Shown here: positions 1-64,000 of the stretch, in pieces
How positions within the stretch are numbered: position 1 is the first letter of the stretch
Layout of the letters: each line of letters starts with the position of its first letter
Assembly (NCBI GenBank): GCA_947034885.2
Contig: OX344752.2
Span: forward strand, 14,880,001-14,944,000
Length of the DNA: 64,000 nucleotides
Direction: 5' to 3'
DNA from: Thuidium tamariscinum
Taxonomy: Eukaryota; Streptophyta; Bryopsida; Hypnales; Thuidiaceae
Translations under genes and position numbers: made by a program
The notes under the pieces: generated by a model
What the model was told of the DNA's origin: nothing
Databases searched by the model: none
What the model saw: only the letters and a program-made list of their open reading frames with translations

Positions 1-1254
1 GCTTAGAAAGCTTCATTTTTTTTATTTGCTCAAAATCAAAAAAGATAATTTTAAATGTCAAAATCAGGATTCAAGAAGAAAAATCAAAGTTACTTTGGTC
101 ACATAGGCCCATAGGTTGACTTTTCATCCATAAAAAAATGAGAAAGTCAATATGAATGTCATAAGTTTAAACTATGACTTTAAGCAATACTTTTCTTAAC
201 TTGTAAGACTAACAAACTTTTAGGAAGTATAAAGCCTTACATCTCACTATTAAATGATATATGCAGCCACAATCATCATTGTTCAAAATGCCATACCTAC
301 AATTGGACAAAAAAGCAACATTACAATATAGATATTGATGACACTGAATGTATACAATTAGAATATGAGAGCTTAAAAGAAGCTAGTCATAATTTGTTGT
401 ATATTGATGGATCATAATGTAAGATTTCATGACTTATTCATATGGTATCCAAATAATGCATTCCAGATTGTATTGGGCTATACTATTTTACTTTTGATTG
501 TCATACTTTCTATTAATCCCTAAAGCCTCGAGTTGTGTTTTTTGGCAACATAGCAATTTTGAGCAGCTCACTACAAACAGAGTTTTATTTATTTTTTCAT
601 TGAAATTTTCACACAAGATGTGTGTAAGGAGTAGATCTAAGGCCCAATAATTCTCATAACTTTTGACTTTGTGGTTAAAAAGTTATAACACGATATGTGA
701 TTTTCTCTACTTGCCAGGAGATCCAAGCAGCTTCTCTCTATAGATGATGGAGAAAAGCCAAAATTACAAATGTGGAAGAGAAATCAGATCACATCTGGTT
801 CATAGACAGAGCAATTCTTGCACAGAGCGAGAAGATGAACAGAGTGGGAGGAAGGAGTTTATAAAAAATTTCTCCTTGAAAATAAAATCTAATCTAGAAA
901 TTGTTCAAAATAAAAAAATGAAACTAAAGTATGGAGAGCATGTTGATAACGTGTTGAGTATAATAAACAAAACAAAAACTCAAAACACAAAACACTAAAA
1001 TATACAAGAGAAAAATGTACTCACTAACATTGAATGTAGGAAGTATATACAAAAGGAGAGACGACCAATAGTACTCTCTCCTTGTTGGCTAAGAAATACT
1101 TTGTTGACTAATCCTCCATACATTATGGGGAGCATTCGCACTACGTTTCTTAACAAATTCCTATCCATTTGAGAGCTAAGGTTCAAAGGAAAAAATTTCA
1201 TCAAAAAATCAAAACTTCAACCCAGGTCTCAAGATTATTAAGCAAGCATGCACT

Positions 1255-1880
1255 AGTATTCATGTAGCACAATGTGACAAATGTGACGATGTGATGAAAA
1301 AAGGCAACATAGCCTACTTGATTAATTTTCTAGAGGCCATCAAAAAAATCGATAGGAATTGGATCTAAATTTTAAGAAATCCCAACCCCCTTCTAAGAAA
1401 AATCAACAATTACTGGATACAAATATGGATACCAGATACAAATATTGAATATGGATACTAAATAAAAATATTAATATTGAACACAAATACTAATATTTAT
1501 ACTAAATACATACATCCATATTAGATATGGATATGGATATGGATACTAATACTAAATACGGATATGATATATAGTTATTATACCATTTATTCCATATCCA
1601 TTGTATCCAAGTCCACCTTGTAAGAATTATAAGAGGGGTGAGGGAGGGGGGTTCAAAAGTTAAAATTTTTAATATTTAAAATTTAATGTTTAAATCAGAT
1701 ACGGAGCGAAGGGGGTTTTAAAAGTTAAAATATTTAATATTTAAATCAAATTGGGAAGGGGGGCCAAAATAATTAAATTTTTAATCTTTTTAGTTTTTGA
1801 GCTCATTGTCATTGTGACACAATTGTCAATTTGTCACAATGACAATGACAATGACAATGAGCTCAAAAGAGGCAGTTGTT
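1255..1880 (+). repeat. Dispersed repeat with GGATAC-like array, copy 1
   Basis: This block is a diverged copy of 42,416-43,035. Both have the same order: a 'GTGACGA' start, a C-rich 'AACCCCC' stretch, an array of degenerate GGATAC / AATACGGAT words, two G-rich tracts ('GGGAGGGG'), and an end made of GACAAT repeats followed by GAGCTCAAAAGAG. No coding capacity is visible. Class unknown; two copies with the same internal order argue for a transposable unit rather than chance. Confidence 0.7.
1799..1864. repeat. GAGCTC-flanked hairpin with GACAAT repeats
   Basis: An inverted repeat: GAGCTCATTGTCATTGTGAC on the left arm pairs with GTCACAATGACAATG...GAGCTC on the right arm. It lies near the end of the paired repeat, and a shorter version sits at the same place in the second copy (about 42,970-43,022). 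It may be the terminal hairpin of a transposon; this is inference. Confidence 0.6.
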
Positions 1881-2842
1881 GTCTCACCAAATCCAATAGT
1901 ACAATCCAATTATGACAAATATATCAATTTCAATAGTTTAGACCCCATTAGAAGGGAGGGTGCTAATATTTACATGAGTAAATATGTACTCTCCATTATA
2001 AAAAATAATTTTAATCCTTAAAAGAAAGGTTGATTTTCATGGGAATCATTGAATAAAAAATTCAAAAGCATTCATTGGAAGTCAAACTATTGTAGAAGAT
2101 ATTCCCTTTTTATCCATAATTTTGAAGATAAAAAGTTGCACTTGTGCCCTACAGAGCAAAATGCTCTCTCATTCATCAACCAAAATAGAGCCTATGTATT
2201 GCTTATAGGTCAAAGTATTGATTCCGGCCACTAGAATCAATCAATTGAGAAGGTTATGAGAACTAAAGTCAAACTACAAAAAAGTATATTACTTGTCAAA
2301 GTCATGAGATCCTTGAGGAAACTTAAACAAACCAACAAATAATATCAAGAATATTAAGAATTTATGATAGCTAATAGCCCCAAATCACATGTACACAACT
2401 CAAAACATACAAGAACACCTTTGTTCTATTGTAAAAGCAAAAGATGAAGATATTAGTGAATAGATAAATTATTGATTCTACCATATAGTTCTTGCATAAA
2501 AGTTGGAGGGAATGCTCGTCTCTTATGCAAACAAATAGACAAAAGTGTGTTAGTTTAAATCTATGAGGTGTCTTTAGATCATTCTTGGTTGTTGTCTTTG
2601 TCTTTATTTTTAAGCAAAAAAGTAGAGCACAAAAAGCATAATCTTTGATACAATATAAGGAAAGCCTCATGCAAGTATGAAAACGTGTCTCTTTTGTAAG
2701 AAAACCAATTCTTCATACTTGTGCACAATAGCTCCATGCTGTTGCAAGGCCATTGCACCACCAAAAAATTTGACTCATTCTTCACCAAGTAGCATTTTAG
2801 CAAAGGAAAGTGAACTATCAAGTGAACTCCTATCTGTTAGTA

Positions 2843-3591
2843 GGGTGATTGCAAGAAAGGCCTCCCATTTTTTGTCTCGTTTTGCAATATTACTCATTTT
2901 TTTGGGAGTACTTTAAAAATAGAAAAATAATTTTTTTTTAAATGAAAAATATTTTCAATGTATATTTCTTGAAGAAGAAGGTACCCTATGAAGGAAAAAT
3001 GTGGGAAAATTTTCTAAGTAGGTGAACTAGGCAAGTGCAAACTCTCATGAAAATGAACACTTTTACATTTTCATTTGGTAATAATTTGTAAAAAATAGGA
3101 AAAGACATTTTTTTTAAAAGTAAAAATTTTCAAATTGGGAAGGATTGATGGGGATGACATTTTACCAAAAGAATGATTTTGAAACCATTTTCAATGTTCA
3201 GAAATCAAAATTGCATGTGCAAGAGGTCCCTATTTGCATAAATGTAGAGGATATAAAATAATGTTTTTTTAAATTCTTTTTGGTGGACACATGAATCTCT
3301 AGTGTGGGAATAGATCACATAAATTTCAAGTCTACATCACTAATTTGGATACTCCACAGTATTAAAAAACCCTAAATTGCAAAGAATGAAAAATTAGCTA
3401 AATTAAAATTTAATTAGAAAATGTTTTTTTGAAATTTTTTGAAAAATAATTAATCTTATTACTATCAAGTTGGCCATCTTCAAAAAAAATTTCAAGTACA
3501 TTGGCTTAATTTCCCAAAATTTATACCCAATGGCATGAAAGTCACTTCGATTGTGACGCCAAATAGTACAACCCTTTCTTACAATTACCCC
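2843..3591 (-). mobile_element. MITE, GGGTGATTGCAAGAAAG family, copy 1
   Basis: A non-coding 749-bp element starts GGGTGATTGCAAGAAAGG and ends in the inverse (..CCTTTCTTACAATTACCCC). It is flanked by the 4-bp direct repeat AGTA (2,839-2,842 and 3,592-3,595). Its interior matches the element in the LINE at 52,083-52,813 (same orientation) and the nested one at 23,180-23,912 (opposite orientation), for example the stretch around 'GGTGGACACATG'. No transposase ORF, so non-autonomous. Confidence 0.85.
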
Positions 3592-3595
3592 AGTA

Positions 3596-4859
3596 CAAAA
3601 GGATGACCTACTATCTGTTAGTACAAAAGGATTAGCCATGGGTCTAGTTTGATTTAGAATTTAGCAAACTCTTTGGTATGTTGAATGAATCCAAGTAATC
3701 ATCTAATCAAACATGTATTGGTCACCCATCTATCCTCCAAGTATCAATTGGACAGGTATTAATGTAAGTGTACATAGTCAACTTCAACTAACCACATAAT
3801 ACCATGAATCTACAACCAAGGTAAGTATAAAGATCTCATACTTAGACCCACTATGTCCTTTATAAATTTGAGTAAATGAGAGTTTTGTTTGTCAGTATAA
3901 GATAGTGTAATTGTAGTTTGTCATAGTTTGAACTGTTTCCATATGTTTATCTTAGTGCAAGCTTACAATAATGATCCTAAATGCCTTTTATATTTATAAA
4001 GAAGTTCAAATCCATCTTCCAATAAATATGGATTTATTTGTGGCATTAGAAGAAGATTCAAACTTGAAGAGGGTTGTATGTTTCTAAACACTAGCCACTT
4101 TTGGCAACCCTCCCAAGGTCCTGTTTTCATTGTAATAGTCTTTGTTACTTGCTTATCATCACCAAGGTTGTTCCCCATAGAACACTTTCTAAATTACCTA
4201 TAATTACCAATTTTTCATGAATATATATTTTTTGAATTTTTTCTCATAAAATAAAATTATTGTATCGTTTTCTAATTTGGTCATCAAGGTAATAATTATT
4301 TTTTAATCTACTTATTAAACATTAGTTTGTGTTTATAAAATTCTATATTTATTCTAATTTTTTAATATCTTATGCACTACGTACACTTCTTTTTTTTGTT
4401 ATAAGAAGAATTTATTTTCAATGCAAAAACATTATAAAAGACATGCCCAGTACAACCATTGATGATATTGCTTACCAATAAGATATCAAAAAGCATTAAA
4501 GGAACAAGCTAAACTAAATCTTGGAGGAAATAAACTCCAATTTTCTACTAGTCCTCCTAGCAACCTTAGACTTCAAATTAAAATTCAAGAGGATTTCATC
4601 AAATTAGATAAACTTTCAACATTCATGCAAGTGGCCAACACATGTCAAGCTAGTCACTTACAAAGCATTTCACTTTGATGATCCACTAAATATTCAATCA
4701 ATATTTTTTGCATATTAAACCTTTGTAATTGAGTAAAATTTCAAACAACATTGATTGCCAAAAAAAAGTCAAAGACTTTTATCTTGGAAACATAGCAATT
4801 TCATATCATAAATGCAACTTAGAACAACTATTCATTTTTATTATGCATGAGAACAAACG

Positions 4860-4860
<1 letters not shown>
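3596..4860. other. AT-rich intergenic DNA, nothing recognised
   Basis: No ORF with a recognisable domain, no RNA gene and no clear repeat boundary was seen between the MITE and the (TA)n tract. Confidence 0.5.

Positions 4861-4930
<70 letters not shown>
4861..4930. repeat. (TA)n microsatellite, about 35 units
   Basis: An uninterrupted run of TA dinucleotides about 70 bp long, about 60 bp upstream of the left end of the CACTA element. It produces spurious Ile-Tyr ORFs on both strands. Confidence 0.98.
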
Positions 4931-4932
<2 letters not shown>

Positions 4933-5054
4933 AACTATAGATGCCAAAAATTCTATTCCAAAAATGAGAATCAACTACAACATGGTTGTGTACACTAGTG
5001 GAAAATACTATGACCGAATTCACTGAAAAACCAGCAGGTTTCAGTAGACTTCCC

Positions 5055-5108
5055 CTGTTGATTCGGAGAGCTTGATTCGGACAAAAAATTGCAAGCTTCT
5101 GTTGATTC
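5055..5108 (+). repeat. CACTA left subterminal repeats
   Basis: CTGTTGATTCGG at 5,055-5,066, a half copy (CTTGATTCGG) at about 5,081, and CTGTTGATTC at 5,099-5,108. In the En/Spm family TNPA binds short motifs repeated near both ends; these are the best candidates here. Confidence 0.65.
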
Positions 5109-7629
5109 TTACCATGTTGGATTAGGTGCATGGGCCTCTGCCACGTATGCTACCAAACAAAATTATGACCAGTTAGTTTCTATTCATGACAGACCTCAAG
5201 CTTTTGAATTTCTATTTCAGTCATCTACCTGTAATTTGGGGTCGTGCCTCATTTTAGAAATGTTGCAAAGTTTAAGGGTTCAAAGCTATAAATGGAGCTC
5301 CCACTGACACTACTGAATGACACGATGGAGGTTATTTTTGAAACCGCATTGAAGAACGCGTCACCACATGCCAGAGTTATTGGGCACTTTAATGTTCCGC
5401 AGGATGATTCCTTTGATATACTTAGCATACCCTACTTTTTCTCCTTTCACTGATACTTCAATTCTTTCGGAATCTCAACATTGCAATGCGTATATACGGC
5501 AAATATTTCGAAGAGCCCATTCGTTGCAATTTCAACAGATAGGAATGGCTCCAGGACTCATTCCCTGATTGCACAACACAATTGCTGTAGTTCTGCCGTT
5601 AACCAAAGTTGCAAATGATCAGTTCTATTGAAATGCAATACTCTTTAATCTCTTGCCCCAAAACATGATGAAGACGGCAAAAAATACTACATAATGCAGT
5701 CCTCAAACGGATTTAAAGTATTCTCCAAAGCTCTTGAACATTAGCATGCTACAAATGTAGAAAAACAAAACAAAACTGTGAATTATTCATGCCCCCTGAA
5801 CATATTCTAGAAGCTCCTGCTTAAATCACCTTTCTTTTGCAAAGGCTAGTCATGCTACTTGAATTTTCTGGGCCAGGCTCTCTTCTTCCTAACATATAAC
5901 ACTATTTGCTGCACATCTTAATTGACATCATCACACCAAAAAAAAATGTCTTCACAAGTGCGTGCTATTTGCCGAAGTAGAGATTAGCTTCCACCTCACA
6001 TTCGCACAACCTCATATTTGTTCTTGGACGACCTCATAAAAGTTTCCCTGAAACAAAAAAGCAAAACGCTGAAGTTTAGGATTCAACGACTTCCACCACA
6101 ATTCATAACATATTCACGAGGCCAAGAGCTTGCAAAAAGTTTTCAGGACAGCTTCGTAAAGAATAACTACCATCTCCACAAAATTGTTGATGTATCCTTC
6201 ATTCCTTGGTATAATTATCAAAAACTCTCTTCAACAATATATCACAGCTGAAATATAATATACTCGAATACAAAATATGGTTCTCATTATTGAATAATAA
6301 TTACATAAACATAAAAGGTCTGCAACCCAAATTTTTTGCATAAATTTTCACTATACACTTATAGCAAATACCATTCTCCATTCGATTCCCTGTTCCAAAG
6401 CAATTTTGAACTTCCCTTCAATGTTTGCACTACATAATTACTACTATCAACTCAAAAACGTCCTACGTTTCTTTTGAGACCTTTGTAAAATAAAAAAACC
6501 ACTTCCCCTCTGCCAAATAACCTTTAGAGACGTGCACTTAGTTTTGCCCTCATTCCATTTCAATAAATTAAATGCTGAGAATGAGAAGTCATGTGGAAAA
6601 CGAGGAACAAATTGAAGTACCTATTGTCATTGAATATGGCACTAATCCAAGATCCCATATCTAACACGGAATTCAATAGCACCAATTGCTATTCACTACA
6701 CATTTTTCTTACTCCACGTCCAATACAGAATCATCTCCTCCCAATAATTTAACAACGTAAACTACTACACGTTTTCGCTGGTTTTCATTAAATCTTTCAT
6801 TCATTTCGCTAAATAACCTGTAAGTGCAGCAAATACCTTTTCATATGCCACAAGATTCACGCTTCACTTCTACCACTCCAACATGACATGAGGTTTACGG
6901 TATTCACTTCAAAACTGTAAAACCAAATTCAAAATGAATTTCTACCCCCTATTACTTCAAAAATAATAAATCTCATACATCCACACACGAATCCCTAGGA
7001 GGAATGCCAATACTCTATATTACTTCATAGAATGTGAGAAAATATTTTGCTACATTAAGCTAATTAATCATACACTTTACCGACATGAAATATTTCCAGT
7101 ATTATAGCCCACAACAGATTAATGCTGTCACATCATCAAAACTGATGGACACTGTGAATTTGGAAGTTCTATCCGGAACTAGCCACTTACACATATTCGG
7201 TTGGAAAACTCACCCGATTCCAATGTGCCTTCCTCACACGCTTTATAACCCTAAACTCCTTCCTGCAATAACAACTTCCATCAACCATCAAGCACTTCGA
7301 AATTAGCTTTTGAAATAAAAATTGGTTTAGGGTGAATTAACCCCTTCAATCCTCCTCCGCTGTTGTCCCATCCTAATTGCATATTGAACTAAGAGGAAAG
7401 CAGAGACATAATAACGTGAACAGTATTAAAACAAAAGCCAAATTAAAACAAGAACACAGCAAACTGTATCACGATCTCCTACAACCAAAATCCACATCAC
7501 TCAAAATTCATTACGGCTGTGCGGGATAGACGTCACTGCACATGAACAAATATATTTTCAGTAACATCTTCTCCAAGTTTACACAACAAAGCATGGGGCA
7601 AACTACTAGAAAGTTCGATGGCTTAAATC
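5109..7629. other. CACTA left non-coding arm
   Basis: About 2.5 kb between the left terminus and the 3' end of the TNPA-like gene. Only short scattered ORFs without domains; probably 3' untranslated and spacer sequence of the transposon. Nothing else recognised. Confidence 0.55.
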
Positions 7630-10600
7630 CTAATATGCTTCACTTACTTCTTCTCTAATTTGATCTTCTTCATCATCCACAAACAACTGACCTCCTTCGA
7701 CTGAGTTCACTTCATCATCTTCACGATTATTAGTGCTTGGACCTTCTACACTTGCTTTGGCACCCTTTGATGCGGCTACCACTGCTGCTTGCAATTTAGC
7801 AATTTCAGATAGAAGTCCACTGATATAACCTTCTTCTACTTGGATGCCTTTGACATTGCTTGCCCTAGATGTACTAGGGCATTTGCTTTTCCTCAACTCC
7901 GTCTTCCCTTCATGCGGGACTGATTCAAAGGGCTGAATGTCCTGCCCCTCACTGCTTGCAATTTTCTTAGCCTTCTGCAATGCTTTTTTTTCTGCCGCTC
8001 TACCTCCATATCCCTTGTCCCTTTGCATTTCAGTGAACACATCATCGTAATCTGGAGAAACCCCTTTTTGCACTCGTAAAAGTTCCCTAACGCCTTCTTC
8101 GCCACGAGGACCGGTTCTCCCAAGAGTGACTCTACAGCTATTAGCATGTTTCATCCTTTCAGACTTCTCGTTGTGAGAAGGGCATGCCCTTGTCCTTTCA
8201 AGTCTTTTCCAAATATCAAAATCAAATTCCTTTGGCCGACTCTGTCCGGCATCCATTTTCTTCCACAATATATTCCTCCACTGAGTGATTGCTCGTCCTA
8301 CTAGTTGCCTGATGTATATAGGGTCCACTGGATGACTATAGTCAAAGTTTTGCCGTAGTCGGCGGCGTAGAGTTGCCATATCTGTGGGTGGTTGCTCCCT
8401 CACATCCATTACTGACGGATCGAGACTTCTTGCTAATTTGTTTAAATCCAACTTCCATGCTGGAAGTCCATCCCCATATGGTTTTCCATTGTGATTCACA
8501 TGGAGATAATATGCCTTATGCCCCTGTTTTTCGCGACTCCGCACTTGTCTTTCTCGAAGCTTTTGCCTTTCCCTCCTTTCTTTACGCAATGTTGTCTCAG
8601 ACTTCACCTCCGAAACTACTAAGTCCTGGTCCTCCACTGGGCCCTCTGAGGCACTATTTCCAGAACCATCTGTATCTTTGCATCGTCTCTGATGAAGAGA
8701 GTTTTCTGAACCCGAGGAGCAGTCAGTTCCCACCAAAGACCGTGGACTACAATCACGTTCTCGATTCACGAAACTGTTGTCATGAGAATGGAATTTGCTC
8801 GATAAACTTTGGTCTCCTCCCTTCATATTTGGCTCAAACTGCCTTCCGTTGTCATCACTGACATATTGGCTACTTTCAGAGCTGTAACGATGACGCTTCT
8901 TCCGGCGCTCTCCTCTGCCTTCCCTTTTCTTCCCGTCCTTCGAAGAGTGCCTTCTCAACTCCGTCTTCCTAAAATCCTTTCTGTGGCAATGACGTCCACC
9001 ATCTTCCTCTGCAGACGAATTCACTTGATTGCCTTGCTGTTTGCGGTTCAATTCAATTCTTTCCTTCTGTCCAACCTATCCATCCAGAACCACAGGTAAT
9101 ATGTCAGTATTATTGATGAAAATGTACATTTTTTGTCAAAACTTCTTTACACAAAGTACTAATAGCATGCCATTTGGAATAATTCTTCAAATGGAGAGGT
9201 AAACGGGTTCAGTAGTCGTACATACTGCTCCTCCAATGATACTGACGAACTACTCCTAGACCTCCTGCGCAAACATTCTCCCCTGCCTCCATGCATTCTT
9301 CCTTCCCTTCCCTTCTCTGGATTTGTAGACATGGTGTGCTTCTGTTTTGAAGATGCTGCTGTTGACCTCCGAAGTTCCTCAATTTCTTCATCTTCGTTCA
9401 TGGAATCCACTGACATAGTCTTCAGTAAGTCATAATGCAGTACTAATTGACAAGTGCAGGTGATTTCGGTTTAGGGTTTTATTTTCTCTCGGAGCTCCCC
9501 ATTATACGAACATTTCTAGCACTCTCAAATAATCCCCGATGTACAACCAAAGTATTCAATAAGTGGCAGTCTAAGAAACAAGCCACAAATTATAAGAATT
9601 CATCTCCATTTAATTAACTGATCAATGACTACAATTTTCCATTTCAAACAGTGGACATATGTAAATAGAAGTAGACAACATACAGTACACTTTCATTGAT
9701 GAAATTCATGTCTACATTCAGGAAACCAAAATGGCGACTCAGTTGATGAAAAGTGGATGTGATCCTCACCAGGAAATCTAGCATTCCTCTTCCCGCCATG
9801 TTTAATGAACCCCGGACTCCCTATCCCACGGTCTCTTCCACGTAAACTCTCTTCATTTCCAACCATAAACCGTTTTGCTTTCTCTTTTGTACCTGAATGC
9901 AGAGAAGACCTCAATCCACAACTTAAACTGACTCTTCACAATAAAAAATTATTTATCATTGTCAAATTAGAGGCTCGTAAAATCAGTCATACTTCTAGGG
10001 TTTCAAATTTGCCTAACAGCAAACCTGACTCATTTAAACTACACATCATTTAGAATTAGGCTCCACTCTAATTCCATGAATGCCACAGTTAGGAAAAATA
10101 ATCTATGTACAAAAACACTGCACTATTAATTTCCATGAAAAGGGAAATACAAAATAGTATGAGATTATACCTTCTTTTCCTTTCACATTACAGATAGCTG
10201 AATCAATTTGAGTGTCCGCCTCCTCTGTTCGGAAATTCCCAGGTGATACTGAAGTCGTAGCACCACCTAAATTCAGAGGTAATGAATTTGGATCGCATAC
10301 AGTACGCTTCATCTCTTTTCTTTTTGGTTTGCCTCCACTAAGGACCTGTGTCCTCATAGTGGTCGTCATGGGACATGGCACCCTACTCGGAACTTCCAAA
10401 CCTCTCCCAGGTAAAACACTACTGCTCCTCTTTTTCGAATTCCATTGCTCGAATGTCTCCTTTTCCCGCACCATTGTTGACAACTGCATACATACATTTG
10501 ACTTATGTATTCAGACTCAGTAGCAGACAAAAATACTATAGAAACACATCTTCCAAAAAACTCTATCATACTTGGGACATGGAAAATTTTAATCAGAAAT

Positions 10601-12325
10601 CTAAACCGTTATGGCCTACTCCCTCTAAGTAGGAGTGCAATTATATCACACATTCTCTATATTGAATACCAGTAGCTGAGTTTTAAGGGACTTCCTAGAC
10701 TCTACAGTACTACTTCCCCAATATACAAACAATCAATGCATGGTTTCATTGGTTGGAGACCCTAGAGATTGGACAAGTTAATTTGAAGCTTGTAACTGAA
10801 TGTTTATAAAACAAAGCAGAACAAGTTTTTTGGGTCCACTACTACTTACATTCGACAAATGGCACGGGCTAGGGGGCAACAAGATGATCAAAGTGTTGCC
10901 GCTGACAGAACAAGCACTCTGAATATAGAATACGAGGAATAGCCCATCATTTGAACTACCATGTGTAAAACGTTTCAATCGTAAAACAAAGAGCACTGGG
11001 AGCAGCAGAATGATTCAAAGAATGCGTTCAGAATAAAACCATTCGGGAGAACAGTGGTTCGGAAGATTATTGTTTCTCCCAATGGTTTCCTCCTGCCTTG
11101 AAGTTTGTCACCGGCGTCGACCCACCACCATCCTCGCATTCGAGATTGAGAAACTGCTTGACTCGGCAAGGGTGCACACAGTAAGTAACAGAAGGACTGG
11201 ATGCACTTGCACTTGAAATGAAGTTCCTGGCAGGCAAACATATACAATGGAATAGTTTTGCCAAAAGTGGATCATTACCTCCTGGACTGCTTGTAAATTT
11301 CGCACCACTGTCTTCGATGACACGGGCATTTTTGTTTTCCAAGAATTGGTTCGTAGGCAAACCTTTTGCCATATTCTTTGCCGATGATTCCGCTTTCTGC
11401 CAGAGCACAATGCAACTTTTTACAGAAACGATTCGACTTACAAAACGTGAAATTACCAACCTAATTCTATCAAACTAATCAACTGACTAACTTTAACCAC
11501 TTGGCGTTCACGAAAAGTAAAAGAAGCACTACTTTCGGCATGAAGTTCGGCGGAGCAACAACTGCGTTTCAGTTGAGACTGACGGCAAAACCGAGCTACA
11601 GAGTGTGGTAGCTACCACCTCAAGATGGAAACCTAGCCGCCAATTGCAAGTTGCGAACTCCATTTTTAGTTACGATCTGGAGTCTGGAACGCCACAAAGG
11701 TCGGAGATGGAATGAAGGACAAACTTCTCATCATGTAGCCGCAACTATACCACGATTAGAACTGCAATATTTAGAACCTCGAGCTACAGTACCATGACTT
11801 TCGGCCGATTACAGGTGCAGTTTAAGACACGGACCTCCCCAGTTCCATTTTTGATGTAGTGTTCGTTTCGTTTCTAACCTACTTGCAATTCCCATGTCCT
11901 CACGCAATGAGGTAAGTTAGGGTTTAATCTGAAATCAAAGGCAGACAGTAATTTTGAAAACACGAAAATATCTGCTTCCATTTGAGAAGGAATTCCTACG
12001 CGTTGGAAAACAAACGGATACATCAAGGACGAAAAGAACTTCACGAGTCCAGCCTTGCAGGAATCGTAGGCAGCAGGTTCAGCAAATATAAACTCACCTG
12101 ATGTTCGAGAAACCGTCCACATTGAGGAGAAGTCTTTCTCCGAGCAGTTGCTGCCATCCTCCTGCGCTTCCGTCGACTGGTCTGCCGCAGACCGTCTGCG
12201 CCACTTCTTCGTCTGCGTTCGAAGTGAGCACTTCTGAGAAGTGGGCGAAGTTTAGGGTGATTTGTGAACAGGTACTGTAGTGACTTCACAAAATTGCACA
12301 CTCCCATGAAAATTGAGCTTGCCAT
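7630..12325 (-). CDS. TNPA-like / Ptta-En-Spm transposon protein, spliced
   Basis: A multi-exon minus-strand gene. My model: 12,098-12,325 (ATG at 12,325; donor CAG|GTGAGT), 11,279-11,396, 10,171-10,483, 9,770-9,892, 9,222-9,409 and 7,630-9,075. The last four exons join with consistent phase (GAAG|GTATAA, CCTG|GTGAGG, TAT|GTACGA donors). The join of exons 1-2-3 does not keep frame as drawn, so an exon or site is missed there. The protein is very hydrophilic (Arg/Ser/Glu-rich first half). The last exon holds 'ITQWRNILWKK', then 'WKRLE....EKSERMKHAN' and 'VSPDYDDVFTEMQ', which match the pattern of the plant transposase Ptta/En/Spm domain (Pfam Transposase_24) near residues 230-350 of that exon product. 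Family members are accessory, DNA-binding transposon proteins. It faces tnp2 divergently, whereas En/Spm genes are usually co-directional. Confidence 0.65.
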
Positions 12326-12863
12326 ATCAATTGTCCACGTGGTGTACGTTGTATTGTCATGATTGCTTGCACTTGACGTAACTCTTTACTGGCACTGATT
12401 ATGGTCATTAATGGCTCCATAGTTATTAAAGTGTAAGGTAGTCCATCACATCATTCGATCACTTTGAAAGGAACAGTGACCAACTGGCAAATTGCAGTTT
12501 GATCTCATCCCAGTCTGCACGTTTTCTTAGGTTTGGAGAGCACTCCGCCTCCAAGTGAAGGACCGCTAGCATGGTATCAGGTACGCCACTTCTTCATCTT
12601 CAGAACTTCCAAGACCCAAACTCCTTCGAAAGATGCATGACTGAACTATTATCGTGTACGTGATGAACGCATATTGTGGCTTCAGTTTGCGTGAAGGTGG
12701 GGTTCGAAAATCATAGGGAAGACAGTCGGTCTTGGAAAGCGTGCCTTAATGCAACCATGCAGTCAGGAAGTGCGCATAGTAGAGTACTCCTTGGCTGCCG
12801 CAATTTAATGCCAAACGTCACTACCTGTGCGCTGTTTAGAAGGTATACCTCCACTTTTGGTAG
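12326..12863. promoter_or_regulatory. Divergent intergenic region inside the CACTA element
   Basis: About 540 bp between the TNPA-like start codon (minus) and the plus-strand ORF at 12,864. Its position suggests a bidirectional promoter, but I see no convincing TATA pair; this is inference from layout only. Confidence 0.3.
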
Positions 12864-13289
12864 AGTTCGGAACTCAATGGACGCTGTGCTGCAGACAAGG
12901 TGCCAATTCTCCGCGCAGCTCCGCTCTTTCGGAGGCAAAAGAAGCGTCCTGCGTGGTCCGACGATGACGAGGGGGAGAGTATCTTACCAAAACAGAAGAA
13001 TCGCAATATTCCTGAATTAGAAGGGACTCCTGCATCTAGTCCAGTGAAGCTTGAAACTGAATGTTCCACGCCGTCTGTCCCGATTAAAAGGTACAGAGGC
13101 ACTTTCCGACATTTCATCGAGAAAGCATACGCTGAAGAGGCTGAACTCATGCGTAGTTTCAAAGCTGCTGGAAGAACAGTAGGCTCTGGGAGTGAGCAAG
13201 TTCTTGAAGCCACCGAAGGCTCACCACGATCCCCTCAGAAGCCGCGGCAAATATGCTTAGGTGACTTTGTGGATAGAGTAGGTCAATGA
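12864..13289 (+). CDS. Unidentified protein, probable terminal exon
   Basis: An open frame of about 140 codons with no ATG near its start. It follows a plausible acceptor (TTTTGGTAG at 12,855-12,863) and ends at TGA 13,287-13,289. The product is basic at first ('FRRQKKRPAWSDDDEG'), then proline/serine-rich, then a more structured stretch ('TFRHFIEKAYAEEAELM'). I recognise no domain. It lies between two transposon genes, so it could be an extra CACTA protein or a captured host exon. A tiny upstream exon near 12,570-12,580 (ATG GTA TCA G|GTACGC) is possible but unsupported. Confidence 0.4.
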   Translation, partial: SSELNGRCAADKVPILRAAPLFRRQKKRPAWSDDDEGESILPKQKNRNIPELEGTPASSPVKLETECSTPSVPIKRYRGTFRHFIEKAYAEEAELMRSFKAAGRTVGSGSEQVLEATEGSPRSPQKPRQICLGDFVDRVGQ

Positions 13290-13500
13290 ATTTGCAGGTT
13301 AGAGCTCTTTAGCCCGCAACTATGCGTTTGAATTGTTAGCTGTATTTCTTCGTGAAGGAGAGAATTCGTTTTTAATGCAATCAAAGTTTTATTTGGACGT
13401 TATTACATTCTACGGAGTAGATAAATGCAGTTGCTCGCTAAACAGGATTTGATTCCATCCTGTTTATCTGGGCTTAGGGTTCTGTGGGGTCAAGGATCAC

Positions 13501-13755
13501 GATTATCTCGATTCTTACAACCAATCTTCGTTTGCGGGGAATCCTCTTCTCTGTGGAGTTCTGGTGAACTGAGTCTGTCCTCCGGCACAATCTCCTCCTT
13601 CACCTGTTGTGCCTCTGTCACCTTACTTTAATTTGAGCCTCCTTCGCCTGCTGTGAACTCCGCACCTCCTGCGCAGCCTACAGCCATTGAACCTGCAGCG
13701 CAATCTGGCAGTGAACTGAAACCGGGTTCAATCGTTGAAATCGTGGTTGGCTCCA
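13501..13755 (+). pseudogene. Captured LRR receptor-like kinase fragment, juxtamembrane part
   Basis: Plus-strand translation gives 'YNQSSFAGNPLLCG', the hallmark that ends the LRR ectodomain of plant LRR receptor-like kinases. A Pro/Ser-rich linker ('PPSPAVNSAPPAQP') and 'LKPGSIVEIVVGS' follow, like the start of the transmembrane segment in that family. There is an in-frame TGA just after the GNPLLCG block and a frameshift in the linker near 13,630. The sequence then stops matching and meets an LRR fragment in the opposite orientation. No kinase domain is present. It is a gene fragment carried by the transposon, not a functional receptor. Confidence 0.8.
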
Positions 13756-13756
13756 C

Positions 13757-14720
13757 TTATACGCCGTCGATACTAAGTACTAACCCACTCAAGTTGTTGA
13801 AGGAGAGATTCAGACTCGTCATATTCGTCATGTTCGTCAAAGCTGTGAGGTTGTTGTAGGAGAAGGGTTTTAGGGCTCTTAGATTGATTGCCCGAGAGAG
13901 CGTTGCAGGAATGCTGCCATTTACGTTGCATGACGACAGGTTGAGGTGCATGAGGTTCGCCATGAGGGTAAAATCAAGAAGAGGCCGCGCCTGGAACCGA
14001 TTCTCTGCCAAGTTCGAGTAGTGATCTCTGTGATACCCCAGGGGATGCTCCCGTTGAGCTGATTCGCAGACATATCCAGTTTTTGTGGAACCTTCCGCGC
14101 ATGCACGACTGGACGACGGACATGTTGGTGAAGCACAACGGCACTTACACTTCCATTGCGCCCAAGTGCACCTGCTTGACGGCCGTGGCCACCTGTAGGT
14201 CAGTATGAGTGGACGCTGGGCAGCTGTACTGTTGCAATTCAATTCTAGAATTTGGTTTGCTGTCTGGACAGGGAATGTAATTAAATCTGGTTTGAATTTT
14301 CGATCTTTTTGTGACTGATTTTCAGACTTCTCGATCCCCGTTTATTCACATCCCTTTTCCTCCAGAATTTCAGCCCCTCGTCCAGTTAGGAGCATTAGAC
14401 CATTTTGGCATGGCGTGTTTTACACTAGATCAGTGATTGCGCGCCTACCGAGGTCTCTGAACAGGATATTTTAGTCAATTTCAGATGCAATAGGTAGTTG
14501 ATCGTTTTCAGTTCAGTCCCGTTCAGGTCATTAAAGTCTAGTTCCTGCAGTTGGTCGGTAATGTTATTGGGAACAGACCCTGAGAAGTACTGTAGTTCCG
14601 TCCAAGACGTACAATGGTAAGATTCTGATTCGCAAGTAAGCCCAGAGGAATGCCCCCACTGAGATTGCAAGAATTTGCGAATTCATAGTTTGAATCTTTG
14701 GGCGGGAATTTGACACACAT
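13757..14720 (-). pseudogene. Captured LRR receptor-like kinase fragment, LRR part
   Basis: Minus-strand translation in shifting frames shows plant-type LRRs: 'SCNLSGGIPLGLL', 'FSGSVPNNIT', 'LDMSANQLNGSIP', 'MHLNLSSCNVNGSIP', 'MTSLNLSFNNLSG'. These follow the LxxLxLxxNxLxGxIP rule of receptor-like kinases. Several frame changes and stops break it (for example between about 14,430 and 14,250). It points away from the juxtamembrane fragment at 13,501-13,755, although in a real receptor gene the LRRs come just before that segment on the same strand. The two pieces have therefore been inverted relative to each other during or after capture. Confidence 0.8.
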
Positions 14721-15452
14721 TCTAAAAGCTTCGACTAGAAAGACAGTTATTCATTTGAGGATATAGGTCTACAGCCGTCCTAAACAGCAGAGGTACACTT
14801 ATTTCCATTTTTTAGTTTCGTTTATTGATGTGCTTCATAATTTTCAGCCTGGATGTTTTCGATAACATCAAAACCTCTGAAGGATTTAGGGTTTTAAGCA
14901 GCATGTATTTGATGACAATTTCTTTAGCAAAGTGACCTCCATTTGTCGAACATGTACGTTTTGTGCTCCCAAATTAGTGTAAGGTCTTTGTTCATGCAAT
15001 AGCTAGTTCGAATCTGCATAATATGAATTTGAACAGTGTTGTATACAACACTGAAATGAAGATTTGGACGTTGACATGAATTATGTCTCATGCCTTTTAC
15101 TGGCTACAAATTGATGGTATATCTAGCACTATTTCAACTGATAATTATCTGCTGTAGAATTTGTTTCCTAGAATCTACCAAGTTCTTTTTGTGTTAGTAG
15201 TACATCAATATCTGGAAATCTATATGTGGATGTTTCCTTCCTCTTAATTTCTTCAATGATTTTATGGAAGAAATGTAGGACTTTTTGATTTTGCTTAGGT
15301 CCAAGAACACCACTGAATGCACTATATGTTTGATAGTGTCTTTCAGCAATGCACATACATCGCAATAATTGATTTAGAATGTATATTAATGTTCAATCCA
15401 ACGAGTGGCACATAATTAACTAATTGTTGTTTCACTTGATTCATTGGTGCAG
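14721..15452. other. CACTA internal spacer, nothing recognised
   Basis: AT-richer sequence between the captured receptor fragments and the tnp2 transcription unit. No domain, no clear repeat. Confidence 0.5.
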
Positions 15453-15608
15453 GGAGGCCGTTGGACTACGCTATAACCTGTTACATGGTTGACATATTCT
15501 CTTGCCTTGATGAACATCAACCTTAGTCTTAGTATTCTTTGTTGTTTTGAGACAAGAGTTTGGAGACTTCAACAGATATCCATAGAAGAGTATTCCACAT
15601 TCATTCAG
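15453..15608 (+). other. Possible 5' untranslated exon of the tnp2 gene
   Basis: Bounded by a good acceptor (TTGGTGCAG at 15,444-15,452) and a consensus donor (CAG|GTAAGT at 15,609). It contains no long frame. The first coding exon follows after an acceptor at 15,855. Inference from splice-site quality only. Confidence 0.4.
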
Positions 15609-15855
15609 GTAAGTTCGCAAATGAAATTAGTAAAAGTTTGTTTGCTTTAAACCTTGAAATACTGCAATCTGTACTCATAAACCAATGCCATGTTATAATG
15701 TTGAATGAATATTAAAAATATTGATCATTCTTCATTGTCTTTCCCATGGGCCAATACTCCGAAAAAATGGGATTTGAGTTATATTTCAAATTAATTTGAT
15801 CATTTAATCAAAGAAGGTAACTGAATGTTAATGAAATTGGGTTGAATTCTTATAG

Positions 15856-18800
15856 CTCATTATGAGACCTCGAAGACATGGTGCTTCTTATCGCATTGAG
15901 CGGGCTATTGCCCACCGAATGGATTGCACGGAGTACTTGTGTGCATGTCGACAATGCCGAGGAGGGAGAGTTCGAAGGGTTGAAACAGTTGCAAAGCACC
16001 ACAGAGAGCATGGAAGAGATCCCTTTCTCCCATATCCCATACTGGTAATTTTTTTTCCTCATTCTTGTCGTCAATGTTTGGAAGTTTAAAGTCAATGGAC
16101 GATTATGCACCAAATTTCTAGTAATTTGTGTAACCTGGACAAACTGTGTATGTTTGCATGTGGTGTGTACTGTGTCCTAGGTGAGTAGTGTGTGCAAACC
16201 ATAATATGAAGATACTTTTATGTCCTGTTGTCCTTCCTTTATTACTTAACTTCTAGTAATTTTCTTCTCTTAGTTTATATAAGTAAGGAAGTCCAAGGAT
16301 TCACTTGTGTAGGCCTTCGATGGTAGCAGTATACGACGTCCAAGCTCGCCAAGAAACTACGCAGAGGAAAATTATCTCCAACGAGAGAATTATCGTGATG
16401 TCCCTCAATTTGTTTGGCCGCAGAGGACTGAAGTTAATGTCGATGACTTGGTGCACGAAGCATATGGGAGAGCAGATGAATTGCATGCACAAGTTGATGA
16501 ACAGGAAAACATTCCACCTGAAGAAGGTGACGCCTAGTCGCCTACACTGGCGCGGAGCTGAACATGAGTGATTCCGACATGGAGGAGTTGCTCAGGGAGT
16601 CTACGACTGCAGTATACGAAAATTGTTCAGTCAATCGACTGCAAGCTGGCATCATATTACTTAACATGTGTAATTTGTTCGGAGTTTCCAATACGTTCTT
16701 GGACGAATTGCTGATGTTTTTAGCTGGGGATTTACTCCCGTCATCAAACTGCCTCCCACGTAGTAGCTACGAAACAAAGCGAATGGTGATGCGCATGGGG
16801 TTAGAGCACCAAGCAATACATTGCTGCCCAGAAGGCCATGTTCTTTATGAAGGACCAGAAAACGAAAATCTTATGGAGTGCCCAACATGCCAATTGCCAC
16901 GATATATATCAGGTTCTAATCAAGTTCCACGGAAGGTTTTGAGGTTTTTTCCTCTCGTTCCACGCTTGCAACGTCTTTTCCGTTGTCCTGAAGTAGCAAA
17001 GTTGATGAAATGGCATGCATCAAACCATTCTGAAGATGGTTTGATGCGTTCTGTTGTTGATAGTCCTCAATGGGCATCTGTGGGTAACATTGATCCTTCT
17101 TTTGTGACAAAAGATACCAATGTCTACATGGGGCTTGTTGGAGATGGAGTCAACCCTTTTGGGAATCAATCTGTGAGACACAGTTCATGGCCGATTCTCA
17201 TAGTGTTATACAACCTTCCACCATGGTTGGCAACGCGCAAGTTTTTCTTATCCTTGACTCTGATCATGCCAGGTAAAGTACAAGTTCTCCACCTAAGTGT
17301 AAACAATTGTATTGTTTGTAGTTTAGCGGGTTGGCACATACCAAAATTGTTGTTTCCCTTTGGTACATCAGATTGTCATGCATATGTTAATAATCATGAA
17401 GCAGTTTTGCATAGAAGGTGATAATGTGGACAAACCCATATTTTAAAAGCACACAAGACATGCAAGAAATTAACTGAGGACATGATTATTGTACTGTGAA
17501 GGTCCAAAGGCACCGTCTCCACATGCATTCGATGTTTATCTTCGCCCCCTCTTGACTGATCTACAACGTCTTTGGGCCGGTGTCCCAGCTTGGGACGCTT
17601 CAATGTCAGAAGGACATCGGAATTTTAAAATGAGGGGAATTTTATTGTGGACAGTGAATGACTTTCCGGCATATGGTTTGATTTCAGGTCAACAAGTGAA
17701 AGGATATCGTGGTTGCCCTATTTGTACCAGTGGAACATGCGCTGAGCATTCAACCATTCTGAAGAAAATGCTGTATCTCGGACATCGCAGGTTTTTACCC
17801 CGTGAACATCGATTCCGCTGCGCTAAAGTAGCCTTTAATGGTTTGCAAGAGTGGGGTGAAGGTCCACAGAGGCCTACAGGCGAAGACATTCGAAGACAAG
17901 GTGAGGAGAGGGAGTTATACATCTCTTCTGGAGGGGCAGAAGATGGAGATGAAGACCCGGTGAAGAGTCATGGAGTGAAGCGAGTAAGCGTGCTTTTTGA
18001 ACTGCCATACTGGGAGGTATGTTTGAAGTGTTTGATCCTACCTGAAGAGTCTTTATTTTTTACTTATTTATTTATTTATTGTTGGAGTGGTTATGGTCTT
18101 TCGTAATGACCTCTTGACCCTGTCATTTTATTTATTTATTCATAGAGTAATCTCCATTATTAAAAGGGTGGGGTCACATTGTCAATTGCAAATCGCATTC
18201 TACAGAATTATTGTGTCACTAATATTTTTTATTGATTGGCCTTAATGAACTAATGAAACTGCAATTAAGTAGTCTAATAATTTTGAATGATGTAAAATTA
18301 TCCTTCAAAGAGCTTGCATCTGTTGTATTGCTCCATTTTAACATTGTGGGACGGGTGTTAAAAATATTCTCTCCAGTTTCTTCTATTAATCACTTGTTTT
18401 ATTTTGAATTGGAGATATTATGTACAGTGATCGCAATAAGTGATGTTAAAATTAAAAGGAAATGGACATTGTAGTATTGTACTAAAATGAAAAATAGAGA
18501 TCAGAAATTGCGAATGAACTTGAGTTCCCAGTACAATCGTACTGTTCTGAATAGAATGTGGAAATAATAAAAACCAACTGAAGAGAAAGAATCCTAATGG
18601 ATACATTTGTTCTGACCAACCATTAATGAAGTCATGAAACTCACAGAAGTTGCAAATCTTACTGTGGACGTGTGCATACCAAATCTCTTGACTCAGTTGA
18701 CTGTAGTCCAAGTTTGGCCTTGTAGATGCCTAAACCTTTGATGTCAAATTCTCTGAATGATGATGTGAACTTCAATAGTGTGAGATAAAGGAATTCTACA

Positions 18801-21645
18801 TAACTGAATTTATATTTATCATGGAGACAATAAATCCGCAAACCTAATGAACCTGTTGTATATTCCCGAACCAGCTAGGAGTTTTGAATTATGGAATAGC
18901 TTTAGGAATTAGGGTTCTTGTATGAAATAATTTTGATGTCTGGTTCTGAGTCGGGTTGTAGATGTGATACAAACCCTTCTCCATTTCAATTCTTGGTCTA
19001 GTATATTTTGAAGGCACCTTTTAAAAGGAGTGAACTTATTACAATGTAAGGCTCAAATATCTTGTCAGATTCATTTTATGTGGATTTACTTGAGGAATTG
19101 AAAGTTTTAGTAAGTACAGTAGAGAACGGTTCGCATGGCATAGGAAAAAAAAGGTCTTGATACAAATATTTATTTTACCGAATCAGTGTGAAGAACTAGT
19201 CCGTGTCTGTTCAGTTGTTAATAATTCATTTGTGTGTATGACTTATGAAGAGCTGACATTGATCCCTTTTGAACTGTGAAATGTAGAAATTACCAATTCG
19301 GCATTTGGTGGACACCATGCATACAGAAAAGAATGTCTGTGAAAACATCCTGAAGACTTTGCTAGGAGAGAAGGACAAGCCAGCAACACGTGCTGATATG
19401 CAAGGAAAGGGCATACGTGAGCACTTGTGGTTGAAGGCCGTACCCAATAATACGAACAGGTTTTTCATGCCCGATGCTCCATATGTCCTGTCCAATCCTG
19501 ATAAGTCAATTTTTTTGAAGAACTTAGGGAGCATAAAAACTCCCACAGGATACAATTCGAACTTGGCAAACCGCATAGGAGAAGGAAAGATTCGTGGATT
19601 AAAATCTCATGATTACCACATCTTGATGCAACAACTTCTTCCAGTTGCATTACGAGGTATTGGAGATGCTAGGGTGACTAGTAGTGTGATACGTTTGTGC
19701 CGACTCTATCGGAAATTGTGTGCAAAGGTTGTAGACCCTGCACGAAAGGAGGAGATGATGAATGATGCCGCAGAGGTTCTTTCCTGTATGGAGAAAGATT
19801 TTCCACCATGTTTTTTCGATATCATGGTTCACCTGACTATACATTTGGTGGAGGAATTGTTTATCTGTGGCCCTTGCCCAACGCGGTGGATGTATCCATA
19901 CGAGCGTTATTTCAAGGGATTGAAGGGATTTGTAAGGAATTTAGCAAAACCCGAAGGAAGCATATCTCAAGGATATCAAGTGGAGGAAGCACTTGGTTTT
20001 ATTACCGAGTATCTTGCACCGTATCATCCCACGAGTCGTAGGGTGTGGGATGACAAAGAGGACCCTAGCATGACAGATGAAATATTGGAGGGAAAAGGAA
20101 AGCCGCGGAAGTTGTCGGATCAACTACGAGGTTGGTTGCACAGCTTCGTGTGTGACAATGCAACGTAGCTAGAGGAATATCGACAGTAAGATACAATCTA
20201 TGTGATTCTGTTTGTTTTATAATTTGGGGTAGTTAGTTTTGAATATGCATTTTGAATTGTGAGTTCAAAAGAAATGAAGGAATATATATGAACGAACTTT
20301 GCCCATTTCTAAAGGTTTGAAGGGATTTTTTGGGAAGTTAGTTTTAATTTTGAAGTAAAACATCTTGGAAATTACAAAAGGAATTTTACTAATGTACTTC
20401 CTCTAATATACTAATTTCTTTTGCAAAGGTATCGTGATGTAAATATAGTATACTGAAGGTCAGTAGATATTGAATCAAGACTTGAATGGCACCCTTCGAT
20501 TCTCTGGTTTTGCGTTGCAGGAGGTTGTAATTTTTTACAGGATGCCATATATGGTTCTGAAGTCCTTTCCTGTGTTGACGTTTTGCTATACAATTGTATT
20601 GAAAAGTCTGAATCCAAAAGTGGGCTTGTCTGTGGAGGGTATATTTGTTTAACATTAATTATGTCATAGCATTCCCATACTTGTGAGCATCATGTGTGCA
20701 GGAGTTGGATTTTAATTCCATTTTTTGGTGGGAGATTTCAGGCAGTATGAAGCATTCTGTTTGGAAAGAAATGCTGCTCGAGACCATTTTCGACGTGATC
20801 ACCGCAGACGTCGTGGACGTAGAATGGAGGCATTTCCACCAGAGTTGGCGGAGCCCTTGACATTCCCGTTGTGGTTAGAAGTGCAGGTTCATTCAGACAC
20901 AATCAATGAGCCTGTATTAGTGGTGTCAGATGATGTCATGAATTTGTCTAAAATGCCTTCGCAGTACGCCACAAAATATCGTAGCATGTGGGCCTTTGGC
21001 AACCACCTGAGAGTACTAGGTGTCGAGTCACAACTTAGGACGTCTGATTCTGGTGTTGCTGCTACTTTCAATCGTCCTTGTCGTTCCGGGCTAGGAGACT
21101 CAAATCCTGTTTTTGCAAACATTGAGTATGTTGGTCATGTTCAAGAGATAGTTGAACTCAATTATGGTGGTTTGTGTGTCGTCGTTTTAATTTGTTCATG
21201 GGTTAGGGCCAATTATAGAGGGAATAATGCTACGATTAGGAAAGATAAATGGGGATTTTCAATGGCTAATTTTGAACGAATGATACCATTGGGCCCCGAA
21301 TCATTTGCTTTCCCTATGCACATTGATCAGGTGTTTTTTTGCGACTGCCAGGAAGAACCGAGGTGGAAGATTATTTTGCGGAAAGAAGTCAGGGGGAGAA
21401 GAGTTGTTGGGAATGTGGGGGCAGAGGAAGAGCCCACAATGTTTGAAGCAGGAAGGGATGTGGATCATGTAGCCCTTCAACCTCCTTCTATTATTTTAGA
21501 AGAAAATCCAGAGGTTCCACGCACTGGCAGACGCGTGAGAAGGGAGGACCTTGCAACTCAATGGTTAGAAGAGCAAAATGTGGTCTATGATGGAGACGTG
21601 GGGGATTCAGGATCGTCATCAGACGAGGACGCAAACTTCACTTAA
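15856..21645 (+). pseudogene. tnp2 (TNPD-like) CACTA transposase, frameshifted and interrupted
   Basis: Exons inferred: 15,856-16,044 (ATG 15,862), 16,313-17,272, 17,502-18,016, 19,287-20,185 and 20,742-21,645; all four introns have GT..AG ends and matching phases. Exon 2 starts acidic and Tyr-rich; exons 2-3 hold the tnp2 domain ('GVNPFGNQSVRHSSWP', 'LYNLPPWL', then 'LWTVNDFPAYG' and 'GCPICTS'). Exon 4 matches DUF4218 ('LKSHDYHILMQQLLPVALRG', 'FPPCFFDIMVHL', 'RWMYPYERY'). Exon 5 matches DUF4216 ('VELNYGG', 'HIDQVFFCDC'). The enzyme family cuts CACTA ends. Two lesions: a one-base loss near 16,533 shifts the frame (TAG at 16,535-16,537; the correct frame resumes by 16,534), and TAG at 20,166-20,168 interrupts exon 4 five codons before its donor. 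Everything else is open, so inactivation is recent. Confidence 0.93.
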
Positions 21646-22559
21646 CTTTCGGAGGGAGAAGGCGTGTCGTTGTGCTTCAGTAAGTGGAATCGACATGGAA
21701 TTGCTGAAGGCAGGTTTGAGGCCAAAACGAAGGGATCAACCTAGTTCATGACAGAAGAGTTCCTCATTAGGTTGAAAAAATATCAAAATCAAAGTTCTCA
21801 ATGCACATGCGCAGGTCAAGGAACAAAGGAACTGTGGAGAAGCCTTTTGAAAGGTCAATGGTTGTACTGTTAACTTCTGGGTGCCGAGGTTTATTTGAAG
21901 TGAATAAAGCAGTTGATTTTGACTGTTCATGGAAGATATGTTGGTGTGTAGATTAATAGAATACGAGAGGAAGGTGGAAGCAAATCAGTTATTTTATATA
22001 GAGTAGTTAGTCTTCAAGTTCATTCCAAGTGTAGTAGCACAAGGATTGTAGGGGAAGCAGTTAAGCTACAGGCATTCTTAGAATGAGAAGGGTGTTAGTT
22101 CCTTTGTGTTTAAATTAGTAAATGTAGTAGTTCAATAGTTTAAGTTGTAGATGATGCAGTTCACATAAAAAAAAGGTAGCAGATGAGAGTGTGGTCTGTT
22201 TAGTGTGTGTTGGTAAGAGGTCCAGGACCTTTTTATTCTGTTAATGCTAGTCCAATCATCCAATGAAGCTTGGTATTTTATTTTATCTCATAAATATTTT
22301 TTTGGGGATACTTATTTTATATTTGACAAAGTAAGAGTTGTCAGTGAATGCCATGTCTGGCACCCGGCCATTCTGAGAAGCATCAAGTCTTGCACTTTTA
22401 GAGAAGAATGCGGTGGAGTTGTTGAACGACCTTATAAAAAGCCCGTGAATGGAGGACACTTTATTCTTATAAGTCAGCACATGATGCAAATGATGAGGTG
22501 GATGCCACGTGTAGAGGGCCAGGTCATCTGGAACCGTCTCAAGGTCTAGGAGCAGGAAT
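21646..22559. other. CACTA right non-coding arm
   Basis: Downstream of the tnp2 stop codon; probable 3' untranslated region and spacer. The short ORF at 22,244-22,549 has no recognisable domain. Confidence 0.5.
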
Positions 22560-22655
22560 GTGTTGATTCATTATTCAGGGACTTCCCGAAGTGACAGACC
22601 AAAATCCCAGAACTGCTGAATCAACAAGAATGTATACACAATCTGTTGATTAGGG
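22560..22655. repeat. CACTA right subterminal repeats
   Basis: TGTTGATTC at 22,561-22,569 (plus), GAATCAACAAG at about 22,619-22,629 (minus orientation) and CTGTTGATTA at 22,643-22,652. They mirror the left-end words at 5,055-5,108 and tie both ends to one element. Confidence 0.65.
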
Positions 22656-22879
22656 TACGCAATCCTAGTAGTGCTACCACAGATCCTTTAGATTTGCACT
22701 CATGCAATAAGAGGAAAAAACTGGAATAGTACAAATTTTGTAGTGACACCTACTTCTTCATGAATACTTTTGTGAAGAGGTGACATAGTGAGTAGAATTG
22801 GTAGAAAACAAACAAGAAAGAAAGAAATGTCAAACTCCATTGAAATTTGAAGTTCTTGTCCTCAAATTTATTGGAACAA

Positions 22880-24353
22880 GGGTGAATGCGAGAAACACTT
22901 GTACTATTTGTTACATTTTATTATAGTACTCATGACTTTTTTTGGAGTACTTTAAAATTAAAAAACTAATTTGAAAAAAATTTGAAAAATGTGAATGATG
23001 TATACACCTCTAAGATGAAGGTTTTTGCTAAAGGAAATTGATAGAAAATTTTTCTAAGTAGGAGAACTTAAAAAGCGTCAAACCTCAAGAAAATACATAC
23101 CTTCATGTTTTTATTCAGAAAAAATAGTAAAAGTAAGTAAACACAAAAAATAAAAATGTGCCCATTTGTAGCAACTCTAAGGTGATTGCAAGAAAGACTG
23201 GTACTATTTTGCATCACACTTTGAATGACAAAGTTGTTATTGATTATAACTTTTAAAGTATGAACCATATTAACTATAAATTTTGATTGAAGATGTCTGA
23301 TATGACAACAATCAAATTCCTTATTCTTCAGAAATTTTCAAAAATCATATTATAATTAAATTTCAATTAAGCTAATTTGTCACACTTTGCAGTTTAGGGG
23401 TTTTTAGTACTGGGAAGCATCCAAAATTAATTACCTAAAGCTGAAATTTTTGTGGCCTATTTCCATACTAGATATGCATGTTTCTACCAAAGGAAATCTC
23501 AAAAATCATAATTCTCTTTCCTCTATGTGTGTGCTAACAGGCCTCCCTTGCACGCATACTTTTGAACATTTAAGATGGTTTTGAGATCATTCTTTTGGTG
23601 AAATCTCTTCATCATAAAGTTCTCCCAAATTGCTGACTTTTAGTTTAAGTAAAATTATTTTCCCTATTTTTTTACAAATTAAAATGTCAAAGTACCTATT
23701 TTCATGAAAATTTGCACTTTTCTAGTTCTCCTACTAAGAAAATTTTTCTACACTTTTCCTTCCTAGGGTACCTTCTTCTTAGAGGTATATCCATAAAACA
23801 TATTTTTTACATTTTTAAAAAACTGTTTTTCTAATTATACAATACCTCCAAAAATTTCAACAGTACTGTGGAAAATGCTACCAAAATCAGTGAGTCTTTC
23901 TTGCAATGACCCTCTATGGAGATGGTCATTCACCAAAAAAACCACCAAAATAATATTTTATATGTTTCAAAATTCAAGCAAAAAGAAGCTCACTTTGTAG
24001 ACTTCCACACCACATAAAAATAACTTTTTTGAAAATCCCTCAAGCGAACAGATGTAAGTCTACTAGAAGACCATCTCATCCAAATTTCATCTCAAAATCA
24101 TTAAAAAAAGGTATTCCTAAGTAGTACTAAAACCCTCTAAATTCTCATTTGTGACATTTAATCACTAGTACTATTCTAATATTAAACTATTTTTGAAAAC
24201 TATGAAAAAATTATGTAAAATGTATGATAGTCATGAGTACCTTTATAAAAAATCTTGAGTGATTTCAAGCAAAAATGCAAAATTTATGGCCAAAAATCAG
24301 ATTAGCATTTAGGTTGTGATAGAAAATAGTATAAGTGTTTCTTGCACTCACCC
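22880..24353. mobile_element. MITE, GGGTGA..GCAAGAAA family, outer copy
   Basis: Starts GGGTGAATGCGAGAAACACT and ends with the inverse (AGTGTTTCTTGCACTCACCC), an inverted repeat of about 27 bp with few mismatches. Flanked by ACAA at 22,876-22,879 and 24,354-24,357. The uninterrupted sequence is visible at about 28,895 ('GAGACAATTTTGTT'), which confirms the insertion and the 4-bp duplication. Another member sits inside it at 23,180-23,912. Confidence 0.88.
23180..23912 (-). mobile_element. MITE, same family, nested inner copy
   Basis: Starts AGGTGATTGCAAGAAAGACT and ends AGTCTTTCTTGCAATGACCC; flanked by TCTA at 23,176-23,179 and 23,913-23,916. The interior is the reverse complement of the copies at 2,843-3,591 and 52,083-52,813. 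Nesting shows at least two rounds of activity of this family. Confidence 0.85.
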
Positions 24354-24935
24354 ACAATTTTGTTGCCCCTTTAGCACTCCCATCCAAATTTGGAGAACCA
24401 ATATGGTGCACCAACAAAGGACACATGCATTGTGTCAAGCTGGCAGCTCTTACTTGAGAGGAGACTTCCATTGGGAACATGAGCGACCTTTATGTACCTA
24501 TTAAAACAGAGTCATTCCCAACTCTTTAAGGTTCATCCAACACATAGATTTAGGAGTTTGTAATTTCTATCAATAATTTATACCTTTATATTAGACTTGA
24601 ACTTTAGTCACCACTGAAGGTTGTGATTCTTGCACTGAACGTTGATTTTTCATAAAATTTCAGGATCTCCTTGCATTGCTCTTACACAATTGAGAACAAT
24701 TTTAAAAAAAGAACAAAGATTCCACATTTCACAGAATGCACAATGTAATGTGGACTACTTTATTGGAGAAAGTCCACACTTTAAGCAACCACAGGTGCCG
24801 ATTTGCTATCAAACAATGTAGAAGCGCCAAAAGAAGTTTCCTTGAATCTAAGATGGAAGTAGTTGATACAAATTTCTAACAATTAATTGACATGGGATGA
24901 ATCAATATACACACACCAAGAAAAGCAGATGACAA

Positions 24936-27900
24936 TTGGGGATAAGTGTATTCAGTTTTGTGACCCGAAATTGTTTTGGTTTGCAACAAGGGAAGCTGTC
25001 TGGTTTCACAAGCTGTCAATCATGGTTTGTGTGTATTTGTTGGCCATTAGCTTTTGACATAACATTCAATAGCAAAAGAGCAGACTACCTCATTCTCAAC
25101 AGAATGATGTGGAATATTTTATCCAAATGGATGAAATGATGTGAAATATTCCACATCATTTCGTCACAATCAGTAACTACTAATTTGCATTCTCATTTGT
25201 GCGAGTAGGCTTGTCAGAATATGCAGGTTCTAAAATGCAATTGGGCATGCCTAATTGGATGTTAATTGTCTCTGAGGCGAGTTAATTCAATTTAGTGAAC
25301 TAATATTGAACCAATTGTCAGGACTTTAGTGAAAGTGAAATTTAAAACCAAACTTGTCAGGGTGAAATTCTTCAATTTACTTTCGAGAGAGCAAAAGGTA
25401 GTCTGCTCTCCTGCTACTGAATGTTATGGAATTGTGCATGAAAGCTGAAAAAACTATTAGTCACATATGACTATCACAAGATGATATTTTTCTAGCCTGC
25501 TCATTTGCAACATTTTTTTTAAGGATGGAAATCGAGTTTTTATTTTTATTTTCAGTTTTGAAGACTATCAACACAATTCACTAGCACAAGAAAAATCAAA
25601 ATTCATAGTGCAAAAAATCAAACTTTGGGTAGTTCAAAATCCAACGATGCTACTATGTAGCATAAAGATGTAAGCATGTGAGCCTTGAGCATGTATATAA
25701 ACAAATATTGATGGTGATTGTGACATAAACACTTATAATTAAAGTATCTATAATATAGTTGCACTATAATTATAAAAAATTCTATACTATGGGTATGTAG
25801 TCATAGGCTTACACTTTTAGGATAACATAGTAGCAACCTTCATTCAAAATATGATAACCTAATGTAGAAATGTTCAATGCAAAGGGTATTTTTCACTTCT
25901 AATGCTAACATCCTCCAATCTATGAGGTTAAATTTCACATGAACTATACGGCATATGTTCTTAAGCAAGTTTGGTAAAAGATCCTTTAACTCAACGCCCA
26001 AATTTTCCGTTTTCTATTCTCTTGCTTCAATGCGATAGAAATGGTAGTTTTGAGTGAATTTTTTTTTTAAATTAATAAAATGAATTTTGAATTTTAGGGT
26101 TTAAAATTGCATGCAACCATACCTAGTTGTCAATAAAAAAAACATTGAGAATTGAAATACATTGAAGAATAAGGATTGGAAGAGACACCACATAAAAATG
26201 GACTTTAAACAACCTTATTATTGATTCTAATGATTCAAAGGGATCCTTCAAATTATTTTCTTGTAAATATAAGGAAAGACAAGAAAATATATGATATGTG
26301 GCTTTTAACATTTATGTAGAACAAGAATGGACACATTCATTCTTTCAATGAATAATTTCATGGCCCATGACCAATTGACCATAGTGATAGTCTTTGCACA
26401 TCAAGCTGAAGGTTGTAATGAATTTTATTGATTTGATGTGCACCAAATCACCATAAAACAAATGACCAACTTCTTACTCTCTATCCCACTTGATTAAAGT
26501 TTGAGGACCTAAGAAAATAAAATCCTCCAACAATAGGAATTTTTGTCTTCATTTGAAAACCTAAAAAATCTCAACTTCATCACTTTAACTTCGTTTCACC
26601 AAAATGCTCCAAAATTGTCATTTCTAATACATACACTAAAATTTAGGAAAAAAAACCATTTTTTGACACACGTAACCATTGTATCTTGTAGGAAGCTTGT
26701 TTGAAAAGATGTAAAAAAGATTTCAGAATTTTTCATCATGTAGATTGCAAGATATTAGTATTTGAATTAACAAAAATCATTTTTTTGGCTCTACAAATAA
26801 TTAGGCAACTACACTTCACAAGGTCACATTTGTATGAAAAATTTGTTGTTACTCTTTAAATTCATTTTTAAAGGCAAGTTGGCAACATGCTCAAAAAATC
26901 ATATATAGGAAAACATATAGGAAAAAAATAGAAAGTAGAAAGAAATAGAAAATGAGAAAAAAGGCTAAATTGTAAACAATTTATTTATGGGATTGAAAAA
27001 AGCTAATTCCAATGGGTTAAAATGTTGTAATAAGCAATCTACACCTATTGTTTTTATTTATTTTTCAAAAATTACAAAAAATTTAATCAAGTAAAGAATT
27101 TAAAACTTTTATTTGTCCTATAAAGATTCCATAACTAGTCACAAACTAAACTCTTCATAACTTTTGACTCATTGATCAAAATCAAATTATTCAAAGCTTT
27201 CCACTTAGGTTAAAATATAATAAATCAATTTCTATTTTTTATTTTATATTTTTTAGAAACTTCAAGAAGTTTTCTTTCCTGCCCGAATCGCCTCCCAAGT
27301 AAAGAAAGTGACATATCATGCCATAACCTTTTAACCAGGGAGTCAAAAGCTATGAAAGTTGTTGCGCCTTAAAGCTACTCCTTAGGTGCATATTGTGTGA
27401 AAATTTCAAAAAATAAAAATAAAATTTCCATTCCTAGCAAGCTACCCAAAATTTCTATGTTGCCTGAAAATGCAATTTGGGCATTTAGAGATTAAATCTA
27501 CATGACAATCAAACTAAATAAATAATCATAATTATAGTCAAGGAAATAGAGAAGTTAAAACAATTTCATGCCAATCCACAACTTTTGAATATGTCAAATA
27601 CACTAGCACATAGTTGATCAATTACACTATTGAAGTGCATCCATTTGACTATTTTTCTTGAAATGCACTAGTTCATTGGTGCAAAGCATCAACAATTACA
27701 AATTGACATCCATATAAGCTTAGATCCCAAGCAACTCTAACCTAGTTGGTGCATCATTTGTCATTGAATGTGAATTGGATCTTGTATTAGAGATGTGAGC
27801 AACTATGTCTAAGCCCCTCTATTAGAATATCGTTTCAACTAGTAGGCAAATTCAATTACATCCATTAAGTGCCATGTCTAATAGTACATAGTACATGTCA

Positions 27901-29850
27901 AGTGCAATAGTACGTCATAGAAATTGAGCCTCAGCAATTGATAATATGAACTGTATAATCTAGATCATATGCCAAATAGATTCAACCTCCAATACATAAA
28001 TTATCCCTCAATATAAATGGTTCTATGCACTCTACATCTAATGAATAATTAGCATAGATGGACACCAACACATCCAATTATCCTCGGATAGCAAGTCTGT
28101 TTTGAAAAGCACTAATTTAACATTGCTACATCTTTTTCTCATCCAATTATGAGGACTTGTATCTTGATTTCTTTTAAAGAAACAAATGTTGATTTGGAAT
28201 TAAGAATTAGTTTCTAGCATGGAGTATGAATTAAATGGGCTTAGAATATTTGAGTTCTACATTAGGTTTGTGCTTTGACAAAAATGGGTTTGCACAAACC
28301 TCCCATGTACCATTTAGTCCATCATAATGACTTCTTTTTGTAATGAACCCCCAAAGTACAAACTTTAGGTATGTAGACAATTGCCAAGTTGGGACTATTC
28401 TTAAAACACATCCATTGTCCAATGCTCAAAATCTTCTATATAACATCATGTACCACCACTCCACTATAATCTACTTCAAACATCCCAAGCTTCAAAAAAT
28501 ATTGCCTACAAGTGTGAAAAGTTAGGTTCCTTTATCTACATGATGGACACAATTTACAAGTTTAACTACTACAATAGCTAAAAAGGCAATTGCTATTCAA
28601 AATCAATGTGCCATTACTACCTTAATTCCAAATCTAACATACTTCCTACTAAAAGTATTTGTAGTCAATCCTCTACCACAAATCCTCTAGATTTGCACTT
28701 ATGCAATAAGAGAGGAAAATTGGAATAGCACAAATTTTGTAGTAACACCTACTTCTTTATACATTTTTTTTTGTAGAGAGGTGATATAATGATTAGTCTT
28801 AGTAGAAAACAAGCAAGAAAGAAAGAAATTCCAAACTCCATAGAGAACTCTATAAAGAAACTCCATAGAATTTGAACTCCCTCAAATTTGTTGAGACAAT
28901 TTTGTTCCCCCCTTAGTACTCCTACCCAAATTTGGAAAACCTTGTGTCCTACACCAATAAAGGATGCTCGTGAAACCAAGTCCTATATATTAAAACAAGC
29001 TAGCAGTTTTTACTTTTGAAAGAAGATTTCTATTGGGAACACGAAGGACCTTTATGATTATCACACTTGTTAATTAAAGCAAATTCATTACCATAGTTTA
29101 AGTTGAGTACCTACTACATAAAAGTGTACATTCTTTAAGGTTCATTTGAAAAATAGATTTAGAATTTGTGATTCTTATCAAATATTGTCATTGGTCAATA
29201 ATTCATAATATCATATTAAATTTGAACTTTTGTTGTTGCTTTTGGATTGTGAGTTTGTGACTCTTGCTCCAAACAATGATTTTCTTTAAAATTTCACTGA
29301 AGAGACTTTTCAGGCCTCTAAGAGACCATTTCAGCCTTGTTCCCTAGTTTGTGAACTAGTCAGATTAAATAATGATTATAAAATAAGATAAAAATAATAG
29401 AAATAAAAACTTAAAAAACTTAAACGAAAAAATATATATACTTCTAAAAAATTTAAAATTATTTAAATATTAATTAAATATTATTATCTGATGTGGCAAT
29501 CTCTTGGCCACCTCAGATCGCCTTTGTGGCAACTTTTAGTGAGTTCCCACAATCCAGGAACTTGAGGTCTTTTACACTAGTTGAAAATCCTCTTATGGGC
29601 TATCTTCTTACATTGTTCTCACACAATTTAAAACAATTTAACAAAAAGAACAAAGATTCTATAGTGTAAAGTGTGATGTGGACTACTTCATTAGAGAAAC
29701 TCCAAACTTTAAACAAATGCAAGTATAGATATTGGAAAAAAATTCTATTAAACAATGTAGAAGCCTTGTAAGAAGATTCATTAAAATAAATCAAATCTAA
29801 AAAGGGCATAGTTGATGTGAATTTTTAACAATCAAATTCTATCCCTACAT
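24936..29850 (+). repeat. Long dispersed repeat, copy B
   Basis: Much of this region aligns with 56,460-60,260: 24,955-25,035 with 56,480-56,585, and 25,431-28,500 with 56,946-59,165 ('TCACATATGACTATCACA', 'CATGGCCCATGAC', 'GGTTTGCACAAGCC'). About 390 bp (25,060-25,430) and about 900 bp (26,589-27,493) present here are absent from the other copy. The part from 27,990 also matches 39,060-39,960. No ORF of note. Confidence 0.75.
26589..27493. repeat. Segment present in copy B, missing from copy D
   Basis: The other copy passes directly from 'CATCACTTTAA' to 'ATCTAGGTGACAATC' at about 58,097, whereas here about 900 bp lie between. It has no coding potential. I see no clear inverted ends, so it may be an insertion here or a deletion in the other copy. 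Confidence 0.55.
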
Positions 29851-30349
29851 CTACTCTTATAGCCTAGATTTTCATGAAACCATCTATAGACTTTTATTGA
29901 AGTGTCCTAAAAAAACGTCTTTAAACTATTAGCTTAGTTATCAATGATTTTTTTATTGTAGATTTTGTTAGATTTCAGTTTCAAGTCTACCTATTAAAGA
30001 ACTTCAATGATGTAGAGAGTTGCTACTTTGAAAATTCATAGAAAATATGTGCCACATCTAGAAAATCTTTTTGCTTCCATTCATGGTTTTCAATTACTAA
30101 TATAATGAAAATATCACTTTTATTAAAAGATGCCTTCAACTATATTGAATATTTTATTTTAACAATTTGTCTTTGTCAACCACTTGATATACTTTCACAT
30201 TTGTAATTTTAGAAAAATGAAATATATACTCTAAAAACACCAAATCTAACCATTAGATAGGACAACAACTTCTTAAAGTATCTCCACAAAGTAGGATGAC
30301 TTTTATGCAAGCAGTCACAAGAAATAAAACTGATTTCTGTTCTTCGTCT
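29851..30349. other. AT-rich intergenic DNA
   Basis: Weakly similar to 56,290-56,450 ('GCTACTTTGAAAATTCA' versus 'CCACTTTGAAAATTCA'). No gene seen. Confidence 0.45.
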
Positions 30350-30678
30350 AAGGTAAAAGGCTCTAAAATGGAGTGGGCATTAAAATGGTGGCCTATCTTA
30401 AATGTACAACATTTGTACATGTTGCTTTTTCATAGCCTTCAGCAATGTACTGAGAGTGTACATTTTAGCTAGGGCACCATTTTAGAGCCCTATGCCCTTT
30501 CAACTTCAAAAATTGATAACTAATTCAAAAAAGCTCCAAAATATATGAAACGACTTGGGTTAGATGTCAATTCCACTTGTCTTTCTAGGAAAAAATACTG
30601 CAAATTATTTCAAGATGTTTCACCTCCCCAAAATACAGTTTCAGCCCTTAGATGGTCCATTATAGGACCTTCTACCTT
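30350..30678 (+). mobile_element. MITE, AAGGTA..GGCTCTAAAATGG family, copy 1
   Basis: A 329-bp element starts AAGGTAAAAGGCTCTAAAAT and ends with a near-perfect inverse (..ATTATAGGACCTTCTACCTT). A second copy lies at 56,586-56,914 in reverse orientation, with the shared 'GCCTTCAGCAATGTACTG' core. No transposase. A clear target duplication is not visible. Confidence 0.75.
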
Positions 30679-32625
30679 AGAATTTGAATGTCTGCGCAAA
30701 CCGAATGTCCAAGAGACACCAGTTGGATGAAAATCATTCATCTCTCCGTTAAAGTTCATTTAAGATTCATCTAAAGACCACTGAGACTTTGTCCAGTTCG
30801 CAAGCAAAGGGTGCTCCTTCCTTCGAAACAATACGTGCGGTTCCTCCAGATCCGCCATCGTCGTGGACTCCGGAGCAATTTTCTTGAGAATTTGGCTCGA
30901 CATGCTGAGATTTCAAGCTCTTAATTTCTAGAGATGCTTATCGAAACCTACATGGATCTAGATTTCCTTTCGTTTTTTTGTTTTTTTTCCCATTCACAGT
31001 ATTGAAACGGAGTTCATGGCGTAGGATTTCTGAATCGGTTTCTTCTTCGGGACTTTGAGACCTTAAGAACGTTAAGCAACGTTTCATTAGCACGTTTGCA
31101 GTTCGAAGCTTTAGAATTCGGTATCCAGTTTGGTGGATGCGTGTTTCTTGGACGAATAAGTAGTACCGACAATTACATCTTGCAAGAGCAAACCCTCAAG
31201 TTGGCGGCTCTACTGAAGCAGGAACGACGACGAAAGCGTTCTGAAGGTCCAGTGAACACAATCTGAGCGTCGACGTTCGCGGTTTCTGTAACTGGTGGTA
31301 CAAGCGACGTCCGAATTGTAAAGGTAAGATCAAGCCATAGCCTGAGATCGCAGTGTCGTAAATGAATTGGACATGGCCGCAAGTTAGGGTTAGAGTTTAG
31401 GGCGTCGTGATGCAGCAGGAACTTGTCTTGGGTGGCACGGAGAGCAACATCTACCGACACATGCTGCTTACAGTTTTTGCGTTTCGTTTGTGTTGTGCAA
31501 ACCCTCGGTGACGTATGAAAATTGACGTTTGCAGACACAGTTTCAGTGCTCACCTCCCAGTGAAGGCACGGCTCTTTGATAGATGCGCTGTGAGCACAAT
31601 TTCGACCTCGCAGCTCCATTTCTGGAAGCTGTGGTGAGTTCTCCGTTTGTATGATTGACGGCATGTTTAACTTAGTTTATTGCGTCTCTCACTCCACTTA
31701 GTTGCGTGTAATCCGCTTTGTGTCAGTAGTGAGTGTGACTTCGATTTGCAGAGAGACAGAATTTGTAAGATATTTGTAAGAGACCTTTTCTGAGCTTCTT
31801 GCAGATTGCTCAAAACGAAACAAAAAACCCATGTTTTGATTAGCTTTACCAATTTTTTCAAATTTGTAACTGCGTAAATTTGGACTCAACATGTTATGGA
31901 TTACATAGGGGAAGAAAACACACAGTATCACCTATGGATTGAGAGATTATAATGTTTGATTGAGAGAATGTCCAAACTGTGAAGTCTTCCAATCCACAAT
32001 TTATATGTCAACTTTAAAATGTAGGTCATGAACAAAATTAGACACGATAGGATATATTATATACGATATTCATGAAGTTATGAACAATTTTTGGAGCAAT
32101 TTCTAATGCAAGGGTAGACATCACTTCCACAATCTTGAAATCATATCTGTATGTTGTGCTATGATGTTGCGTCTGAACACGTATCCATGGTTTGCGGAGA
32201 TCGAGAACTCTTACGAGAAAGTGACACATTTTTTTTCCTGTAAGTTTTGGCTTTGCTGTTCAGAGGTGTGTGGTTCGTGGATGTCAATGTGCTTGCTGAA
32301 GTAATGATCCAAAGGAAATAAAAACATCAAGGTGGGGATTTTATTTCGAGATGGCAGGTTTGAGTGACTTTGGCAAAGTTTTGTGTAAGTATATGAAATT
32401 GAAGTCTAGTGTTGACCAAGATTGAAGGAAGAACTAGCAAATTCCCAACTTCGTGAGAGCATGGTACTGAACTCAAGGCTCTACTACAATACGGAACGTT
32501 GCACTCAACTCATATAGAAGCATTAGTATGAGAGGGAATTCTGAGAAAAATTGATAGTTGTAAGATTGAGTTTTATGACCATAATTAAATGCTAAACCGT
32601 GGTATGTTGGATAATGTACTTGTAG
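30679..32625. other. GC-richer block upstream of the receptor pseudogene
   Basis: Base composition rises between about 30,780 and 31,700 relative to the AT-rich surroundings, as around a promoter or 5' exon. A minus-strand ORF of 163 codons (31,173-31,664) lies here but has no recognisable domain, and I do not accept it as a gene. This region most likely held the promoter and 5' part of the receptor gene; that is inference from position. Confidence 0.35.
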
Positions 32626-35600
32626 GGATGCAATGAAGCGCAAAACACTCGATGTTGAGGATAGTCTATACATTGCTACTGGTCCTAGGTAATATCCTAC
32701 CCTACAACTCTTCAGGTTTTCTTCAACTAAAGATCCTATTCTCACTCCAAGTATGACACTTTTGTTCTTGTTTATTATTGTAGAGCTCAAAATGTCTATA
32801 CTTTATGATTATGTCTTTATTCTTCTAGAATTCAACGTCAACCAAGTGTGGAGAGATTTTGTTGCTTTATAGTTCAAGTGAAGTCAACAATGGTGATCCA
32901 GTTTTAGAGCCCAAGCACAAGATCTTTCTTAGCCATAGTGGAGCTCAAAAAGAATTTGTACATCACTTATATGCAGCCTTGGTGGTACATTGTCACTATC
33001 CCTTTTTTGATAGATGTCCTGAGAGTTTGCCCAAGGGTAAGAAGTTTCCAGACTTGATAGTCAAGGCTACTCGACAATGCCAACTATTTGTTGTGGTCAT
33101 ATCAAAGGAGTATTTTATGTCCAAGTGGCCCATGATTGAACTCAATGCATTTGTCAAAGCTACGAAGTCAAATAAGAATCAAGCCATACTTCCTTTATTT
33201 TATGGTCTTTCTGTGAGCGAGTTGAAGGATGAAAAGAGGAGGCAAAGATGGTTTGAAACATGGGAGACATTTGCAAGGGAGGATTCCCAAGCACGTATAA
33301 AGGTTGATGATTGGAGGTATGCACTTGATGAGCTTACAAAGTTCAATGGCTTACCATATGATCGAGAATTGAAGGATGTTGTGGAGTATGAGAATGGAAT
33401 TGTGTCCCACATTGATAAATTAGTGTTACCAGACATCAAGTGCCAGGATTCCCATGTTCAAGGCAATGCACATGAGGTATGGTCCATATAATTTTGTTTG
33501 TTGTGTTTTTTTGGTTCTTACTTTTTGCTTTGATGTAGGATTAGTTACATGTCCGTTCAAACTCTTTTCATTAAGTTGTGTGCAATGTTGAAGGATGTCA
33601 ATGTTGGTTGATCATTTCTTCTATTTTTGGGACATTTGGTTAGACTATTGGACCAAATTGATTTACTTTTGTGATTGTTGGATATCTAGGTTGTTATTGA
33701 GAAGATGAAGCAAGTTCAAGCTTCTAAATCAAATCAAGTAAAAGTGTTTGGGTTGTATGGAGTCGGTGGTATTGGTAAGACCACGACTTGCCAATCATTG
33801 TGCAATGAACTTTCAAGTGTTTTTGAAGGGAGGGCATGCCATATTGAATTTGATAGCCCATCATCAAATTTCAAGGAGTTATTGCAAAAAGTGTTGATCA
33901 AATTGACAAGCAAAAGTCGAGAAGTTGTTCAGCAATTGAATGAAGGAGAAGTAAGTGGTGAAAAATTTACATTTATATTATGGTTCTTGGTCATCCATGT
34001 AAATTTTATTCGTTTTGGTTTTGAATAGTTTGTTGAAGGTTATGTGGATTTTGGTATTATATCCCCTATCTTCCTATGAATTTAACCAATGTTATTATGA
34101 CACATTGGCTTTTAGTCCTTAGTATTACATCCAATGTTAAAACTAAGGCAATGTACACTCGATTAAAATGATTAGTCCAAAGTGATATTTCACTTTGCAT
34201 GATATGAAGGCAATATTGGCATCGGCATTCACTTACATTCAACTATTAGAGTTATATCTCCTTATGATTGTGTGGCTGATGTGTTTGTAGTGCAAGCATG
34301 TTCTATACGAAAATCTTATGAAGCAAAAGACTTTTTTGACTATTGATAATGTATGGGACAATGCCAAGTCAATCAAGCAAGCCCTAGTGTTTTTGCGAGC
34401 TCCTTTCCATCTAGACAGTTTAGTGCTTGTGACTACTTGAGCTCAAAGGACTTTGGAGCTTTTGGGAGTAGATGGAGGTGCATGCCTTGAGATGCCTGAA
34501 CTTGCACAAGGAGATGCAACAAAACTATTCTTACACTATGCCTCAAATGGACAACAATTTACAAGTGAAGAAGATATGAGTTTCATCGACTTGTGTGTTA
34601 AAAGGTGTTATTTTTCCAAAGGTGGTGGAGCAGGTTACCATTACCACCCATTGGCATTGGAGGCTTTGGGTAGGCAACTTGGTTGTCATGGAAAAAATCC
34701 CATTGAATGGATAGAAATCTTACCTTCATTGCGAAATTTCAATGCATTTTCAAGGCCAAATGAAGTTTTTGATGTCTTGAGAATTAGTTTTGACCTACTC
34801 CAACCAATGGAACAAGCCTTGTTTATGGATGTGGGCATCTTTCTTCGTTACTTATGTAGATTTGCCCATGAAGACTTCAATTGCATATTATGGTCAGAGC
34901 ATCTATGTGCTCTATATAAGCAAGATGATCGGCAAATGCAAAGTTTGGTATATTATCACTTTTATTCAATATTCATTAAGCTTTTGATGTGGAAAAGCAT
35001 CATTTTGCACATCATGAATAAGTTATTAGGATGTAGTTGTATGAATGATTTCATGTTTCAACACTTGCTTTTAGGGTTCCATGTTTGTTCCTTTGTCAAT
35101 TTTTAACTTCCCAAGTGTTGGTTTGCATTGTGGATTTTGTCAAGATTAGATGGTGGATGATTGAGTTTTTTGATGTAAAAATTGTTGTTTTATTGAACTT
35201 GCAGTTGAATGGCTTGAAAGGAAAAGGTTTGTTGCAAGATGCGAATTTGTCATTGGGGAAGTTAAGCATGCACGATTTGTATCAAGTATTAGGAATCGAA
35301 GATGGATGTATATAGATATCCATGATGGGGATCTTTCAAAGCTTGAGGTTACACCTGCTGGTGGATGTTGGGAGAATTTGAAACGACTTTGGATAATTGA
35401 ATCTTATGATCCTATCCTTTCTTCTATTGAAAATTTTGCGGGTATTGAATGGCAGTACTTTTTGAATGTTTTGGTATTACGACTTCATGATTTGAGCTTT
35501 ATAAAGGGAACATTGAATTTGAAGGGCATGAAGTGTTTACGAAGCTTGCAAGTGTTTAATTTATCAAGTGTTGAAAGACTTGAAGGCCTTGAAGGATTGA

Positions 35601-36586
35601 CAAACCTCATTCTTTTTGACTGGGATTCAGATGGAAAACTTGATCCTTATGTGACAAGATTGACCGAACCTCTAGCTATTGTTCAAGCTATTGTGGGACA
35701 ATTTCCAAGATCCCTCAAGTATCTACACATACGTGGTAAGTGTGTGTTGTTAAGCACGGATTTTCTTGCTCAATGCACCAACCTATGCAAGCTCACATTG
35801 GAAAATATGAAAGTTGGTGTACAATTGAATTTGAACAATTATGTAGCTTTGAAGCATGTGGCACTTGAATGTAATAAGGACTTGCAAACCTTGTTGTTAC
35901 CCTCTACAAGAATGGGATCTAGACTACGATTCCTTCATATAAGAGAGTGCTTCCAATTGATTGATATTCAAGGATTAGATCAGCTTGTTTACCTAGAGCA
36001 CTTAGACAAAAACCTTCGTGCTCAGAAGAAAGTGCTCGATTTGGTATCCTTCACCAAATTGCAAGTTTTGCACGCTCGTGGAAGACGGGATTCTATTGAA
36101 CTTTACATTCCACACCAGCTTCAAGAATTTCATCATACAAATAGTAGTACAATCAAGGCCCCAAATCTTAGTGGATTCAACTAGTTACAAGTTTTGGACC
36201 TTAGTTGTAATCACAACTTGGCTTGCATGTCTGAAATAGGAGATTTGCCCGCATTGCGGTCCCTCAATCTCCATGAATGTACGCATCTGCGGCGGTTGCC
36301 AAACTTGGATAAATCGAGAAACCTTGAGAAACTTAGCATCCTTTATTGTGATACCCTAGAGCTTCATGAGGAAGACATTCGGACATTGGCCACGTTGCCA
36401 TCGCTGTACCCTGTGCGCTATTCTTCCTCTCGTGCGAGGTGGGGATTCAAGTTGGACTTTATTGGGCGGAAGGCGTTTCGATACAGAAAAACTTTCGTTC
36501 CTCGTCATATTCAGCTGGTGGACGTGCGGAAGGAGGAGGAAGAGTTTGGGCAGCCTCCAATCAAACTTCGTGAGCTTTGCTATTGA
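32626..36586 (+). pseudogene. TIR-NB-LRR immune receptor pseudogene (seedless-plant type TIR)
   Basis: Exons inferred: possible 32,626-32,688, then 32,829-33,476 (TIR), 33,690-33,950 (P-loop), 34,291-34,948 (rest of NB-ARC) and 35,206-36,586 (MHDL and LRRs), all with GT..AG ends. Motifs: TIR 'KIFLSHSGAQKEFVHHL', 'FFDRCPESLPKGKKFP', 'SKWPMIEL'; P-loop 'GVGGIGKTTTC'; kinase-2 'TFLTIDNVWD'; RNBS-B 'LVLVTT*AQRTL'; 'HPLALEALGRQL'; 'MHDLYQ'; then leucine-rich repeats with short sheets ('LQVLDLS', 'LRSLNLHEC'). Lesions: TGA at 34,438-34,440 in place of the RNBS-B arginine (CGA to TGA), a frameshift near 35,290 just after MHDL, and TAG at 36,182-36,184. The TIR frame has no nearby ATG; an upstream exon starting ATGAAGCGC (32,633) has good splice sites but joins one base out of frame. 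The family normally detects pathogens in the cytosol and acts through TIR NADase activity. Confidence 0.93.
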
Positions 36587-38979
36587 GATTCATTTCTAGA
36601 AGTTTCAACCTCTAGTAATTGTGGAGTCTAATCGCAGGATATTTGATAGTGAGGATATTTGGTAGTGTTGCGAGTCACGATATGTCACACTTGATTCAGC
36701 TTCAGAAGAGTTGCTAGTTGAAGTTTCGGACATCCGTCGTGAATGCTTAGTTTCATTTTCGGGCATGATTTCATGAACGTGGGTCGAAGATGGATACCCT
36801 GCACTTTTGTACCGGTTGTTCACTTCTCAATCACAACCTTTGATCTTCATGATTTAAGGGTGTAGTAAGCAAGTTGAGAGAAAAGAAGGTTATGAGTTTT
36901 AACTTGTGATGACAATGGTGAAAGGTAGCCCATGACATAGAGCCATGTTAGTGTTGAAAAGTAAACAACCGGTTATGTAACTTGAAAGTTGAGGAAACAT
37001 CACTCTATCCATGAGTTACAATTCAGATGATTATCTTCCATCACCTCAATACAAATGTTCAATTACCCCTAAATGTAGAGGCACCTAAATCTGGTATTTG
37101 CCAAACTTTGAAGTTAAATAAAATCCAATCAAATTGCTCTTTTTAGTAGATTATATTTTTTTAAACTTCTTTTTGAAGTCTAGTTTTAGCATCAAAATTT
37201 TGAATTTGAAAATGATTGGTTATAATTTTTCTATACAAGATTTTGTGTGAGGTAGTCCATTGCAATCTTGACTTTCTGTAGTGTTGAGGGCTCTTGGGAA
37301 TGGGTCTCACATACATTAGAGTTTAATCTCTAAACACCTCGAGGGGCAAAAAGTGTCCTATAGTCTAGAAGTCCAATTTAAAGGGCTACAACTTTTCCAA
37401 TGTTCAAATTCAATAAAACTTGTTGGAAGAATTGCGCATATTAGTCTAGTTTGTGTGGTAAAATTTTCATTTCAATCCAAGATATAATTGCTTTGAAAGC
37501 CAATCAAAGGTTCAATTTGAATTCACCAAATTGCAATTGATGGATGCAACTTCAAGGGCTTGTACTTCCTACATCCAATGTTTGTTTCAATAAAATATGT
37601 GGTGTTAAGTTCTTCTAGAAATCTTGTTATTGTGGTCAAATTTTCATTGCAATCCAAATTATTTTGAATGTTTGGGAGAAATTTGAAGTTCAAAAATCAC
37701 ACATTTTTGGACTATAGTAAACTTTGGTGGCTTGTTTTTTCTTCATACAATGTCCATTTCCAATTAAAAAAATTTGGAAATAGTTGCACATGCTAGTCTA
37801 GTTTGTGTATCTAATTTCATATCAATCCAAGAAGTTATGAGTGATGAAGAAGCATTTTAGTGGAAGGAGGTTTAGCCCTAAATGTGATTTTTGCAACCAT
37901 TTTCTAATTTTTCAAAGCTATTTTGCAAATACAATGAATCAATTGAATCATATTTTCTTTCACCAATGTCTTTGTATGCTAGTTTAGAATCACTTTGTAG
38001 TCCAAATTGTTTTCACTTGAATAGGTTTAAAAATCAAATATGACCTTCAACTTTGTTTTTTCAAAAATTTCACCATCCCTTTTCAACACTGAAACATTAT
38101 AATTTCCTCTCAATATATGTGACCAAATGACTCCAAATTTGATACATGTCATCTACAAAATGTACATTACAAATCCGGATTACAAAATTGTATGGTTGAG
38201 ATTTGCATACCTTAATGACATTTACACCTATAACACTTCAAAAGCAATTGCATTTTCAACCTTCGGAGGCCTAAGGCCTCAAGGCGTTAAAGAAAAAATA
38301 ACATTAGAAATTAATTTAAAAAAATTAGAGAGGAGATATTGAGAAGCCACAAATTGAATGGGGTAATGCACATTAGGCCCTTTAACCTCATTTTTTTTTG
38401 GTGACCAACTTTTCAGGTTTGACATGTGAAAAGAGGATTAGAAGACTGCAACTCACTTTTGCAATTTTGACACCCTCATGATCAAACATTGTAATCTTTC
38501 AATCCACATGGGATATTGTTGGATTTTCTTTTCCTATATAGTCTCTAATATGTCCAGTTTTAATTTGAACAATTACATTTTTTTTAAAATCGATAAAGCA
38601 TATCAAAATGTTGGCTATTAGTTCAATGTAGAACAATTTCCAAAAAGCTCAAAAAAGGCTTTTGGCATTTTGGGGGAACCTCAAAATAATCAAAACCTGA
38701 ATTACACTTTCATAAGGCCATTGTGCCTTCACGAAAAACCCTAACTGATCCTTCCCAGTTGATCCCCAGAGAACCATCGAAGCATTTCTTGAGCATCTAT
38801 GTGCTCATTATTTCAATTTTTCATTCCACTGTTCATCATTTTTTTGAATATGGAGTTGGCTGCATTCTGTGCAATACGTACTGTGACACAAACTTGCTCT
38901 CCAAAAATGCAGGTTCATGGTTGGAAAATGAACGTGACTTGAGTGATCAGGTTGGAAAATAAAATAGTTGAAACTGGGT
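36587..38979. other. AT-rich intergenic DNA downstream of the receptor pseudogene
   Basis: No ORF with a domain, no RNA gene and no clear element boundaries seen in about 2.4 kb. Confidence 0.5.
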
Positions 38980-40231
38980 TCAAACTTTATGTCACTAGAT
39001 AATGAGAAATATTGAATGAAAGAAAGTGCACACAGAATCTGCCTAACCCAAAACCTAAATCAATCCTCAAGATAAATGGTTATGTGCAGTATATATCTAA
39101 GACACAAACACATCCAATAACCCTTGGATAAGAAGTCTGTTTTCAAAAGCACTAACTAATTCAACACTGCTACATCTTTTTCATGTCCCATTATGAGGAT
39201 TTGTATCTTTGTTTCTCTCAGAGAAAACAAATGCTGATTTGCAATGAAGAATCAGTTAAGGAGTATGAACTAAAATGGCTCAAAATGTTTGAATTTTAGG
39301 TGATGATCATTATCATTAGGTTTGTGCTTTGACAAGTCAGAACGGCTTTGCACAAGCCTCTTGTGTAGCATTTAGTCCATCACAATGATACTTTTTCTAA
39401 TGACCCTCAAAGCACAAACTTTGGGTACCCAGATAATATAGCAATTGAAGCCAAAGGCCAAGGACTCAAAACGGAGTGCTTTACACTGAGGGTCAAAGGT
39501 AAGAATTTTGTTACAATTGAGCTTTCAATTGCCAAGCTGGGAGTCTGGGACTGTTCTTAAAACACATCCGTTGCCCAATGCTCAAAATCTTCTATATAAC
39601 ATTAGGTACCATCACTTCGCTACTCTACTTTATGCACCCCATGCTTCAAAAAAAGTTGTCCACAAGTGTGAGTAATCAAGGCAGCTTGTCTGCATGATGG
39701 ACATAGCTTACAAGTTTGGCTACCACAAGAGCTAAAAATGCAGCTACTATTCAAAATCAATGCCACATTACTATCCTAATTCCAAATGTAACCCGCTTCC
39801 CACTAAAACTATTTGTGGTCAATCTTCCACCACAGATTCTCTAGATTTGCACTCACACAGTAAGAGAGGAAAATTCAAACAACACAAATTTTATAGCAAC
39901 ACCTACTTCTTCAAGAATATTTCTATAGAGAGGTGACAAAGTAAATAGACTTAGTGGAGAACATGCAAGAAAAAAAGAAATGCCAAACTCCAAAGAGATC
40001 TGAAACTCTTGCCCTCAAATTTGTTGGAACAAGTTTGTTCCCCTGTTAGTATTCCCATCCAATTTGGAGAACCCAATATGGTGCACCAACAAAGGACACT
40101 CGTGAAACCAAGTACTACACAGTAAGGCAAGTTGGCAGCTCTGTTAAAACAGAGTCATTCTCACACTTAAGCTCAGTTCTTGCTATAGGAAAGTGAAACA
40201 CTCTTTAAGGTTCATCCGAAGCATAGATTTA

Positions 40232-40946
40232 GGGCCGCTTCACACTATCGCCAAAGGTTGAGAGTCCGTTCGTTTCCACCAATCAAATTTCAAGAAATCA
40301 TGAGTTCGGACTCTCGACACTTCATACTACATGGCACAATCCAAAGTCCATCAAAATTTGATGTCCCCAAAACTGCCTACATGGCAACCAAATGCTTACA
40401 TGACGACGGCCTCTCGACTAGAGTTTGGGTCGAGCAAAAATGGAGACCCAAACTCTAGTTGAGAGGCCGTGGGAGTTATTTCATTAAAAATCAGAATCTA
40501 ATAAGATCTTAATCATTAGATTGGCATAGGTTTGGACTTTGGGCTTAGCCATGGGCGGCTTCACACTATGGCCGTCCAAGTTGAGAGGCCGTGGGAGTTC
40601 ATTTTCAAGGGTTTGGACCTTTTGGACTTGGCCTTTGGAGGCTTCACACTATGGCCATCCAAGTTGAGAGGCCGTGGGAGTTCATTTTCAAGGGTTTGGA
40701 CCTTTTGGACTTGGCCTTTGGAGGCTTCACACTATGGCCATCCAAGTTGAGAGGCCGTGGGAGTTCATTTTCAAGGGTTTGGACTTTGGACTTGGCCTTT
40801 GGAGGCTTCACACTATGACCAGCCAAAGACTTTAAATCCTATTTTTTATTGCCTTTTAATAGCCCATTTCTTCGGACTCTCGCCAAAGTTTGGGTCACTC
40901 ACTCCCACGGCCTCTTGACTTGGTCGGCCATAGAGTGAAGCGGCCC
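40232..40946. mobile_element. PIF/Harbinger-like non-autonomous element, TSD TTA
   Basis: The left end GGGCCGCTTCACACTAT and the right end (reverse complement GGGCCGCTTCACTCTAT) form an inverted repeat with one mismatch. It is flanked by TTA at 40,229-40,231 and 40,947-40,949. The empty site is readable in the related repeat at about 24,545 ('CATAGATTTAGGAG'). A TTA target and GGGCC-type ends are typical of PIF/Harbinger and Tourist elements. No transposase; the centre holds three 83-bp tandem units. Confidence 0.88.
40576..40819 (+). repeat. 83-bp tandem repeat, three units
   Basis: Units start at 40,576, 40,659 and 40,742, each beginning CCAAGTTGAGAGGCCGTGGG and ending with CTTCACACTATGGCCAT. 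Units 1 and 2 are identical; the third lacks a few bases and has small changes. Each unit repeats part of the element terminus (TTCACACTATGGCC), so amplification may have begun from the end of the transposon. Confidence 0.95.
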
Positions 40947-41400
40947 TTAGAGTTCGTGATTTGTGTCAGATATTTCCATTGGGCAATCATTTATACCTTC
41001 ATATTAGACTTGAACTTTTGTCGTCACTGTGGGTTGTGACTCTTGCACCGAACGTTATTTTTTCGTAAAATTTCACCATCTCCTTGCACTGTTTTCACAC
41101 AATTTAGAACAATTTAAGAAAAAAAACGAAGATTCCGCATTGCACGGAGAGCACAATGTAATGTGGACTGCTTTATTGGAGAAAATCCACACTTTAAACA
41201 ACTGCAAGTGCAGACGTTGTAAGATTTGCTATCAAATAATGCAGAAGCGCCAAAAGAAGTTTCATTAAAATAATTCGAATCTAAGAAGGGAGTAGTTGAT
41301 ACGAATTTTCTAAAATCAACTGACATGGCATGAATCAATATACACACACCAAGAAAAGCAGATGATGACGAACCTGTGCTTCACATCAAGCATGCAGTTC

Positions 41401-41514
41401 TCATCTTTGCGCTGTCAAGGGATTTGCTGCCGAATCATTTTGAGCCAGCTCCTCAATAAGCGTCTCCATTTGCTGAATGCTGGAGGCTAACTCGTGCAAT
41501 TTCGTGTCCATTGC
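41401..41514 (-). CDS. Short coding fragment, possible terminal exon
   Basis: On the minus strand a good acceptor (TTTTTTGTAG|GCAATGG) is followed by an open frame of 37 codons ending in TGA at 41,401-41,403. The peptide 'MDTKLHELASSIQQMETL' then 'IEELAQNDSAANPL' is amphipathic and looks like a coiled coil. I do not recognise the protein. No upstream exons could be identified at higher coordinates. It may be the last exon of a host gene or a captured fragment; it is too short to call firmly. Confidence 0.3.
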   Translation of the reverse strand, partial: AMDTKLHELASSIQQMETLIEELAQNDSAANPLTAQR

Positions 41515-42415
41515 CTACAAAAAACACCAACTTTGTCAAAAAAAACTGTATGCCTCCTATGTACCCTAGGAAAAAAGAGCCTGCGGGTGCTCACTGTTGA
41601 ATTCCACCATCCAAATATCAACACAAATTGAAGTCACACCTCCATATTAGCAAGCGTGTCCATCCAAAAGTCTAAAATAAGTTATCGGGAATAGAAAGGA
41701 TCCCTGGAGGCCGACACGTAGAATGGACAACAGTAGCTCGATAGAATGAGTCAATGCATCCTTGAAGTTGCTACCTGCCAATGTGCCAATTAGTAACCAA
41801 ATTATCCAGAAATACTACCGGCATACTCTTTTTTTTCTCTTTTTTGAAACAAATGAACAAATTCCATTGATAAAGGAAGAAGTACATCGACCGGCATACT
41901 CTTTGGCCTGTGCAAATACGTACTCCGAGGAACCCGTAAGGCTGTGCGACGGATGAGAGTGGCAATGCTAAACCCAGCAGGGATTTTCAACATTTTGCCA
42001 ATTCATTATTGCTTTCCTATCTATTCTATTCTTGCACACTACTTTGGGACATGTTCTATGAACCTTTAGTTCCAATTGTAAAAACGAGAAAAGAGAACAT
42101 TCTAGCTTTGGTTGGAAATGCGTCCATCGATAGGTTGGCTATGGGGATCATATTGGTTATAGGTGGTTCTACCTTACCTTTGTCATTCGCTTGACCCTAG
42201 TTGCCGCCTAAATTTTTTTGGCCTCACAATTGTCATTTCAGCACATTCTCGACGTCAGGCACGCCGAAAGTTATCCCAAAACTACACATGTTTCCATACT
42301 TTGACTTTTGTAGTGACTACTAGTGTTGTCCACATGAGCATTGCAAGCCCAATTTCAGATATGAACTCAGGAAAAAAAGGTGCATGAAAGTTCATCTTTC
42401 TTTGTTTGCCCTGAC
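41515..42415. other. Intergenic, nothing recognised
   Basis: Short ORFs only. If 41,401-41,514 is a real exon, this would be its upstream intron; no supporting exon was found. Confidence 0.4.
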
Positions 42416-43035
42416 AATGTGCAATGTGACGAAAAGAGGCAGTCATGATGTTGTTTGATTAATTTTCCTACCCCCCTCATCTGAGAAATCAGCAGCCGTT
42501 GGATTTGAATTTAAAAAAATCTTAACCCCCCTCCAAGAAAAATCAATAATCGTTGGATACTGATATAGATACCACATACAAATATGGATACTAAATACGG
42601 ATATAAGATACGGATATTGAATGCGGATATAGAATACGGATACAAAATACTATTATTAGTACAAAATACAGATACGAACACTGATACAAATATGATATAC
42701 AAATATACGGATACAAAATATTGTATATTGTATCATTTATCCCATATCCTTTGTCTCCAAGCCCACCCTCTGAGAATTATAAGAGGGGGTGGAGGGAGGG
42801 GGATTTACAAGTTAAAAAATATTTAATATTTAATATTTAATATTTATATCAAATTGGGAGGGGAGGAGGCTTAAAAAGTTTAATATTTAAATTTTAATAT
42901 TTAAACCATAAAATCAGATTGGGAGGGGCTGAGGGGGAGGTGCTAAATTTTAAAATTCTTTTAGTTTTTGAGCTCATTGTAACACAGTTTGTCATAATGA
43001 CAATGACAATGACAATGAGCTCAAAAGAGACAATC
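42416..43035 (+). repeat. Dispersed repeat with GGATAC-like array, copy 2
   Basis: Diverged copy of 1,255-1,880 with the same order of blocks, including the degenerate GGATAC array (42,555-42,725), the G-rich tracts and the GAGCTC hairpin with GACAAT repeats near the right end. Confidence 0.72.
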
Positions 43036-43104
43036 ACTACCTCATGCAGGTGAAGCCCTTGAAGGTTGGAGTTTGGACCGGTGCATGCAATGTTCTTCAT
43101 TGCT

Positions 43105-43757
43105 TTTGTTGATATGGAATTTGGGACCATCTCAATTACACTTTTCACAATGTGGTTGGTGTCATTTGCAATTGATGAAAGCTTGGTTGTTCCTTTCAAG
43201 CTTGAGCTCTTAATACTTGCTTGTCTATTTTTTGGTGTCCATGTGATGATACCCGGTTGAGATTAGGAGAGGTCAGCCTAAGTGGAAACTGGTTCAGAAA
43301 AATATTCTAGGAATCTAACACAAGTTGTTTCATATTTGTTGAAGCATTACTAAATTAGTTATGAATTTCCAAACACAGTCTAGCATAGGGTCCTATTTGT
43401 GATTAGTAGGTCTCACAAACTCATACATGCATAGTTTGGAAATAAATTTGGTTTTGTTCAAGAACTAGCATTGCAACATGGAAAAAGTAATCAAGGTGGT
43501 TTCTAAATGCGTTCCTTCCTAAATGCTTGAATTTATCATTATTTCAGATTTTGTAACACTTGTAAGAAGGGAGTTCAACAATCAAGTCTTATTTTATTCA
43601 CTTAGTTGACAATAAAGCCACTATAGCTCTAAAACCATCCATTGAAGAAGGAAAAAACACACTCTTATCATGCTCCAATGTAATTGGAAATTCATTTACC
43701 CACAATCAAGTTCCATTTCACAGCCTCCTACTAGATGCTTTCAAAAGCCTGAGCGAT
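43105..43757 (+). repeat. Repeat segment into which the LINE inserted
   Basis: The first 190 bp (from 'ATGGAATTTGGGACCATCTC' to 'GAAACTGGTTCAG') recur just after the LINE at 55,503-55,681, and the rest matches 59,275-59,755. The target therefore seems to have been a tandem or repeated block. The segment ends with GCCTGAGCGAT (43,747-43,757), the left target-site duplication of the LINE. Confidence 0.7.
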
Positions 43758-44264
43758 CAAAAGGGAAATTGGGCTGGGGGGTTGGGGTGCTCGATGCGGA
43801 TCGCAGGAGGAGCGATGGCTCTGTAGTTTGCAGATCTTCGAGTAAGACATCGATCACTCCCGATTGAGATCCGCTAGCTGAGTAGATTTGCGTATACCGA
43901 GGGCGTGCGGCTGGCGGCTTGGACTTTGATCCAACTGCTCAAATCCACTAGGTTAGTATAGGAATGCGATCTTCTTTTGAACCTTAAGCATTTTGTGGCT
44001 ATAATCCGGTTTAGCCTCCAAGATCTCAGATCTGTTTAAGCTAAGCGCATCATTATTCTCACGGATCTGAACCGAACAAGGGTCCGTACATACAAACTGT
44101 AGTATCTCAGATCTAGTCAGCCACAGAGTGAGCCGGCTACAATGGACTCTTACAGCGACGTAGTTAGAAGGGGGAGGAATTATTCCGCAGATGAATACCT
44201 GGACTTTCACCAGCAACAGGCTCGTACAATAGAAAATGGTTTCTTCAGCAACAGTGCCAGATCT

Positions 44265-47200
44265 TAGATCCAAAGACAATATCGACCGGGTAACCAGGGA
44301 AACCAAAGCCACCACCGAGAGATGTCACCTGTTCACTAGCGGCATCAGGTTCAAGGTCGGGGCTCGTGGCAGTTGTCGTACGCGCACTCTAGCAGAAAGC
44401 ACCTTTATCACACCCAAACGTGATAATATGACACGGAATATCGTCCCAGGAGATTCCAGACGTTACTAATAGTTGCGTTTTCCGGTTTCTAGGTTTATCG
44501 GATCAAAACACCCCAAGTTACTACTCTCTTCCGGAACCTTGTGTCCGGAATTCAATCCGGATCCGTCTCTCCACTCTTTCCGGATCCGCTTGGGATCCGT
44601 CACCTCTATCCGGATCCGGATTACACCTTTTCCCAGATCCGTCTTAATCCGGATTCCGATTCCGTCACTCAATAATCGGTTTTAGATACCCCTGTTTTAC
44701 CCTCAGGGGGTCCTCTCTTGATCTTTAGAGGGGTAGGGACTCACCACTCATAAACCTCGCACTCTCTTCTCTCAAACGAAACACACAAAGACACACAAAT
44801 ATATCTGTTTTTGCAGTAGAGGCAGATCCGGATCCTCACAACTTCCCGGATAGCTCTAGGCCAATCCGGTTAGCAGGTCACTCAGGACTACTTTCACTTA
44901 CCCTTACTACAACGACAGATCCAAAGACATCTAAGCCCAAAAGGACGTACTTTCCTAGATCAGCAGATCGACTTAGTGGTTGGCAGACCTTCCGGTGGAC
45001 GGAAACTTTCCTCTTGGCGGCTGTTTAGCTCCGCACGAATCCACCCCCGTGGTTCCGGAACCTCCTCCACGCTCACATCGGATCACCGTTCCAGCAAATT
45101 AAAGGCTCCACGCACAAACGCACAACTCTAAACCCAAGTTCTAAGAAACTGGTCACTCAGTTCAGACCTCAGTTGCCTAAGTATCCGGATTCCTCCTCAC
45201 CCGTCCCTCTTGCCTCTCAACACTCCAACAAACACACCAAGAAAGACTCAAACACAAGTCAGAGCTAGAATGTCCATCCGCCAGCTCAAATTAAAGAAGG
45301 GAATGAAAATACAGTAGAATATGCACTAGGAGGGAATGACAGGCCAACTAACTTGCCTGCCCCTTAAAAGCCAAAATAACAATGAAAGTCAAGGCCTAAA
45401 AACAGAAACGGAATGCCAACAAGGCAAAAGAAAATCCGAAACAACCAATCGGAGCCCAACCGGATTATCCGGAAAGGTTCGGTCAGTTGTCCCTAAAGTT
45501 CCGGATCGGGGCCCACATCCGGGAAATCCGTCCAGGAAACTTCCGTCCCAAAATCTCAAAAGCCTACCTAACTACTCAAACCTTATCCTACTTACGCGCC
45601 CGCTTCGATGTCGCGCCCACGGGCGGAACTGAACTTCTTCGCGTTGCTGCCTTGGGAGGGGGGGCCTTCTTGGTGGCGGATCGGGTCTGCCTCTTCTGAA
45701 TCGGAACCGGTGGCGTTCCACTGTCTTCCGTCGAAGTCTCCTCCGAATCCGCCTCGGAGCTTTCTGAATGCTCTACTCCCTGAAATCTGCCCTGCCCCCT
45801 AACTTCATCACGGATGGTGAGGGGCGGATTATCTTCCCTGTCCGAGTCATCCAAGATGACTGTCTTGCTGCGCGGATCCTTACCCGGAACCTTGTCTGGC
45901 TCGTTCATGTGGGCGAACTTCTCCGGATTCTCCCTGGCCGGATTCGCCAGGGCCTTCATCCGGATCTCCAGGTCGAGCCGTGGTGATGCCCTCTTCTCTT
46001 GCGGATCCGTAGGTGTGTTGGACAGTCCGGCCGCATTCGGATCCGATCCGAGCTCGCCGAGGTTCTTCACGACCGGCGAGTTTCCGAGTAGTTTTCGATC
46101 TGTCGACATCCGTCCTTGCGCACCGGGGCTGAAGTCCGTAAACACCTGCTGGTTGAGTAAGCTCGACAGTCCTTCCCCCAACTCCGGATTGAGAGCCCCT
46201 ATTAAGGCCCTCATCTCTTTCAGCACCCCTTCCATCTTGGCCTGATAATCCACCAAGATGGTGATGACTTTCGATCCGGTGACGTGCCCTTCCGTCATCA
46301 GCCGAGCGAAAAACAGTTTCGCTTTGATCACCGTATCCGCCGGCTGGGCCACCAACTCTTGCAGGTTCCGGACCAAGGAGGTGGCCTCCACGATCTTCCC
46401 GTTGGCGACACTGAGATCACTCTCCAGGTACGTCACCGTGCTCTGGAGTCCATTCCGCTCCTCTTCCGCCTTCCGTCGTCCCTCTTCAGCTATCCGGGCC
46501 AGATCTTCCGCCTGTCGGATTTTATCCGTCTGATTCCGGGCCACGTCCTCCCACTTCCGGATCTCTTCGTCTTTCTTCTGCAACACCTCTTGAGTCGGAA
46601 GACGGTTGAGGATTTCCGGAATGTCTTCGATCTTCACTGCGCCCAGCTTCGTGACAATCTGTTCGAGTATCGCCTCATATTGGTTGTTGTCTGCGTGCGC
46701 CATCATGGCGTGACGGATGATGGTGTCGAAGTGGTTCCGCTTCTTCTTCCCTAGGGTTGATCCGGGTGGATCCGGGTCTGGGTGTCCTCTCTTATCCGGC
46801 GTTGTGGACTTCTTCCGTTCCGGCTTTCGTTCCGGCTGGCTGACCGGCTTCTGCTCTTCCGGGTCCTCGTCCATCGGCTCGTCTTCCGGGTCCTCCGGCT
46901 CCTTCTCCAACTCATCCGTCAAGCCATACTTAAGGATCTGAACTCCCATCTCATAGCGGAGGAGTTCCGGGCCACTCAATACATCATGGTGGTGGTACAG
47001 GTGGAAGAGATAGCCGCTGATAGTGCTGGTCTTCTCCCGTCCCACATGCTCGGCTAGCCGGTTAACTACCCACTGGAGGACTATACCCCAGTTGACTATC
47101 CGTTTCTCAAAACACCCGAAGATGGTGTTCGCTACCGTTACGGTGACACGGGTAGGCTTTTCCGGATAGAGGATGGGAATCAAGAATTCCAACATCCGTC

Positions 47201-48220
47201 TATGCCGATCGTTGGTGCAATCCGGAATTGAGTATCCGTCCTTAGGGTGGGGCGGATTCCGAAACTTGTTAACACCAAACTTGTCCGTCCGGGGAGCTAG
47301 ACCTAATCCGGTTTTATCAAAACCGTATACATTCGCCCAGATATCCGGCGTCCAGGCACTCGATCTACCCCTCACTGTGAGTTCGTACTGATTCGGAACT
47401 CCCGAGAGGATTTCCTGTACTATCTCGTCACTCTTCACACTCCAAGGGCGCCGGATCAACCCATGACACCCTAGGAAGACTAGATCATCTTCTAACTCCT
47501 TTCGATGCTGCGGATCGGAAGGGATGACTGGCGAAATTGCCTTGGCCGTCACTACCGCTCGCTTCGGATTGGAGGAACTCGCCATCTCTCCGCCCGAGTC
47601 GGAACTTGTCGGTGCGGTCGGCACCGACCCTGAACTAAACCCGGAACCGATCTCTACTGCTCACCACTCTTTCTCTCTCTATACGCGCTCCAAAACCTGC
47701 ACACAAGCCGTACCTCGATTTGCCAAATCGAAAAGGAAAAAATGAAGTGGAGAGGAAGGGTTTATATACCAGTCGGTACCCTGCGTTCCCAGTTCCCCTC
47801 GGAACGGCGCGACGTTCCCCGGCCGTTACGCTAGTTTCCGTAGGTCGGCGGCATAGACCCGTAGGTGCCGACCATCCGGAACTACCTCGGATCCGTCTTT
47901 AGGTATACCGGATCCGTTCTTGACAACATCGGATCCGTCTTTGACAATATCGGATCCGTCTCTCCAAGTTCCGTCTTCCGGGAAGTTCCGTTCCGGATAT
48001 TGAGGAATCCGGATCCGGAAACTTATGCCCATAGACCGGAAATTCACCTTGGTCAATCCGGTTCAAACGGATCCCAAGGGAAGAAGACCCTAATTATCTT
48101 CTTTTCGCCATATCTAACCCTAAAATTTTGAAAAATTGAGCTTACTCTATATACTATCTTCCTTTTTTTACTTACCTGATATTTCCGGACTGCGACAGCA
48201 GTTCAACAAAGAGTATCAAA
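44265..48220 (-). mobile_element. Unclassified 4 kb insertion inside LINE ORF1
   Basis: LINE ORF1 is broken between GCCAGATCT (44,256-44,264) and GCAAGATCT (48,221-48,229). These could be a 9-bp target duplication with one mismatch, which would suggest a Mutator-like element. Convincing terminal inverted repeats are not visible, and I found no long direct repeats of LTR type. It carries one long minus-strand ORF and non-coding arms (44,265-45,587 and 47,586-48,220) full of TCCGGA and GGATCCG words. Its higher GC content sets it apart from everything around it. Confidence 0.7.
45588..47585 (-). CDS. Uncharacterised 665-aa protein carried by the insertion
   Basis: An uninterrupted single-exon frame. 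I take the ATG at 47,585 (product begins MASSSNPKRAVV); the frame extends about 13 codons further without ATG. Residues about 40-210 form a globular region ('SSAWTPDIWANVYGF', 'RRMLEFLIPILYP', 'VNWGIVLQWVVNRLAEH', 'GYLFHLYHHHDVLSGP') that loosely recalls the putative plant transposon protein domain found beside plant retroelements. An acidic Pro/Glu stretch and a basic patch ('LGKKKRNHFD') follow. Next comes a strong coiled coil (about residues 330-420, 'EEIRKWEDVARNQTDKIR', 'RRKAEEERNGLQS'), and last a Ser/Pro/Asp-rich tail ending in basic 'KRQTRSATKKAPPP'. No protease, RT, integrase or transposase motif is present. It sits in a decayed LINE yet has no stop, so it is younger than its host element. 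Function unknown. Confidence 0.75.
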   Translation of the reverse strand: MASSSNPKRAVVTAKAISPVIPSDPQHRKELEDDLVFLGCHGLIRRPWSVKSDEIVQEILSGVPNQYELTVRGRSSAWTPDIWANVYGFDKTGLGLAPRTDKFGVNKFRNPPHPKDGYSIPDCTNDRHRRMLEFLIPILYPEKPTRVTVTVANTIFGCFEKRIVNWGIVLQWVVNRLAEHVGREKTSTISGYLFHLYHHHDVLSGPELLRYEMGVQILKYGLTDELEKEPEDPEDEPMDEDPEEQKPVSQPERKPERKKSTTPDKRGHPDPDPPGSTLGKKKRNHFDTIIRHAMMAHADNNQYEAILEQIVTKLGAVKIEDIPEILNRLPTQEVLQKKDEEIRKWEDVARNQTDKIRQAEDLARIAEEGRRKAEEERNGLQSTVTYLESDLSVANGKIVEATSLVRNLQELVAQPADTVIKAKLFFARLMTEGHVTGSKVITILVDYQAKMEGVLKEMRALIGALNPELGEGLSSLLNQQVFTDFSPGAQGRMSTDRKLLGNSPVVKNLGELGSDPNAAGLSNTPTDPQEKRASPRLDLEIRMKALANPARENPEKFAHMNEPDKVPGKDPRSKTVILDDSDREDNPPLTIRDEVRGQGRFQGVEHSESSEADSEETSTEDSGTPPVPIQKRQTRSATKKAPPPKAATRRSSVPPVGATSKRARK

Positions 48221-50333
48221 GCAAGATCTAGGAGGCAGATCCCACGCGGCATGGTCACACTCAACGGGAAGACGGAGTGCCAGTGCATACGCCTCTCCAG
48301 CCGCTGCTCACGCTCAACCCCCTGGAGGCCAGATCTGACGAAGTTCTCCCCGCCAACCTAAAGCGCAACTGGGCTGGGCTACTTTTGCGGAACCATCAGG
48401 TACTTCCACACAATGCCATCGATCCCATCTCTATTGCGCATGAAATCTCTTATCTCCAAGATCACGTCATAATAGCTAGTTTCGTAGGGGGGAACTTACC
48501 AGATGAGGTCACAAATGAGTGGCTTGAGGATCTGGGCAAACTTCTGCTACCCTCACGCATTTCTCTACACAAGGCAGCAGGGAACGGGTTTCGATACGTG
48601 AAACTCGACCGCATAGAGGGAGTAGAGAGGGCTGTAAGCATCCCACTACATAGATTTTGGGATGGAGAACCAGCCTACCATAAGTGGATTCCAGCATTCA
48701 ATCCCCTGTCTTCACAGGGCATTCAACATACATGTTGGTTGACGCTAGACAATTTACCACTGGAATTCATTCCGTTCTCAAGCTCCATTGCCGGCATGCT
48801 AGGAAAAGTTCGAGCCATTGATACCCCTAATCTGGCGATCCACACCCATCGCTACTGCATTGATCTCAACATTACTGGAGGATGGACTTCAGCCATCCAC
48901 ATAGAAGGGGGGGTTCATGGACCAGCTGAGATACTCGTCACATATGAGGATTCGAGATTGAGCTGTGATATTTGTCGGAATCCTTTTCACCACACGAGCA
49001 GTTGTCCATCCAAACGACGAGGTAAAAACCAGGGGATCATGAAGTCACAACAGGGTACTAATACTAGAATCGGGGCTCAAGGTTCATCGGAGGAACAAGT
49101 TCAGAACAGGCGAGGTAATCGACCAGTGTCCTCAGTTCAATCGAGGGGAAGCTCAACTCGCCGGCACACCAAATACGACGCCAATCAACGCCAATCGAAC
49201 GTTACGCCATCGACCGCCCAGGATGATGAAGGGTTTATTCCTGTAGAATATCGACGTCAAGGAAGATTCTTTAAAAGATCAGCGACTCTTGCAAGCTCGA
49301 GCCATTATTGGGCACGACGCATCTCGGCTGAAAGACGCAGAGAGGACACAGAATGTCACAATGTGCATCCGACACCCAATGACCCAGAAACTTTTAGAGC
49401 CATATCATCAGATTATGGGCCTCAATTGAACACATCTCGAGGGAACAGTAAGGAGATCATCACCACCCTGGTTAGTAATGACACAACCAAACCCTCTACC
49501 ATATTACCATCTCCACCAACCCTAAGATCAACCGACCAGCCAGTTCGATTCCATGAAGCCCAGTACCCACTTATCCCTTTACAACACCTTGAGTCAAACT
49601 TAATCATCCAACAGGCCACCACCCTAGCTCCATTATCACCAGTTACGACATCCAACCCAACCCATTCAATAGGAAGCCCTAGACCAAATCAAGAACCCCA
49701 CCAAACTCCCAAGACCACTAGATCATCAACTAAATTCCACCAATCATCGCCTCCGTTACAAAACCAGGAGAGAAAATCAGAGGTCAAGGGTGACAAACAA
49801 TCCGAAAGTCCTCGCTATCCTACCCAACTAGCCACAGATTCCCAAACTCAAGCCACGTACAGAGATGGTAAACTTATTCATCCCGAGACTCGCCACTCAC
49901 CTACCAATATCGGTAACTCAGCCTTTGAACCCGTAGGACATATCGTAGACCAAGATTTATTTGTAGACGCTCAACCTAACCTCCCTACTGCCCATGACAC
50001 ATCTAGATTCACGCACCCAGGGACTGAAGATGGAACTTCGCTAGCTTTAAGAGTGTTTAATCAGATTGCAGGGTCCTTGCCAACTTGGGTACCATCGACA
50101 TCGACATCGAGCGACGCTGAACCAAGTGGAGAGAAGGACGCATCCATTCGTGGCATGAAGGCCACAACACGCACTAGACAGGGCGCGAAGACTCAACCCC
50201 TACCCTCAACAAGCGGCAACGGTTCCAGATCAAACGACAACGCGTTAGCCACATGGGGTTACACAAACAGTCAACACCATGACTCATCAAACCGAGTTGA
50301 GAGCGCCCGGTCCAATCCTCCCCAGTAATTGCT

Positions 50334-53300
50334 ATGAAATTTACAATCCTATCTCAGAATGTGAGGGGTTTGAACGACCCCTCTGCCATTGAAAACTTGA
50401 AACTGTATATCCGTAGTCACCCAATAGACTTTATATTCCTTCAAGAACATAAGCTTCGTGGGATTGGGGCAACCCAACTAGGTACACGACTTTGGAAACG
50501 AGCATCCTCGTTCTGTACTGAAGCAACACCAGGATATACCATAGAAGGTAGAAATGCAGGAAAAGGCGGAGTAGCTTCGCTGATTGCCCCCAAATGGGCA
50601 AGACAGATTTCACAATCAGGAACACTCTTAGGAGGCTGCGCACACTGGTTCATCCTCTCACGGATCCCGGGGGGAGATATAGGATTTGCAAACATATATG
50701 CATCTCATGAAGCTTTTCCTAGGCGTGTAATGTGGGAAATGTTATCCAAAGAACTCCCCATGACTTGCCGTTGGATTTTGTTGGGGGATTTTAATATGGT
50801 GGAAAGACGCAAGGATAAGTCGAGCCTATGTGGTAAACTCCTTTCAGGTCAAGAAAGACTCCTTTTTGATGGGCTAAAGGAATCCATTCAAGTTGAAGAA
50901 GTCCCATTAACTGCTCCCACTCTCAATTTTTCCTGGGACAACTCGAGGAGTGCTAACAATCGGATCATGGCTCGCCTAGACCGCATATATGTCTTCAAAG
51001 ACCCCACGGCTAACCAACGGATGATAACCGAATACAAGATTCGAGGAGACCACACGCGCTCCGACCATTGTCCAGTTTTTATAACGATTGAGTTGGCCAA
51101 GTCATCCTCCAGACCAAACAGATGGGTATTATCCAACGTGCACCTTCAAGAAGCAGATCAACATATAAGAAAGGTATGGTCAGAAGCCCCAATAGCAGCC
51201 TCATTCTTTTCAAAACTAAAACGTGTCACCAGATTTTATAGAAGCTTTTGTATACAAAAAGCTCGCATTCTCAAAGATTACGAAGACACCCTTAGGATCA
51301 ACCTGGAGAAAAAGACCATCGAGCTCCAAGGTGATCCTACGTCCCTTCCATTGCAAGAGGAGGTCAACACAGCGAGAAGTAGTCTCGGTGATTTGGAATC
51401 GAGGAAGATCGAAGGACAAAAGGTCAGATCAAGAGCGAGATGGAGATTATTTGGCGACCGTCTCTCCTCAGAATTTTTCCAGGCAGTCAAGGAGGGCCCA
51501 ATTAATTCATCAATCACCGAACTTCGAGATTCGGACGGTTCCATGCATCATGATCGACAACAGCTTGAGAGAATCTGCACCGAATCTTATGCAAAACTAT
51601 ACCATCAAGGCCCATCGACACCTCAGGAGCTCTCAGATCGAGCAGACATACTTTCACGAGTTAAGTTCTGCTTCACCCCAGATATGATACAGATCCTGGA
51701 TAGGCCTTTGTCGATCGAAGAACTCCATGAGGCGCTGAAACAAATGGCTACTGGAAGGAGCCCAGGTCCCGACGGCATTACAGCGGAGTTTTTTTGCCGT
51801 TTCTGGGACATGTTGGGGGAAGAATTCACAATCATGGTACATAAATCTATACAAAGAGGGCAATTCCCAGGAGGTATGACATCCGGCACTATCATCCTTC
51901 TCTTTAAATCAGGTGATGCTGCTAACCTATCTAACTGGCAACCTATTACATTATTGAACGTTACGTACAAAATAGTCGCTAAGGCATTACAAATCAGACT
52001 TCAAGGCATTTTAAGAGACATCATTAGCCCGGAGCAATCAGCCTTTCTGCCCTCCAGGCACATTCTAACGAACATTCTACTTGGGTGAATGCAAGAAAGA
52101 CCGACCGGTTTTTGTAGCATTCACTTGTACTAGCTAGTACTAGTGAACTTTTGGAAAAAAATATTTAAAAATTAAAAAAAATATGGATAATTAGAATAAT
52201 ACTATAAACATTATGTCACCAAAATTTCAGATCCAAAAAAAATTTGGATCAAAAGTTATTCACAAAATAGGCAAAACAAGGTTTTTGAAGAAAATAGATA
52301 CTTTGACATTTTAATTTGTAAAAAATAGGAAAAGTAATTTTCAAAAAAACTAAAAGTTGTCAATTTGAGAAGACTTCATGATGAAGAGATTTCATCAAAA
52401 TAATGATCTTAAAACCATTTTCAATGTTCACAATTGCGCGCGCAAGGGAACCCTATTTGCATGAATGTAGAAGATATAAAATAATTTTTTTTTTAAATAT
52501 TTTTGGTGGACACATGCCTCTTTAGTGTGTTAATAGACCACACAAATTTCAGCTCTAGATTATTAATTTTGAGTAGTCCCTAGTACTAAAAACCCCTAAA
52601 CTGCAAAGTGTGACAAATTAGCTTAATTGAAATTTAAATATAAAATGATTTTTGAAAATTTCTGAAAAATAATTTCCCTAATTATTGTCTAAATGCTGAT
52701 CTTCACAAAAAAATTCAAGTCCATTGACTTCAATCTGCAAAAGATACAACCAATTACAACTTGGAAACTGCAAGTGTGACGCAAAAAATGGTCGGTCTTT
52801 CTTGCATTCACCCGCTTCAGTATGAGACTGTGGAATGGGCGAAGGAATCTGACCAGGACCTTATTTTTCTTAAGCTAGATTTTTCTAAAGCTTACGATAT
52901 GGTTTCATGGGAATTCCTCTTTAGTGTAATGAGACAAATGGGAATCCCATAATCCTTTTGCCACTTGGTTATGATGCTTTTGCAGGACGCTTCCGCAACG
53001 GTGCTATTAAACGGCAAACCCACTAACTCATTCTCCATTTTTCGAGGCGTCCAACAAGGGTGCCCTTTGGCACCCTACCTCTTCTTAATTATAGGGGAAG
53101 CTCTTACTATAGCTGCCGCAGTGGAACAGGAACACGGGCGCATCCAAGGTATTCAACTGCCAAACAGTAAGCTCAAACAACTCATATCCCAATATGCCGA
53201 TGACACAGGGTTTTCCATCCTTGGCAAAGAGTTATTTTTGAGAAATATTATCTCCCTCATGCATAAATTTGGAGCAGCTTCGGGTCTCCTCATGAATTGG

Positions 53301-55334
53301 ACAAAGAGCATAGGTTACTGGTTTTCTAAACTATGTAGACCAGCTTGGACGGAGGGATTTGCTATCACTTGGGCACCTCAGGGTTCACTTACGACACTTC
53401 TGGGAGCCCCGTTTGGCATTTCTTTATCGACACAGGACATCGATGGTTTTCTTCAACAGAAAGTCACGAAGAAGCTAACGTATTGGACCTCCCAAAAGCT
53501 ATCCCTAGCCGGTAGGGTTACAATAGTGAACGCCATCCTTCTTTCAACCCTATATTATTTTATTGCGTTATGGAGCGGGTCTCTTCAAGCTATTCGAGTC
53601 ATCAGAGAAAGTATTCGTAATTACTTGTGGAGCGGCTCTGAAACTAGATGTCGCTCAAGGGTCAACTAGGCAGATTGTTGTCTCCCTAAATCCATCGAAG
53701 GATTAAAACTGCTAGATCCAGAGGTATCTCTCACAGCCCTCCTTGCCAAGTGGATCTTATTTGCCATTGAGCCTGGCATTTCCCATCTTAAGATTCTTCT
53801 TAGATATCGATTGGATAAAATGAAACCGCATCCAAAGGAGGGTTTTTGGTTTCCTTCACATGCCTGGCTCATGATTCAACGGCCGTCTGCATCTCGAGGC
53901 TCAAAAGTTTGGAACAAGACTATATTTGCATGGCGCCGTTTGACTAAGCACATCACACCGAATCCACCTACCAATTTGGATGAGGTTCTAACCACAAGCG
54001 TTTGGTGGGGCACGAGCTATATCGGCTCAAACTTCCGCTTTGCAAAGGAACGGGCTCGAGATCTGGCACGCCAGGGATTGAGATCGATTGGGGACCTATG
54101 GGATCAGGAACAACGCAGCTTCCGACCCTGGGATGAGCTGATAGCATTATTTAACCTCACAGAGGCTGATTTACAACCATGGCGCTTTCTGATTTCACAC
54201 ATCCCTCCCAAATGGATGGCCTTTCTTACTAGCCAGGCTGACTTTCTTCGTGCAGGGCAATGGGCAGGGATATTCCACAATGTCGATGACAAACTTCCAA
54301 CAATAGTTTGGAAAGCGAACAGGCCTGGGCCACAACTGCACCATTCTCGAATCCAAACATATACTATCCCTGCAAATGCAGCCCAAGCCACGATTGGCCC
54401 CACAACTCGACAACTCACATTCCGTCATGAAAACAGTGTAGCCTATGAAGTTCGTGGTGTTATTAGGAGGGTAAGAATCATCGAGCAACCAAAGCGCATT
54501 TTGGGGCAGGGGATATTCACATTCTATGGAGCTATTCAGTCATTGGCATTCGATCCAGGGAGATGGGCATGGGCTGGGGGTAAAAGCCTCACGAACTACT
54601 CTACAACATTAGGCCGAGGTTTACTCATTCAACCCAATCAGCTCAAGCGCTCAATCCCATCTAAATGGCCAGACACTCTCCCCCAAAACTTCTTACCAGA
54701 TTGGCGTGATTTATGGCACAAAACTCGATCACAAAAGGAAGCTGCCTTCATGTGGTCAGTTTGGCATAATGCAGTAGCAGTGCATTCGTGGAGGGCGCGC
54801 ATTAATCATGATATTGACACCAGATGTAATTGCTGTGCTGAAGAACTGGTGGAAACACCCGTTCACAGGTTTTATTTCTGCTCGAGAGCTCAGGAAGTAT
54901 AGGATTACACACAGTCTATTTTACTTCAGTTAGTAGGGACCCCAGAGTCAGCAGATCCCTCTCCAAGATTTAACGTTAGACAATGCATTTTTGGAGATGC
55001 TATCCCACGCAAGTTCAACCACTACAAGACTACTTGGTCGCTACTCAGAGGATCAGCCTTATGGATTATCTGGATATCTAGGAATAGTCAGGTGTTCACT
55101 CAAAAACGATGGCCCTCGGAATTAGCACAGTCCGCTCTTTGGCAGGCGCTTCTGGATTCGGGTAGAGCGGCTCTTCTTCGAACGCAAACCATTGTGCGCC
55201 AAAAACCTCAGCAAGCCCAAAAATCTTGGGCCAAATTTGATCAGCTCTGGTTACATTCACCTGCCATGGCATGTAGGATCAACAACAAAATTCGGTGGCA
55301 AAGTACAGGTCCTAAATTGAGGTGTTTCATTTAG
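50334..55334 (+). pseudogene. LINE ORF2: endonuclease / reverse transcriptase / zf-RVT
   Basis: ATG 50,334. APE-type endonuclease first: 'LSQNVRGLND', 'FLQEHK', 'WILLGDFNMV', 'RSDHCPVF' (to about 51,090). Reverse transcriptase next: 'GRSPGPDGI', 'SPEQSAFLPSRHI', 'LKLDFSKAYDMV', 'GVQQGCPLAPYLF', catalytic 'QYADDTGFS' (about 53,190). The C-terminal zf-RVT region follows ('AAFMWSVWHNAVAVHSWR', 'CNCCAEELVETPVHRF'). A 731-bp MITE at 52,083-52,813 splits the RT domain; with its duplication it adds 735 bp, so the downstream frame is unchanged. Three stops: TAA 52,950-52,952 (likely from CAA), TAG 53,667-53,669 and TAG 54,900-54,902 (both likely from TGG). Otherwise the frame is open to TAG 55,332-55,334. 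The protein nicks target DNA and copies the LINE RNA there. Confidence 0.95.
52083..52813 (+). mobile_element. MITE, GGGTGAATGCAAGAAAG family, copy in LINE ORF2
   Basis: Perfect inverted ends of about 24 bp (GGGTGAATGCAAGAAAGACC ... and its inverse). Flanks are ACTT (52,079-52,082) and GCTT (52,814-52,817). Removing the element and one copy of the flank restores the LINE reading frame through 'NILLQYETVEWAKE', which proves the insertion point and a 4-bp duplication with one later change. The interior matches 2,843-3,591. Confidence 0.93.
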
Positions 55335-55453
55335 GTTGTAGGGTTCACACTCGGTTCCGACTCCTTGGGTTGGTTCGGTGGCCGGTGGGTCTTTTTCTCG
55401 CCTGGCTTTGTTGTTTTCGTGTTCTTAATGCAGAGGGCTTGCCCCTTTTGTTC

Positions 55454-55476
55454 AAAAAAAAAAAAAAAAAAAAAAA
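55454..55476 (+). repeat. LINE poly(A) tail
   Basis: Twenty-three consecutive A residues directly before the right target-site duplication (GCCTAAGCGAT). This marks the LINE 3' end and its transcription direction. Confidence 0.97.
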
Positions 55477-55487
55477 GCCTAAGCGAT

Positions 55488-56459
55488 TTCAGAGCCCTCT
55501 CCTATATGGAATTTGGAACCATCTCAATTGCACTTTTCACAATGTGGTTAGTGTCATTTGCAATTGATGAAAGATTGGTTGTTCCTTTCAAGCTCGAGCT
55601 CTTACTTGCTTGCTTGTCTATTTTTTGGTTGATACCCGGTTGAGATTAGGGGAGGTCAAGTTGAGTGGAAACTGGTTCAGGTTGTTTTGCTGATTGACTT
55701 GGTTCATCCCTTGGTCCTCCATTCAATCTTTGATATGCATATTTTTGTTTTGAACATCCGGGGCAACGCTTTTTTTCTAGTACAGTAAAGTTTTATTAAA
55801 ATGGCAATATTTCATATGCCATTTTCTAGACTGTGAAGTCTCCATGGAAAACCGACATCCAGTATCGAAATAGATTTTTAAAATCTATGACAAATTTAGA
55901 TTTTAAAGTACAGGATCTAAATTGTAAGAAGTATCAAAATAATGGAAATTTTTCCATTTTAATGAAATTTGCCATTGGTGAGATGTGAATAACCGTCACC
56001 CAAATCATGCTTTATATCTGGGAGCTTGTGTATTTTCCAAGTGCTTTCTCTTGAGATTTGGGCATAGGCAATGCGTGTTCCAAGGGGATGATCAATCATC
56101 ATGCGAGTTGGGGGTAAGGTAGCAACATCCATAACAGTTACTGCACCCATAACTAACAAGTAGAGTGCCCTTAAATTGTCTTCAATAGTACCTCCAAATT
56201 GTCACTCACTCTTAATTTTGATTGGTAAATTCTGAATTTTTTAGATTTTGTTGTGAGAGTCAAAATAGATTTACTAGAGTGCGGTATAGAGTGCCCTAGT
56301 GAGTTCCACTTTGAAAATTCACACAAATTAGATGACTTGTCTAAAAATTCTATTTAGTTTTTTGAAAATTCATGATTTTTAGTTACTAATACTGTAAAAA
56401 TATTTTTTCCAAAAAAAGATACCTTCAACTCTACTAAATTGCTTATTTTGACGGTTATG
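55488..56459. other. Repeat-derived intergenic DNA after the LINE
   Basis: 55,503-55,681 repeats 43,113-43,309. The rest is AT-rich; 56,290-56,450 weakly resembles about 30,020-30,170. No gene seen. Confidence 0.55.
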
Positions 56460-59400
56460 GGTGTTCCTACCTTAAGTGTATATATTCAGTTTTGTGACCC
56501 AAAATTGTTTTGGTTTGCAAGGAGGGAAGGTGCCTGGTTTCACAAGCTATCAGCAATGGTTGAGATCTTTTGTCAATCATGGTTTAAGGTAAGAGGTCCT
56601 ATAATGGACCATCTAAAGACTGAAACAAAATTTCAGGGAGGTAAAACTTCTAGAAATATTTTTCAGTAAATTTTCCTAGAAAGGCAAGTAGAATTGACAT
56701 CTAACCCAAGTTGTTTCATATTTTTCTAAGCTTTGTGGAATTAGTTATCAAATTTTGAAGTTGAAAGGACATAGGGCTTTAAAATGGTGCCCTAGCTAAA
56801 ATTTACACTGACAGTACATTGCTGAAGGCTATGAAAAAGAAACATGTACAAGTATTGTACATTTAAAATAGGGCACCATCTTAAAACTTGCTCCATTTAA
56901 GAGCCTTCTACCTTCTGTATAACTTATTTGTTGGCCATTAGTTTTTGAATTGTGCATGAGAGCTGAAAAATCTATTAGTCACATATGACTATCACATGAT
57001 GATATTTTGCTAGCCTGCTCATTTGGAACAATTTTTTTAAGGATGAAAATCAAGTTTCTTTTCATTTTTAGTTTTGTAGACTTTCAATGCAATTCACTAG
57101 CATAAGTAAAATTAAAATTCATAGAGAAGAAAATCGAACTTTGGGTGATTCAAAATCCAACAATGTTGCTATGTGAGCATGAAGATGTAAGCATGTGAGC
57201 CTTGAGCAAATAGATATTGATGGCAATTATGACATAAACATCTATAATTAAGGTATTTATACTATAGTTGCACTATAATTATAGAATGTTTTTATATTCT
57301 AAGTGTGTAGTCATAGGCTCACACTTTTAGGCTAACATAGTAGCAACCCTCATTCAAAATATGGTAACTTAGTAGGCAAATGTTCAATAACAAGGGTGTT
57401 TTTCACTTCTAATGCTCATATTTTCCAATCTATAGTAGGTTATAACTATACAACACATGTTCCTAAGCAAGTTTGGTGGAAGATCCTTTAACTCAACACC
57501 CAAATTTTCCATTTTCTATTCTCTTGCTTCAATGCAATAGAAATGGTAGTTTTGAGTGAACTTTAATTTTTTTCTAAATAAAAAAAAAGAACTTTGGATT
57601 TTAGGGGTTAAAATTGCATGCAACCATACCTAGTTGTGAATAAAAAGATTATATTGAGGATTGAAATGCATTGAAGAATAAGGATTGGAAGAGACACCAC
57701 ATAAAAATAGATTTTTAAAGAGCCTTATTATTGATTCTAATGATTCAACGAGATCCTCAAAAACTATTTCTCTTGTAAATACAAGGAAAGACAACAAGTA
57801 TATGATGTGTGACTTCCAACATTTATATAGAACAAGACTGTATAAATTCATTCTTTCAATGAATAATTGCATGGCCCATGACTATTTGACCATAGTGATA
57901 GTCTTTGCACATCAAGATGAAGGTTGTAATGAATTATATATTGATTTGATGTGCACCAAATCACCATAAAACAAATTACCAACTTCTTACTCTCTATCCC
58001 ACTTGATTTAAGTTTGAGGACCTAAAAAAATAAAATCCCCCAACCTTATGAATTTTTGTCCTCATTTGATAACCTAAAAATCTCAACTTCATCACTTTAA
58101 ATCTAGGTGACAATCAACCTAGATAAATAATCATAATTATAGTCAAGGGAGTCTAGAAGTTAAAACAACTTCATGCCAATCCACAACTTTTGAATTTGTC
58201 AAATACACTAGCACTAAGACTAGCACATAGTTGATCAATTGCACTATTGAGGTGCATCCATTTGATTATTTTTTATTGAATGCACTAGGTCATTAGGGCA
58301 AAGCATTAACAAATACAAATTTGCATCCATATAAGCTTAGATCCTAAGCAATTCTAACGTATTTAGTGGTTTTTTTTATCATTGCCAATGTGAATTGGAT
58401 CCTATATTAGAGATGTGACCAACTATGTCTAAGCCCCTCCATCAGAATATAGTTTCAATTAGTGGGAAAATTCAATTGTATGTGTCAAGTGCCATGTCTA
58501 TAAGCACAATATTATATTATACAGCCCAAGTAGCTGATAACATGAAACATATGATTATTCAACCTCCAAATACATAAATTATCCCTCAATATAAATGGTT
58601 CAATGCACTCTACATCTAATGAATAATGCATGGATAGAATTCAAATACATCCAATAACCCTCAGATAAAAAGTAGGTTTTCAAAAGCACTAATTCAACAT
58701 TATTACATCTTTTTCTTGTCCAATTATAAGGATTTGTATCTTTATTTCTTTTAAAGGAAATGAATGCTACTTTGGAATTAAGAAGTAGACAGTTACTAAT
58801 ATGGAGTATGAATCAAATTGGCTTAGAATGTTTGAGTTTTGCATGATGATCATTCTCATTAGGCTTGGGCTTTGACAAGGATGGGTTTGCACAAGCCTCC
58901 CATGCACTATTTAGTCCATGATAATTACTTCTTTTTGTAATTAACCTTCAAAGCACAAACTTTAGATATTTTGATAATGCAACAGTTGAGGTCCAAAGGC
59001 CAAGGGGTCAAAAAGGAGTCCTTTAAATTGAGGGTCAAAGGCAAGAATTTTTCTTACAATTGAGCTCTCAATTACCAAGCTACAATCGTTCTTAAAATGC
59101 ATTTGTTGCCCAATGCTCAAAATCTTCTACATAACATCAAGTTCCATCACTCCACTATAAAGTAAGAGGCTTATAAACCATTCAATTAAGAGTTGGTTTG
59201 CCTCTTTCATGTATTACCTGAAGTGGAAATATTTTTAGTATATTTTTCAATCAAGGAAAAATAGATGAGGAATCTAATGCAAGTCATTTCATATTTTTTG
59301 AAGCATTATTGAATTAGTTATGAATTTTCAAACACAGTTTGGCATAGGGCCCTATTTGTGATCAGTAGGTTGGCAAACCCATACATGTGCAATTTGAAAA

Positions 59401-59872
59401 AGAATTTGGCTTGGTTCAAAAACTAGCACTGCAACATGTAAAAAGTAATATAATTTGTTTTCAAATGCATTCCTTTCTAAAATTGAAATGAATGCTTGAA
59501 TAAATCATTATTTTTGATTTTTTAACACTTGAAAGAAGATAGTTCAACAACCAATTTTTATTTTGAATATAATCAATAGACACCTATCCACTTAGTTAAG
59601 AATGAATCCATTAGGACTCTAAAACCATCCATGCAATTAGTAAAAAACAAATCTTAGTATGCTTTAATGTAATTCACAATTCATTTTCTTACAATGAATT
59701 ATCCATTTTAGAGCCTCCTAGTGGCCAAGTGCAAAAACTTGAGCAGTTTATGAGCCCTCTCCTATACTCTTCTTCAAACATCCAAAGCTTCAAAAAATAT
59801 TGTCCACAAGTGTGAGTAGGCAAGACACCTTATTTACATGATAGACATAGTTTATAAGTGTAACTACTACAA
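56460..59872 (+). repeat. Long dispersed repeat, copy D
   Basis: Aligns with 24,936-28,500 over most of its length, but lacks the 25,060-25,430 and 26,589-27,493 segments and contains a MITE at 56,586-56,914. At 59,159-59,765 it holds about 600 bp absent from the related copies at 28,460 and 39,630; that block matches 43,290-43,757. The repeat continues, broken by smaller elements, to about 62,610. Confidence 0.75.
56586..56914 (-). mobile_element. MITE, AAGGTA..GGCTCTAAAATGG family, copy 2
   Basis: Reverse-orientation copy of 30,350-30,678 with matching inverted ends (AAGGTAAGAGGTCCTATAAT / ..GAGCCTTCTACCTT). It interrupts sequence that is continuous at about 25,030 ('CAATCATGGTTTGTGTG'), which defines the insertion point. 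Confidence 0.8.
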
Positions 59873-60082
59873 CACTACAAGAAAAAGGGGTGTTTTAAGT
59901 ATAATCCTAGAAATAAGATTTTAAGTAATGACCTTTTGAGGAGATTTTAAGTAAGAAATACATGTCTTTTGGGTAAAATTTTCTAGAAAGACACGTATTT
60001 TTTCCTTAAAATCTCCTCAAAAGGTCATTACTTAAAATCTTATCTCTAGGTTATACTTAAAATACCCCTTTCTCTTGAAGTG
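59873..60082. mobile_element. CACTA-type MITE, 210-bp hairpin, TSD CAA
   Basis: Begins CACTACAAGAAAAAGGGGTG and ends with the inverse, CACTTCAAGAGAAAGGGG when reverse complemented. The arms pair over almost the whole length (about 85-90 bp each, around a short loop near 59,975). A perfect 3-bp duplication CAA lies at 59,870-59,872 and 60,083-60,085. The empty site is seen at about 28,575 ('CTACTACAATAGCTAAAAAGG'). CACTACAAGAAAA ends are characteristic of plant CACTA elements. Its ends differ from those of the 17.7 kb CACTA, so it belongs to another subfamily. Confidence 0.95.
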
Positions 60083-60241
60083 CAATAGTTGAAAAGGCAG
60101 TTGCTATTCAAAAGCAATGTCATATTACTACCATAATTTCAAATGTACTTTGCTTCCCACTAAAAATATTTGTGGTCAATCATTTAGATACTACAAATCC
60201 TTTATATTTGCACTCACACAATAATAGAGGAAAGTTGGAAT
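60083..60241 (+). repeat. Continuation of long dispersed repeat copy D
   Basis: Matches 28,570-28,725 and 39,735-39,880 and is bounded by two insertions. It ends with TTGGAAT, the left flank of the next element. Confidence 0.7.
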
Positions 60242-61424
60242 CCCGAGGAGATTATTCGCGATTTTTAGAAAAACTACGTGACTTAAAAAATAGGGTCTAT
60301 TTGATTCAAAGGGGATAAATTTTATATATATATAACTACTATAGTGTTCTTGAAATGTCACATATCCTATTAAATATAAATTAGGCTATGTATAAATATT
60401 ATTTAGTAGAAATGTTTATTAATAAATTAGCCTTTACAAATAGGGTTCATATAAAAAGTGTAGTACAATGAGTATAGATGTAAAGAAAATTTTAATTGAA
60501 TAATAAACTTACATAATTTAGTAAATCTAAGGATGTTTTTCAAGAGATTTGTTGTTATCATCAAATAATTCTAGCCTGTGCATACAAATCTTTTGTTAAG
60601 TATACCAATTATGTAACAGCATGTAAGAATCTACTGTTCCAAGATAAAAGAATTGAGCTATAAATTTACAATGAGGTTGTACTATGGAGATTTGTGTTCA
60701 TACAAAGTACCCATTAAGAAATTAGTGTAGAGTGTGCAACATTTGCATGGAATCTTTCTATACTTTGACACTACAAACTCTAGATTTGCTTGAGTACATA
60801 CTTGTAAATGTTTAGAATCATCTTCTTTTTATTAGTGTTTAATAAACATTCTTTTATTTTTTGATTCTAAATTCAAAACCATTGTAAATACATATGTAAA
60901 AATAAAATATATAGTCTCTATATTACAGTAGAGGTCATATTGTTGGGTTAATCTACAATTTTTGAAGAGTGTCAATTTCTCATGTTGTTCATATTATATT
61001 GCTAGTATTCGTGTTTTTCTTAGTTTTAGTATCATAACTATATTTAATGTTTCTATGATGTTTATTATTCACCATATTAGGTTGTTTAAAATACATGGCA
61101 TAGAATTTAGAATATTTAAAACTATTGTTGCATTTTACATTTTTATTTGTCATTTGAAATTGTACTACAATACAAGTAGTGCTTATATTAAAAAAATAGT
61201 GTATATGTAAGACACTACTTTTATAGTGTGTTGTAAATGAATATGAAAAAATTAGACATATAAATTTTGTATATAAGATAGCCTAACTATAAAAATCAAA
61301 TGATTGAATTTATATGTAAAAATACGGTCATTTTAATTACTAAAATAAAGGTAAATAGCCATATGTTAAATATCCTCTTAACTCAAGTGTATACTTAAAA
61401 TTACAAGGAGTGATCTCCCTAGAG
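60242..61424 (+). mobile_element. Unclassified 1.2 kb TIR element, copy 1
   Basis: Inserted in repeat copy D: the flanks TTGGAAT (60,235-60,241) and CTGGAAT (61,425-61,431) join to the continuous sequence seen at about 28,715 ('AAATTGGAATAGCAC'). The likely duplication is TGGAAT. The ends CCCGAGGAGAT and, inverted, TAGGGAGATCACTC are related. The right 520 bp recur inverted at 63,485-64,000. A short AT-rich ORF (60,962-61,210) has no domain and is probably not coding. Confidence 0.7.
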
Positions 61425-62996
61425 CTGGAATAGTACAAATTCTGTAGTGACACCTATTTCTCCATAAAAAAAAATTATCCCCTAAAGTCCCAAAGTCCCC
61501 TCGGGGGACACTTGGGATTTTGGGCAGGCTCGTGTGACCTGAAATTTTGACCTGATTTTTTAAAACTTTTTTTGAAGATAGGAAATCACATCAGCTTTCT
61601 AAAAATATAAATTTCTTTTTCAATCGGTGCCTGGGAGTAGAAGTTTTGCCATCTGAAGTCAAAAAAGCAGTTCGGCGGGCAGGAATAAAAAAGCACAAAA
61701 AAATGAAATTTTTTTTCCATTTTTTTTTCCGGAAAGGTTATGTTTTTGTCTACATTTGAAGCTTTGTTTCACTCTATTTGGACTAATAATGAAAAAGTTA
61801 TGGACAATCTTGTTTTTCGGGCAATCTAAGCATCTTCTTCAAAAAACAACTTATAGAATTCATTTTTGAATGCAATTTTCCATTGTTTTTAATTTATTTT
61901 CTGAAAAGGTTAAGTTTTTTTTCAAGAACAATCCCACTGTTGGGATTATGATTTTTTTAATTCCATCTAAGGACTATTAACAATTTAGTATTTTGTTCAA
62001 CTTTGGACCTACTTCTACTAAACAATCTATTTATATGTGAAAATCAAGTTTTGACATTCTAAAATTCTTTTCCCCAACTCTCAACTCAAATGTTCAAGAT
62101 AAAAAATTTTAACCTTATGGTGTGTAGTGCAAAAAAAATCCACAAATGGCCGTCAAAGTCACCTGAAGTTGTAGTCCGCAGTTGAAAAAAACTTTTTTTT
62201 TCACCTTCAAATGCTAATATCTTCCAATCCGTACGGTCAAACTTCATGAAATTCTCACCACATGATTTGAGACAAGTGAAGTATAAGATCCTATGGTTAG
62301 ATTTTAAGAAATTTTTTTTAGGTTTTTTGAGTGATTGCAACAGAAATGGCACTTTTCAGTGATTTCAGAGCCAGAAAATGCCTTGGTAATTTAGTGGTTA
62401 AGAGAGGTGAAATAGTGAGTAGACTTTGTAGAGAACATGTAAGAAAGAAAAGAAATGAAAAACTCTATAGAGATTTGAGCTCCTACCTTCAAATTTGATG
62501 GGACAATTTTGTTCCTCCTTTACTACTCCCATCTAGATTTGAAAAACCTAGTACGGTGCACCAACAAAGGGCACTTGTGAAACCAAGTACTATGCATAAA
62601 TCCCTAAAGCCCTAAACTGCATTTTTTGGCAACATAGCAATTTTGGGCAGCTCACTATAAATGGAGTTTTTATTTGTTTTTTTCTTTGAAGTTTTCACAC
62701 AAGATATGTCCAAGGAGTATCTTCAAGACCCAACAATTTTCATAACTTTTGACTACAAAATTAAAAAGTTATGATATGATATACTATTTCCATTGAACAT
62801 TAGGCAACTTGGGCAGAAAAAAAACTTCTTTAAAAATTGCTTTATTTCAAAATTAAAATTTGAAATTGGTTTATTATATTTTTATCTATGTCAAAATTTA
62901 TAAATCATTCCACTTTGATATATGAATCAAAAGCTATGAGGAATTGTAATTTGGGGTAGTTTGCGGATAGTTATAGAATCTCTACTCTACAAAAAA
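61425..62996 (+). repeat. Repeat copy D continued, with an internal insertion
   Basis: 61,425-61,465 and 62,401-62,610 match 28,715-28,760 and 28,780-28,985, so about 930 bp (61,466-62,400) are inserted relative to that copy. The insert holds 'CGGCGGGCAGG', weakly like the inverse at about 27,280, and no domain-bearing ORF. 62,600-62,800 resembles 520-720. Confidence 0.6.
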
Positions 62997-63004
62997 GTTT
63001 GAAA

Positions 63005-63302
63005 GACGGGGAGGACACTTCTTGTATATTTGGGGGACCCGCGTGTGGCGGTGGGGTATTTTTAGGGGGGCTATCAATTACTTGTAATCATTATTTGGCA
63101 ACATTAAAAGAGCCTCTATTTTACCATAAAGCGGAGAAATCAGCCATATTATCATCCCTATTTTATTTTTAAAACACTTTGCCTTTTTAGTGTCCCCTAT
63201 TTTATATGTAAATTTCTTATAAATTTTACCTAAGATTATTTAAATGTACCCTATATTTTGCCGCATGTAGGTTATTAAAAAATAGGAAGTGTCCTCCCCT
63301 AG
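63005..63302. mobile_element. MITE, GGGGAGGACACTTC ends, 8-bp TSD
   Basis: A 298-bp non-coding element with inverted ends GACGGGGAGGACACTTC and (reverse complement of right end) CTAGGGGAGGACACTTC. It is flanked by the perfect 8-bp direct repeat GTTTGAAA at 62,997-63,004 and 63,303-63,310. An 8-bp duplication is typical of the hAT superfamily; the terminal bases are not the usual hAT CAGGG type, so the class is tentative. Confidence 0.8.
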
Positions 63303-63310
63303 GTTTGAAA

Positions 63311-63484
63311 TTCTTTATTTAATTCATTTTCTAATATTTTAAAAAATAAATAAATAAATTGGGTGAATATTTTTTATTATAATATTTTAACCATTGGAAT
63401 TGTAATTTTTCATTTTTATAAATATATTTTTTATAATTTAGTATTTTCATGCATTTTCTACTTCTTTCTACTTACTATTTTTTT
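63311..63484. other. Very AT-rich spacer
   Basis: Nothing recognised between two transposable elements. Confidence 0.5.
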
Positions 63485-64000
63485 CCCGGGGAGATCGCTC
63501 TTTATAATTTTAAGCATACACCTTAGTTTAGAGGGTATTTAACATAGGGCTATTTACATTCATTTTAGTAATTAAAATGACCGTATTTTTACATATAATT
63601 TCAATCATTTGATTTTTATAGTTAGGCTATCTTATATACAAAATTTATATGTCTAATTTTTTCATATCCATTTACAACACACCATGAAAGTAGTGTCTTA
63701 CATATACACTATTTTTTTAATATATGTACTACTTGTATTGTAGTACAATTTCAAATGACAAATAAAAATGTAAAATGCAACAATAGTTTTAAATATTCTA
63801 ACTTCTATGCCATGTATTCTAAACAACCTAATATGGTGAATAATAAACATCATTAAAACATTAAATATACTAAAACTAAGAAAAACACCAATACTAGCAA
63901 TATAACATGAACAACATGAGAAATTGACACTCTAAAAACATTGTAGATTAACCCAAGAATATGACCTTTATTGTAATATAGAGATTATATATTTTATTTT
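63485..64000 (-). mobile_element. Unclassified 1.2 kb TIR element, copy 2 (cut by window end)
   Basis: Starts CCCGGGGAGATCGCTC and continues as the reverse complement of about 60,905-61,420, with scattered differences (for example 'GACCGTATTTTTACATATAA'). The rest lies beyond the window. The sharp CCCGGGG start supports the terminus inferred for copy 1. Confidence 0.75.

Follow-up and report, generated by a model that had tools for sequence, protein, structure and literature searches.

What kind of element carried an uninterrupted frame of 665 codons into a plant LINE whose own genes are broken? A sequence-only reading of the window (the whole stretch of 64,000 nucleotides of Thuidium tamariscinum DNA analysed here) had placed an intact long ORF within an insertion in a dead LINE, and had proposed that it encodes a gag-like or accessory protein of a non-autonomous family. 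The locus contains the following features, given with their positions in the window and the source of each assignment:

43758..55472 (about), plus strand: host LINE of the plant non-LTR type, dead and itself hit by two later insertions (flanks, poly(A), Pfam matches)
44143..44373, plus strand: probable start of LINE ORF1 (MDSYSDVVRR...), interrupted by the inserted element and carrying two in-frame stops (sequence read)
44369..44373, no strand: left copy of the target-site duplication GCAGT (scan of end pairs)
44374..48197, direction unsettled with minus slightly favoured: inserted element of 3824 bp, TGTCG...CGACA, read as a probable solo LTR (scan of end pairs)
44530..48189, no strand: span of the TCCGGA palindromes in the insert (motif count)
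45588..47585, minus strand: 665-aa ORF (P0001) with a predicted helical N-terminal part, a charged linker, a coiled coil and an acidic, then basic tail (sequence read, simulations, structure models)
47766..47773, minus strand: TATATAAA box (TATA box), some 180 bp ahead of the ATG of the ORF (sequence read)
47881..47961, no strand: 21-bp tandem repeats, CGGATCCGT at 47888, 47909, 47930 and 47951 (repeat search)
48198..48202, no strand: right copy of the target-site duplication GCAGT (scan of end pairs)
48203..50328, plus strand: remaining LINE ORF1 (...KRNWAGLLL), interrupted in frame by one stop close to its left end (sequence read)

The reading frame and its host LINE

The intact frame exists at exactly the coordinates proposed, 45588-47585, to which we add that it is read on the minus strand (47585 to 45588); the first plus-strand frame across the same interval contains many stops. 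The stop-free run holding the ORF extends over 690 codons, against a mean longest run of 181 and a maximum of 342 in 1000 order-2 Markov simulations of 44480-48200, none of which (0/1000) reached the observed length. The ORF is far longer than expected by chance, and its G+C content differs between codon positions (0.60/0.42/0.67), in which it resembles coding DNA.

Its host is delimited by flanks of the form AAAAGCCT(G/A)AGCGAT at 43743-43757 and 55473-55487, two 15-base copies (AAAAGCCTGAGCGAT and AAAAGCCTAAGCGAT) that differ by one mismatch, and carries a poly(A) at the 3' end. Pfam identifies an endonuclease (E=4.1e-10), RVT_1 (E=8.2e-08, in one piece) and zf-RVT (E=5e-10) in the LINE ORFs, and the part of ORF1 to the right of the insertion has a weak similarity to DUF4283 (E=0.23). 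Together with matches to DUF4218, DUF4216 and a TIR domain elsewhere in the window, these families point to a plant host. The proposal that the long ORF lies within an insertion in a dead LINE holds: the probable ORF1 frame contains three in-frame stops around the insertion, and ORF2 contains stops as well as a second insertion at 52083-52813, which splits the reverse transcriptase. This second insert of 731 bp is MITE-like, with inverted repeats of about 32 bp that are 94% complementary, and its target duplication is not clean. A search of 43700-55600 against Rfam gave no match at the gathering score.

Boundaries and contents of the insertion

The insert at 44374-48197 has the TG...CA ends that are a feature of solo LTRs, and the GCAGT duplication on both sides has a length of 5 bp, within the 4-6 bp expected of a solo LTR. 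The combination of TG...CA, 5-bp inverted termini and a 5-bp duplication occurred in 0.2% of 5000 shuffles when a wide space was searched and in 0.06% when the search was confined to a restricted space, whose limits were the final TCCGGA motif and the point where LINE ORF1 comes back into frame, and 2/2000 random placements in the real window satisfied the same end criterion; these frequencies are post hoc, since the criterion and the restricted space were chosen once the candidate was known. The inverted bases matter here, because TG...CA with a 5-bp duplication alone was obtained in 16% (wide) or 4% (restricted) of the shuffles. Any 5-bp inverted termini combined with a 5-bp duplication were found in 7% of the shuffles in the wide space.

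Within the restricted space, the pair 44374/48197 is the only solution with a target-site duplication (TSD) of 4-10 bp and inverted termini of at least 4 bases, as no such pair exists for TSD lengths of 4, 6, 7, 8, 9 or 10. Six pairs with a 2-bp TSD and one with a 3-bp TSD and 4-bp termini were judged to be chance or motif matches. Notable among the other pairs are the ends 44530/48189: their 7-bp inverted termini are the TCCGGA motif itself, the outermost copy of which stops 8 bp inside the right boundary, and their duplication measures only 2 bp. The end scan also returned three 7-bp direct pairs without inverted termini. Like 44530/48189 and the pair with a 3-bp TSD, they count against 44374/48197. 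Removal of the insert and one copy of the duplication brings the probable start and the body of LINE ORF1 into one frame, with three stops between them, an outcome with a chance of 1/3; this argument is weak, because the joint is also spanned by another frame that stays open for 99 codons.

No terminal direct repeats of at least 25 bases were detected at the ends of the insert, the longest exact match between the end regions being 16 bases at the motif, so that the entire 3824 bp would be one LTR. Relatives of the insert elsewhere in the window were not detected either (the best tblastn E was 4.1; no tblastx match reached 0.01, and blastn gave nothing at E<=1). Its observed/expected CpG ratio is 1.02, higher than in the LINE at 48203-55450 (0.68), in the part of the LINE to the left of the insert (0.82) and in the window (0.59), which suggests that the insert is younger than the LINE. 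With such an apparently young insert, an intact frame could be explained without present-day selection.

Upstream of the ORF, no ATG lies between TATATAAA and the ORF's own ATG on the minus strand, and the four 21-bp units precede the TATA box by about 110-190 bp in ORF direction, so that by position only they may be enhancer-like. If the LTR runs in the minus direction, the ORF would be in sense and lie in R/U5; in the plus direction it would be antisense in U3. The TATA box and the upstream repeats slightly favour the former. AATAAA is absent from both strands of the insert; plants often manage without it. Ten further stop-free stretches of the insert were compared with Pfam, with no family for nine of them and a sub-threshold hit to DUF6799 (E=0.1) for one. 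A small hairpin near the left end (TTATCAC-8 nt-GTGATAA, 44405-44426) was read by eye.

The insert has accumulated TCCGGA, which is present 25 times in it (8 times in the ORF) against 2.4 expected, and 4 times in the rest of the window. Similarly, CGGATCCG is found 10 times in the insert against 0.15 expected and 0 times in the rest of the window, with three copies near the left end, two in the ORF and five near the right end. These arrays may be protein-binding sites.

The 665-aa protein

Two single-sequence structure models (mean pLDDT 43.9 and 36.6) are of low confidence outside approximately residues 331-390. They predict a helical N-terminal part (approximately 25-230, low confidence) and a long helix from about 331-332 to approximately 465, which is confident only at about 331-390 (block pLDDT 68-88); the charged linker carries KKKR at 280-283. 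The occupancy of heptad positions a and d in 28-residue windows is up to 1.0, and together with the helix predicted from about 332 this corroborates the strong coiled coil noticed earlier. The same is true of the basic tail, which is visible directly in the sequence after an acidic stretch at the C-terminal end. The supposed globular N-terminal region, however, stands only in part: it is plausible from the predicted helices, but both models fall below a pLDDT of 50 there and are unreliable.

Neither the whole protein nor two pieces of it retrieved any Pfam family at E<=10, in a scan whose HMMER filters conceal very weak matches, and this includes gag and transposase families. The domains of plant extra ORFs (PF03078, PF20167, PF10536 and PF04195) gave no profile match to the whole protein or the two pieces. 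The N-terminal part recalls by eye what we take to be the Transposase_32/Athila ORF1 pattern; the profile search gave this likeness no support. In keeping with the earlier remark that known transposition enzyme motifs are lacking, we found no transposition enzyme and no Pfam transposon domain. The protein also has no CCHC knuckle and no membrane helix, a feature considered for env-like extra ORFs (highest 19-residue Kyte-Doolittle mean 0.87), and no PDB sequence matches it at E<=1. Comparisons with collections of viral and prokaryotic contigs yielded 6 and 15 pattern matches, respectively, of which none was confirmed, and plasmids yielded none; these misses say little, because the protein is a plant protein.

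A charged 473-aa ORF at 7630-9051 (minus strand) is likewise without a Pfam match, and presumably resembles the TNPA-type partner of CACTA elements. A missing Pfam match may therefore say little in this genome. The strand of the 473-aa ORF is opposite to that of several ORFs at 16564-21645 (plus strand), two of which were tested and match DUF4218 (19305-20165, E=3.4e-29) and DUF4216 (20725-21642, E=0.00015, under the curated cut-off), domains that occur around CACTA-type plant transposons.

The carrier of the gene and comparable systems

TG...CA ends with a 5-bp duplication are typical of integrase-mediated LTR elements. Judged from these ends, we consider it reasonably probable that the insert is an unusually large solo LTR, of 3824 bp, of a plant LTR retrotransposon and itself carries the gene for an accessory protein. 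Since the ends and the duplication fit a solo LTR, the ORF would be an LTR-borne gene, and the internal part of the element would have been lost at this site. An integrase would have inserted the full element into LINE ORF1, thereby creating the 5-bp duplication, and recombination between the two LTRs would later have deleted the inside and one LTR. With transcription starting from the TATA box that the LTR itself contains, the products would be a leader of some 150 nt and the 665-aa protein. The architecture of the protein suggests that it is probably nuclear, dimerises via its coiled coil and is accessory to the element, most likely acting on its own LTR or its nucleoprotein.

LTRs are ordinarily non-coding, and genes inside them are unusual. 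LTRs as long as about 5 kb have been documented in plants, as have TSDs of 4 or 5 bp (PMC6317226). Among the open-access papers retrieved, we recognised no plant LTR with a protein gene from the titles and the first lines of the abstracts; of two plant papers among them, one concerns the Fie2 gene, which lies within an LTR retrotransposon and not in its LTR (PMC1560396), and the other contains a phrase about transcription start sites (PMC7319988).

The features of the insert also invite other explanations. Its CGGATCCG clusters near both ends, and a protein with a coiled coil and basic stretches, would fit a defective DNA transposon, CACTA-like or other, of which only a TNPA-like protein binding the subterminal repeats (the end palindrome clusters) is left. 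Short repeated motifs near both ends and a non-catalytic protein are the TNPA features that liken the insert to CACTA elements. One CACTA/CAGTG end pair is present at 44334/48285; however, CACTA ends with a matching 3-bp duplication are lacking, as this pair is flanked by GTT and CAT and the likeness of its two ends stops after roughly 7 bases, one of them mismatched. Moreover, neither the ORF nor the ten further stop-free stretches contain a Pfam transposase domain, and we regard a DNA transposon as unlikely. We are somewhat more sceptical of a non-autonomous, gag-bearing retroelement whose LTRs were lost or became undetectable. Gag-only non-autonomous LTR elements do exist, and a structural protein that binds RNA could have the predicted helices, the coiled coil and the basic tail seen here, but the protein has no CCHC knuckle, Pfam returned neither a gag nor a transposon domain, direct repeats long enough for LTRs are missing at the termini, and the carrier has solo-LTR ends with a 5-bp duplication. 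Of the original proposal, the product of a mobile element remains likely, while nothing directly supports gag; an accessory protein encoded by the LTR is a better fit than the gag of a non-autonomous family.

Equally improbable in our view is that the ORF is a Tat/Athila-type extra ORF (aORF/eORF) left in a rearranged remnant and not a regular LTR gene. Plant extra ORFs encode orphan, divergent proteins, some of them nuclear or with an SMC-type domain (PMC7264820; PMC6317226), which would suit the 665-aa protein, yet the neat TG...CA ends and the 5-bp duplication are not expected of a deletion remnant, and no extra-ORF domain of Pfam was matched. Among known systems, these extra ORFs are closest to the gene described here; the sag gene of MMTV is closest by position only. 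Examples of the former are maize Grande gene23, rice RIRE2, Silene Retand and Phaseolus PvRetro13 ORF2, as well as Athila ORF1 (PF03078) and Transposase_32 (PF20167), the latter being described as related to Athila ORF1 (PMC11728184). The protein of the Grande extra ORF is nuclear, PvRetro13 ORF2 was reported with an SMC domain (PMC7264820), and plant extra ORFs are highly divergent as a group (PMC6317226). Like the 665-aa protein, their products are orphans, encoded beside or against gag-pol and, in the accounts cited, of unknown function. They differ from it in the absence of a shared Pfam domain and in their position, which in those accounts is internal to the element and mostly on the stretch from pol to the 3' LTR, whereas the present ORF would sit in the LTR. 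In MMTV, the sag gene lies mostly inside the LTR, in U3, and therefore survives in solo LTRs; one study classed 490 of its 527 shortlisted sag contigs as solo LTRs (PMC4667437). This likeness is one of position only, MMTV being an animal betaretrovirus, and we claim no relationship.

If the solo-LTR reading is correct, solo LTRs, which are usually counted as dead remnants, can still yield a mobile-element protein. A bolder version, in which the plant LTR family encodes in each LTR a dimeric nuclear protein that recognises its own CGGATCCG/TCCGGA arrays, appears unlikely; were it true, each solo LTR would remain a complete gene unit that could act in trans on other copies. Since one short segment carries both the gene for the protein and its possible target motifs, a plant LTR with an intact gene would also offer a place to test the roles of plant extra ORFs.

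Two observations concern other parts of the window. A TIR-domain ORF at 32859-33491 (plus strand; PF13676, E=4.1e-16) may, with further ORFs up to 36184, belong to a plant gene of the TIR resistance type. Tandem 83-bp repeats occupy 40520-40826 and have an inverted partner at 40901-40946.
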